Below are positions 1-64,000 of a stretch of 64,000 nt of DNA, piece by piece; positions within the stretch are counted from its first letter, which is position 1, and each line of letters starts with the position of its first letter. Source of the stretch: Bugula neritina. Its lineage: Eukaryota; Bryozoa; Gymnolaemata; Cheilostomatida; Bugulidae. Made by a program: the position numbers and the translations under genes. The DNA lies in assembly GCA_964035545.1 (NCBI GenBank), contig OZ037770.1, forward strand, positions 9,512,973-9,576,972, written 5' to 3'. The notes under the pieces are model-generated. The model did not search any database and was not told the origin of the DNA. It worked only from the letters and a program-made list of their open reading frames with translations.

Positions 1-489
1 CGACTGGCACAAGTTGCTTACAGCGACTTGCCTGCCGATGGTCGACAGAGCCTAGCACTGGATGCATTCCTCCAGTCTATTAACAACCTCGGTCTTAAAC
101 AGCATCTGCTGGTGGCCGAAGTTGAGACTATGGAGAGAGCTCTAAGGCTTGGGAATGCCTATTTCCAAGCCGACAGTGCGAGTCGACCTGGCACGACAGT
201 ACAGCAAATCGGGGCAGACGACGTGTCGACGTCGCCAACGAAGACAGCTGTACAGGTCGCAGCGGCAGCAGCAGACAAATCTAGCTTAACCACGAGCTTG
301 ATTCGAGAACTGCTCGCCGAGTTCAGGCAACTGCGCCAGCAGGCGACAGCCGAGAGACCCAAGAGGTCGTCGGTAGCTGTCGCCGACAGGCGCGGCCCCG
401 TATGCTGGGGCTGTGGTAGTGGTGGGCACTTCCTACGGAGTTGCCCCCGCGGCAGTGGGAGGCGGTTAAACAGCGACGGCCCACGGTAA
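1..489 (+). CDS. gag: gag polyprotein, C-terminal part
   Basis: The frame is open from base 1 to the stop at 487-489. Gag coats the retroelement RNA in the cytoplasm. The C-terminal end carries one zinc knuckle of the form C-x2-C-x4-H-x4-C (CWGCGSGGHFLRSC), the nucleocapsid motif that binds the element's RNA. The same protein with its N-terminus is encoded at 36535-37404 in copy 2. There a TGA interrupts it at the codon that is still CGA at bases 1-3 here. The last codons overlap the start of the pol frame and contain the frameshift site at 465-471. Confidence 0.85.
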   Translation, partial: RLAQVAYSDLPADGRQSLALDAFLQSINNLGLKQHLLVAEVETMERALRLGNAYFQADSASRPGTTVQQIGADDVSTSPTKTAVQVAAAAADKSSLTTSLIRELLAEFRQLRQQATAERPKRSSVAVADRRGPVCWGCGSGGHFLRSCPRGSGRRLNSDGPR

Positions 490-3400
490 CTTCCGCCTAC
501 CGTGGGCCCCAGTTTAACCCCCCAAGGCAAAGGCTACGGCCCCCACCCTATCGGGTGAGGAGGCCGCCTTCGCCAGAGTGGCAAGCCTCAAGGAGAGTCA
601 GTCGGCCGCAAGGCCCACCAATACCTCCGGCTTGGGCACTCAAAAACCGCTTTGAAGGTTTGCTTGATGAGGGAGTGAACAACGAATGGGAGCACAACAG
701 GGATTTTCCTCGGTTGCCCACACGAGCATCAGTCCGAGAATTCACTCGGCCGCCCGTGTGTGAGCGAGACCGAGACGTACCCTGCCCGCCCATGCAATGT
801 TGACGACCCCCTCGCAACCGAAAAGCACAGGTGCATCCCCAATTCCATCCACATGAGGTGTCGCCTCAAGAGACAAATCGCTCAGTGAGTGCCCAGCCAT
901 ATGGAAGCAGCTATTTCCTCCCCAGCAAAATTGCTGGTAAAGTTGCCACATTCCTGTTGGATACTGGGTGTACCACAAATCTACTGAGTCGACGTCTCTT
1001 CGACACTCTCAGTGCCAAGGACAGGGCTAGCCTAAAACCATATGAGGGGGAACACGGCACGTTGGCAGACGGGTCGTGTATTTCTTTCTATGGGGGAATC
1101 CAGTTGACTGGTAGAGTCCGTGATCAGATGATCAGTGAGACCTTCATCGTCAGTCAGCTCAAGGAGAATGCCATCTTGGGCATGCCATTTCTGAAGTGAC
1201 ACAGGTGCTACATCGACTTTAGCAAGTCGGCAGTAGTGATGGCGGGGCATGAGCTGGCCTGTGTCGACCGATTTGGCCGACCCTTGGTGAGGGGAGTGCA
1301 GGTGGTACAGCGCTGTACTGTACCTGGGCGCTCCCGGGCTACAGTTCGCTGCAGAGTGAACTGTAGGGAAATCTCCGAGCTCGGAGTGGTGGAAGGTGCA
1401 CCGGGGGGCGTCCAGCTCGCTAACAGTCTGAATAGACTGGATGAGCGGAGGGAGTTCCTGGTCCAGTGCGTAAACCCTTTCACGGAGCCGGTAGAATTAC
1501 CGGCTGGGTCTCTAGTAGGGAAGCTCCATTCCGTGCAAGAGGAGGATGTAGGGCCCGCGCTGGAAACAGCGGGCGGTGCCCGGGGAGTACCCACTAGAGA
1601 CGGCAGGGGGCCGGTGCCTGAACACGTAGCACAGTTGTACGAGGATGCCTGTGATGGCTGCGAGAGCAAGCGAGAACGCCTGGAGATGGCGCGGCTACTC
1701 TCTGAGTACAAGGACGTGTTCAGTTGCGGCGACCATGACATGGGTCTGACTGAGACGGTTCGTCATGAGATACCCCTGGCGGCGGGGACGGTGCCGATTC
1801 GGCAGCCGACCCGCCGGTTAGGTCCTGAGAAGGAGAGAGAAGTGAGCCGTCAGGTGCAAGACCTTCTGAACCGGGACCTGATTGAGCCAGGCCATGGGGC
1901 CTGGAGTTCTCCAGTCGTCCTGGTTCGGAAAAAGGATGGTAGCTGGAGGTTTTGCATTGACTATCGCAGGCTGAACAGCGTGACCATCCAGGACGCTTAC
2001 CCTCTCCCGAAGATCGATGAGTCGCTCGATGCCTTAGCTGGTAGCAAATTCTTCAGCACGTTGGACTTGCTAAGCGGGTATTGGCAGGTGCCCCTGAGTC
2101 CTGAAGCACAGGACAAGGCCGCGTTCATAACGCGGGATGGGCTCTGGAAATGGAAGGTGTTGCCATTCGGACTTACATCCGCACCAGCCACCTTCCAGCG
2201 ACTCATGGAGCAGGTCCTGAGTGGACTGCACTGGAAGACCTTGCTCATATATCTCGATGATGTCATCGTCATCTCCCCCGACTTCGACACACGTCAGTCG
2301 ACTCAGGGAGGTGTTCGACAGACTCCGAGCTGCTAACCTGAAGCTAAAGCCCTCGAAGTGTGCATTACTGCAACGCGAGGTCAAGTACCTGGGCCATGTA
2401 GTTGGTCGAGACGGGGTCGCCACCGACCCCGAGAAGGTACGGGCTGTGAGGGACTGGGCCGTTCCTGTTGACCTCTCTGAATTGCGGGCGTTCCTGGGGC
2501 TGGTAGGGTACTATTGTCAGTACATACCAAGCTTCGCAGGAATTGCACAGCCGTTAAATCGGCTGACCGCAAAGGGGGTGCGATGGCAGTGGACGCAGGT
2601 TGAGCAGAAGGCATTTGACCACCTGAAGGATCGCCTGGTGGAAGCACCCATCTTGGCGTATCCTGACCCTGCGAAGGAGTACATTTTGGATACTGATGCC
2701 AGTAACCATAATGTGGGGGCTGTGCTATCGCAGGTCCAAGATGGTCGCGAGGTGGTGGTGGCTTACTATAGCAAGGCCCTGTCGGCGCCTGAGAAGAACT
2801 ACTGTACAACTAGGAGGGAACTCTTGGCAGTAGTCAAGGCGGTCAAACACTTTAGACCATATCTATATGGGCGCACATTCCGGCTTCAGTCGGATCATGC
2901 GTCCCTGATATGGCTGTGTCGACGGGCAGAACCATCCAGCCAAGTGGCGCGCTGGCTAGAGATCCTGGCAGAGTTTTCTTATCGGATCAAGCATCGACCC
3001 GGTAAGAAACACGGTAATGCAGATGAACTCAGCCGCCGCCAGGCAGATGGGTGTAAGCAATGCCAGAATATCGAGCGCAGGGACAGTGGACCCCCTCGCT
3101 CGGACGTTGAAGCGCAGTTGGGGAAAGCGGGTGTGTACAGCTGGGAAGAAGGGCAACTCCTGTTCGAATCACCCAACAAAGCTGTTAACAACCTTCACGC
3201 AAGCCCCACGTTGCTTCAGAACGTCAGGGAACTATGCCGGCTCCAGTCCACGCTACCAGGAGTGGTAGCTGACCTATTCCGGACCAAGAAAGAGGGACGG
3301 CGGCCGAGTGAGGCCGAACAGCGAGTGAAGAGTACTGAGTTTAAGTACTTCTGTGACCGCTGGGACTCCCTAAGGTTCAACAGCGATGGGCTGCTAACGA

Positions 3401-4976
3401 TCACGTTGGCAGTCGGCACCAATCGCAGTAAACGAGAGAGGGTAGTCTGCCCGTCAGCTCTGCGGCGGGAGTTGATCTGGGACACCCATAAGCAAGCTCA
3501 CGCAGGAGCTAGCCGGGTGATCAGGTGTCTTCAACTCCAGTGGTTTTGGCCCGGTATGACCCGGGATGTCCGACTCCGAGTGCGGAAGTGCGAGGTGTGC
3601 CAAGCTAGCGAGCATGGCTGCCCCACTGAGACCGCAGGGAGGCGTTGCCTCCATGCCGGTCGTCCGTGGCAGGTGGTTGCTGTCGATATGGTAGGCCCCA
3701 TGCCCACTACAGCGAGCGGTAATAACTGGATACTGGTATTAACGGACCATTTCACGCGGTGGGCTGATGCACTGGCTATTCCAGACGCGTCGGCCCCCTC
3801 GGTGGCCAGAGCTTTGGATCAGCAGGTGTTCTGCTATTTCGGCTTGCCGGAGCAGATACACTCTGACCAAGGCGCCCAGTTTCAGTCGCAACTTATGAGC
3901 GATCTCTGTAGAGTGTGGGGGGTAAACCAGAGTCGGACGACCCCGTATCACCCGCAAGGGAACGGGGTCGTGGAGCGGAACAACCGAATGCTAGGGGACT
4001 CTCTGAGAAGCCTGCTTATCGGTAGGAGCCAGGAAGAGTGGGACTTGGTGTTGCCGCAGATCATGCGAGCGTACCGTAGTACCCCTCACTCCAGTACACT
4101 GGAGACCCCTAATTTTCTCATGCTGGGGAGAGAAACGAGGGTTCCTGAGCACGTAACCTATCATGTTCCGACTCCCGAGAGCGATGTCCACGACTACGTG
4201 GACAAGCTCGTAAAACGCATGGGGACGGCTCACGAGGTGCTACGTGAGCAGCAGTGGCAGATCAGGAGTGGTTACTCTGACGACCCACCTTTATACAAGG
4301 TGGGGGACTGGGTCTGGATGACCAGTCATCGCCGCAGGCGCGGACAGGCAGCCAAGTTGCAGCCGAAGTTTGTAGGTTCCTACTGCGTAATTGAGGTAAT
4401 GCCAAATCATACATACAAAGTGGAATGGTCTGGACAAGTGTCGGTCCAGAACGAGGCATGGCTAAAACCTCACTGGGCAAGTCCTGATGCGGCAGGTCAA
4501 GCACCTCCTCTCTTAGAGCCAGCTAGGCGCCCTCTTATGAGAGGGCGACCCATGGCATATCGAGAGATTGAGGAGATACTGCCAGACCAGGACGGGGCGG
4601 CTGATGCGCCAGCCGACCAGCCCCAACCTCCTCCACCCCAGGAAGAGGAGGTCGACACACCTGAAGACCTGTCGGAGCCGGCCCCACCACCTGTGGAGCC
4701 GGTCGACAGGCCCATCGTCCCGGATGAGATGGCAATTCCTCAAAATCATGAGGAAGAGGCAGCTGGGGGGGACCACCCGTACTGGTGGACCGCCCCGTAC
4801 TGGCGAAACCACCCGTGGTGGAAGAATCACCAGTCGTAGCAAATTCCCCAGTGCAGTTGGAGCGTAGCCAACGCACTAGGGCGCCTCCATCTTATTTAAA
4901 AGATATCTTGTGTGATGCAGTGGAAAAACATCCATCAGCTATCATAAAAGAAATCTGGGGGGACGAGCAATTGTGA
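441..4976 (+). pseudogene. pol: pol polyprotein (protease, RT, RNase H, integrase), broken
   Basis: Pol lies in the -1 frame relative to gag. Visible in order: an aspartic protease with a DTG core (FLLDTGCTTNLLSRR, about 950-1000); reverse transcriptase with VRKKDGSWRF and the YLDD box (about 2250); RNase H with DTDAS (about 2690); an integrase zinc-binding H-H-C-C region (about 3485-3605); a D,D,E core (VDMVG, SDQG, VERNN; about 3685-3980); and a GPY-like C-terminal region near 4365. Four breaks are visible against copy 2: TGA at 801-803, TGA at 1197-1199, a 2-base deletion near 2290 that shifts the frame, and a 1-base loss in a G run near 4768. The proline-rich tail ending RTRAPPSYLKD continues in another frame to the stop at 4976. 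Confidence 0.9.
465..519 (+). promoter_or_regulatory. -1 ribosomal frameshift signal between gag and pol
   Basis: The heptamer GTTAAAC (465-471) falls as G TTA AAC in the gag frame. A 6-base spacer (472-477) leads to a perfect 11-bp stem: GGCCCACGGTA (478-488) pairs with TACCGTGGGCC (498-508) around a 9-base loop. Slipping back one base puts the ribosome into the pol frame, which is open here. GUUAAAC is a known viral slippery site. GTTTAACC at 512-519 can also pair with GGTTAAAC at 464-471, so the slip site may be hidden in a longer hairpin. Copy 2 keeps all of it at 37380-37434. Confidence 0.8.
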
Positions 4977-6726
4977 GTTGCCTACCCCAGTGGTGTGACA
5001 CAAAACACCACCGGGGGTAAGAAATGAGCGAAGTCAGCTCGCTAGTGAAAGGGGTATTATACAATCACTTTCACAGCGGAAAGCGTTCTTTTCTGATTCA
5101 ACTGCCAACGTGCACGCATGTACTTGGCAGGCTGGCGCACTACGTAGCCTAAGTGGGCAGCAGACTAAAGTCAGGGCTGTCTTATGGTAAGTCTACTGGT
5201 ATAATTCTATTATTTAAGTAGAATTCAAGCTGGTAGCCTAAATCAGTCTCGCTTTATCATAACGATAAAGTTGATTTCCCAAGTCAGGTGATTCACTGAC
5301 GACTTGAGTGGGGCGGTCGACCACATGATTAATTATTAATCAGTGGTTAGTGATTGCGAGACTCAGTCGAGGTGTCGTACTGACAGGTGCAAACCCCTTC
5401 AACAGTTGTTGGCATTCTGTTGCAGGTGAGACTGGAATGGCGGGGCCAAATTCCTTCTCATGGCATAGCGCAGTCACATCATTCATCTCAACTTTTGGCT
5501 AGATGCTGGCTGCTTGACTAGACTCTTGTAGCGACATGACAGCAGTGCTGATGGCTGTCATAACAGAAGTGCCAGAGACAACTGGCACGTAGCTCCTTCC
5601 TCCCCTCCTCTGGCGATCACGTTCCGGTATAGGCAGAGTAGTTCTTCCCTCTTCTCTCCTGTGGCTACATCCTAATAAGAAGAAGAAGTAATATTAAAGA
5701 GTCCTGCATGAAGTTAAAAAGTAAAAATAGAAGTTAAGAAGAAGTAATATTAAAGATTCCTGCATGAAGTTAAAAATAGAAGTTAAGAAGAAGAAGTAAT
5801 ATTAAAGAGTCCTGCATGAAGTTAAGAAGTTAAAAATAGAAGTTAAGAAAAAGAAGTCTTCCCTTTCTTCCTTTTGGGAATTCGACGGCGACGAGGTAGA
5901 CGTTGGTAGTGAAGAGACTAGTTAACCCCCCCTCCATCTTCCCCCCTTTGGGGAGATTCCTTCCTCTCTCTCCCCCCTTTGGGAGAGACTCCTTTGCCAC
6001 GCTTGATTCTTCTGGGGACTCATCGATTCCCCCATCGCTTGGCTTCGACTAGACGAGTGTGAAGCAGTACATCTCCTTCTCACTAAGTTCATGCTGCCCT
6101 ACATCATTTGGTGAAGAGACCCCCCCCCCCTACCCTGTGACTGACCCGGATCGATCGTGTACAACATGGACATCGCTTTGAATACATATTTTGTGGTTCT
6201 CTCATTCCTGGTGGTTTTGATCTTTTTGTTTTATTTTACCTTTATTCCTTTTATTATTTTTTTTGAGATTATGTGCATCAATCGTAGAGTGTACTTTTCG
6301 ATAGGTGTGGCGAGTGTGGTAGATTTTAGTGGTTCAAGTATTATTGTATTAATCGAAAAGGTTCACTTCATATTGTTTATTATCTTGTGCGTTCGTTCGA
6401 CACTGTCGGAGTTTAGCTATGGACAGCAGTGGCACCACTAGTAACCACCAATCAAGACAGTCACACTAATTGATAGCAGGTGGAGCTAGCTACTCGTAGT
6501 TGCAGTGCGCTGAGTAGCTAGCCGGCAGAGCAGCTTGGGACTTCATTTAGAACAGTTGTGTATTAAAGCTCACTAATTATGTAATCGTTTTCTATTCATG
6601 CTAGCAGTAAATAACCTTCTTGTATTTGTGTAAATAATAAAGTATCTTATCGTAAACAACCTGTCGCAGTGGCTTTGTTTAAGTAGACCCACACATAATA
6701 ATAGTGAACTGGCAAAATTCACTACA
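4977..6726 (+). repeat. 3' untranslated region and 3' LTR of gypsy copy 1
   Basis: The last ~400 bases match the 5' LTR fragment of copy 2 (36122-36479), including the shared terminus TTCACTACA, so this end is LTR. An AATAAA polyadenylation signal lies at 6636-6641. The start of the LTR is not resolved, because the only 5' LTR in the window is truncated. TGTGACACAAAACACC near 4995 is one candidate start. The middle (about 5440-6300) has no counterpart in copy 2 and differs from it in sequence. It holds a tandem repeat at 5677-5849. Confidence 0.7.
5677..5849 (+). repeat. Tandem repeat of three units of about 60 bases
   Basis: The block containing AATATTAAAGA, TCCTGCATGAAGTTAA and AATAGAAGTTAAGAA occurs three times in a row with small length changes. 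It lies in the LTR/3' region of gypsy copy 1 and is absent from the matching part of copy 2. Confidence 0.8.
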
Positions 6727-8068
6727 GTATAGCCTATAGACAGGGATTAAAACTTATATTCAATGTTCACTTGAATTAGTAGCTGCATTAGATACTGCAA
6801 GTGTAAAAATAAGGCTTTAACTGCCAATTAGAATACTATCCAGTGACAAACTAATCAATCACTGGAGAGCCTGCCTTAAAAATTTCTAATTTTATGAGAA
6901 ATATGTTATGAAGTAAACACATAGCCATAAATTCTATCATGCACTGACCACACTGGCATTCTAAAAATTGTCAAATTTATAAACATGTTTAATAAACTAA
7001 ATAGTTATTCTTATAGTTAAAATAGATAAAAAAAAACTTAAGGAAAGCTTCAAATTATTACAAATACTGAAGAACAAAACTAACCTGTGTCTCTTTAAGT
7101 TAATTCCAATTTAAACTCACTTGTATTTTATCAATTATATCATTTAAAACTGATGTTATTGATGTGATAAGCTTGCATCGCTAGCGCGCTACTATTCTAC
7201 TAACTGTAGGGTCAACGTCTGCACTCAAACATCCGGGCTGCCTAAGCGTAAAGCCACAGCCAATGAGCGAGAGCGTGCTATTATCTAATTAAGAAATTTA
7301 CAACTAGCAGTCGTTGCGTAGGCGAGAATCACGTGATGCGATAACCTATTTGAGTGGAACGTTATGCTAAACGCAACGCAACGCTGAATGCTAGATTAAC
7401 TATTATGTATTCATCACGCTACATTACTTTTACTGCTTGAATTAATTATGTTCAGGGCTAACTTTACAATATTCTTTGTATTATGATTTAGTCACAACAA
7501 CATTAAAATCCAGCTTATGGCATGAAAATGTCCTGTTTTAACTACATATCTCCGTAATCACTAATCATCAATTGCCATCTTTATTATTGACTGAACTTTT
7601 TAACTAGCTTAAATTAAATAACTCACCAACCAGCAAATGAGTTCTGTTAGCTAGCAGCAATTTTGATATAAACTGGTTTACCAAAACTTTATGCTATACT
7701 AGGAACTTTACACTTTTAGTCTCTACTATTGTGCTTATAGAAATTTCTATCAATAATTTCCCTCCTGGGATTAGAACCGCAGACCTTTGATTTAAAAGCT
7801 GGTGCAACAACTATTACACTACATGGGCTTTAAAGTTCTAAGCAACAAACACCAATATACACATCAAATCAGCTATTTTTTGTAATATTTATTATATAAC
7901 GATTTGTCCTTTAGTATTAATTTTTCTTTAGAGTAACAACTTTGTGTTGGTTTACCAAGTTTGATCTGGCAAAAGCATTAATTTTCGGTAAGATGTGATT
8001 ACAAAAAACTTTTATTGCATTAAGATGAGTTGAAAAATTAATTAAGTTCATGCTTTGAAATTTTTTAG
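6727..8068. other. Intergenic stretch without a recognised gene
   Basis: Mostly AT-rich DNA. A tRNA-like segment lies at 7757-7830. Bases 7165-7420 are richer in CpG than the surroundings and contain a CACGTG and a CCAAT, so they could be promoter-like or the end of a mobile element. No coding exon is visible. Confidence 0.4.
7757..7830 (-). repeat. tRNA-derived SINE or tRNA relic
   Basis: On the minus strand a B-box-like segment (GGTTCTAATCCCAG) follows an A-box-like start and is trailed by AAATTATT. The same pattern of tRNA-like head plus AATTATTT tail recurs at 23326-23400, 57981-58085 and 58190-58285. It does not fold as a good tRNA, so I do not call a tRNA gene. Confidence 0.45.
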
Positions 8069-8282
8069 GGAGAAAGTTGCCAAACATAACTCAAACAGTC
8101 CAACAGTCACTGAGTTCTGTTAAAGTGATATCAGGATCTCTCATTATAAAGAGTAACTTTTCTAATGACTCCACATTTCTCAGTGATCTCTTAATGCTAC
8201 AGAATCTACAGTTTATTCTAGGAGTTGGAGACTGGAGAACTCCACAGATCTGTAATAACTCTACAGTAGTGCATTGTGACAG
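8069..8282 (+). pseudogene. Orphan L2-domain exon of the receptor family
   Basis: A 214-base open exon with an AG acceptor (ATTTTTTAG) and a GT donor (GACAG|GTAG). It has the same length and phase as exon 12 of gene A and of both gene C modules. It encodes the receptor L-domain segment with KVISGSLIIKSNFSN and DWRTPQICNNSTVVHCDR. It is closer to the gene C copies (both LPNITQT) than to gene A exon 12. I find no flanking exons: gypsy elements lie on both sides. It is probably a stranded piece of a deleted receptor copy, though an exon of a gene with unseen neighbours is possible. Confidence 0.75.
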
Positions 8283-8556
8283 GTAGTTATCTATTATTTG
8301 GCAATCGATTTCTTGGCTGGAGGTGTTGGGTTTGAATTTCAGTGAGGGCAAAGCTATTACAGATACAAAGTTATAAAATTACTTATATTATGATGAACCA
8401 GAATGGTGCCAAAAGTGCATAACTTGCTGCATTTATGTATAGAAAACATGCTTCAATTATGAGCGACGAACAATGTTTTGATAAGCTCAGAGGCTTAGTT
8501 TGACTGAAAAACTGTTTATCATTTTCTGCTCATTTAAGTCAGCCAGTTTCTTGCAT

Positions 8557-9294
8557 ATGGAAGAGGTGTATAGAGATAAACTGACCGCTCCCACCTTTAC
8601 GGGTGTAGAAGATGTAGAGCAATTCATCGAGGAATTCCACGGAGTAGTAGATGTCGCTCAGTGGCCGCCGCGAGTAGCCCTCGTCAAACTGCGGGAGGTA
8701 TTGACGGAGCGAGCTAGACCGTTCAGACAAGGACGGAGCGTGGCGGAGATATTCACTGCACTACGGAGCCGTTTTGGCACCTCCGCCCTGGAAGCCAGGG
8801 CCCGTCTACAAGTGCTACGTCAGGCGGAAGACACACCACTTCGCGACCACGTTGCCCTAGTGAAAAGACTGGCACGGAGCGCGTACAGCGACCTGCCAGA
8901 AACACACCGACGAAACTTTACTCTCATTGACTTTATACAGTCTCGAAAAAATGTGGGTCTCTACCATCAACTACAGGCAAAGGGAGTGACCACCCTAGAA
9001 AGTGCCTTGCAAGTCGGAGAAGACTATCTCCGGGCCGAGCGGCTGTATACGGAGAAAACGGAAGGCACGCGAGTTACTGCGGAGGTCGCCCAGTCACTCG
9101 GAGATAAGATGGGCCGGCTGAGCATCAAATTGAAACAAATGGCAAAGACCCTCACCGACGCCGAACCCCCCAACCGAGGACTCAAGGGAGAGACCTCGAA
9201 GAGGGCTACCCGGTGTGAGAAGCCAGGACCCCCCCCAATCAAGAAGGAGGCCTCGCGGGCCGAGAAAAAAGCAACCACGAGACACGCCCCGTGA
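8557..9294 (+). CDS. gag: gag-like protein of the gypsy fragment
   Basis: Starts at the ATG giving MEEVYRDKLTAPTF; an in-frame TTG lies further upstream. It aligns with the N-terminal part of copy 2 gag (EDVEQFI-EF, then R-RFG-SA-EARARLQ-LR). The C-terminus is lysine/arginine/proline-rich and, unlike copies 1 and 2, has no zinc knuckle. It is a relic of a mobile element: its pol partner is cut off after protease. Confidence 0.75.
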   Translation: MEEVYRDKLTAPTFTGVEDVEQFIEEFHGVVDVAQWPPRVALVKLREVLTERARPFRQGRSVAEIFTALRSRFGTSALEARARLQVLRQAEDTPLRDHVALVKRLARSAYSDLPETHRRNFTLIDFIQSRKNVGLYHQLQAKGVTTLESALQVGEDYLRAERLYTEKTEGTRVTAEVAQSLGDKMGRLSIKLKQMAKTLTDAEPPNRGLKGETSKRATRCEKPGPPPIKKEASRAEKKATTRHAP

Positions 9295-9992
9295 GTGGCA
9301 GATACCACGACGAACCAGCCGCCCTAATGGGCAACGGGAACTGTTCTTACTACCAATCACCAACCGCTTTAGCCAGCTACCGGAAACAGGGCTGACCGGC
9401 AAAGTCTCTCGGGACATCGGAGGGGAACCAAACACCCCTCCGCCGAAGAGACGGCACAAGCAGGTCACCAAACGGGCACCACGCCGTTTGAGCGAGGCTA
9501 CACATGCTGGGGAAGTAAGGTTGCAACCACATGGAGAGAGCTACTTCCTACTCGGGAAGGTAGCCGGCCAGGCTGTCACGTTCTTGTTAGACTCCGGTTG
9601 CAACACGAATCTCCTCAGCAGACGAATCTTCGATGCCCTCCCTCCCAAGGCGAGGAAGGAATTAGCTCCCTACACCGGGGAACCTGGCACTCTTGCAGAC
9701 GGGTCGCGTATCCCCTTCTACGGTGTTGTGGAGCTGCCTGGTCGCTTCCGCGACCAGGCCATCCAAACAACCTTTATCCTCAGCCAGCTGAAAGAGGATG
9801 CCATCCTGGGGACGCCGTTGCTAAAACGACACCAATGCCACATCGACTTCCATAAGTCCGCCATACTAATGGCCGGCCGGGAGCTTTCCTGTGTCGATAA
9901 GTTCAGCCGTTCTCTGGTCGGGGGCGTGCAGGTGGTACGTAACTGTACGGTACCAGGCCGTTCCCGAGCGACCATTCACTGCAGAGTGAATG
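8557..9992 (+). mobile_element. Fragment of a second kind of Ty3/gypsy element (gag and protease)
   Basis: This fragment is related to copies 1 and 2 but clearly distinct in sequence. It holds a gag-like frame and a protease frame. It stops abruptly at 9992, where an inverted-repeat transposon end (CACAGCATAG...) begins. No RT, integrase or LTR follows. Confidence 0.85.
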
Positions 9993-10006
9993 CACAGCAT
10001 AGTTAA
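9215..10006 (+). pseudogene. pol: Protease part of pol, truncated
   Basis: The frame contains the aspartic protease core FLLDSGCNTNLLSRRIFDAL and the flap-like LADGSRIPFYG, then KEDAILGTPLLKRH, all matching copies 1 and 2. It is in the +1 frame relative to the gag-like ORF, whereas copies 1 and 2 use -1, so either the frameshift mode differs or an indel intervened. The last codons after 9992 belong to the adjoining transposon, so the pol sequence ends at about ...CRVN. Confidence 0.75.
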
Positions 10007-10185
10007 GGTCATCCCCAGCAAAAATTCATCTCATAATCTAGTCTCAGTTCCTGTATGCTAATGCTCTGTGGGCGGCATGCGTATTGCCTACTTGTTATAA
10101 TTTAGCATGAGGTTGAACAATTGCTAACAAACCATCACATTAGCTAGGGCTGCGCCTATCTTTCCATTGCAACCATTATCACTAT
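9993..10185 (+). repeat. End of an inverted-repeat DNA transposon (CACAG family)
   Basis: Begins CACAGCATAGTTAAGGTCA and matches the left ~190 bases of the element at 33975, and in reverse the right end of the element at 56812-57567. No partner inverted end was found downstream, so this is a solo end or a truncated copy. Confidence 0.7.
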
Positions 10186-13100
10186 CTATTGAGCAAGCAC
10201 GTGATCGTGGCACGCCTCAGCATCACATTATTATTACAACAGGCTGGTGCATGGTTCATTTCATTTACAATAATTATACTTGATGCACAAAAACAGATGA
10301 TTTTCATAACTTCTGTTCAGCGAACAATGTAAAACTGCTTCAGATTCTGGAAGCAAGCTAAATGTTTATACTTTTACTCAATATTTATCTATTTGGCTAG
10401 TCTAATGAAACAATTATTGACTATAACTTTTGAAATGATAATGCAGATATTATTTAAATAACTTAGAATGCAGATGCAACAAATAGTTTAGAGAGATGCT
10501 CTTTTCTCAAAACATAAAGTTTTCAGGCTAGACTATTTATATATATCTGCTCAATACTATTGACTGACCTTAAACCAATAATACCTTTATTATTAAAATC
10601 ATTTTTAGTTGCATTAACTAAAAACTAAAACTGACTTCTTAGTGCTGACTCTTACTATCAGTTACAGACAGCCCAATAACTTAGCATAGTAAAGAGACTT
10701 GTGTAGGTAAGATAGTTATGTGTGTGCGAATTTATTGGTAGCTGTAAGGGGCAGATATGCAGTATTTTGTGTGACTGCTTTGAGTTTGGGTAAAGGATTT
10801 GATTGCTGCAAGTTTCTAATAAAGCTATAGTACTTGTGTTGTCCCTTTGGTACTAGTACAAGCATTAATCAACACTCATTGAAGTGAGTTGGAACTTATA
10901 TATAAAAGGTTAGAACGTGAGCCTGTCCTATAAATATTCTATTTGCTTCCTGTTGTATACAGTCTAAACTCTGAAGGGTCCAATCAAGCCTACATGGCTT
11001 CTAGCTGAATGTCCAAATTGACTATGAGCTATATTTTGTTGCTCAACACTGGGCTACTGGGCACCGCTGGCAACTGCTAACGCAGTGTTCACTCAAGCAT
11101 GATATTATGGACTTGTATACCAACTCAGCTAAGATTATCAACTGTTTTATGTTTCTAAATTTAGCATCTAATAGAAAAAGCTGTGTCTAGTTAGACTGAC
11201 TGACACCACGCTTGGCTGAGTTAAACAGTCAAGATGAAAAGTTTTAATCTTAGCTAGGCAAGTATTGAGATTTTGAAAAGAAAGCCTCCTTAAGATAAAA
11301 TAAAAGATATCCATTGAGGGTTCAGATTTTTTCCAGTCTGATAGGTGTCATTTAACCAGCTCAAATATTAGCGATGCATTAGCCTATCTACCATATTCTG
11401 ATACTGCAGATATAACATTCCATAAAAAGAATTGACTTAAGAATTTAGGCATGTGTAACAAATCAACCAGATTTATTTAAACACTAAATAGCCATTACTA
11501 AAGATCACAACAAAAATCAGTGTGGATCTTAAAGCATAACATAATTATTTTATATCTGTATGATCAGGCATAGAAGTAACAAGTTCAATAAATAAATTGA
11601 ACATGCAGAAGGTATAACAGCTGTGAACTATTGTGAAGGAGCAAGTCAGGTCTTTTTATAGAAATACATCCTATACGTATATTACAAGCATGGGGGAAAT
11701 ACTAGGTTAGTTTCCTAATTGTTTTTCTCTAACATTAAATAATGAATAATGGCAAGACTGACTTTGTAAATAAGCAGAATCTATAGAAAATCAAGCTGCA
11801 AAAGCCTAACCAAAAGACACATTGCTAGGGTGATTAGTCCTACCGATTATTTTAAGTTTAATTTTAGTTTTTATATCCTTTGATAAAAGTCCTATTTCAC
11901 AGGTAGAGTCTTGAGATGTAGGTGTCAATTGTAGAGTATTCTCCTTTTTGAATATAAAAAAAAAAGAGTAGAGTGAAGTAGAGAATCTAAAGATCCTATA
12001 AGAGCTGCAGCTGACATTATAGAAAGGATGTCCTGAGAAGACATACTAGCATTTCTTTGACAAAACCTGATCATCTAGTATAGTCCACTTCATCTAAAAT
12101 ACAAATACCAGTTTTCTCAATACATGCAAAAGTAATTTCCAACATTTTCAATTTGAACTAACATGCTCATATACCACAGTTAGTACTATAATAGTCTATA
12201 TTTTGTAACATCAACTTATACCGTAATTACATAAAAGCTGCTGGTAACTGTTTAAAAGACACAGCTCATAATTAAAATTATTAGGTTGAATGCTCCCTTA
12301 AGATTGCATTTTTTAAATAATTCCCCATTATATATGGCCTACATGATGACTATACAATTCTTTTGAAACATATGCATTGCTTATATTTTAAGTTGGTCAC
12401 TCAATGTAAATGTAATTTGGTATGCTGCAAGTATAAGTACAATTAGAATTACTTAACAGAAACTCTTCAGTGCAAAAATATATTTTCTATGTGACTATAC
12501 TCAACCACAGAACTCTAAATAATTTGAAAAAAGTTATGGCCAGTAATAAATTTGGATAATTTTCTTAAAGTTAATTACATAATTATAATAATAAAACCAA
12601 CTGACAATTTTGATCTAGTTTTACATCACTATGACTATTAGTATTACTATGCATTTATTGAACATAAAACTCAAACTTGAAGTTTAGTGATACTGCACAA
12701 TGCTAATAATAATAGTTATAATAGTAATAGTAATACACAGTATAGGCCTACTGTAATATACTAATATTACAACTATAAAAATACTATAAAATTAAGTATA
12801 ATTGTTAAATTATTGCTTGCAAGCAATATAAAATAAAAATATGTGAATTTGCTGAAGGAGGCAGTAGTACTCACTTACCCTTGAAGTTAAACTCCTAAAG
12901 TTAATCAAAGTACACGCCTTCATCCTAGTTTCGAGAGGTAAGAGATGTTCTTCACTCAATTTTATCATGATAATCCCATCGCCAGTTGGCACGTTCACTT
13001 TGCAGATTGTAATTTAATATCGAATATTTTATTTACTGAGCTCGCTCTTACTAGTAACATATCAATCTGGGCGAGATCAGTAACGCTTATAGCTACGTAT

Positions 13101-14152
13101 TATATTACACAGAGCGTTTTATTTGAAGGCAGCGCACTGCAGCTGTGGAATGACTAGGGTAGCCTATCCAGGAGTGGATGTAAATTATAAACGTTCTACG
13201 TGCTTTGTGAAAGCATTATAGTGATAGCATGCGATTTAGTCATTGATATAAAATTAAAGGTATTGTTTTAAAAATAATGATTTACTTAAAAAACAGTTAT
13301 TTATTTATTTTATTATTGTTTTTAAAGAAAAAAATAATTGGTAAAGTTTTGAACACCCCTAATAATACCACAACTATACTCCACTCCTTTAGTTGTAACC
13401 TAATTAGATTAGAAGTCACATCTTTAATACAAACAAGCTAGGCTTAGTATTTCTGATGTCTCTATACTGCTGCATTAGCTTTAAAGTTTAAACTGTAGTG
13501 AAGCTCTTTCTGAATTATAGTAGACTGAAAGTGCAAAACCTAGTAAGCTACCAACACTATAAATTGTTATAAGCGAGTAAAGAAAATGAACAGTATATGT
13601 GTACAGAAACTTGTACTCAAATACACAAACACCATAGTTATGGTTATTTGAGATGCAGTTGTATTAAAAAAAAATTGTGAATTGAATACTCATTATAGAC
13701 ATTACATCATGCTGAATCGGTTACATATTTGACTATTTAAAGCTGTTTTTATAAAATAACTTAACTAAGTTACTTATCAGTGACAAGTAATATAGCATTT
13801 AAATTCAAACCATGAGCTCATTTCAGCTAAAAATAGCAGCACCTTGTCACTGCACATGAATGGCTGGCCACTGTTTGAGCCATTAGCAAAATGGCTTACA
13901 GCTATCGCAAGCCTGCTACATGAAAGAATTATGTATCAATCAGAAACTTCTCATTCAATTGCAAGCATACCAGAATTGTATTACCATGATATAAAAAGTT
14001 GCCTACATATATAGGTGCAATAGTAGAAAAGCTTAAACAGCCTAAATTTGTCAAAAGATGCTAATTTGAGAACAGGTTGAAATTCTCTCTAAACTTTTTT
14101 TGCTGCATCTCAACCACTGTATATTGCCAGTGGCACTGTTAGTTAGTAAAGG
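10186..14152. other. Long non-coding AT-rich stretch
   Basis: No exon, RNA gene or intact transposon is recognisable. Bases 14020-14120 are shared with 34185-34285, inside another transposon, so part of it is old repeat. The short ORFs at 12.8-13.2 kb have no coding character. Confidence 0.4.
14020..14120 (+). repeat. Interspersed repeat shared with 34185-34285
   Basis: Both copies share AGAAAAGCTTAAACAGCCTA, then a TCTCTCTAAACTT block and a GCTGCATCT block in the same order, with about 10-20% divergence by eye. The second copy lies inside the element at 33975-36113. Confidence 0.6.
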
Positions 14153-14350
14153 GGAAGCCGTGGTCTAAGGGCTATAGAGAGCATTTGGCGTAGTAAACAC
14201 AAAGAAATGAGTGCGAACCCCATAATAAAGGCCATTGGTGATGTTAGGAAGAGCATTAAGTCATAATTGCTCCTGTGCCACATGTGAATAAATCTTAATA
14301 ACAAAAACCCTCCCATCAGAAGTTTCTCACAAGAATAGTGACAATAAACT
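14153..14350 (+). repeat. SINE with tRNA-like head and V-like core
   Basis: The head contains GCCGTGGTCTAAGGG and a B-box-like GTGCGAACCCC. The core is GGTGATGTTAGGAAGAGCAT then AATTGCTCCTGTGCCACAT. The tail has TTTCTCACAAGAATAGTGAC. Four further copies are at 16650, 22618, 31118 and 51670. The core resembles the V-domain shared by V-SINEs (established knowledge, recognised by eye only). Confidence 0.75.
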
Positions 14351-14789
14351 TACGTTAGTTTTATTAGTAAGTAAATATTGGTTCAAGTTTTATATGTCAA
14401 TGGAGGCCAATTAATAACAAGTTCATTCAAAGGTATTGCTTAATTGCTGATTGCCAAGCAGCTTTTAAAAAAATTATTTTTATTGGCATAAGTTTATTGT
14501 ATAACAAAAAATCTTTTCTGAAGTCTCAACTTGTGCAACAAGGTGCATTAAACAGGATAGGTACAACATATTCATGATAGCTTATAGGTTATGATTGAAT
14601 ATATTATTATAGGTAAAACAGTTACAGAAACTAAAATTAGATAGAAGCATTGGGTGAAAAATGTTAGGCTAAAACTATCACAACCAATGATTCAATACAG
14701 CAGGTTTAAGGATCACAACAGAATAAGTTATTATTGAAGGATTGATAAAAATATTACATTGGATGATGGCTTTAATGTATTTCTCAGTA

Positions 14790-16162
14790 GGGGTAACGGG
14801 GGGGGGGGGGGGGGGGGGGGGGGCACAACGGGCCGAATTTTGCATTTGTTGCTCTCATTCGTCTGTTTTTCAAGTTACTAGTTCAATAATTTCTAGTCTT
14901 AATGCTGCATCTGTTGTCTATTACAGGTACCAGTTTGTTGTTTCTATCTCTTTCACAACTTTCAGAATAATGAAAATTTCATGACGAAAAAATTGGCCCA
15001 TTGTGCCCCGGTACCGGGTTACAATGGGCCACTGGGTAGGACACAACAAATATATTGAAATTTTGCGTATTTTGCTACATCTGATATTTATTTATTTAAT
15101 ATTACAAATAAATAAAGATACTCTTTCAGATCTACAGCAAAATTCATGTTTTAGCTGTATAGTTTGTGCCACTACGGATAGCAGAGGAAGGCAAAATCAA
15201 ACGCACGTCACTCGGTTCTGCAGTGCCATTATCATTACTGTTTAGAACTAAAAATGTTCTGTTATTTTCATTTCAGAGGAACGTTTATTTAAAAAAAAAC
15301 ATGTAGTAACAGTAGTAACATGTACTCTAAAATTGCGAGTGGACTTTTTTCTATGAACTGTAGCTTATAAGGTGCATGCATGGCTGAGGTTTGTAACTGG
15401 AGTACGGAAGGGAGAGGGGAGAGCAAATGAGCAAATCACAATTTATTTCAGTCAAATACATGTATATTCCCTCAATGGTGTAATATATAATCATTATCAT
15501 GACTATCTACTAGTAGCAACAGCAGAGTGTTTTGTATTATGTATAAAATGGCAAAGCTTTAACCTCACCAGATGTATATATTAGGGGAGTTTCAACTTGT
15601 AGTTTTGTAGTCTTACCATATGATGTCTTTGATATTTTACAAAAAGGTCATAAATGGCTATATCTATAAATTTTAGTAACATTTCAACCAACTTTTTGCG
15701 CAAACAAACTAATAACAGTGATCAGGGTGCAATAATCAGGTGGCCCATTGTGCCTCGGTCAGCGTGGCCCATTGTGCCCCGGATGGCTAAATTGAACATA
15801 AAGGTGCCTCAAGGAAAATTTATTTCAGAGTTTGCTATTATACTAGTTAAGCAATGTAGAGACAAACAATGGCAACAATATTAGTAAAATATAGGCTTCT
15901 TGCCTTTCAGTGTACCTAAAAAGTTATATAGCTTTAACGACATCCTAAAAAATTTACAAAAAGTAGGTAAAAACAGTTTTTTACTCGCCTTTTCAACACG
16001 TATGTTCCGCAAGTGTTGAAACTACAAAGGCTGAATAATTATGTCAATATCTTTTTAAGAAAAAAAATCACAACTCTAAGTCAATAAGTTCTCTGACAAT
16101 TTGGCCGACTTTTTGTACCCCTATAATCGTTGTGCCCCCCCCCCCCCCCCCCCCGTTACCCC
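14790..16162 (+). mobile_element. Non-autonomous inverted-repeat transposon with G/C homopolymer ends
   Basis: Left end GGGGTAACG followed by 26 G and CACAACG. The right end is its mirror: CGTTGTG, 20 C, CGTTACCCC. TA flanks both sides (14788-14789 and 16163-16164), consistent with a TA target duplication. Inside, the motif GGCCCATTGTGCCCCGG and close variants occur at 14995-15011, 15014-15030 (inverted), 15742-15758 and 15766-15782. No transposase reading frame is present. Superfamily not assigned. Confidence 0.75.
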
Positions 16163-16649
16163 TACGTATATAAGCAAAACAGTTTAAGTCTTCAAAAATA
16201 ATCTTTAATAAATATATTTGTTGATCAAGGTTTTTCAAAAAAAGAAGAGTGTGTAAAATGTTTACAGCCCTTGCATCATCTTTTAAATTTTCATATACTC
16301 TAAATTTTGCTCTGTAATGTGCATTTTATGTATTCTACAGATCACATGGCAACACCTATTGGTTTATAATTTTGCAGGTTTTAAAACAACAGAGCTTTAA
16401 CTATATATAATCATGATTTTTACTCTAATAAAAATGTGGTCTGTGGTCTGTTATATATAGAATATCAAAAAAGGTACAAATACAGAAATCTGCCAACACA
16501 ATTTCTATTAATTCTGAATAAAACTTTTAATTATCACATTATACTACATTTAGAAGAATCATATATAAAAGCAATTTGCAAGTTTTTGTTATATAATACA
16601 GATCAGACATGCGGATTTAATAGATAATAATATAAAATGCTAGTTTCAA

Positions 16650-16790
16650 AGGTCATCGGTGATGTTAGGAATAGCATCCAGTCATAATTGCTCCTGTGCC
16701 ACATCTAAATAAGTTCTTAGCCCAGAATAAAAAAAAAACCTTTTAATTAGGAGTTTTTTTCACAGAGAAGGTGACTATAAACTAGCTGGC
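16650..16790 (+). repeat. SINE, 5'-truncated copy of the V-like family
   Basis: Carries GGTGATGTTAGGAATAGCAT and AATTGCTCCTGTGCCACAT followed by the family tail ending GTGACTATAAAC. The tRNA-like head is missing. Confidence 0.7.
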
Positions 16791-17244
16791 GTGAGTTTTA
16801 TATTATTACATATTTTAAAATGATTAAGCAACTTATTGATATGCTACTTCAATTATAAATTGTTATAGAGCAGCGCTTAAATGAGTCACATATATTATTA
16901 TACCTATATACTATGTACTATAATGTAGCTTCAATTAGACAACTATGCATGACTCAAGTAATACACCTAGATAAATGACTTCAGTTAGACACCTGTGCAC
17001 ATGGACTTTACAATGAAATCAAAAGAAATGCAACTTAGTATCAAATATCATTATTGGCTTTAAATTTTAATGCTTTAAATAAAGTTAACTAAATGGATTT
17101 TCAACTCAATAATTTTATATCCTCATTATGTAAACAAGCTCAAAATAATACCATTGTTGTACTTGAGACAAATCCTAAATTTGTTGACTGTTGGTTTTAA
17201 TGCTATAGTTAGATGGTCATAACCACGTTGTTTTCAATTCAGTG

Positions 17245-20200
17245 ATGACCTATAAAACAGTTGTAGTGAGTTTATTCTTTCTGAGCTTTATCACCAAAGT
17301 TCTACATGGCAGTTTGCGAGGTAAATTTAACTGTTGAGCTTACATTATTGAGTCATATGATTGCAAAAATAAACCGTTTTTATTTATTTTTGAATATTCC
17401 TATTTTCAATGACAAGCATTATTTAGTAAACTGTACAGTATTTCCAGACATTGTTGAAAATGAAATATATATATACTGTAAATGTGTGCGTGTAGCGGTC
17501 CCAGTTTTAACTTATGTAAGCCATTTCCTTTTTCCTGTTTCCTATTTCTTTATATTGTATAGATATTTATCAAAGAGTTTGCAGTGGACAGCACGAGAAA
17601 GATACAAGACAATATCCTGGCAGTGCCCTACCAGAAGTACACTATCTGAGAAATGTTTACCAAGGCTGCTATTTTGTCCTTGGAGATCTGTACCTTGGCA
17701 AAAAAATATTTTCAATTGGTAGTTTCCCAAATGTTGTATATCAAATGACTAACATTGTCAGAGTTCAAGGCCAAGTAACAATCAGAGCTACCTCAGGCAC
17801 CGGTATGATTTTAATCACTTTTCTCATTTCTTCAATTTCATTTTAGCAATTTACTAATTTTTTTGCAGTTTTTCCCAGTGATGTTTTAAATCCTGCATCA
17901 TGGCTACTTTCTTAAAAAATAAAATCTACTCTGTTGTAATTCAAATAGTAATATGAGCTACCTTTGCAAATTGGGACTTAGTAAAAGACCAGTTTAATAT
18001 GAAAAAACTGGCTAAAATAATTGAATTATTCCAAAATTAAAGCTGTAGGCAATGGGAATATATTATAGAGAAATATAAAAAATAAGAAATTTATAAGAAT
18101 TTCTGCTTCAGTCTAATAGTGTTATTTTATAAATTGAATTTTTTACAAAACATGGCTAATGACAAGCAAATTTATTGTCATTATAGCCTAGTCTCATTTG
18201 TGTAAAAAAAAGTGTAGCACATAGCTTATGGTTAGGATGCCAGCCTTTTTGGCACTTTTGCGGCAAGTCAAAAACGTCTATAAATTTTGCTACTTCTACC
18301 CACTATTTTATGATTTCTTGTAAATGAAAGTATAGACCAACATGGCATACAAAATAAAGCTTTTCTGTTGTTTGAACCAAAGCATCTCCACAAACAAACT
18401 AGTGTAATTTGGAAGTCATTACCTGCAAAGCATTACATGATATGCAAATCAGTGAGTTTGAGATTAATGGTAGGAAAAAAGGCTTGCAACTGCAGCTTGT
18501 TTAAGACCTACTTTGCATAGATAAAATTAAAAAAAATTGCCAGAAAGACATCTTAGCTTTTTTCCAATAGCTTAACTAAAAGGCTGTACTAGCAGACTTG
18601 CCATGTCATATAGTAAAAAAAACCAGTCACCTGATACTTAAACTCAGCTGACTAATTTGGGATAACAGCAGAAAAAAACCATTGGCAAGCAGTCATGGTT
18701 ACGTCATAAGAGTATATAGTAATACTTTGCATCTATGAAGTTAGTTGTTCACTTATATTATCCAACAAGGAGTTGAAAAGAGGGCTTATAACCAGCTAAT
18801 ACATTGCTAAGAGAAGTTTATAGTCTGTAATGGTAAATAGATGTTATACACTGAAATGTAATTTTTAAGTCCCATAAACTAATATTCTTAGCCAAACTTT
18901 AGTTTGAATGCAATACTATAGGCTCACCTAAATCTGTCACAATTAAAGGCCTTTAAAACTTGCAACATAATTTTTGCTTTAATTTATACATGTTTAAATT
19001 ATCAAGAGCTTCTTAAAAATAGTTAGACTTTGCACAATAAAAAAACTTTGTCTTCAATTTTTATTCGTTGCAGTAAAGGTCTGACAGCTTAGTTTTATAT
19101 TTTCATATTTCTAGGATATGAAAATAAACATACATTCCTAAATAATCTAAAATCAATTGGAGGAGAAGGTTTATATGTTCCCAAAAAGTCTAGTAATGGT
19201 TTAACACTTCGAGATGTTGGAAGAACATTTTTCGACTTGCAGTCTTTGGAAAGTAAGTTATGATAAAGCGGGATTAAATAAACAAAGTCATCATAAAATA
19301 TTTAACAAAAACACTCGTTATAATTATAAGATGTATACTGTTCTTGGTTCAAAGTTTTGATTTTGTTTCTAATTGTTGAAATACACATACTGCAGGCACA
19401 CTGGTTACTTGCACATGTACAGTATAGCACTTTTTTATTGTGAAAAATATTATACCTAAAAGTAAACAAAAAATATGCGATGTGGTTTATTTTTCAGTGT
19501 TTTACTTGTATCAAAACTAATTAAAACGCTGTCACCAAAAATGTTAAATAACTAAGGAAATCAGCTAGTTATAGTAGGTTATCTAATCTTTTATTGTTAA
19601 TTATATTATTATAAATTGACACATTGAAATATTTTGATTAGTTACATAAAAATCTTGAGCTGTCATCATATGTAATTTTAATTTATTTATGTTTCAAATG
19701 TAGTTAAAATTTGTTCAGGCAAAAGTTTTTCAGATACACTATGAAAAAAAAATAATAAAATTTATAGACAGATGAATGTCACATTAAATTAAATCAACTC
19801 ATTTTTATGTAAAGACTATACATTAATTATTACTCTATGCTAACTTTTCGACAGATATAATATGCATTTTGATTTAAAATGTTATTGCTGATGACCACCA
19901 CTGCATTTGATAATAGTCAAATAGTTTTGAAAAACACCTGAAATTTTGAACATAACATATATAAGAAACAAAATTTCAAACAAGATTTATTCAGATGTAT
20001 ATTATTAAATATTTAGAATAAATAATTAATTTATAACTTATTTTAGAGAGATTTTGGATGGCAATAAGCAGTTTAGACTAAGTCATGTCACCAAAGTCAT
20101 TGCTTCATTTTGAGTATTTTTCACCTTTGCTCAAAATGTGCTCAGTCATCATTATCTGCAGTGTGCATTACAGTTCTTTGGTAATTTTACTTATTGACTT

Positions 20201-20507
20201 TGTCCTTTTAAAACCAATATGTACAAACTTATACAACTATAAATTTTTCTTTTAGATTAATTGGTTCTAAACAAGTTCCATACCATTTTAAAACCAAGAA
20301 AAAGTACTTTAAATTATGAAACTATCTCTGTAACCAGTTTACATTCTGTTTCTCATGCCTCATGCATATGATATTATATAGCTGTAGAAAAAGGAAATAT
20401 ATATATAAACTCTGCCAGCTGCATAGCAAACACACTTGACTTGAACCAACTATTAGCAAACTCTTCAACGCAATCTGCAAATGCCCAAAGTCCTCAGTCA
20501 TGCAGCA
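17245..20507 (+). CDS. Gene A exons 1-4: signal peptide and L1 domain
   Basis: Residues 1-25 are a signal peptide. Exon 2 has the ErbB L1 opening pattern: VCSG near the start, then NVYQGCYFVLGDLYL, as in the N-C-E-V-V-L-G-N-L strand of ErbB. Exon 3 carries the middle leucine-rich turns and exon 4 the turn with an unpaired-strand cysteine (INSASCIANTLDL). All four exons end in phase 1. The introns hold no other gene. The 4th intron contains microsatellites and a duplicated repeat. Confidence 0.8.
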
Positions 20508-20566
20508 GTAAGTGCTAACACAACTAACAGTTATTAGTAAATATTTTAGTGAATAAAGCTATATAG

Positions 20567-20645
<79 letters not shown>

Positions 20646-21059
20646 TATATTATATATATATATATATATACCTCAATCTGTGGACAGCCGCTGTTTTGTG
20701 GTTTGTCCCCTCATCAGCACAGAACAGAGTACCATGGCCCACACCTTCGAAATAGTAGAAACTTATGTTTCTACTAAAGCATATTTAAAAGGTGTGTAAA
20801 CTCAAGCCAGAGAGCTCAAGTGACTCTAGGGGTCACCTGTAGGAGTCACGAGCCTTGCAAAATGCTAGCAGCTTGAGTTTGTGACCATAGTGAGAGAGCT
20901 CAATCACTGAATGTCATTGCTGAGCATTAAGTGAGAGCATAATACCTCAATCTGTGAACAGCAGCTGTTTCAGGGTTTGTCCCCTCATCAGCACAAAACA
21001 GAGTACACACACACACACACGCGCACGCGCACGCACACGCACACGCACACACACACATA

Positions 21060-21109
<50 letters not shown>

Positions 21110-24100
21110 TTGTTCAAACAATAACATATTACATTAAAATACTCCAAAAGTTGATTGAGTTTCAAATATTTACAATTAAAAAAATACTGACTAAATTTGG
21201 TTAAATATATGCAATAGGTAACTTTACAGTAAGCAGACCAACAGTGTTATAGCCAGTAAGTAGTAATACATTAAATTAAAATTGTTTGTTCCTCAGTAAT
21301 GCAATACAGGCTTCTGTATAGGGGTGGTGTCCGATTTTTAGATAACTGCGTAGCAGCATGTAATGGCAATTGTTGGGGACCACAACTAGATATTTATTGC
21401 CAGAAACTACCAGTACAATGCCATGCTAGCTGTAGTAATGGTTGTTATGGGTCTGGATCTGCAGAATGCTGTTCTTCTTATTGTAATGGTGGATGTAAAG
21501 GACCTAATGGTGCTAGTTGCTACAAGGTCAGTGGCTGAAACTAATAAATGACAGTAAAAAGTACATAATTTAATGCAACATAGTAATTGCTTTTTATAGA
21601 AAAAGTATTGTATGTGTTATACATGGTCTATTAAAAGGAGCTTGCTATAAATATATTATATTATATCTTATTACATTATATGTTATAAATTTATATTATA
21701 TCATATTGCAATAATTATATTATGACAAATTATATTATATAATATTGTATATTATATAATGTTATAATATATCATAATAAATAATATAACTTAGTATACA
21801 ATATAACATATATTATAAGAATAATGTAATGCAGTATAATACAATGTATAGTTATATAATATTATACTATAAAATATTTTACTGTACAACATTATATTAT
21901 ACTATATTATATTATAATGTACTATATTATATTGTATATAGCAATATTTTGCATTATATTATACTATAATAAAATTATAATATAATGTATTATATACTAT
22001 ATTGTATAACTTTTTTTTATTATATATTATACTATATTACAATGTAATAAATTGTTACAAGAAAAGCATTTTAAATAATGATCAAAGACAAGGATATTTC
22101 AATTGTGTAAACATCACCTCATGAGCTGCAGTTAATATAGAAATCAGCTAGCTATTTTAGTGATGTATAGATCATCACTGTAGCTGTAGTATCACAATAT
22201 GATAATAATATATTCAATCAAGACTATATTTAGTTCATGCGTGTTGTATTCCAATAGAGATGTATATTTATAAAGTCTGAATGAAAAGTGAATGCATAAC
22301 AGAAAGTGCTAGGTTTATAATAGTTTAAAATATTAACTTTTTACCGTAGCCAGAATGGCCGGGTATAAGTAATTAACACAATAGAGAAAAGCATAATGTA
22401 GGCAACATGGCTACAAAAATACTATTATAATAAAGCTGTAGTGATTCAACATATTATGCTTTCCATGGTCTTATACAATGTTCTAACAGCTAAGTCACTA
22501 GTGTGCATGGTAAATCAGTATAAAATTAAGATGTGTTATCTATAAACAATATATTGTGTGGATGTAAAATTGATAGGATATTTAATCAATTTTGGTTAGC
22601 CTAAAAAAACTCATGCAAGTTTATAGTCACTATCACTGTGAAAAACTCTTGATGTAAATGTTTTTTGTTAAACTGAGCTAAAAACTCACTTAAATGAGGC
22701 ACAAGAGCAATTATGACAGGATGTTCTTTTTAATATTATCAATGGCCTTTGTTTTTTTACTGCGAAAATCCTAGACCACGGCTTATACACCTATTGTGCT
22801 TAAGTCTACAGAAGAGTGTTTTTGCTCTTTGAAAAATGAATTGCAATAAAAACTGTTGCTTACTTTTGTATCATTGTTTCTAGTATGAAGGGTGCCCTGC
22901 ATACTCTGATGTTAATGGTAGATGTGTTTCCGACTGCAGCTCATCTCAAACTTCTACCAAATATATTCTTTACAAGAAGTTCTGTGTCTCACAATGTCCA
23001 GGTATGCTCCATAGTTTATGTGATTCTATCTAAACTACTATAATAGGTACATTCATAGTTTTACATCAATATATTATGTAATTGCCTCGTGCAACATAAT
23101 ATTATATTATATTATGTTAAATTATATTATATATTATCATTTTGTGATATTATAGTATAATAATTTAGGATGTGTAGTAGCATATTATATTGTGCAATGT
23201 TATATCATAATAAATAATATTATATACTAGTATTGTAGTATATTTAACATTATTTTATTTTAAACTATATTATATTCTAATAAATTATATTATAATATAA
23301 TATTAGATATAATATTGTGAAATAATTGCCACCACTGGGAATCAAGCCCGAGTCCTCTGGCTTGCAAGCAAGTGTGCTACCATTACACCACGGAGCCTAC
23401 TGGGAAACACAACACTACAAATATGATATTATTTTATATTAAATTATAATATATAATACTATATATAATACAATCTTTTTTTATAGCATAATGTATTATA
23501 TCATATTATAATACTATTCTACATTATAATGTATTATCTTATATTATAATATATTAAATTACAATATGTGATTGTTTGAAATAATCGCAGCTGTTCTGTT
23601 CCATGACTGAATTCTTGTTGTAGCCTCAAGTAGAGGACTAAACTACCCTGGTACTACTATTGGAAATAGCTCTTTCTCAGAGAGTAGCTTTCATTCTGAA
23701 AGATGGTGGACAGTTACGTATCCAAGAACTTTTCTTTTTCACTCAGCTATTCTAGTGACTCGGTTTTCCAATAATCAGTCATGCCTAAGTCAAGCATGTC
23801 TAGGTATACCTACCCAGGCGGTCTATAAACTCTCATCACTTCCTATGACTAATTAGCATTATCACATTGCTTCTAAATCATGATTGGGTAAATTTGAAAA
23901 AACTGACAAATTAGAAATTAATTAAATGTTTTCAAATTTTTTTAGCTAATGCTGGGATGAGAGACATGTATTTCTTGACTGACGGTACAAAATGGATCAG
24001 CCCCTCTGCCTCCATTCCAAATACAAATTCTCTCTATTGGCAGTTGTGCAACTACAAAGCCAGAATGATAAATGAAAAATACTTTTTAAGATGTATTTTT

Positions 24101-27100
24101 GGTGAGAAAGAGAGATTAGTGTACAGGTTTGGAATGAGAGGGATCAGAATGAATAGACTACTTGTCTTTCAACAGATTCATATGAATGGAAACAGTAAGT
24201 GGCGGTTTATAAGCTTCAGTTGCTGCGGATAATAAAAAGCTTGGCACACAACTTTTGACATATTGATAAAAATGTCTTGATTTTTATTTGAGTGCTTAAA
24301 AGATAAAACGTTACAAATATAGCAGCTTATTTTGTGTAGTTTTGTAATGCAACTCCTACTATGAAATGCTTTGTTTTTTTAGCCAGATCAAAAGTACAAA
24401 TATCTTCATCTACAGTAAGTCTATTTCCACACCTATTAGATTCAGTCATCATTCCTCAACCACCTATTTCGTATGCTATGCAAAACAGATCACGTTGGTA
24501 TGGAGTTCACGTGGGAAGAGTGATAGAGTTCTCTCATGCAGTGGTATATACCAGACATGGTACAGACTGTCCTGGTGTCACAAACTGCTGTGAGTATCAT
24601 GTCTGTGCTGGTTTACAAGTTACTAAACTTACTTTACTTGTATTTTATGTGAAAACAGTTAAAAAATTGTTATTTGTTAGCCTAAAGTATTTATTGGAAA
24701 GCATTATAAAATATTAAGATTTATTTTATTGCTACAAACAGCTTTAGTCAAATCTCTAAGAGATGTGAGAAGAAAGTGGTGGATTGATTAAATCAGTATA
24801 ATCACACAGTAGGGCATAATTAAATATAATTTATTTCTAGATATTGAGGCAACTACTAAAGTTACAGAAAAAAGCAGCAGTTACAACTAAAAACAAATAG
24901 TATTGTAAATTTTTGTACATATAATGCACGACATCTTCAAATATATTTGCTAGTAATGCAAATGTATTGGCAAATTGTTGATTGCTACCTCAACAGTAAG
25001 CGATATTTGGTGTTACAGTGTAACATCAGTGTATCTGTTGCCTGCAAAAAACCCACAAAATAACTGTTCAATTTTTTCTTGTATAAAACTTTTTCCCTCA
25101 CCAGGATTCCAACTCAGAACCTTATTATAGGCCTGCTAGCAGGTGTGATACTGTTACATTACAAGGGTCATTGAATGAACTTTACATTACGTTTTGATTT
25201 CAGATGAATACTTCAATGGCACATTAGTGAGTATAGGACCATACTATATACCAAGCCATATTCCTAGCAGGCTACCAGTTAATACCTATAGCCCTCAATG
25301 GCAACAGTGTACTTACTTGAGTAAACCCACGTCAAGTCGATACCTAATTGCGGGATGTGACCGTTTGGCACCATATGTTCGCTACCCACACCTACGTCTG
25401 TTAATGTTTGTTAAAATTCAGAGTTCCCAAACTTTTCATCTCACAGAAGTTGAAATATACCAGTTTCAGAGACCTCAATGTGAGTAAACATAGCAACTAC
25501 CAATGGTTTTGTTAAATTATCCTTATCATTTTTGTGAGTTGTCTTCCCTCTTTCACTTCTTTTGTTTGTTCTATACTATACTTTATGTGAGCCAGTTTTT
25601 GGCTGAAGTTTAGTGGTTTTAGAGTTCAGGAGGCACGATTTGCCCAAATATCGGACAATTTCGACAACGGAACTCCGACATTCATCCAAATTTCAGCCGA
25701 ATATCGAACCAACTTTCTGAAAAAATTTTTTGTTAGTATATAAGAGTCAGTCGATTACCAGCGCTTGCCCAAGACACACCAAGAGAAAAATAAAGAGACT
25801 ATTATTTCAAGTTTACAAAACACTTTTATTTGATCAACACTAATAAGCATGCAGATTGCTACATCTAAGTCCTAAATTTACCTAAAAATATTAGTGTACA
25901 GCAGCTCCAAACAAAAAATAGTAACCTATTGCTGAGACTAAAAAATAAAAATGGTATTGCTATTGGTGTTTTACTTCAGTTCCTTATTACAAGCTGGGTA
26001 ATGAGTGTGTAGAGAGCTGTCCAGATGGATTTCTACCAGATGAACAACTCAATTGTATACAATGTAATGGTGTGTGTGAGAAGTCATGTGACTTTGGTTC
26101 TACAGTATACAATGAACACAACTTTATGTCTCTTCCAAATGATTGCACATATATTTCTGGACATGTGATTCTCGACTTCAACAATTTCAATAGTATGTCT
26201 GAGTAAATTGTTATAATATTATACTTACTTGCATATGCATAACAGGATTGTATTATTATTATATTAGTATTATGATAATCTCACATTAGCAGCAACCACT
26301 TTGTTCAAAATTTTAATGACCCGCTTCAACTCTATTTAATTATTTCTCAATTATCATTTATCAATTAAAAATGTGTTTTGTGGAGAGAAAATTGCTATTC
26401 TACCAGTATACTGCATGGTATCAATTTCTTTTTGATAACTAACTAGCATTGTGTTAGTCTGCGTAGACTTTGAGTTTCTATGTAATAAACATTACAATAT
26501 ATTTTAGTTTAAACAACATACTTTTGCCAAAACCTAAATGAAATTAAGCTGCAGTATTTGTAATGATCTATTAAAAATGATTATGATGTATAAATTGTCA
26601 TAGCAATAATAATATCTATATACACGTACAGCTGCAATATTCATGAGATAACACCAAAAAATTGTAATAATAACACCAACCTTTATGTACATGTAGCTTG
26701 TACATCAAGTTCTTTGCAGTAACTTATTCTTGGTATTCAGTTTGCACTTTGAATTATTAATTTCTTTAAATGGTATTTTGATAGTCAAAAGAAGTTTATG
26801 AATTTAGCTTTGCTCTGCTTCTTATTTTTTCTTTTTTGCAAGTCCGAATATCTACTAAAATATAAATTTGAAAACAACTATTTATAGTTATAAGTATATG
26901 TAGAACTTTTTTTGCATTAAGGTGAGCTTAAAGTATAATGTCTTTGTGCTTTAAATTATAGCAACACACTGGAGAAATATAAGTCAAAGACTGTCTCATT
27001 CATTAAGCTCAATTAAAGTGATTTCAGGATCTCTGGTTATAAAGAGCAAATTCTCTCGTAACTCTGAATTTCTCACTGATCTCTCAATGCTACGGAACTT

Positions 27101-30100
27101 ACAGTTAATTTTAGGAGTTGGCAATTGGAGATCAAGCATACTTTGCAGTAACCCTTCTGCCCTACATTGTGACAGGTATATATAGCTGATTATTTATTTC
27201 CTAAGAACCAGTGTTCTGTTTCTGTCTACTCCAATAAGTTTTTTAGTGTTTATAAAATGAGTTTTGCTAATGCACAAGAGTGGCTTCTTATTAACTATAT
27301 AACCAATAGAAGCAATTCAATAATTTATTTTTAACGATCATAATAATTATTGTAAATGAAGTTAGTCTTATTTATGCCTCTTGCTTGTATTTTTACTTTT
27401 ATTTACTTAACTTTGTGCAATATGTTTTGTACTATCAAATTGCTTAAAAATGTAATGAAAAAAATTTGTTGCAATAATGAAACTGTTGCAAGTAAGCTTA
27501 GTTAGCCATCATTAAAATTAAAATCTTCACATAATTTGTACTTTTTTCAGTAAAGATATGTTGAACCTGCAGTGTAACTAATTTACTTGCATTTAAATCA
27601 TAAAACCATATTGTTACCTAAACGGATCAAGTTTAAAATTGTACCACAAAGTAGTTTTTAAATTTTGATCAGTTGGCAAAAATATAATTAAAACTAAAAC
27701 TAGTAAAAATGATTGAACTTTCAGGAGGTATGCAATAGTTTTGGATATTCCTACCCTCACTCAACTTATATTGGGTAATCTTCAAAGAATTAAAGGATCT
27801 GGTTCAATAAATACTCCCAACCTGTGTCTACCATCTATGGCAAATTTACTCTTTGCATTAAAAGTTACTTCAACGACTAACAACAACATAGTTAGCAACA
27901 CTTGCTCTTCATCAGGTAAGTTGTATGTTCTTAGTTATAAACTATTCAGATTTGTAAGATCTGGTTGCATGACCGCTCTTTAACAAAGTTTTTTTAAATT
28001 AATAATAGACATATATTTCATTAAGTGCTGTTGCCTATCTAAATACTTTTATTTAACTGCTGCTCCTGCAATATAACTAAGTTCAAGTTTTGAAAGTTTA
28101 TATGTTGAAGCCGACTCTTAAAATTAATTTTATTATCTGCATACTGAATATTTCTACAGCTGGAGTATCTTGTCACAGCGGATGTGCTATTGACTGTATT
28201 GGAACTAGCAATACTCAGTGTTTACCATGTCCACCTGGATCTCCTCCAGACTGTAGAAAATGTAGGAACTATGAGTTGACTAATGGAACTATCATCAGTT
28301 GTGGAACATGTCATGATGAATGTCTCGGGAAGTGCAGTGGACCTGTAAGTTATTATGTCTCTATAATTTGCTTTACAACTCATTTCAATACAGCTGATCT
28401 CAAACTTTTAAAAAAGAAATGATGTGTTCAATGGAGCAGTTAATCATGTGTCAGTTAAACTATCTATTATGTATGAAAATGCATCTTAAAAGCAATTTAC
28501 AACTATAGGTAACAAAGCTGCTCAGCTGATAAAAAAAAATTTTCAACTCAAATTCTCTTGCAAAAGTTTCAATTTAGTAAATTGCTATTTGTAGTGGCTT
28601 TTTAATTAGAATGCTAATAAAATATGATAATTTTTGATTAAATTAAAAAAATAATGAAAACGCTTACATAAGGCAAAAACAACATGGGCAGACTTATTTA
28701 TATTATACTAGTATAGTATTTTTAGTAAGGCTTTATTAAAATGAAAAAAACTACTGTTTCACTTGATTTTTTTAAAACGTAGTCATAATTCAAAAAATTG
28801 AAAAATATTTTATGATTTGTTTTCATTTTTATTTTTTCTTGTTGCTGATGCTAGTCAAAGTGCTATGTACTAACATGCTTCCATATTTTTTGCAGTTTTC
28901 ATCATTTTTAATTTGGCAAGAATTTGTTTATTACCATTTATAAGTAATAAACATAATATTGTTTCCTAGTAAACTTTTGGCAAACACACTTAAAACAACA
29001 GAATGAATTTGTTATAAAACTTTTATTTTTTTTGGTTTTTAGCTTGCAACTGATTGCGAAAAGTGCAAAAACTATCAGCTACAAGATCAATGCGTTAGTC
29101 AATGTTTTTCTAATACTACTCCTTCTCTAACAGCCAAAGTCTGTGTGAGTTGCCCTTCAAGAAAATTTCAAGAAACGTGAGAAGTTATGAAGATTCTTTA
29201 GATTATGTTTGTATTTAGATGGCACTTGGAATTTTTATAACTGCTGCATATAACTTTGCTATATACTTTGCCATAACATCACTGTGGCCAATATATACTG
29301 ATGAATTTTGCCATATTTGTTTCTAAATAAGCTTTTTTTGCTTAAAAAGTGTTATGCAGGTATTGCATCCTATAGTTAATATTTTAGAATTGCCTTTTTT
29401 TATCAAGAATTAAAAACTTTTAAATGCTTCTTTTAATAGGGAAAAAGTGAACATGTACAAGTTACAGCTGTCATACGATGGAAATGGTACGCTGGACTGG
29501 TTTACACAGTTTCTACCTGGTTGCAAAAACTCTTGTCAAACGATAAACAATTATTTGCTGGAGATATACAACTCCACTGGTTCTCTGATAGTTAAGCAAC
29601 ACATTGATTCAAGTAAAAAGTCTAATTTAATAATTTAGTGATGACCATGCATAGCGATCATTATTTGATTGATTAAAAAACCGAAACGTTATAAATCTTG
29701 CATAATAATTTAAAGAATAAAGCTGAATTTAGCATTAACTTTTTTTATTTCTAGCAAAAATTGGTTTTGAACATTTAAATGTTTGTTTACGAAAACTGTG
29801 ATCACTTGTATAAAAGTTATACAATTATCTGCATATTCCAGCACTAGCACCAGTAGGCTGATACTATAAGTGACGTTCAAAAATTTGATATGTCATAGAA
29901 TGATAGATTTAAATAACACATTATAAAACATCATTATATTTTGCTCATATTGTTCAAAACCAAATATCTTACAAACTGGGACTGTACGACATAGAAAATA
30001 TAATGTCATTATTAGCAGCAATATAGACAGTGTAAAGAGATTCCTCATTTAAAGTATTGTTAATAGATGGTGAATTTTCTATCAGACTCTGTTTTTATGT

Positions 30101-32269
30101 CTTTTTACAGATAACAACAGTGTGGATCTGAAATACCTGATAAATGAATCTGCTGTGTACGGTTTCATTCTGCTGCTAAATTCCAGTGAATCTGATCTTT
30201 TGGCAACATGTCTTCAAGTACTCTTAAAATTGACAGGTATTTTATGATGCTCAAGTTCTGTAGTCTACATGTACCCAAATATAATAGGCTGAATATTAAG
30301 TTTATATTGTATGTAGTTGTTTGGTTGTCATCCTATATATAGTGGTTTAAAAGAAATTGAATTTTTAAATCTCAAGTCATGCCCGTGATGGACAATTTAT
30401 TTTTATGTTGATGACTCATAAATTTAAAGTTAAAGTGGGAAAATTTTTGCTTCCTAAAACTTAGGCAAAGTGTGTCAAATTTCATGTTTAAAAGTAACCT
30501 GTACTATGTAGTTAAAAAAATAGTCCATATTTCTTTTGAATTAACCTGAATAAATATGAATAAGCATAGCATAATTGGTTTATATATTTCATAAACAGAA
30601 GTAACTACCAATCCATTACCAACAACTACTGTCTCAAATGACCACAAAGACAAAGAAGTTACTGGCAACGTAAAACTCATTACATCTACACAGACTAAGC
30701 TTATAAGTGGACTCATCCCAACAATCATTGGCACATTAATTGCTTTGTTTATGTTGGTAGGTGTTTTACCATTAAGTTCTTGTTGTATATATGATAAAAA
30801 AGTAGTTGGCGGATTATAATTCCAAAGATGCATTCAACGGCAATACTCTTGTTTTATATTATATTTCATATTATTAAGGATTACTGCATGTATAAACTTG
30901 TAAACTTTCAAATTTGAAACCGATTTTCTTATTTTTTGCTAAAACTACCTGCCCAGTGTTTTTCCTCTTAAGTTATTTTAAGTATAGATAAAAAAACATT
31001 CATCAATAAGGAAATCTTTAAGCTATTATATTATAAAACTGTTGCTGACAGTTGGCACGTATATTTATTCTGCATGCAAAGAAACAAAGAAAGCTATTAT
31101 TAAATTAAAAAAAATCAAGCGGTTCATAGTCGATGTTCCTGTGAGAAACCCCTGATGGAAAGGGTTGATGTCAAAGTGGGCTAAAGACTTATTTAAATGA
31201 ATCACAGGAGCAAATATGACTGGATGCTCTTCTTAATACACCAATGACCTTTGTCTGAGTTTGAACCCATGACCTCCTGTTTACTAGGCAAACGTTCTAA
31301 CCTCTAGAACACGGCTGTTTCATTATTAATAAATTGTGGAAGCTAAATAAACTAAAAAATGTTTCTCAGGCTCTAAACTTTTAATAAATTTTATTTGCTA
31401 AATCAGAATGCACTATATAATATATATACATAGTTGTAAAAAGAAACGCTTTTTAGCTTTAGTAGCATGTGATGATGCTGGTGAGGACTTTAGATTCTTC
31501 AAAGTTTTATGTCGCTGTTTAGTAAAATGCTCTCATGCGGAAATTGTAGGTCGGGATTTCAACTCTTGGCTATATACGGTTTCGTAAAAAGAAAAGCATA
31601 TCAGCAGATCTAAAGAGTAAATCAAATCTAAAGAGTAAATCAGATATAAGGAGTAAAACCAGCAGCAAGCAAATGGGTGATTTACAAACAAACACAGATA
31701 GCATGTCAAATATAAAGGAAGAAGAAAATGATGAAAATAGCATAAACAGCAACCAAGAAAATAATTTCCAGGAAGCCAGTGAGGTAAATACAGAAAATTT
31801 GTCTTCACTAAATAAAACAGGATCAAAAATGAACAAGTTTGGTCAGAGCAAAAGAGTTGCACATCATGCAGGTGATACTAAGACAAAAGCTGCTCCATCT
31901 GCTAATAAAATGGCTGCAGCTGTAAAACTACTCGGTCAAAAGGCATCAAGAAACAATTATAAGAGAGTGAAACCTCTAAGCCAGAACGCAGTAGATTTAG
32001 TAAATGTTTCTGGTGCCTTAAACCAGTTTATGGGAAAACTCAAAACTAAGCAAAAACAGTATGGCGAAGCAGAAAAAATACCTTCTGGAAACAAGATTAA
32101 TCCAACTGCTGAAGCGGTAGCTCAAATGTCTGACAATAACGTTACAACAACCAAAATGAACTATAAACCAAATAAAAATGTTATAAGAACGACTAATGAT
32201 AAAAAAGGTGGGCGAACTAAGGTCAAGGTGAAAAAGAAAATTAAAGGTAAAAAACATAAAAAACAATGA
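17245..32269 (+). CDS. Gene A: kinase-less ErbB-like receptor with two fucolectin-like domains (19 exons)
   Basis: Exons: 17245-17320, 17563-17802, 19115-19252, 20388-20507, 21297-21526, 22884-23001, 23624-23803, 23946-24194, 24383-24589, 25204-25479, 25980-26192, 26962-27175, 27725-27915, 28160-28344, 29043-29176, 29440-29612, 30111-30236, 30599-30756, 31550-32269. All introns are GT-AG, every junction keeps phase, and the total is 3,948 bases (1,315 residues plus stop). The start is chosen because it opens a signal peptide (MTYKTVVVSLFFLSF). Domain order matches ErbB receptors (L1, furin-like CR1, L2, CR2, membrane span). Two galactose-binding-like domains interrupt CR1, and no kinase follows the membrane span. 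It is likely a plasma-membrane glycoprotein with many N-x-S/T sites. Ligand and function are unknown. The exon model is mine, from splice signals and homology between copies; it needs RNA support. Confidence 0.82.
20571..20670. repeat. (TA)n microsatellite
   Basis: About 100 bases of alternating T and A with one interruption near 20640. It lies in intron 4 of gene A and directly precedes the first copy of the repeat at 20671. Confidence 0.95.
20671..21003 (+). repeat. Duplicated ~60-base repeat flanked by microsatellites
   Basis: CCTCAATCTGTG...CAGC begins two copies, at 20671-20732 and 20943-21003. Both continue through TTTGTCCCCTCATCAGCACA to ACAGAGTAC. They are 272 bases apart, the first preceded by (TA)n and the second followed by (CA)n. 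This looks like part of a repeat element with microsatellite-prone ends. Confidence 0.75.
21004..21107. repeat. Compound (CA/CG)n-(TA)n microsatellite
   Basis: A run of CA with several CG steps (21004-21056) passes into (TA)n to 21107. It is in intron 4 of gene A. Confidence 0.95.
21297..23001 (+). CDS. Gene A exons 5-6: first part of furin-like Cys-rich region CR1
   Basis: Exon 5 has densely spaced cysteines in the ErbB CR1 order: CVAACNGNCWGP, then CQKLPVQCHASCSNGCYG, then CCSSYCNGGCKGP. Exon 6 continues with YEGCP and ends CVSQCPG. In ErbB receptors this segment flows straight into the next Cys module; here that module comes only in exon 11, after the inserted domains. Confidence 0.82.
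21640..22060. repeat. Low-complexity TATTA-rich DNA in intron 5
   Basis: Degenerate TATTATA and ATATAAT steps over about 400 bases with no strict period. A similar block lies at 23090-23570 in intron 6. Confidence 0.7.
22618..22792 (-). repeat. SINE, V-like family, in intron 5
   Basis: On the minus strand it begins GCCGTGGTCTAGGATTTTCG and carries AATTGCTCTTGTGCCTCAT and the family tail with GTGATAGTGACTATAAAC. It is more diverged than the copy at 14153. Confidence 0.65.
23326..23400 (-). repeat. tRNA-derived SINE or tRNA relic in intron 6
   Basis: The minus strand reads GGCTCCGTGGTGTAATGG, then GCTTGCAAGC and a B-box-like GGGCTTGATTCCCAG, trailed by CAATTATTTCAC. It matches the pair at 57981-58285 in layout. 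Mismatches in the acceptor stem argue against a working tRNA. Confidence 0.5.
23624..25479 (+). CDS. Gene A exons 7-10: two fucolectin/F5/8C-like domains inserted in CR1
   Basis: Exons 7+8 (23624-23803, 23946-24194) and 9+10 (24383-24589, 25204-25479) each encode a domain of about 145-160 residues. Both show W-x-V...R-x-F-x-H-A-x-x-V-x-T-R...C near the middle (exon 7 WWTVTYPRTFLFHSAILVTR; exon 9 WYGVHVGRVIEFSHAVVYTR), as in the WWxVDLG...V-x-I-x-NR-x-x-C core of FTP/F5/8C domains. The second ends FHLTEVEIYQF, the classic L-x-x-x-EVEVYG terminal strand. Such domains usually bind sugars or lipids outside the cell. Each pair starts and ends in phase 1. The sugar-binding residues of true fucolectins cannot be confirmed by eye. 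The first copy is the more diverged. Confidence 0.72.
25100..25165 (-). repeat. tRNA-like relic in intron 9
   Basis: Minus strand: CACACCTGCTAGCAGGCC then a B-box-like GAGTTGGAATCCTGG. It is like the other tRNA-derived copies but lacks a clear AATTATTT tail. Confidence 0.4.
25980..27915 (+). CDS. Gene A exons 11-13: end of CR1 and L2 domain
   Basis: Exon 11 resumes the Cys-rich pattern (CVESCPDGF, CIQCNGVCEKSCDFG) and enters L2 (CTYISGHVILDF, as in the C-x-x-I-x-G-x-L strand of ErbB L2). Exon 12 has VISGSLVIKSKF and LGVGNWRSSILC. Exon 13 has the closing turn NTPNLCLPS. Exon lengths (213, 214, 191) equal those in gene C module 2. The sequence is more diverged from gene C than the exons further 3', which lie in the inverted duplication. 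Confidence 0.83.
28160..30236 (+). CDS. Gene A exons 14-17: second Cys-rich region and juxtamembrane domain
   Basis: Exon 14 has CR2 (SCHSGCAIDCIGTSNTQCLP and CGTCHDECLGKCSGP) and exon 15 adds CEKCKNYQLQDQCVSQC and CVSCPS. This second Cys-rich region after L2 is what separates ErbB from insulin-receptor layout. Exons 16-17 encode a conserved segment of about 100 residues (MYKLQLSYDGNGTLDWFTQF, two close cysteines, NNYLLEIYN). I do not recognise it; it may be a small beta-fold. Exon 17 leads to the membrane-proximal stalk. Confidence 0.8.
30599..32269 (+). CDS. Gene A exons 18-19: membrane span and lysine-rich cytoplasmic tail
   Basis: Exon 18 has a Thr-rich stalk and the start of the membrane segment (LISGLIPTIIGTLIALFML). 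Exon 19 (31550-32269) completes it with GYIRFRKKK, a stop-transfer signal. The tail of about 230 residues is rich in K, N, S and E and ends in a strongly basic run (VKVKKKIKGKKHKKQ). There is no kinase: no glycine loop, HRD or DFG. A 6-residue repeat (KSDLKS-like) lies just inside the membrane. Gene C has the same tail with 12 substitutions over 198 aligned residues plus extra repeat units. Confidence 0.82.
31118..31320 (-). repeat. SINE, V-like family, inside the inverted-duplication arm
   Basis: Minus strand: tRNA-like head AGCCGTGTTCTAGAGGTTAG, B-box-like GGGTTCAAACTC, core AAGAGCATCCAGTCATATTT and tail TTTCTCACAGGAACATCGAC. The matching copy at 51670-51885 is in the other arm, so the insertion predates the duplication. 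Confidence 0.8.
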
Positions 32270-32779
32270 GGGAGCGGATCATATCTTTTATATGTAACTG
32301 CATAACCAAATTTTCAACAATCTAATTATGTTTTCCCTGTCAGTTTTCTGCATTCCCAAACTTCATGTACTCACAATACCAAAAACGTAAGTTCTGGTAA
32401 AACAATCAGTATCTTACAATAACAGAGAAATCAGGAAGGCTGGTGAATTTGGCTATGCTTGAGTCAGTATCATGTATGTAATGCAACTGATTTATGTTAT
32501 TGTAGATCATATTTATCAGACACATCAGCTTTCTGTTCCATATTTTGAGATATATGGCAATATGTTGCATGCTTTGTATTACTGTTTATATAACTACTGC
32601 CATGCTGTATCAATTCTAATAAGTTATACATGTATATTATGTGTCTTTATTATTGTATTGTTTTAACAATTGATATGATGTTACAAATTACGATCTTTTA
32701 CCATTATTGAAGCAAAACTATTAATGGTCATAGATGATAGGTGTTCATATTTTAAGGTTTTTCCACATATTATAGCTAC

Positions 32780-32924
32780 ATTATATTATATTATATTATA
32801 TTATATTATATTATATTATATTATATTATATTATATTATGTTATGTTATGTTATATTATATTATATTATAGTATATTATATTATATTATATTATATTATA
32901 TTATATTATATTATATTATATTAT
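32780..32924. repeat. (TATTA)n minisatellite
   Basis: About 29 units of a 5-base repeat with a few G substitutions near 32840-32870. The other arm has no such expansion (about 50190), so it grew after the duplication. Confidence 0.95.
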
Positions 32925-33507
32925 ACGGTAGAGTATTCCTAACCCATTAAACCAGCATATTTTATTTTACATCGTAAGTTATTATTACTTGCAAATTTAT
33001 ACAAACCATCAAGACAAATAAGTCACAAACACTTAGACATCAAGAGAGTGAGTAGCTATAATAGAAGCTTTTAAAAGGCAAAAATTGAAGTTTTTTCTTG
33101 ACATATTTTAGATGTGGTTCATGAACAGTTGTAATATAAGCTACAAAACTATGAAAAGCTATAAAATTGCAAAACATATAATCAGACTAGAACGCTATGG
33201 CTTAACTACACTAGCTCTGTTTCAATGTGTGTTTTAACATGTAGCTCTATAACAAACCTAATAAACAATAGAGGTTATGCTGCTTCATAAATGCTCAGTA
33301 ATATCCAACAAGAAGCTAAACTCTTAGGCAGAGTAGACTGTGCATTGTTATATGAGCAGTAAAATGATATTGCCATTATCAAGATTCTAACTACTAGACT
33401 ACTTTATATTCAGTCAGTCTAGTATTAGAGAATTAGTTTAGTATAGCTGCAAATGATTGAGCCATCAACTGAATCATAAGTCACATGACTTTCTTTGGTT
33501 TGTTATA

Positions 33508-33633
33508 ATGGCTGACACAGCTCTATACGTACCATATATAATCAATCGTGCTGACAGAGTTAGAAATGCAAATTTTAATAAAATACATGAAGAAATTTTA
33601 GAGCATACTGGTACTGGTACCAAAAACCATTAA
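33508..33633 (+). pseudogene. Decayed copy of a small ORF downstream of gene A
   Basis: Begins MADTALYVPY and follows the 62-codon frame at 49389-49577 for about 30 codons. It has lost four codons and then frame, ending early at 33633. No family recognised. Confidence 0.4.
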
Positions 33634-33974
33634 AAAGGTTGCAATAAGTATATATTATTTTATAACTGCATAATTTAATTTTTTTGCAAAAACATTTTAA
33701 CAAGCAATTTGATGAATTGTGAGATGTTGACATGCAATAAGAAATTTTTGTGCAAAATGACAGGTTTTGGATCTAAAAAATACAATAAATAGACTTATAA
33801 AAGCTCTAAAAAGGCTTCAAAAAATACAGCAAAAAATATACAACATGCCTTCTGACTTCTATCTTTAGCTTTAGGAACATTCAGTACATCACATTGCATC
33901 ACATACAACACATTGAGTACAATTCAGTCTAGATTAGCAATGGGGCAATAATACTACTGACTAAGTGGACGTAT

Positions 33975-36113
33975 CACAGCATAGTTAAGGTCATCCCCAG
34001 TGAAATATCATCTCATAATCTAGTCTCAGTTCCTAGTTGCTATTGCTCTGTGGGCGGCATGCGTATTGCCTACTTGTCATAATTTAGCATGAGATATAAC
34101 AATTGCCAACAGACCATCAAATTAGCTAGGGCTGCACCTGTTTATATTACAACCATCGCTACAATCTAGGCGCGATATAAGCAGAAAAGCTTAAACAGCC
34201 TAAATTCTTAATTTTTTTTAAGAAATTCTAATTTGGTAACATGTCGGAATTCTCTCTAAACTTCTTAAGCTGCATCTTACCGCCTGTAATAGGCCCAATA
34301 ATACGAAATGCAGGGTTTAATTTCTCAATACCCTCATCACTGCACATACCTCATACTTATTATACTTAACTGATAAGACTTTACTACTATTGTTGAAAGA
34401 AAGTTATGCAATTACTATTCAATTGACTAAGAATTCTCTCCAACAATTTTGTAAATTCTGAAAAAAAAATTAATGTTTTAAAATAACAATACAGTGAGTT
34501 TGGTTACAGATATATTATTAGTATAATTTAGATTACTCTACAGAACAACAAATTTGCATTGAAATCACACACAAAAGGCATAAAATTTAGTGGCCATAAC
34601 TTTCACTAGCATCCTAAGATGTCTGGGTTATCATACAGGCTGTATTACTAAACTGCTTTGCACTAGAAAGAAACAAGTCAAAGCAAGAAATGTACGCAGG
34701 CTTCAGAAACTGCTTCATATAAATACAACTGAAATCTAGATTCAGGGTAGATTGCGTTGTACAGCCTCGCGTCTATAGGCACTACAACAATATTGCAACC
34801 ACCAAGATTTCAACTACTATAGCTACTATAATAATATAATAACCAGCCTCATACCACCTTTTACCCATACCGCAGTTTACTGCAGAGATGAACTTTAACC
34901 CTTTGGTTTAGCGCGCACAACATGAATCTTACCCCCTATTCACACTTACCGTACCGTACGCCGTAACAGCAAATTTTAGCGATTTTTGTTAACATCCGGG
35001 CTAAATCGTACTCCGGTATACGTTGCGGCGTTGATCAAGCAGTGCTTGATTCAAAAAATCACGGCGGGCTCCTATTGGGTAGAGTTGATCTGGTACTAAA
35101 ATTTAAAAAACATTTTCGCTAGTTTATTTTAATCGCTTATTTTTGATTTAATTTAATCAATTCAAAAAATTAAAAGATTAAAAAATCTTTATCCGGCTTG
35201 TTTGAATTAAACTCAGCTTAAAAATCTAGCTTTCCCTACCTAATCACAAAATCAAGCAAACCAAAAACTTAAAAATAATTTGGACGGCTTAAATATTCAT
35301 TATTTAAATTAGTTTGCACAATGATTTTAAAAACGAATATATTTAAAAAAAAGATTCTTTTCATGTAATTGCTTTTATTTAGTAAATAGCATTTATATAA
35401 CATCTTTTGATAAGAATGTTGCGAATAATTTGTAAATAATATTCAAAGGCGTTCAAATCACCGCAGACAAGAGTTGGCTTTATTATGATTGGTCACAGCT
35501 CAACGTCATGCATTGTACTTTTACGGCAATGTGTGAACACCCGTTGACAAAATGCAACAGCGTCGCCATTTTATTTTTGCTGTTACGGCGTACGATACGG
35601 TAAGTGTGAATAGGGGGGTAGGCCGCATGAGCTCTCTGTAATCATTATGATGGCTACAATGCAGCGCAGCTCTACCGTGTTCAGCCAAGCAAGCAGACTA
35701 AGCAAGATGTAAAATTTTTATTAAAATCAGTGTATAAAATACATGTTTACACCAATTCTATTGAGGTTATTTGAAAACTTCAAAAAGCCTCTAATAGCAA
35801 ATATCTTATAACCCTATATTTCAATTTTTGCAGATATGTGTTGCTTGGGAATTGAATAATTTGTGGGGCATTGAGACCATGTTTTTTTATGCAAAAATGG
35901 GCGATTTTTGGAGCATAAAAATGCAACAGGTTGGGTAGGTAAAGATTTTAAAAAGCCTCTAATAGAGCAGCAAAATATTGACAAGATGGTTTTTGAATTT
36001 TGATTCCAGCCTCAAAATTAGTCGAGTTATGAGTGGGGCACTGTTTCATATATAATTATAATGGAGCAATGAAATTACTGATTCAGTAGAAGGATGACCT
36101 TAATCAAGCTGTG
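33975..36113 (+). mobile_element. CACAG-family inverted-repeat transposon, 2.1 kb
   Basis: The left end CACAGCATAGTTAAGGTCA faces a right end whose reverse complement (36092-36113) begins CACAGCTTGATTAAGGTCA. TAT flanks both sides. No transposase frame is seen. A second inverted-repeat element is nested at 34932-35618. It separates the inverted-duplication arm from gypsy copy 2. Confidence 0.65.
34932..35618 (+). mobile_element. MITE with 39-base terminal inverted repeats
   Basis: Ends CCCCCTATTCACACTTACCG at the left and the reverse complement at the right (from 35579) over 39 bases with one mismatch. TA lies on both sides. 687 bases, non-coding. Nested in the element at 33975-36113. Confidence 0.85.
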
Positions 36114-36121
36114 TATTTTGC

Positions 36122-36479
36122 TAGATTTTAGTGGTGCAATCATTATTGTATTAATCGAAAAGGTTCACTTTATATTGTGTATTATCTTGTGAGTTCGACA
36201 CTGTCGGAGTGTACCTATGGACAGCAGTGGCACCACTAGTAACCACCAATCAGGTCAGTCACACTAATTGATAGCCGGCAGAGCAGCTTGGGACTTCATC
36301 TAGAGTAGTTGTGTATTAAAGCTCACTAATTATGTAATCGTTTTCTATTCATGCTAGCAGTAAATAACCTTCTTGTATTTGTGTAAATAATAAAGTATCT
36401 TATCGTAAACAACCTGGTGCAGTGGCTTTGATTAAGTAGACCCACATATAATAATAGTTAACTGGCAAAATTCACTACA
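36122..36479 (+). repeat. 5' LTR fragment of gypsy copy 2 and primer site
   Basis: Matches the last ~400 bases of the 3' LTR of copy 1, minus a 40-odd-base segment near 36278 lost between short repeats. It ends TTCACTACA. The primer-binding site TGGTGGCAGCGGTGGGAT starts at 36481; its TGG complements the CCA of a tRNA, but I do not assign which tRNA. Confidence 0.8.
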
Positions 36480-36534
36480 CTGGTGGCAGCGGTGGGATTC
36501 CACTTAATACAAATGCCCCTAGCCAGGGAGTAAG

Positions 36535-37404
36535 ATGGCCGACAAAGTCGTCGACGCGCCCCGACAGGAGCCAGCAGCAATAGAGGAAGATCACATAGGC
36601 GGCCCAGCGCTGCCTATGGACAGGTACCACTTGCGGGCTCCCATCTTCTCAGGAGAAGAAGATGTGGAGCAATTCATCACTGAGTTCAGTGATGTGGCGG
36701 ACATCTGCGGATGGCCGAACAGGGTTACTCTGATCCAGCTGCGGTTGTGTCTGACAGGGCCGGCTAAACCCTATGGGATAAGCCAAAATGTCGGTGACAT
36801 AGTTGAAGCAATACGAGCTAGGTTTGGATTAACCGCTCGAGATGCTCGCGTGCAACTGCAGAGTCTTAGGAGAAATCCTAAGACCAATATGCGAGAGCAC
36901 GCCACCGTAGTCGAATGACTGGCACAAGTTGCTTACAGCGACTTGCCTGCCGACGGTCGACAGAGCCTGGCACTGGATGCATTCCTCCAGTCTATTAACA
37001 ACCTCGGTCTGAAACAGCATCTGCTGGTGGCCGAAGTTGAGACTATGGAGAGAGCTCTAAGACTTTGGAATGCCTATTTCCAAGCCGACAGTGCAAGTCG
37101 ACCTGGTGCGACAGTACAGCAGGTCGAGGCAGACGACGTGTCGACGTCGCCAGCGAAGACAGCTGTACAGGTCGCAGCGGCAGCAGCAGACGAATCTAGC
37201 TTAACCACGAGCTTGATTCGAGAACTGCTAGCCGAGATCAGGCAACTGCGCCAGCAGGCGACAGCCGAGAGACCCAAGAGGTCGTCGGTAGCTGTCGACG
37301 ACAGGTGCGGCCCCGTATGCTGGGGCTGTGGTAGTGGTGGGCACTTCCTGCAAAGTTGCCCCCGCGGCAGTGGGAGGCGGTTAAACAGCGATGGCCCACG
37401 GTAA
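36535..37404 (+). pseudogene. gag: gag of gypsy copy 2
   Basis: Starts MADKVVDAPRQEP after a short leader. The N-terminal half has the capsid-like EEDVEQFITEFSDV and ARFGLTARDARVQLQSLR. A TGA at 36916-36918 splits the frame where copy 1 has CGA at bases 1-3. The C-terminal half ends with the zinc knuckle CWGCGSGGHFLQSC. It overlaps pol at the frameshift signal. Confidence 0.88.
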
Positions 37405-40400
37405 CTTCCGCCTACCGTGGGCCCCAGTTTAACCCCCCAAGGCAGAGGCTACGGCCCCCACCCCACCGGGTGAGGAGGCCGCCTTCGCCAGAGTGGCAAG
37501 CCCCAAGGAGAGTGAGTCGGCGGCAAGGCCCACCAATACCTCCGGCTTGGGCACTCGAAAACCGCTTTGAAGGTTTGCTTGATGAGGGAGTGAACGACGA
37601 ATGGGAGCACAACAGGGATTTTCCTCGATTGCCCACACGAGCATCAGTCCGAGAATTCACTCAGCCGCCCGTGTGTGAGCGAGACCGAGACGTACCCTGC
37701 CCGCCCATGCAACGTCGACGACCCCCTCGCAACCGAAAAGCACAGGTGCATCCCCAACTCCATGCACATGAGGTGTCGCCTCAAGAGACAAATCGCTCAG
37801 TGAGCGCTCAGCCAAATGGAAGCAGCTATTTCCTCCCCGGCAAAATTGCTGGTAAAGCTGCTACATTCCTGTTGGATACTGGGTGCACCACAAACCTACT
37901 GAGTAGACGTCTCTTCGACACTCTCAGTGCCAGGGACAGGGCTAGCCTAGAACCATATGAAGGGGAGCACGGCACGTTGGCGGACGGGTCGTGTATTCCT
38001 TTCTATGGGGTAATCTAGTTGACTGGTAGAGTCCGTGATCAGATGATCAGTGAGACCTTCATCGTCAGTCAACTCAAGGAGGATGCCATCTTGGGCATGC
38101 CATTTCTGAAACGACACAGGTGCTACATAGACTTTAGCAAGTCGGCAGTAGTGATGGCGGAGCGTGAGCTGGCCTGTGTCGACCGATTTGACCGACCCTT
38201 GGTGAGGGGAGTGCAGGTGGTACAGCGCTGTACTGTACCTGGGCACTCCCGGGCTACAGTTCGCTGCAGAGTGAACTGTAGGGAAATCTCTGAGCTCGGA
38301 GTGGTGGAAGGTACACTGGGGGGCGTCCAGCTCGCTAACAGTCTGAATAGACTGGATGAGCGGGGGGAGTTCCTGGTGCAGTGCGTAAACCCTTTCGCAG
38401 AGCCGATAGAATTACCGGCTGGGTCTCTAGTAGGGAAGTTCCACTCCGTGCAGGAGGAGGATGTAGGGCCCGCGCTGGAAACGGCGGACGACGCCCGGGG
38501 AGTACCCACTAGAGACGGCAGGGGGCCGGTGCCTGAACACGTAGCAGAGTTGTACGAGGATGCCTTTGATGGCTGTGAGAGCAAGCGAGAATGCCTGGAG
38601 ATGGCGCGGCTACTCTCTGAGTACAAGGACGTGTTTAGTTGCGGCGACCATGACATGGGTCTGACTGAGACTGTCTGTCATGAGATACCCCTGGCGGCGG
38701 GGACGGTGCCGATTCGGCAGCCGACCCGCCGGTTAGGTCCTGAGAAGGAGAGAGAAGTGAGCCGTCAGGTGCAAGACCTTCTGAACCGGGACCTGATTGA
38801 GCCAGGCCATGGGGCCTGGAGTTCTCCAGTCGTCTTGGTTCGGAAAAAGGATGGTAGCTGGAGGTTTTGCGTTGACTATCGCAGGCTGAACAGCGTGACC
38901 ATCCAGGACGCTTACCCTCTCCCGAGGATCGATGAGTCGCTCGATGCCTTAGCTGGTAGCAAGTTCTTCAGCACGTTGGACTTGCTAAGCGGGTATTGGC
39001 AGGTGCCCCTGAGCCCTGAAGCACAGGACAAGGCCGCGTTTATAACGCGGGATGGGCTCTGGAAATGGAAGGTGTTGCCATTCGGACTTACGTCCGCACC
39101 AGCCACCTTCCAGCGAATCATGGAGCAGGTCCTGAGTGGACTGCACTGGAAGATCTTGCTCATCTATCTCGATGATGTCATCGTCATCTCCCCCGACTTT
39201 GACAGACATGTCAGTCGACTCAGGGAGGTGTTCGACAGACTCCGAGCTGCTAGCCTGAAGCTAAAACCCTCGAAGTGTGCATTACTGCAACGCGAGGTCA
39301 AGTACCTGGGCCACGTAGTTGGTCGAGACGGGGTCGCCACCGACCCCGAGATGGTACGGGTCGTGAGCGACTGGGCCGTTCCTGTCGACCTCTCTGAATT
39401 GCGGGCGTTCCTGGGGCTGGTAGGGTACTATCGTCAGTACATACCAGACTTTGCAGGAATTGCACAGCCGTTAAATCGGCTGACCGCAAAGGGGGTGCGA
39501 TGGCAGTGGACGCAGGCTGAGCAGAAGACATTGGACCACCTGAAGGATCGCCTGGTGGAAGCACCCATCTTGGCGTATCCTGACCCTGCGAAGGAGTACA
39601 TTTTGGATACTGATGGCAGTAACCATAATGTGGGGGCTGTGCTATCGCAGGTCCAAGATAGTCGCGAGGTGGTTGTGGCTTACTATAGCAAGGCCCTGTC
39701 GGCGCCTGAGAAGAACTACTGTACAACCAGGAGGGAACTCTTGGCAGTAGTCAAGGCGGTCAAACACTTTAGACCATATCTATATTGGCGCACATTCCGG
39801 CTTCGGACGGATCATGCGTCTTTGATATGGCTGTGTCGACGGGCAGAACCATCAAGCCAAGTGGCGCGCTGGCTAGAGATCCTGGCAGAGTTTTCTTATC
39901 GGATCGAACATTGACCCGGTAAGAAACACGGTAATGCAGATGGACTCAGCCGCCGCCAGGCAGATGGGTGTAAGCAATACCAGAATATCGAGCGCAGGGA
40001 TGGTGGACCCCCTCGCTTAGACATCAAAGCGCAGTTGGGGAAAGCGGGTGTTTACAGCTGGGAAGAAAGAGCAACTCCTGTCCGAATCGCCCAACAAAGC
40101 TGTTAACAACCTTCACGCAAACCCCACGTTGCTTCAGAACGTCAGGGAGCTATGTCGGCTCCAGTCTACGCTACCAGGAGTGGTAGCTGACCTAGTTCGG
40201 GCCAAGAAGGAGGGACGGCGGCCGAGTGAGGCCGAACAGCGAGTGAAGAGTACTGAGTTTAAGTACTTCTGTGACCGCTAGGACTCCCTCAGGTTCAACA
40301 GCGATGGGCTGCTAACGATCACGTTGCAGCCAAAGTTCGTAGGTTCCTACTGCGTAATTGAGGTGATGCCAAACCATACATACAAAGTGGAATGGTCTGG

Positions 40401-40976
40401 ACAAGTGTCGGTCCAGAACGAGGCACGGCTAAAACCTCACTGGGCAAGTCCTGATGCGGCAGGTCAAGCACCTCCTCTCTTGGAGCCAGCTAGGCGCCCT
40501 CCTATGAGGGGGCGACCCATGGCATATTGAGAGATTGAGGAGATACTGCCAGACCAGGACGGGGCGGCTGATGCGTCTGCCGACCAGCCCCAACCTCCTC
40601 CACCCCAGGAAGAGGAGGTCGACACACCTGAAGATGTGTCAGAGCCGGCCCCACCACCTGTGGAGCCGGTCGACAGGCCCATCGTCCCGGATGAGATGGC
40701 AATTCCTCAAAATCATGAGGAAGAGGCAGCTGGGGGCGGACCACCCGTACTGGTAGACCCCCCGTACTGGCGACACCACCCGTGGTGGAAGAGTCACCAG
40801 TCGTAGCAAACTCCCCAGTGCAGTTGGAGCGTGGGCAACGCACTAGGGCGCCTCCATCTTATTTAAAAGATTTCTTGTGTGATGCAGTGGAAAAACATCC
40901 ATCAGCTATCATAAAAGAAATCTGGGGGGACGAGCAATTGAGAGTTGCATTTCCAAGGTATAAGGAGACGCAATAG
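37356..40976 (+). pseudogene. pol: pol of gypsy copy 2, integrase deleted
   Basis: Protease (DTGCTTNLLSRR), reverse transcriptase (YLDDVIVIS near 39175) and RNase H (DTDGSNHNVGAVLSQ) are present; the RNase H motif has DGS where copy 1 has DAS. Breaks: TAG at 38016-38018, TGA at 39912-39914, one extra base near 40065, TAG at 40279-40281, TGA at 40528-40530. At 40323-40330 the sequence jumps from the region after RNase H to the integrase C-terminus: 951 bases of copy 1 (about 3405-4356) are missing, including the zinc-binding and D,D,E residues. The proline-rich C-terminus ends at 40976. Confidence 0.9.
37380..37434 (+). promoter_or_regulatory. -1 frameshift signal of gypsy copy 2
   Basis: GTTAAAC (37380-37386), a 6-base spacer, then GGCCCACGGTA (37393-37403) pairing with TACCGTGGGCC (37413-37423). 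Identical in layout to 465-519; only the spacer differs by one base. Confidence 0.8.
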
Positions 40977-42524
40977 TGAGTTGCCTACCCCAGTGGTGTG
41001 ACACAAAACACCACCGGGGGTAAGAAAAGAGCGAAGTCAGCTCGCTAGTGAAAGGGGTATTATACAATCACTTTCACTGCGAAAAGCGTTCTTTTCTGAT
41101 TCAACTGCCAACGTGCACGCATGTACTTGGCAGGCTGGCGCATTACGTAGCCTAAGTGGGCAGCAGACTAAAGTCAGGGCTGTCTTATGGTAAGTCTACT
41201 AGTATAATTCTATTACTTAAGTAGAATTCAAGCTGGTAGCCTAAATCAGTCTCGCTTTATCATAACGATAAAGTTGATTTCCCAAGTCAGGTGATTCACT
41301 GACGGCTTGAGTAGGGCAGTCGGCCACATGATTATTATTAATCAGTGGTTAGTAGATTGCGAGACTCGGTCGAGGTGTCGTACTGACAGGTGCAAACCCC
41401 TTCAACAGTTTGGCATTCTGTTGCGGGTGAGACTGCAAGGTTGAGGAACTAGAAGATAGATCCTACCGTCACGCAGCCACCCCCCTCCCCTCCGACCGTA
41501 GAAGAAGAAGAGTACCCGTGGCCCGATTAACCGACACACTAGCCTCGACCAGTTCCTGTCGACGGATGTAAAGAAGCTACAGTGACGTATGGCTCGTCTC
41601 TGCAAAGAACAGGAACAGGTGGCTGCTGAAGTGACTAAACTACAGACGACTAGCAAAGTAACCTGACGACCCGACTTCCCCATACCCCTCTGACTGGTAG
41701 CAACTGGTACTTATTATTCGTGGAGGTGATGTAAATAGATTGTGTGTGTGTCGGAACTCTTGTGACTAACGAGTAGGATACTGATTTTATATTATACTGT
41801 TTTTTTGTCATGTGTTATATTCTTTTCTTAATTGTGTATTAGTTAGAGAGTGTACCTTTCAATAGGTGAGGAGAGTGTAATGGATTTTAGATTATGTTAT
41901 TATCGAAAGGATAACTCTTTGTGGCTTACTGTCTATACGCTTGGCATAATGGCTATAAGTACTGGAGATCAATTATCATAATAGCTGACAATTGGAATGC
42001 GTACAATCTGCTGGACAATTATTGCTAGCTACTAATGCACGCAGTTAAACAAGGCAGGACTAGTTAAATAGAATCAACAACTGTACGCAGAATAGACAGT
42101 TAGTGTGCTCAGTAGAAGATGATAGCGTTATGCTTATGGATGGAGTTAATTAGCATCGAAAAGGTCAACTCTACAGTGTATGCTATAGTAGAGTTCGACA
42201 CTGTCGGATTGTAACTATGGACAGCAGTGGCACCATTAGTAACCACCAATCAGGACAGTCACACTAATTAACAGCAGGTGGAGCTAGCTACTCGTAGTTG
42301 CAGTGCGCTGAGTAGCTAGCCGGCAGAGCAGCTTGGGACTTCATTTAGAGTAGTTCTGTATTAAAGCTCACTAATTATGTAATCGTTTTCTATTCATGCT
42401 AGCAGTAAATAACCTTCTTGTATTTGTGTAAATAATAAAGTATCTTATCGTAAACAACCTGGTGCAGTGGCTTTGATTAAGTAGACCCACACATAATAAT
42501 AGTGAACTGGCAAAATTCACTACA
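40977..42524 (+). repeat. 3' untranslated region and 3' LTR of gypsy copy 2
   Basis: Matches copy 1 from 4977 for about 450 bases and again over the last ~350 bases, ending TTCACTACA. The middle (about 41430-42180) differs from copy 1 and also from this element's own 5' LTR fragment. An AATAAA lies near the end, as in copy 1. Confidence 0.7.
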
Positions 42525-43783
42525 ATAGCATAGGTTTAATTAAATGAGACTTGTTTTATTTCAGATTTGAACATTTGATAACTTTATTTTTATAGCTGTC
42601 CCCAACGGTCGATGAACATATAAATCTTAATGATCGAATGACTGCATAAAATCCACATAACTATAGAAATCATTAAATTTTTCTTGTATCTTTCCTTTGT
42701 TTGCTAGCATGACACTGAGTGTGAGGAATGTAAAAACTATTGGTTAAAAGGTCAGTGTGTAAACCAATGTCCTCCAAACACAACTGCTTCTCAAACAAGC
42801 AAAATCTGCGTAACTTGTTCATCAAGTGGAAGTCAAAAAAACGTGAGCTTATATAAGCATCTAACTTTGCGTATTAATATAGTAATGATTAGATTATACA
42901 TAAACAACTTAAACACGGTACTATCTTGTTTATTGCTCTATTTTCATGCAGTAATGAACTTTTATCAGACTAAATAATTGCACTCACGAGTTAAGGATTA
43001 CATAAATTAATTTAATTGACCAATTTAAAGAAATGGTTTTGTAGTTTAATAGACTAAAAAAAGAAAACATGTTTACCCATGCCCACACGAAAACTATGTT
43101 GACTTTGCAGCAATGACTTACTTTTAACAGAAATGGTCATTTTTAGAACCTTATCGTTGTAGGATTAAAGAAAAGATGTACAAGTTACAATTGTCATATT
43201 ATGATGGAAATGGTACGCTGGACTGGTTTACACAGTTTCTACCTGGTTGTACAAACTTATGTCAAACGATAAACAATTATCTGCTAGAAATATACAACTC
43301 CACTGGTTCTCTGATAGTTAAGCAACACATTGATTCAAGTAAGAGTTGTTTGATATAATATTTCTTACTTATTGCAAATAAAAATTATAAAAATGCTCAA
43401 AATTATAAAAAAAAATTCATGTAGGCATACATAGATGCTGCAAGAATAAATTTGTTCAATTCTGTGAAAGCGTGTCAAATTGATAAAAATTTCCAATGCA
43501 TTTTTTAACAAAATTCACTTAGGTTTCTATGTAATTTCACACAAACACTATTCATTTTTGACAAAAGTGTACATGTGCAAAGAAAAATAAATGAATATCT
43601 AAAAACAACTTCACTCAGATAACTTTAATTGTGAATTTTTTCTATCTCTTTCAGTTTCTAGTATAGTTAGCAAAAGTATGTGATGCATAATAGCTTATTA
43701 GCAATGATGATCATAATGGCAATGATAACACCAGAAGTGCTATTATATTAACAGCATAACAATTATTTTTAAGAGAAGAGTAA

Positions 43784-46366
43784 TTACACAGTTAGTTTAA
43801 GGTCACACTTTTCATTTTCTGGCTCTTTGCCAGGTGCTTTATGTTCTATATGAACAATGTTCCACTGATAGCTCGAACAGGTTGAATGTCACAGGAACAA
43901 AAAAAATATGAAAAGATAAAGAAACTTATGTTCTCCAATATACTTTTTTATTTTTTTCAAAAACCAATTCATGTTTAAGTTATAGCTTGTTGAAAAACAT
44001 AGTCCCCCTTCCACATTCTTTTCAATTTATACGCTCCTGACTTGTTATTGCGTCTCAATATGCCTTGTATTTGAGTGCTCGTTAGTCTCGCTTCACTAAC
44101 TTTGCCTATACTTCACAAGTGCCAGTGCTGCTGGCTCAAAAGCTAAATGTTAAAAACTGTCAGCTAAAACCCAATCTTGTATTCCTAGGTTGGTTGGCCT
44201 AAATAAAACAATAGTCAAATCATGATTTCATGTTTTAAAAATTTACTCTATTTTAACCTGCTGCCTAGCTATAGTTCTATTTTTGATGTATAATTACAAA
44301 ATTTGTGATACATTTTTTTGGCAACCATGTGATTTATAAAATGCAGTAATGGTACTTATAATATTATATTATTATCATTATAATATATTATATAGTATTA
44401 TGTGTGTTTTTATTATACTGCATAATATCTATTTTATTATTGTTGTTGTGCAAACAAGTGCAATTAACCTAGTTTTCAAAATGTACCTCTAAATTATCAG
44501 AATATCAGTTTAGATATGTTCATGCTTTGTAAGGTAAACCTAAAAAAAGAGGCTGTATTCCCAAAGTAAAGGGTGTTGAACTATGAACTATATTAGATTA
44601 GCCACTCTGCTACCAAGTGCATCAGTATAATATTATATGAATAGCTCTGATGCTTTGTCTCCGGTGGCTGGCTGCGATATGATAACTTGGCCAACTTCCA
44701 AGAGTTTAAAATTGGCGCAATTATTCAAGAGGTTACATACTGCACAGAGCTAGCAGTGATAGTAACCTTGCTATTGGCAGTACTTATTACAACTGCCAGC
44801 ATATAAGCTGCATTGTAGAATGCCGTTGGGGCAGGCTAGTAAAACCAAATTCTGCTCTCTAATATACCTTAGACACAATGCAGCAACACAATTTTTAGTT
44901 TCAAATTACATTTGCCACCCTTACATGAGCTGTGGGCTTCATAAAGATTCATATGATTAGAGATTTATGCTATAGGCCCTATCTGTGCTAGTGTATGATG
45001 AAAAGAACACACCATTGTCAAAGTTAACTTCAAGTATGTTGTTTTCCAGAAACTCAGTAATGTCCATTTATCTCTCGAATACAAATACTTATGTAATACC
45101 ATACAGTTTAAGTTTTATTTTAGAGCACATCTGCAAACTCTACAATAAGAGCTTGCTTTACCAGTCTATTTCAGACCTGTTTTTGTAGCTAATAATACGC
45201 AAGCTACTTATTTTTAAACTTTTGGGTTATTTGTTCAAAACCATTAGCTTTGCTAGTAACCCGAGACTATTGCAACAGTTGACTGCTATCAACATGAATT
45301 GACCGCCTAATAATTATAACCCTTTTGCGCGCGAAATATTTATGTAATGATAGTTACTCATATAGTGCGCGTCTTATTAACGATGACTGCGTGGTCTAGA
45401 GGTTAGAGGCGTCAGCGAGGAGTTGGTTGGTCATGGTTCAACCCTGTTTTGTCGCAATTTTTTTTGTCAACTTATGCAAATCCTACGCATGTATAATAAA
45501 TATGGCTATAATTGTAAAGTTTTTTTTAACTTTTGTTCAACAGTAAGACAACATACATGCATAATAATTAGATGCTGAACACTGGGCTAAACCTTAAATT
45601 GATCTTATAAAATACAATGTACTTAAAATAATCATATGTGAATTAGAGAAACTGAAAGTACACCTGCTGCTCTATAGACAGACCTTTACTGACAAGACTG
45701 CAAAGTGAAGTGATTTAGCTGAAATTAACTCTGCCAAACAAACAAAGAATTATGTTGTGCTGAGGCATTTTCAATATATTATTGTAACATAGTGAGATGA
45801 TTCAGCTAAGTGCTAATGTAAAACAGGGAACATTATCTTGGCAGAAATCCAATAGATTGCCAATTTGTGCGAGAGGGTACTATATGTTATTGTGATAGCG
45901 CAGAGCGGCAAACGTACTAGGAATGTTATAATTAGTCACAGGAGCGTAGCTAGAACCACCATATGAAGAATTTAGAAAATTGCAGTGAAACTTGCAAAAT
46001 GGTGTATGTTTTTACCAAATTGTGAAGAGCATAAACAGAATTTCAAAAAACAAAGAAAGTATATTAGAGAAAACATATCAAGGAATGTCAAGTTTAACTT
46101 TTAGACTTTATAAAATGAATCCCCTGTGCTACAGCAGTGGAACATGGAGGGTGTAAAATTTTACTTATTATGCAACAACTTTCTCAGAAAATTTTTTATT
46201 GAAAAATTAAAAAAGTATATGAAAGAGGAATGCATGAGCTATCTTTTCATGTAAAATTTGTTAATGTGAGACAAAAACTGTTCGAGCTATCCCCTGGAAA
46301 CCGTTTATATATAACATAAAGCAGTGCTTGAATCTGGAAAGTAATGACCTTAAACTAACTGTGTAA
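43784..46366 (+). mobile_element. CACAG-family inverted-repeat transposon, 2.6 kb, in a gene B intron
   Basis: The 22-base ends are exact inverted repeats: the left contains ACACAGTTAGTTTAAGGTCA and the right is its reverse complement (46345-46366). Taking CACAG as the terminus, TA flanks both sides. The interior has no transposase frame that I can see. A tRNA-like segment lies at 45380-45465. Confidence 0.8.
45380..45465 (+). repeat. tRNA-like SINE head
   Basis: GACTGCGTGGTCTAGAGGTT followed by a B-box-like GGTTCAACCCTG, as in the heads of the SINEs at 14153 and 51670. No V-like core follows. Confidence 0.5.
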
Positions 46367-49300
46367 GTGTGTAAGAATTTGTGTTTTTTTCCCAATCTTA
46401 TTTTTATGCACTAAAATAGCGGTTAGAATGATATATTTCTTTCGAGCAATGTTTTACAGATAACAACAGTGTGGATCTGAAATACCTGATAGATGAATCT
46501 GCTGTGTACAGTTTTGTTCTGTCGCTGAATTCCAGTAAAACCGATCATTTGGCAACATGTCTTCAAGACATGTTTTTCAATTTTACAGGTATACTTTGCA
46601 ATGCTTACACTCTATAGTCTACATGTCAACAATGTGGTCTAAAAGTTTTAATAAATGCAATATGTATTTATGAGATTGTCATTTCATGTTTGATTTTTTA
46701 AAAATGATGTTTTTGATTTTACCGACATAAAAATTGTGTTGCCTAAATATTTTTATTATTATAATTGTCTTTGTATGCGGAATGCTAATCTCTAAAAGTC
46801 TTGCAAAAAATTATGTGTGTTCGTGATTGATAGTAAATTTAAATTTACTACTTGTAGAGCAGAATATCATTCTTAAAACGTTTTTCAGAGTCAACCGGCA
46901 TTTGAATAAATTATTGAAAAAATTTCTTTTAGTGCCACTTAGGTCATAGCTAGATCTACATGCAGTGAAATTTTGCAGGCAAACGTGTCTACATGCACTA
47001 GAACAAAATGTCTTGCTGCATAGCAATATATTAATAATATTTTTATATTATCATTATTCAATATTGTTTATTGAACACAAAGAAAAATGATTATATCCAA
47101 ATGTATAATTTGCTACTATTTGTCATGTATAATGAATAGTTTTATTTCAAAATTATAAAATTACCCTGGCTGCTTCCATCAATTTGCAAATAATTGAAAT
47201 AAAAATATAAAATTTGACTTGCTAAAATTTTTTAGTGAATTTAACCACTATACACGAGAAAGTTTTTACGTGCTTTTTAGTCTGCTAACTATAAGCATGC
47301 ACACTTTTGTTAGCAGTCTGTGCAGAAATCTGCTACCTAGTCCTTGTCCTGAGCCTTAGTAAAAAGTAAATATAATTATGGAAATTCTGTCTAAGCACAT
47401 ATAAACCAACCAGCTAATTTAAACAAATTATGTACTGCTTTTAATAAGTTAATAAACACCAAGATTTATAATACTCATGGTTTGAAATATTTAAACATTT
47501 ATTTTATTTTTGACAAAATATATTATGTTTAACTTTTATCAAAATAAATTTGTTTAAATATTTTTTTCGAAGACTAGCTTTGCAATCATCATTCTAATAT
47601 ATTAGCTAAAATCAAATAAATTAAGTTAAGGCATGTATTATTTTATAAAAGCCATAGATTCATAGCTGTGTACAATAACTAACTCTGATAATGTATTATT
47701 ATGTACTTTAATTATTGGTCAACCAAAAATGAATATACACATTCAGTTATCTATAACTCAACAAAATACCACACATCTATTAACCACTAAAACAGTTAAA
47801 CAAACAAATCGTGTTTCTATATCAAACAATCACACAAGTTTGTAACCTAGTTAATTTCAAGGTAGATATTATTTACCACAGGTCCACTATTAACACCCTC
47901 AACTCTACAGCAGAATACAGATGAAAGGTTTGGTAGAAAAAAAGAGGTCACTGAAAAGACTGACATTAATAGCCCTAAAGACAACAGTAGATTGTTCAGA
48001 GCTGCTCTCATATTGAGCTTGTTGGTTGCCTTTGCTGTGCTGGTAAGAGTTCAAGTGTTATATTGTAAACTGCATAGTGAAATTTTTTGTTGTGACAAAA
48101 CTGAAATCTAACAAGAAGGATATATCCAATTTTTTTAAAGCAATACCTCGTTTGCCATTGGATGTCTGTGAGAAATAGAACATATTGAAGTAAAATACAA
48201 TTATCTGATTTTTGATCTAAATCATCAACTCAGTTTGTTCATATAGTGTCTTGTGCATATATATAATGTGAGTTAGTGAGGGAAATCTGCCTGCATTTTT
48301 TTTCAATGAGCACTCATTAAAAAAATTCTCAACTATAGTCACCTGCGTGAAAAATCTGAAAGTGGAGAAACTTTTATACCAAACTTCTATAAGTAGTAAA
48401 TTCTTGATAATTTTAAGAATTTTTAATAAATCCTAAATTTTCTTACATAGGCAAGCAAAAAATGTTTGTGGTGATTTTAGATTGGAATATCAACCATGGG
48501 CTATATACAGTTTGGCAGAAGTAAAGTTATGCCAATGAATAACTCTGCAGTAAAACATGTTTCTAGAGTAAAGATATACACAGTTAGCTTAACTGCAACC
48601 GATGTGCCTACAATATTTGATACCAGAAGTGCAAACACTCCACAGGATATTGAAGAGCCTACAGACACTGAAATACCAGACATAGCAACAGTCAAAACTG
48701 ACCCTAAAGATGACAAAAATGAAGAATCTGCAATCAAGAAAGAAATTGAACCAGTAAATGATTCTACGACTTTAAACCAGTCCAAAGCAAAACAAGATGA
48801 TGTTGAAAGAAAGAAAATTCATTTTAAAACTAAAGATAAAAAAGCATTAAAAAGTTCTTCAAAGAAGTTTAATGCAATAGCCAAGGCACAGAAGAAAAAG
48901 GATTCTAGCAAAAGCGCTCAAATAACAAAATCAAAGTCTATACCCAAAAAGACAGCCTCAACAAAAACTATAACACCTAGTAAGAGTGGGTTCTCAAGCA
49001 AACCAAGGAGTATAAAAGAAAAAGTTAAAGAAAATAAAGCAAATATTACCAAAATAAATAAAAAGAAGTTTTTAAAAAAGATTACAGCCATACGTCCACT
49101 TAGTCAGTAGTATTATTGCCCCATTGCTAATCTAGACTGAATTGTACTCAATGTGTTGTATGTGATGCAATTTGATGTACTGAATTTTCTTAAAGCTAGA
49201 GATATATAAGTCAAAAGGCATGTTGTATATTTCTTATGCTACATTATTTAAAGCCTTTTTAGAGCTTTTATAAGCTTATTTATTGTATTTTTTAAATCCA

Positions 49301-49388
49301 AAACCTGTCATTTTGCACAAAAGTATCCTATTGTCAACATCTCCGAATTTATCAAATTGCTTGTTAATATTTTTTTGCAAAAATTAAA

Positions 49389-49577
49389 TTATGCAGTTAT
49401 AAAATATATGCTTATTGCAACCTTTTTAATGGTTTTTGGTAATGTCCTGAAAAGATTAGTACCAACATGCTCCAAAATTTCTTCATCTATTTTATTAAAA
49501 TTTGCATTTCTAACTCTGTCAGCACGATTGATTAAATAATTGGTTAAATATGGTACGTATAGAGCTGTGTCAGTCAT
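49389..49577 (-). CDS. Small hypothetical ORF downstream of gene C
   Basis: 62 codons, beginning MTDTALYVPYLTNYLINR. A decayed copy exists at 33508-33633 in the other arm. The similarity may reflect only the recent duplication, so coding status is uncertain. Family not recognised; it could be a relic exon of a mobile element. Confidence 0.3.
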   Translation of the reverse strand: MTDTALYVPYLTNYLINRADRVRNANFNKIDEEILEHVGTNLFRTLPKTIKKVAISIYFITA

Positions 49578-50710
49578 TATAACAAACCAAAGAAAGTCAT
49601 GTGACTTATGGTTCAGTTGATGGCCTGATCATTTGCAGCTATACTAAACCAATTTTATAATACTAAACTGACTGAATATACAGTAGTCTAGTAGTTGGAA
49701 TCTTGATAATGGCAATATTATTTTACTGCTCATATAACAATGCACAGTCTACTCTGCCTAAGAGTTTAGCTTCTTATTGTTGGATATTACTGAGCATTTA
49801 TGAAGCAGCATAACCTATATTGTTTATTAGGTTTATTATAGAGCTACATGTTAAAACACACATTGAAACTGAATGTATTTAGGCCATAGCATTCTAGTCT
49901 AATTATATGCTTTAAAATTTCATAGCTTCTCATAGTTTTGTAGCTTATAGCACAAGTGTTCATGAACGACAACTAAAATATATGCCAAGAAAAAACTTTA
50001 ATTTTTTGCATTTTAAAGGCTTCAATAGCTATACTCACTATCTTGATGTCTAAATTTTTGTGACTTAGGCTATTTGTCTTGATGGTTTGTATTAATTTGC
50101 AAGCAATAATTAATAACTTAAGATGTGGAACAAAATATTATGCTGGTTTAACAGGTTAAAAATGCCCTACCGTATAAAATACAGTGTGTATAATATAATG
50201 TAGCTTCAATATGTGGAAAAACCTTGGAATATGAACACCTATCATCTATGACAATTCCTTGTTTTGCTTCAATGATGGTAAAAGATCGTAATTTGGAACA
50301 TCATATCAATTGTTGAAACAATACAATAATAGAGGCACATAATATACATGTATAACTTATTAGAATTGATACAGCATGGCAGTAGTTATATAAACAGTAG
50401 TACAAAGCATGCAACATATTGTCATATATCTCAAAATATGCAACAGAAAGCTGATGTGTCTGATAAAAATGATCTAAAATAACATAAATCAGTTACATTG
50501 CATACATGATACTGACTCAAGCATAGCCAAATCCACCAGCCTTCCTGATTTCTCTGTTATTGTAAGATACTGATTGTTTTTACCAGAACTTACGTTTTTG
50601 GTATTGTGAGTACATGAAGTTTGGGAATGCAGAAAACTGACAGGGAAAACATAATTAGATTGTTGAAAATTTGGTTATGCAGTTACATATAAAAGATATG
50701 ATCTGCTCCC

Positions 50711-52901
50711 TCATTGTTTTTTATGTTTTTTAACTTTAATTTTCTTTTTCACCTTGACCTTAGTTCGCCCACCTTTTTTATCATTAGTCCTTCTTATAAC
50801 ATTTTTATTTGGTTTATAGTTCATTTTGGTTGTTGTAACGTTTTTGTCAGACATTTGAGCTACCGCTTCAGCAGTTGGATTAATCTTGTTTTCAGAAGGT
50901 CTTTTTTCTGCTTCGCTATACTGTTTTTGCTTAGTTTTGAGTTTTCTCATAAACCGGTTTAAGGCTCCAGAAACGTTTACTAAATCTACTGTGTTCTTGC
51001 TTAGAGGTTTCACTCTCTTATAATTGTTTCTTGATGCCTTTTGACCGAGTAGTTTTACAGCTGCAGCCATTTTATTAGCAGATGAAGCAGCTTTTGTCTT
51101 AGTATCACCTGCATGATGTGCAACTCTTTTGCTCTGACCAAACTTGTTCATTTTTGATCCTGTTTTATTTAGTGAAGACAAATTTTCTGTATTTACTTCA
51201 CTGGCTTCCTGGAAATTATTTTCTTGGTTGCTGTTTATGCTATTTTCATCATTTTCTTCTTCCTTTTTATTTGACATGCTATCTGTGTTTGTTTGTAAAT
51301 CACCCATTTGCTTGCTGCTGGTTTTACTCCTTATATCTGAATTACTCTTTATATCTGATTTACTCTTTAGATCTGATTTACTCTTTAGATCTGCTGATAT
51401 GCTTTTCTTTTTACGAAACCGTATATAGCCAAGAGTTGAAATCCCGACCTACAATTTCCGCATGAGAGCATTTTACTAAACAGCGACATAAAACTTTGAA
51501 GAACCTAAAGTCCTCACCAGCATCATCACATGCTACTAAAGCTAAAAAGTGTTTCTTTTTACAACTATGTATATATATTATATAGTGCATTTTGATTTAG
51601 CAAATAAAATTTATTAAAAGTTTAGAGCCTGAGAAATATTGTTTAGTTTATTTAGCTTCCACAGTTTATTAATAATGAAACAGCCATGTTCTAGAGGTTA
51701 GAACGTTTGCCTAGTAAACAGGAGGTCATGGGTTCAAACTCAGACAAAGGTCATTGGTGTATTAAGAAGAGCATCCAGTCATATTTGCTCCTGTGATTCA
51801 TTTAAATAAGTGTTTAGCCCACTTTGACATTAACCCTTTCCATCAGGGGTTTCTCACAGGAACATCGACTATGAACCGCTTGATTTTTTTTAATTTAATA
51901 ATAGCTTTCTTTGTTTCTTTGCATGCAAAATAAATATACGTGCCAACTGTCAGCAACAGTTTTATAATATAATAGCTTAAAGATTTCCTTATTGATGTAT
52001 GTTTTTTTATCTACACTTAAAATAATTTAAAAGGAAAGACACTGGTCAGGTTGTTTTAGCAAAAAATAAGAAAATCGGTTTCAAATTTGAAAGTTTACAA
52101 GTTTATACAGTAATCCTTAATAATATGAAATATAATATAAAACAAGAGTGTTGCAGTTGAATGCATCTTTGGAATTACAATCCGCTAGCTACTTTTTTAT
52201 CATATATACAACAAGCACTTAATGGTAAAAAACCTACCAACATAAACAAAGCAATTAATGTGCCAATGATTGTTGGGATGAGTCCACTTATAAGCTTAGT
52301 CTGTGTAGATGTAATGAGTTTTACGTTGCCAGTAACTTCTTTGTCTAGTGTTTTTATGGTAGTACTGTGGTCATTTGAGACAGTAGTTGTTGGTAATGGA
52401 TTGGTAGTTACTTCTGTTTATGAAATATAAAAACCAATTATGCTCTGCTTATTCATATTTATTCAGGTTAATTCAAAAGAAATATGGACTATTTTTTTAA
52501 CTACATAGTAAAGGTTACTTTTAAACATGAAATTTGACACACTTTGCCTAAGTTTTAGGAAGCAAAAATTTCCCCACTTTAACCTTAAATTTATGAGTCA
52601 TCAACATAAAAATAAATTGTCCATCACGGGAACGACTTGAGATTTAAAAATTCAATTTCTTTTAAACCACTATATATTGGATGACAACCAAACAACTACA
52701 TACAATATAAACTTAATATTCAGTCTATTATATTTGGGTACATGTAGACTACAGAACTTGAGCATCATAAAATACCTGTCAATTTTAAGAGTATTTGAAG
52801 ACATGTTGCCAAAAGATCAGATTCACTGGAATTTAGCAGCAGAATAAAACTGTACACAGCAGATTCATTTATCAGGTATTTTAGATCCACACTGTTGTTA
52901 T
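50711..52901 (-). CDS. Gene C last three exons: stalk, membrane span, lysine-rich tail
   Basis: Equivalent to gene A exons 17-19. Exon 18 (52238-52413) has 18 extra bases relative to gene A in the Thr-rich stalk. Exon 19 (50711-51448) is also longer by 18 bases: one more unit of the 6-residue repeat (KSDLKS/KSDIKS type) just after the membrane span. The tail starting MGDLQTNTDSM is about 94% identical in protein to gene A. There is no kinase. Confidence 0.82.
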
Positions 52902-55900
52902 CTGTAAAAAGACATAAAAACAGAGTCTGATAGAAAATTCACCATCTATTAACAATACTTTAAATGATGAATCTCTTTACACTGTCTATATTGCTGCTAA
53001 TAATGACATTATATTTTTTATGTCATACAGTCCCAGTTTGTAAGATATTTGGTTTTGAATAATATGAGTAAAATATAATGATGTTTTATAATGTGTTATT
53101 TAAATCTATCATTCTATAACATATCAAATTTTTGAATGTCACTTATAGTATCAGCCTACTGGTGCTAGTGCTAGAATATGCAGATAATTGTATAACTTTT
53201 ATACAAGTGATCACAGTTTTCGTAAACAAACATTTAAATTTTCTAAACCAATTTTTGCTAGAAATAAAAAAAGTTAATGCTAAATTCAGCTTTATTCTTT
53301 AAATTATTATGCAAGATTTATAACGTTTCGGTTTTTTAATCAATCAAATAATGATCGCTATGCATGGTCATCACTAAATTATTAATTTAGACTTTTTACT
53401 TGAATCAATGTGTTGCTTAACTATCAGAGAACCAGTGGAGTTGTATATCTCCAGCAGATAATTGTTTATCGTTTGACAAGAGTTTTTGCAACCAGGTAGA
53501 AACTGTGTAAACCAGTCCAGCGTACCATTTCCATCGTATGACAGCTGTAACTTGTACATGTTCACTTTTTCCCTATTAAAAGAAGCATTTAAAAGTTTTA
53601 ATTCTTGATAAAAAAAGGCAATTCTAAAATATTAACTAGGCTGCAATACCTGCATAACACTTTTTAAGCAAAAAAAGCTTATTTAGAAATAAATATGGCA
53701 AAATTCATCAGTATATATTGGCCACAGTGATGTTATGGCAAAGTATATAGCAAAGTTATATGCAGCAGTTATAAAAATTCCAAGTGCCATCTAAATACAA
53801 ACATAATCTAAAGAATCTTCATAACTTCTCACGTTTCTTGAAATTTTCTTGAAGGGCAACTCACACAGACTTTGGCTGTTAGAGAAGGAGTAGTATTAGA
53901 AAAACATTGACTAACGCATTGATCTTGTAGCTGATAGTTTTTGCACTTTTCGCAATCAGTTGCAAGCTAAAAACCAAAAACAAATAAAAGTTTTATAACA
54001 AATTCATTCTGTTGTTTTAAGTGTGTTTGCCAAAAGTTTACTAGAAAAAAATATTACGTTTATTACTTATAAATGGTAAGAAACAAATTCTTGCCAAATT
54101 AAAAATGATGAAAACTGCAAAAAATATGAAAGCATGTTAGTACATAGCACCTTGACTAGCATCAGCAACAAGAAAAATAAAAATGAGAACAAACTATAAA
54201 ATCTTTTTCAATTTTTTGAATTATGACTACGTTTTAAAAAAATCAAGTGAAACAGTAGTTTTTTTTCATTTTAATAAAGCCTTACCAAAAATACTATACT
54301 AGTATAATATAAATAAATCTGCCCATGTTGTTTTTGCATTATGTAAGCGTTTTCATTATTTTTTTTAATTTAATCATAAATTATCATATTTTATTAGCAT
54401 TCTAATTAAAAAGCCATTACAAATAGCAATTTACTAAATTGAAACTTTTGCAAGAGAATTTGAGTTGAAATTTTTTTTTATTAGCTGAGCAGCTTTGTTA
54501 CATATAGTTGTAAATTACTTTTAGGATGCATTTTCATACTTAATAGATAGTTTAACTGACACATGATTAACTGCTCCATTGAACACATCATTTCTTTTTA
54601 AACAGTTTGAGATCAGCTGTATTGAAATGAGTTGTAAAGCAAATTATAGAGACATAATAACTTACTGGTCCACTGCAGTTCCCAAGACATTCATCATGAC
54701 AAGATCCACAACTGCTGGTAGTTCCATTAGTCAACTCATAGTTCTTACATTTTCTACAGTTTGGAGGAGATCCAGGTGGACATGGTAAACACTGAGTATT
54801 ACTAGTTCCAATACAGTCAATAGCACATTCACTGTGACAAGATACTCTAGCTGTAAACAATGCAGTGTATACGTACAAGATAAAATATATCGTCAACTTT
54901 TGCTGACGCTCAAAACTGAGACTTAGTTATATTGCAGAGGCAGCATAAAGTTAAATCAAAGGGTTTAAATAGTCAACAATACTTACTGAGTTTAATAGCT
55001 TATACTTGGTAATTAGATTACTAACCTGATGAAGGACAAGTGTAGTTGGTAATACTGTTGTTAGTAGAAGTAACTTTCAATGCAAAAAGTATATTTTCTA
55101 TAGATGGTAGACACAGGTTAGGAGTATTTATTGAGACAGATCCTTTAGTTGCTTGAATATTATCAAATGAAAGTTGAGTCAAAGTAGGAATATCCAAAAC
55201 CATTGCATACGCCCTGAAAAAAATTTGATTATATTCTGATTTTCCGTTCAATCTGTGTTTAAACGTATGTTGAAGCGTAATATGTTGGTCAGATCTAGAA
55301 TTTTAGCTACCTGTCGCAGTGCACGTTTGTAGTGTTACTACAGATCTGAGCAGTTCTCCAGTCCCAAACTCCTAGAATAAACTGTAGACTCTGTAGCATT
55401 GAGAGATCAGTGAGAAATGTGGAGTTATTAGAAAAGTTACTCTTTATAATAAGAGATCCTGATATCACTTTAACAGAACTCAGTGACTGGTGAAGTGTTT
55501 GAGTTATGTTTGGCAAACTTGTTCCTAAAATTTTAAAGTTTGAAACTAAACATTTTCAATTTTTCTCAAAACCATAAAAGTTGTGTACTGGTAAAATAAG
55601 ATCTATGCAATCTATTTATAATCATAACTCACTGAAAACTTTCTTCTTGCACTAAGAAAAAAGTATTCCACTAAATTAAAAGTTTCATTTTAATTGCAAT
55701 ATATATTTCAAATTATTAGCTTTTTATATAGACCTTTGTGCCAATACAAATTTTGGAACTTTTATATGATGTATCAACGCTCTAGAATTCTTACAGAAAT
55801 TTTGCCAAAGGCTAATTATAATTTTACATCAAACTTGTAAAATAATGCATCTCATCCATGCATGCTGCTATAAAGTTATTTAAATCTGTGGTTGAGTTAT

Positions 55901-58900
55901 TTTATTAGAAGTTAGTTGAATTGTTCAATTACTACCTGCTATATTATAATTAAGTAGCTGTAATTGTAAAATAGGCAGTTGTCATCACAACAAGCCATTA
56001 CAATGTCCTACAAGGCTAGTATTGTTAATTTAAGTTTTTCCTAATTAAACTTATAATATAGTGCAGTTTGATGTACAAGTATAAGTACAATCTAAAGTTG
56101 CGTTTATACCTTCACGATTTTCGGTCAATATTTCAATTTGGCCGGGTTGAAATTTCTCCGATCGAGTTGCATTGCATTGTAATAGCCACTCGGTGAAATT
56201 TTTGTACTGTGATAACTTAATCGGCCAATTTTAGAATAGGAGTAATAACTCCTTGTAAACACCGTTATTTAGTTATATAACTTTGGCGATTAGACAACCT
56301 ACTTATACGGTTATAATTACATAGCCTACGTCTTCTCAATTATCGCTTTTATGCTTTCTGCTTCACTAATTCACGACGTTTACAAAGGGCATCAAATAGC
56401 TATTGTGCGAGTCAAATTTCAATTTCAGAAAGTGAGCAACCGCTGCAATATGATTTCAACGAGTTTCATTTTGACTATAAAGGGGTACCCGGACAAGCAT
56501 TATTAACTTAAACTCGGTACTTTTTTCAGCAGAGGTATAAACGCAACTTCACTATTTACATTACCATTGAGATCACCAAAGTCTAGAATCACATGACCCA
56601 AGATATGTGTACATCCTGTCTGGAGAGACATATAGTTGTATTCATTGTATACTGTAGAACCAAAGTCACATGACTTCTCACATAAACTGTCACATGTTAT
56701 ACAATTGAGTTGTTCATCTGACACAGATCCATCTGGACAGGTTGCAACGCAATAGTTCCCTGACTTGAAATATGGGGCTGAAATATAACATAAATAGAAC
56801 ACACTCATCTGCACAGGATAGTTAAGGGCAACCTTTTAGCTGCAACTGCCTTGCTGAGGTTTGCATTGTAATCATATAAGAATTCAGTACCAGTAAAATA
56901 AAATCTCACTTAATTGTGCTAGAGTCAAAATTTAAAAACTATGCTGTAGATCTTCTTTTTCTCCAGGGTAACTTTTTTGGAAATTTCAATTTTAATTTTT
57001 TTTGCAAAGTTATAGACAAAAAACTGCCCCATTTTGGCCAATTTTGCCTGAAAAGCTGACTTTTCAGTACCAGTAAAATATCTCAGCAGCAAAGCATGAT
57101 ATCTGAATAAAAATTGCACTGCTGGAATCCTGAGATATTTCTCCAGGGTAAGTTTTTTTCTTTTTCCAATAACTCTTCTAGATTGCCCACAAATTGGTGA
57201 TTTATACACTGAAAATGCCATATTTTTTCATAGTAAATTAGCAGCGCGCAGTGCTTCACGCTTCAATGAGCACGTAGGGATGAGAAGATATTGGCGCGTA
57301 CATGCTAATTACAGGCTTGCTAGCTGGCAGGCTATAATGAATAGCTTGCTTGGTACTTTGTTTATGTAGCTCCTATAATGGAATGTTGATAGATAACGCA
57401 GCCCTAATGAAGGTTGCTGCTTATTGGTTGTAGTTTGATCTTAGGCTAAACAATTGCAAGTAGGCAACACGCATGCCACCCGCAGAGTAGTGTTATTCAA
57501 GAACCTAAACTACATTTTGGGAGAAATTTATGATATTCTTAGTGAGGATGCCCTTAACTATCCTGTGATGTTGTATTTATAAATAAACTTTATGAATTCT
57601 TCAGGCATTTAGATATATTTTACTTTTCTGTACTATTTTCTATTTTCTTTTTTGAAGATGTCCTCAAATATGTAGCTGCATTACACTATTTTTCTTACTT
57701 GAATTTAAGTACTGTATAGCTATGAGAGAACCATTAGTGTTGTGTATCTCCAGCACATAGTTGTTTATTGGTGGACAGGAGTTCATACAGTCTGGTAGAA
57801 ATTCTGTGAGCCAGTCTGTTGTACCATTAGCATCAGATGACAATTCCAATCTGTACATCTTTTCTTCATTGCTTTAAAATTTGATGATGAAAGTTTCAAA
57901 TTTTTGACAAAAGTGAGGGATCAGTTTTGCTTGTCTGTGTAATAGCTTTAAAAAGTCTTAACTGAAATTATACTGTTGTTTGGAATCCCGAATCCCCTGT
58001 AGCGCAATTGTTTAGCACTCCTGCTTGCAAGCTAAAGGTCGTTGGTTGAAATCTCGGTAGGGGGCAATTATTTTACAAACTATTTTGGCTTTTTCTTGTG
58101 GAATCAATCTCAGGGGGTTGAGTGGCGTGTGGAGCCCATAGTATGTGGGGGCCAATGCAGTTCTGGAGCTAACTGGGTGGGATGTTGTTTAGAATCTCGA
58201 AGCCCCTGCAGCATAATTGGTTAGCACACCTGCTTGCAAGCTGGAGGCGTCTGGGTTCGAATCCCAGTGGAGGAAATTATTTTACATATATTAGCATTAT
58301 TAATTTGCTCATAAAAATTAATGAATCAAAAAATTGTCATGCATAATAGCCACATGTACAAGAGTCGCATGTATAAGTTAAACATTGTCATATTGTCAGT
58401 CATCATTTTATAAAAAGTAGTGATAAGCTCACATTGTGTATTTTAAATAAAATGCAATTTTAAGTCACCTCATCCTAGCACTATCATGTATAGTTTTAAA
58501 GTTCAAATAATTAACAAGCTATCGTATGGTTATGGTAAAACTAAAAGCTGTAAGCCTAATAAAGATCACGTTTAAATTATTATATTAAGCTCACATTGTA
58601 TGAGGACCTCCTGAAGAGCAAATTCTGCAGACTTTGTCCACTAGAGAAGTGATATCAGGAGAGCATTGACTAACACATTCACCTTGTAATGAGTAGCTTT
58701 TGCATCCTTCACACTCAGTTGCAAGCTAATAAACCAAGAGAACTAAAGTCAATTATACTAAGCAATGTCTTTTTCTTTACTAAGATGTTATTAGTGGCCA
58801 CAGAAAATATACTTTTGGGTAAAAATAAAAATAAGAATGATTGTAATAGCATTCTGATATATACATTAAATTAAATTAGAGACATCAAAATTTAGAGAAA

Positions 58901-61900
58901 GATTTTTGTGAACCAAAAGTGTTTTTCTGTTATGTTTTTTCATTGTTGTAAATTGCAAAAAGAAATGAAAAACTTAGGAGCTCCTTTGCTTAGTAGTTGC
59001 GGTTAACAAAATAACTTTAAAATTTCAGGAACATTTTGACCAAAGTTATATCAACATATAACACAAAACAACACAACTTACTGGTCCACTGCACTTCCCA
59101 AGACATTCATCATGACAAGATCCACAACTGATGGTAGTTCCATTAGTCAACTCATAGTTCTTACATTTTCTACAGTCTGGAGGAGATCCAGGTGGACATG
59201 GTAAACACTGAGTATTGCTAGTTCCAATACAGTCAATAGCACATCCACTGTGGCAAAACACTTTATCTGGAGGAATACAGTATGCATGCATATAACAGAA
59301 AATAGTTCATTCCAGTGCGTAAGTTTTTAGATAAATATGTTCAACTTTTGAATTTAAAGTTCAGTTAAAATACGAAGACATCTCATCTGCTAAAATGTGT
59401 TTTCAACAGTCAACAGATCTCGCAAGTCTGAACAGTTTATGACCATAGTAACATACAACTAACCTGATGAAGGACAAGTGTAGTAAACTACATTGTTGTT
59501 GTTAGTAGAAGTAACCTTCAATGCAAAGAGTAGGTTTGCCACAGATGGTAGACACAGGTTAGGAGTATTTATTGACACAGACCCTTTAGTTGCTTGAATA
59601 TGATCCAATGCAAGTTGAGTCAGAGTAGGAATATCCAAAACCAGTGTATACGCCCTGCATATAATCAAGTGTTACTAAAATGTTGGTTTCATAGTCATTT
59701 TTTAGTGAATGTAATTTTGATTGAATGCTTACTAGCATGAGATTGTATTTGATCTTAAATAGAATGATGCTGAAAGTTGATGATTAAATCAAGAGTGTTT
59801 AGGCCGAGAGTTATGCAGTATTTTTTCTTTTTCTGCTATATAATAGGATTGTGCCACATTTCTTGCTTTCATTCTCATACAGGTACCTTGATTATAAATT
59901 TGTATTTGAAACTTTTGTAAAATCAATAACTAAAGTTAATGAAAAATTGAAAAGTGCAAACATAAATTTCATTAAAAATTTACAACTTTATGTAATAAAT
60001 TGATTACAAATGTATTTGAGTAATGGCCATTTAGACATTAATTGAAGTAAATAAATTAAGGTATATTGGGCACTATCAATGATTGAAAGCCGCAATATTT
60101 CATGACAATGTTCATTGAGTAATTAGTTTCATTGCTAGCGCGGATTTAGGCAAAACTTATTCAATCATCCATAAAAAACACTAAAGACTGAAGAAAACAC
60201 GTAGATTTTAAAAAAAAACACCATCTGTCACAGTGTGTATTTGAGCAAATCGAAAATTGAATTGAAAAAAGTCATCCAAATCATTCAAAGAACCGAAAAA
60301 AAAACACAGGTCTTTATGAAACAGCTAACTATACCTGTCACAGTGCACTACTGTAGGGTTATTACATATCTGAGTAGTTCTCCAGTCTCCAAATCCTAGA
60401 ACAAACTGCAGATTCTGTAGTATTGAGAGATTAGTGAGAAATGTGGAGTTATTAGAGAAGTTACTCTTTATAATGAGAGATCCTGATATCAGTTTAACAG
60501 AACCCAGTGTCTGATAGAGCGTCTGAGTTATGTTTGGCAAACTGTTTTCTGAAATTTGAGCATAAAACTGATTTTTATTTTTAATTTTACTTGAAGTTAT
60601 GTTTTAAATGTGCATGCTATTACAAATATCAAAGCTATTACAAATATAAGTGTTATGCATGTATGTTATACATGTGTGTAAATATAGGTGCTACATAAAA
60701 AATTTCGTAAATCGGTAAATAAATTGTTTCAAACATTTACAAGGATTGCACGTGATTCTTGTAAATATGAATATGAAACCACCTAAAGTTACTTTATTAT
60801 TAGCCAGTGTGTCATATCTTGCTCATCGGTTATGAGGTAATATAAGACAATATGCGTATCAATAAAAATCCATAACACATTCCTCACAGAAATGTTGTGA
60901 AACATCAGCTAATTTAAGTTCCTTCTATTACAATTTTCAGTCAATTTACTCATTTTAGCATAGAGATAAAAGTGTTCCAGTGTCAACTACACCTCGATTT
61001 TTTAAACATAATTATTTGAAGCTAACTCATTGGCCTAGAAAATAACCATTGGAGTTATCAGATGTAAGCTAGGACTTGGTTTGCTAAAGTTTGTTTTCAA
61101 TCAATACAGCTTAAGATTTTAGAGCTTGGTGGAAGCCAGGTTGGAGAGCAATTCTATGAATACTATTCAAAATCAGGATTAGGTATCATAAAATCAATCA
61201 CAGATATATGTTGCAAAAAAATTGGTTGCACAACGAATAAGGTTTCGACCACCATAAACCCTAACTACAGAGTTGGATAAATGCAGGGTTAGTAAAAGAA
61301 GCACTACAGAGCAGGTCATGCAAAGGTTAGTCAGGCTTTCTGTTTCTGACTAACAACTCTGTTAGCAGAGAGCTCAAGAAGCCTAAATAATTAAAATTAT
61401 TTCGTACCATATTCCATTGTGAAAACAGTTTTTAGGTTATAATAGATTAAAATATCATAAATTTAAAGATGGCCAAGTGGCACCTAGCCTGAACACCTCA
61501 GCAGAGGGTTAATAATTTCTTTTAGCAATATAAAAGTGCTTTCGATATCTAACGTTGCAGTGGCCAAACTTGTACAAAGGCCTTGCACAGAGTGTTTGTG
61601 GAGAAAATATTTAGTTTACTATTAATCTGCATCTAAAACCCCTAATAAATATTTAGTTAAATATGAGTTAGCAACATTTAGTACGTTAACTCTAATGGTT
61701 TCATATAGTAATAATTAGCACCCTAGCGAGAGCTACTGTATGCCAAGACTGCCACTGTAAAACTCATTTCCAGGTGAATGAATCATACTTACTCTAAGAT
61801 TATTGTAGTACTGAGTAATTAATTATTATTCAAAGTTATGACCTATAGTTATAGAAATAGATTGTAATCGAAGCAAAACATTACAATGCTCACAAAAATA

Positions 61901-64000
61901 ATATTGTTGATGTCACCTTATCATATTACAATTAAAACAATTTTGCTTGCAAGTGTGTAAGTATACTTCAATAAATCAAGTTAACATACTATTGAAATCA
62001 CCAAAGTCTAGAATCACATGACCCAAGATATGTGTACATCCTGTCTGGAGAGACAAATAGTTGTATTCATTGTATACTGTAGAACCAAAGTCACATGACT
62101 TCTCACATACACCATTACATGGTATACAATTGAATTGTTCATCTGACACAGATCCATTTGGACAACTTGCATTGCAATGTTTGCCTGACTTGAAATATGC
62201 GGCTAAAAAAACACAAAATCGAAATAATTATTTTTTGAACAAGCAATTTTTCATGTTGCGTTATTTTACTTGAGCAAAATATTGGGAAACATTTAGATTT
62301 TTAGCATTAAATTATTCAATTTATATAAATCTATTTGCAACAACAGCACCATATTATATATCCTACTTGAATTTAAATATTGTAGAGCTATGAGAGAGCC
62401 ATTAGTGTTGTGTATCTCCAGTACATAGTTGTTTATTGGTGGACAGGAGTTCATACAGTTTGGTAGAATGTCTGTGAGCCAGTCTGTTGTACCGGTTGCG
62501 TCAGATGACAATTCTAATCTGTACATATTTCCTTTTCCTTGTCTATCAAATAATAGTACTTTGAAGTTTATCAGTTTATAGTAATTTTGTGTAAATGACC
62601 TAATTGTCAATTGTGTCAAGTAAGTTTTATTTCTCACAAAAAGTCGTTCCAATTCAGCTGAAAATTATTATGCAATTCAACATTATATTATATATTGCAC
62701 ACTATAATACTTATATACATGTGTTATTTGATATAATTACATATTTATTATATGGTCCTAAAGCTATGTATGTAAATGGGAATAAGCCATCAGTGCAATG
62801 TGATAGTTATACAGTCAAGCTGTTTAACGATTTCATCTACAAGAAAACATAATCAAGAGTTTTCTTTACTAATTGCTAGCACAGAGCATCTCAGAAAACT
62901 AGAGCATAATGCCTTGCTTAATTAGAGAAGCTCTAAAACGATTCATTGAGGTCATTTTTTAGAAAATTAATAATTTTTCACACTAGTTATTTTAGGTTAT
63001 TCAGCATCACAGCATTGAAAAACTTATATAATAGTTTTATATAAGTTTATTGATCTACATGCTTCAAAATATTTTTATTTTTTTCATTTGGAATAGTATG
63101 GCTTCAGTTTTCAACTTGGAAAACTTATTGATAAGGCCAGGGTGTGAAGAAAAACTGTTTATACAGAAAAATAGATTATTTCTAAAACTAAATTAAGCAC
63201 TATATTATAAAAATGGGTGAAATATGTTTGAATGTTTAGAAAACTATTCAAAAATGAAGTTGCAACTTTTTTTAATAATCCTTGCACCCACTCAGTAGTG
63301 ATGAAATTTTATCATGGAATTCTAGAGCCTGCAAGTGATGGTCAGCAACTAGAAGCAATATTAATACTAATAAAATAGGTAGAAGAAATATGTTTTCACT
63401 AAATAGCAGCAGCTTCTGGAAAAACGATGTTTCTGACAGCTAAAGAGAGTAACACAAAAATACCTAAAGGAAAATAATTATCTAGTGGCAATTAAAGTGG
63501 GATTACCATATTACTATAGCAAAAGAAAATTTGCAAATAAAGATTTGATTTTTGATTCTGACTATTTTTGTTTCATATGAATTTTGTAACGTGATTACGT
63601 AAATTATCAAAAAAATTAATATGAACTTACGGTGCTTGCAAACTTCCTGAAGAGCAAGTTCTGCAGACTTTGTTTGTTAGAGAAGTGACATCAGGAGTGC
63701 ATTGACTAACACATTCACCGTGTAACCAGGCAACTTTACAGTCTTCACATTCAGATGCAAGCTATAATAAACCAAACACAGCTTTCATCTAAAACCTATA
63801 AAAACCCACTGATTTGTTATACTAAAAATGGTTTTTATAGCATCATCAGCATTTATTATATTGTTATAATATAATGCAATGGGTCTTGAGAGTTGTCACC
63901 ACTATGTTCTAGAAATTTCTTACAATATTATACATGAACATTGCCATAATATCAATTCAAAAATTTATCAACATATCTCCACCTCTACCCATAGAAACAT
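50711..64000 (-). CDS. Gene C: kinase-less ErbB-like receptor with tandem L2-CR2 modules (5' end outside the window)
   Basis: Minus-strand exons, 5' to 3': 63761-63631, 62542-62367 (partial module 1); 62202-61990, 60548-60335, 59654-59464, 59266-59082, 58725-58595, 57871-57699 (module 2); 56777-56565, 55524-55311, 55213-55026, 54850-54666, 53966-53833, 53572-53400 (module 3); 52901-52776, 52413-52238, 51448-50711 (stalk, membrane span, tail). All introns are GT-AG, all junctions keep phase and no stop intervenes. Each module equals gene A exons 11-16 and adds about 369 residues. No signal-peptide or membrane exon lies between modules, which argues for one gene rather than three. It is likely a large plasma-membrane protein. 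The exon model is inferred; exons further 5' are outside the window. Confidence 0.78.
51670..51885 (+). repeat. SINE, V-like family, in the right arm
   Basis: Full-length copy matching 31118-31320 in the left arm: head AGCCATGTTCTAGAGGTTAG, B-box-like GGGTTCAAACTC, core AAGAGCATCCAGTCATATTT, tail CACAGGAACATCGACTATG. Confidence 0.8.
53400..56777 (-). CDS. Gene C module 3: CR1 end, L2, CR2, juxtamembrane domain
   Basis: Exon lengths in reading order are 213, 214, 188, 185, 134 and 173. Residue landmarks: CVATCPDGS, CITCDSLCEKSCDFG, VISGSLIIKSNFSN, WDWRTAQICSNTTNVHCDR, NTPNLCLPS, CHSECAIDCIGTSNTQCLP, MYKLQLSYDGNGTLDWFTQF. A MITE sits 15 bases into the intron after the first exon, and a CACAG-family element lies 34 bases upstream of that exon. 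Confidence 0.82.
56095..56549 (+). mobile_element. MITE with 17-base perfect inverted ends
   Basis: AAGTTGCGTTTATACCT at 56095-56111 and its reverse complement at 56533-56549. 455 bases, no coding capacity. On the gene C strand its edge lies 15 bases past the 5' splice site of the exon at 56565-56777. No clear target duplication seen. Confidence 0.8.
56812..57567 (+). mobile_element. CACAG-family MITE, 756 bases
   Basis: CACAGGATAGTTAAGGGCA at 56812-56830 and its exact reverse complement at 57549-57567. The right ~190 bases match, in reverse, the ends at 9993 and 33975. Internally a segment of about 178 bases is duplicated: CAGTACCAGTAAAATA and TCTCCAGGGTAA each occur twice. The 98-codon minus-strand ORF inside looks fortuitous. 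Confidence 0.8.
57699..62202 (-). CDS. Gene C module 2: CR1 end, L2, CR2, juxtamembrane domain
   Basis: Exon lengths in reading order are 213, 214, 191, 185, 131 and 173: the same plan as module 3 and gene A exons 11-16. Landmarks: LPNITQTLYQTLGSVKLISG, GDWRTTQICNNPTVVHCDR, CHSGCAIDCIGTSNTQCLP, CEGCKSYSLQGECVSQC, MYRLELSSDANGTTDWLTEF. It joins module 3 directly through a phase-1 intron, skipping any stalk exon. The intron at 60549-61989 holds nothing recognisable. Confidence 0.82.
57981..58285 (+). repeat. Pair of tRNA-derived SINE units in tandem
   Basis: Two units about 205 bases apart begin TGTTT(G/A)GAATC(C/T)CGAA and share CCCCTG-AGC, GCTTGCAAGCT, a B-box-like segment (GGTTCGAATCCCAGT in the second) and a trailing AATTATTTTAC. 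The second unit keeps the better tRNA fold, but its acceptor stem has a mismatch. Confidence 0.65.
62367..63761 (-). CDS. Gene C module 1, visible last two exons
   Basis: Exon 15-like 63631-63761 (CEDCKVAWLHGECVSQC) and exon 16-like 62367-62542 (MYRLELSSDATGTTDWLTDI). The second is three bases longer than in modules 2 and 3, keeping phase. The rest of the module would lie beyond 64000. The intron between them is AT-rich with no other feature. Confidence 0.8.

Follow-up and report, generated by a model that had tools for sequence, protein, structure and literature searches.

The window, a stretch of 64,000 nucleotides from chromosome 6 of Bugula neritina (positions 9512973-9576972), holds on its plus strand, at 17245-32269, a gene that we call gene A. 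Rebuilt from the raw sequence, its 19 exons join in frame, 18 of 18 introns are of the GT-AG type with compatible phases, and the coding sequence of 3954 nt, from the ATG at 17245 to the TGA ending at 32269, encodes 1317 amino acids and a stop codon, which agrees with the complete gene of 19 in-phase exons proposed in an earlier note on this DNA. The coordinates of its exons and of the features around it are collected in Table 1.

Table 1. Features of gene A and of its surroundings, in window coordinates
Feature	Position	Strand	Basis or remark
Isolated exon-12-like copy (L2) of the gene A family	8069..8282	+	exon-wise modelling
Exon 1, start codon and signal peptide	17245..17320	+	gene model; identical protein sequence in neighbours C and F
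Exons 2-4, L1 domain	17563-17802, 19115-19252, 20382-20507	+	gene model; residues 31-292 match ErbB4
Exons 5-6, first part of CR1, shortened arm loop	21297-21526, 22884-23001	+	Furin-like at 211-313
Exons 7-10, 304-aa two-domain insert	23624-23803, 23946-24194, 24383-24589, 25204-25479	+	phase 1 at all junctions
Exons 11-13, first half of the CR1b-L2-CR2-X unit	25980-26192, 26962-27175, 27725-27915	+	gene model
Exons 14-16, second half of the CR1b-L2-CR2-X unit	28160-28344, 29043-29176, 29440-29612	+	gene model
Switch from C unit-1 type to C unit-4 type	28210..28352	+	informative sites; mixed between 28213 and 28295
Exons 17-18, end of X, stalk and membrane span	30111-30236, 30599-30756	+	gene model, hydropathy
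Exon 19, basic tail and stop codon	31550..32269	+	gene model, composition
B, 3' fragment of a G-type paralogue	42711..49110	+	exon-wise modelling; second type of basic tail
Exons of B: 15-like, 16, 17, 18-like, 19	42711-42836, 43163-43338, 46460-46588, 47893-48042, 48481-49110	+	
Neighbour gene C, 3' part	50711..64000	-	whole gene 94605 to 50711, window coordinates

The encoded protein carries an ectodomain of the order L1-CR1-L2-CR2. Among the three Pfam profiles that the earlier note had proposed for a check, Furin-like (6.2e-16) and Recep_L_domain (9.5e-12) scored over their cut-offs, but GF_recep_IV, the profile for CR2, remained under its own at 0.0033. The best sequence matches in the PDB were fly EGFR (3.4e-11) and ErbB4 (7.9e-10), in separate alignments that cover L1-CR1 (residues 31-292, ErbB4) and CR1-L2-CR2 (residues 621-907, fly EGFR), so that CR2, although below the cut-off in Pfam, lies inside the fly EGFR alignment. 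Listed to E 10, Pfam gave four families, none of them fibronectin type III, which in the insulin receptor follows L2; together with the presence of CR2, this rules out a simple insulin-receptor layout, which the earlier note had excluded on account of CR2. Its ErbB-type domain order likewise holds; what it overlooked in the layout is a 304-aa insert in CR1, encoded by exons 7-10, and an extra segment, X, encoded by exons 16-17.

Hydropathy shows one hydrophobic stretch at about residues 1058-1089 in addition to the N-terminal signal-peptide region, and a single membrane span, the number claimed previously, is predicted on this basis. The tail behind it comprises 230 amino acids, among them 50 K+R and 20 D+E, with a pI of 10.3. 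Counted from the sequence letters, the loop between the CxxxC pairs of CR1, which in EGFR is the dimerisation arm, has 15 aa in gene A and 10 aa in its homologue P0001, against 26 aa in the nematode EGFR P0002 and 11 aa in the molluscan insulin receptor P0003. By sequence, gene A thus appears to lack an ErbB-type CR1 dimerisation arm, its loop being cut to insulin-receptor length.

A cytoplasmic tyrosine kinase of ErbB type was found in gene A neither by Pfam nor by direct kinase search. When two RTK kinase domains were compared with the 244 kb around the gene, the best match had an E of 0.89 and three positive-control loci were recovered, in accordance with the kinase-less form described before; a kinase exon further downstream of exon 18 is rejected on the same search. 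A search for the kinase family, in which 132 of 907 candidates were scored, gave no chromosome 6 match among the matches listed. Three ErbB-type loci with EGFR-like kinases were located on chromosomes 4, 5 and 1, whose kinases score at best 100, 93 and 95 bits, respectively, against the EGFR kinase and 68, 69 and 67 bits against the insulin-receptor kinase. At the loci on chromosomes 5 and 1, an L1 exon that is ErbB-like by PDB search lies about 9-10 kb from the kinase, and the chromosome 4 locus was judged to be ErbB-type from weaker, unlabelled matches; from this proximity we infer that ectodomain exons and kinase form one gene at each of the three loci. Small contigs such as C58, C159 and C28 gave protein kinase matches rich in in-frame TAA/TAG and with almost no TGA, as expected from a cobiont with a ciliate-type code.

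The insert spans residues from about 310 to 613 (912 nt, 304 aa) within the stretch 300-620 that the PDB alignments leave without a match, and it occupies the loop next after the shortened dimerisation-arm loop. Every junction is in phase 1, as is typical of a cassette moved by exon shuffling. Comparison of its two halves shows that they are related (hhalign P 1.4e-5, with control values of 0.12 and 0.37 for the halves against an L2 profile), and by this profile comparison the insert is taken to be two diverged copies of one unnamed domain. Searches of Pfam, NCBIfam and the PDB gave only chance-level matches for the insert, and none of the five family members scanned has an F5/8 type C or fucolectin match in Pfam. 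When compared with three fucolectin domains from fish, the two halves had P values of 0.01 and 0.03 (L2 control 0.27), the alignment behind the 0.03 being out of register in our reading. With two Bugula FTP-type domains added to the fish fucolectins, single halves reached 4.4e-4 and 4.6e-3 (L2 control 0.34) and the pooled halves 2.3e-5, with a probability of 76 over 28 columns. In the two best comparisons, the similarity to FTP/F5-8C domains is a weak profile likeness confined to 26-28 columns around the WW motif (WWxV); an E-V-E-V/I-like last strand common to the insert and FTP domains was seen by eye. These comparisons hint at a fucolectin/discoidin-like fold. Elsewhere in the Bugula genome, F5_F8_type_C_2 (FTP-like) exons lie densely packed at 7.6-8.1 Mb on C3 and 0.47-1.32 Mb on C5, and are a possible donor of the inserted cassette.

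The earlier note had overlooked that gene A belongs to an array. A tblastn search across 244 kb of chromosome 6 yielded, besides gene A on the plus strand, genes C and F on the minus strand, G on the plus strand and H, which extends past the DNA examined, on the minus strand, as well as fragments. These were modelled exon by exon, each exon having AG/GT boundaries, the phase of its gene A counterpart and no stop; low-identity stray matches (one each in C, F and the chromosome 2 relatives K1 and K2) and unmodelled exon matches (exon 5 in G and H, exon 15 in B) were dropped. Gene C comprises 37 exons and 2436 aa and gene F 31 exons and 2077 aa, both reading through without stops at gene A's junctions, which shows only that such exons exist throughout, since the exon finder itself required AG/GT, phase and the absence of a stop. 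G was modelled without exons 1 and 5, an open exon-5-like stretch being visible with a later acceptor, and its whole frame is therefore outside the readthrough check. H was modelled without exons 1 and 5 and the 3' end; read from the A-like acceptor, its exon 5 contains an in-frame stop, so not every copy in the family need be functional.

Exons 11-16 constitute a phase-1-to-phase-1 unit, CR1b-L2-CR2-X, of 366-369 aa with a copy number of one in A, three in F, four in C and six in G, and all 14 of these units are stop-free (H, K1, K2 and the fragments left out). C and F have the same 3' end as A, and G and B keep the order of its 3' exons; upstream of B, the stretch 32.3-42.7 kb yielded no exons 1-14. 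On the plus strand, gene A is flanked by pieces of a G-type gene, namely exons 16, 11 and 12 at -6896 to 8282 and exons 15-19 at 42711-49110, as if gene A sat inside a broken G-type paralogue. The cluster is AT-rich and contains open frames that look retroelement-like (gag/pol type by eye) at window positions 1-4900, 8500-10000 and 36500-41000, the last of which separate gene A from fragment B.

Gene A combines two unit types by recombination. In a comparison that covered 25900-31600, its positions 25924-28351 match unit 1 of gene C at 97.8%, and positions 28018-31600 match unit 4 at 95.5%, with the switch falling in or just past exon 14. The simpler reading is that gene A arose by unit loss from a longer gene, a direction that we infer. 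Between A and G, exon 14 has a dS of 0.12 against 0.49-1.3 in the other ectodomain segments, which suggests exchange there.

One homologue was P0001, an 861-aa frame that runs uninterrupted on a 2791-base contig and thus has no introns. The homologue searches gave P0001 and two kinase-bearing receptors; a transcript of gene A was not found, its search returning P0001 alone with the best 8000 candidates scored, and a search with one repeat unit gave no match among 1038 candidates. P0001 is 40% identical to gene A over L1, CR1, the insert, L2 and CR2, the insert being common to both, and its match begins at residue 60 of A, so P0001 lacks a signal peptide. When matched to the genome in a query set that also contained P0002 and P0003, pieces of P0001 were 49-94% identical to the inverted-duplicate genes K1 and K2 (about C2:31,754,271-31,786,306), with the lowest identities where a match overruns an exon, and P0001 is presumably the transcript of a related species. 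It ends in a hydrophobic segment with no tail, and K2, modelled like K1 without exons 1, 3 and 7, has its stop codon at the corresponding position; in K1 the frame stays open for at least 17 further residues. A tail is accordingly not a general feature of the family, a point that the earlier note had missed. A second cluster on chromosome 2 (30570275-30675264) contains Furin-like and L-domain exons on both strands, with no kinase among the matches listed and with weak similarity to the gene A family in the small parts compared.

Compared with its diverged paralogues G and H, gene A gave dN/dS values of 0.11-0.42 over the 15 ectodomain segments computed, and G compared with H gave 0.24-0.53 over 7 segments, some dS values being saturated and CR1a being taken from exon 6 alone. 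Between A and C, the ratio is 0-0.30 in each segment from CR1a to X, on few changes, and 1.42 in the nearly identical L1, on three changes. Judged from these ratios, the ectodomain of gene A appears to be under constraint, beyond chance. Between A and F, 41 replacement and 9 silent changes were counted in L1+CR1a against 50 and 35 in the remaining ectodomain (Fisher p=0.007), a contrast of few changes in segments that were picked after the data had been seen; the excess may reflect diversifying selection, relaxed constraint or conversion. Among A, C and F, the dN/dS of the A-type tail is 1.1-1.8 (2-3 silent changes), which is indistinguishable from neutral, and of the conserved, basic, non-kinase tail previously proposed, the basic and non-kinase parts stand and the conservation is not confirmed. 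LKSKSD-like six-residue repeats follow one another in this tail in variable number, C and F having more of them than A. The second type of tail, compared between G and the fragment B, has a dN/dS of about 0.32 (17 nonsynonymous changes at 498 sites and 13 synonymous changes at 129 sites, p=0.004) and in this comparison is under constraint.

Taken together, our findings suggest that gene A is probably functional and belongs to a bryozoan family of cell-surface proteins that have an ErbB ectodomain but no kinase, and the best reading of the family, by analogy, is one of lineage-specific, kinase-independent recognition or decoy receptors comparable to the IRLD proteins of Caenorhabditis elegans. 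An ErbB-like outer part whose kinase is replaced by a basic tail probably means extracellular binding without signalling of the EGF-receptor kind. The protein would stand at the cell surface. Its L domains and the two domains of the insert, which may bind carbohydrate, would bind ligands or partner cells; neither dimerisation through the arm nor a kinase of the protein's own would be involved. As a decoy or co-receptor, it might present or sequester EGF-like ligands; alternatively, it might serve directly in recognition or adhesion. The tail would be a membrane-proximal anchor and not an enzyme.

Which of these activities applies can be said only tentatively. One possible role is that of a decoy or co-receptor anchored in the membrane, which would bind EGF/neuregulin-type ligands specifically and dampen the kinase-bearing ErbBs, much as has been proposed for IRLDs with insulin and EGF signalling in nematodes. 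This role is consistent with the retention of ErbB-type L1 and L2, the shortened arm loop, the kinase-bearing ErbB-type loci in the same genome and the IRLD precedent (PMC9262388); ligand capture, however, needs neither the inserted domains nor the three to six L2-CR2 units of the neighbours. A receptor for recognition or adhesion, directed at self/non-self or at microbes and diversified by unequal exchange within the array, is a candidate that we also hold with reserve. The unit numbers of 1, 3, 4 and 6, the exchange in or just past exon 14, the lectin-like hint in the insert and the A-F replacement excess in L1+CR1a point to it, as does the kinase-independent action of ErbB4 in adhesion reported in PMC8257755, but L1 hardly differs between A and C, and the A-F contrast consists of few changes in regions possibly converted. 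The fuller scenario, in which the array would be a recognition locus where an ErbB protein lost its kinase and arm, gained a lectin-like cassette by exon shuffling and diversifies its L2-CR2 units via unequal exchange, is in our estimate improbable. The 2020 Bugula genome paper reports only weak similarities to the known allorecognition gene Alr1 (PMC7576161).

We consider it unlikely that gene A is a recently degenerate copy, the pseudogene-like collapse of a multi-unit gene. Its recombinant structure with internal units missing, its position between G-type fragments (B and the upstream pieces), a tail dN/dS near 1 and the L1 ratio between A and C would fit such a collapse, yet all 19 exons, the splice sites and the frame are intact, and the A-C ratios from CR1a to X are low, on few changes. 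A splicing or assembly artefact, with a kinase exon further on or with units misassembled, is very improbable: no RNA evidence for gene A was found, but no kinase-like stretch lies in the 244 kb, C and F share the 3' end of A, G and B keep the order of its 3' exons, and the long-read HiFi assembly has a reported QV of 53.7 (PMC11480708).

A probably functional, kinase-less ErbB-derived family in a bryozoan would mean that an ErbB ectodomain was freed from its kinase and made into an expandable binding scaffold, in parallel with the nematode IRLD proteins. It provides named loci for asking how EGF-type signalling might be buffered in Bugula and, for a phylum of colonial animals, a candidate array of receptors. 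No paper on bryozoan kinase-less ErbB proteins was among the matches listed from open PubMed Central papers.

Among known systems, the ErbB/EGFR receptor tyrosine kinases (fly EGFR, ErbB4) resemble gene A in the order and sequence of L1, CR1, L2 and CR2 and in the single membrane span. Gene A differs from them in its missing kinase, its 15-aa arm loop in place of 26 aa, the 304-aa CR1 insert, the X segment and the basic tail, and its array neighbours differ in their repeat units. With the insulin receptor and with DAF-2B, a truncated insulin receptor form without a kinase (PMC9262388), it shares an L-CR-L ectodomain and a short loop at the arm position, and with DAF-2B also the lack of a kinase; unlike the insulin receptor, it has CR2 and no fibronectin type III domains. 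The closest comparison is with the IRLD family of C. elegans, which, as described in PMC9262388, comprises 68 genes, many of them adjacent and some in hyper-divergent regions, that encode kinase-less relatives of EGFR/InsR-type ectodomains; a role in modifying insulin and EGF signalling has been proposed for them, and two members, hpa-1 and hpa-2 (HPA-1 and HPA-2), are reported to modify EGF signalling. Given a family of this size, kinase-less relatives of such receptors are not without precedent. The gene A family has the features by which PMC9262388 describes IRLD proteins, namely L domains, no kinase and an expanded, clustered family, although no IRLD protein was among the matches listed in our homologue searches and the two were compared by description. 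It differs from IRLD in its full ErbB layout with both cysteine-rich regions, its two-domain cassette and its tandem units. The gene A family is thus a known type, that of kinase-less ErbB/insulin-receptor-type ectodomain proteins, in a new architecture.
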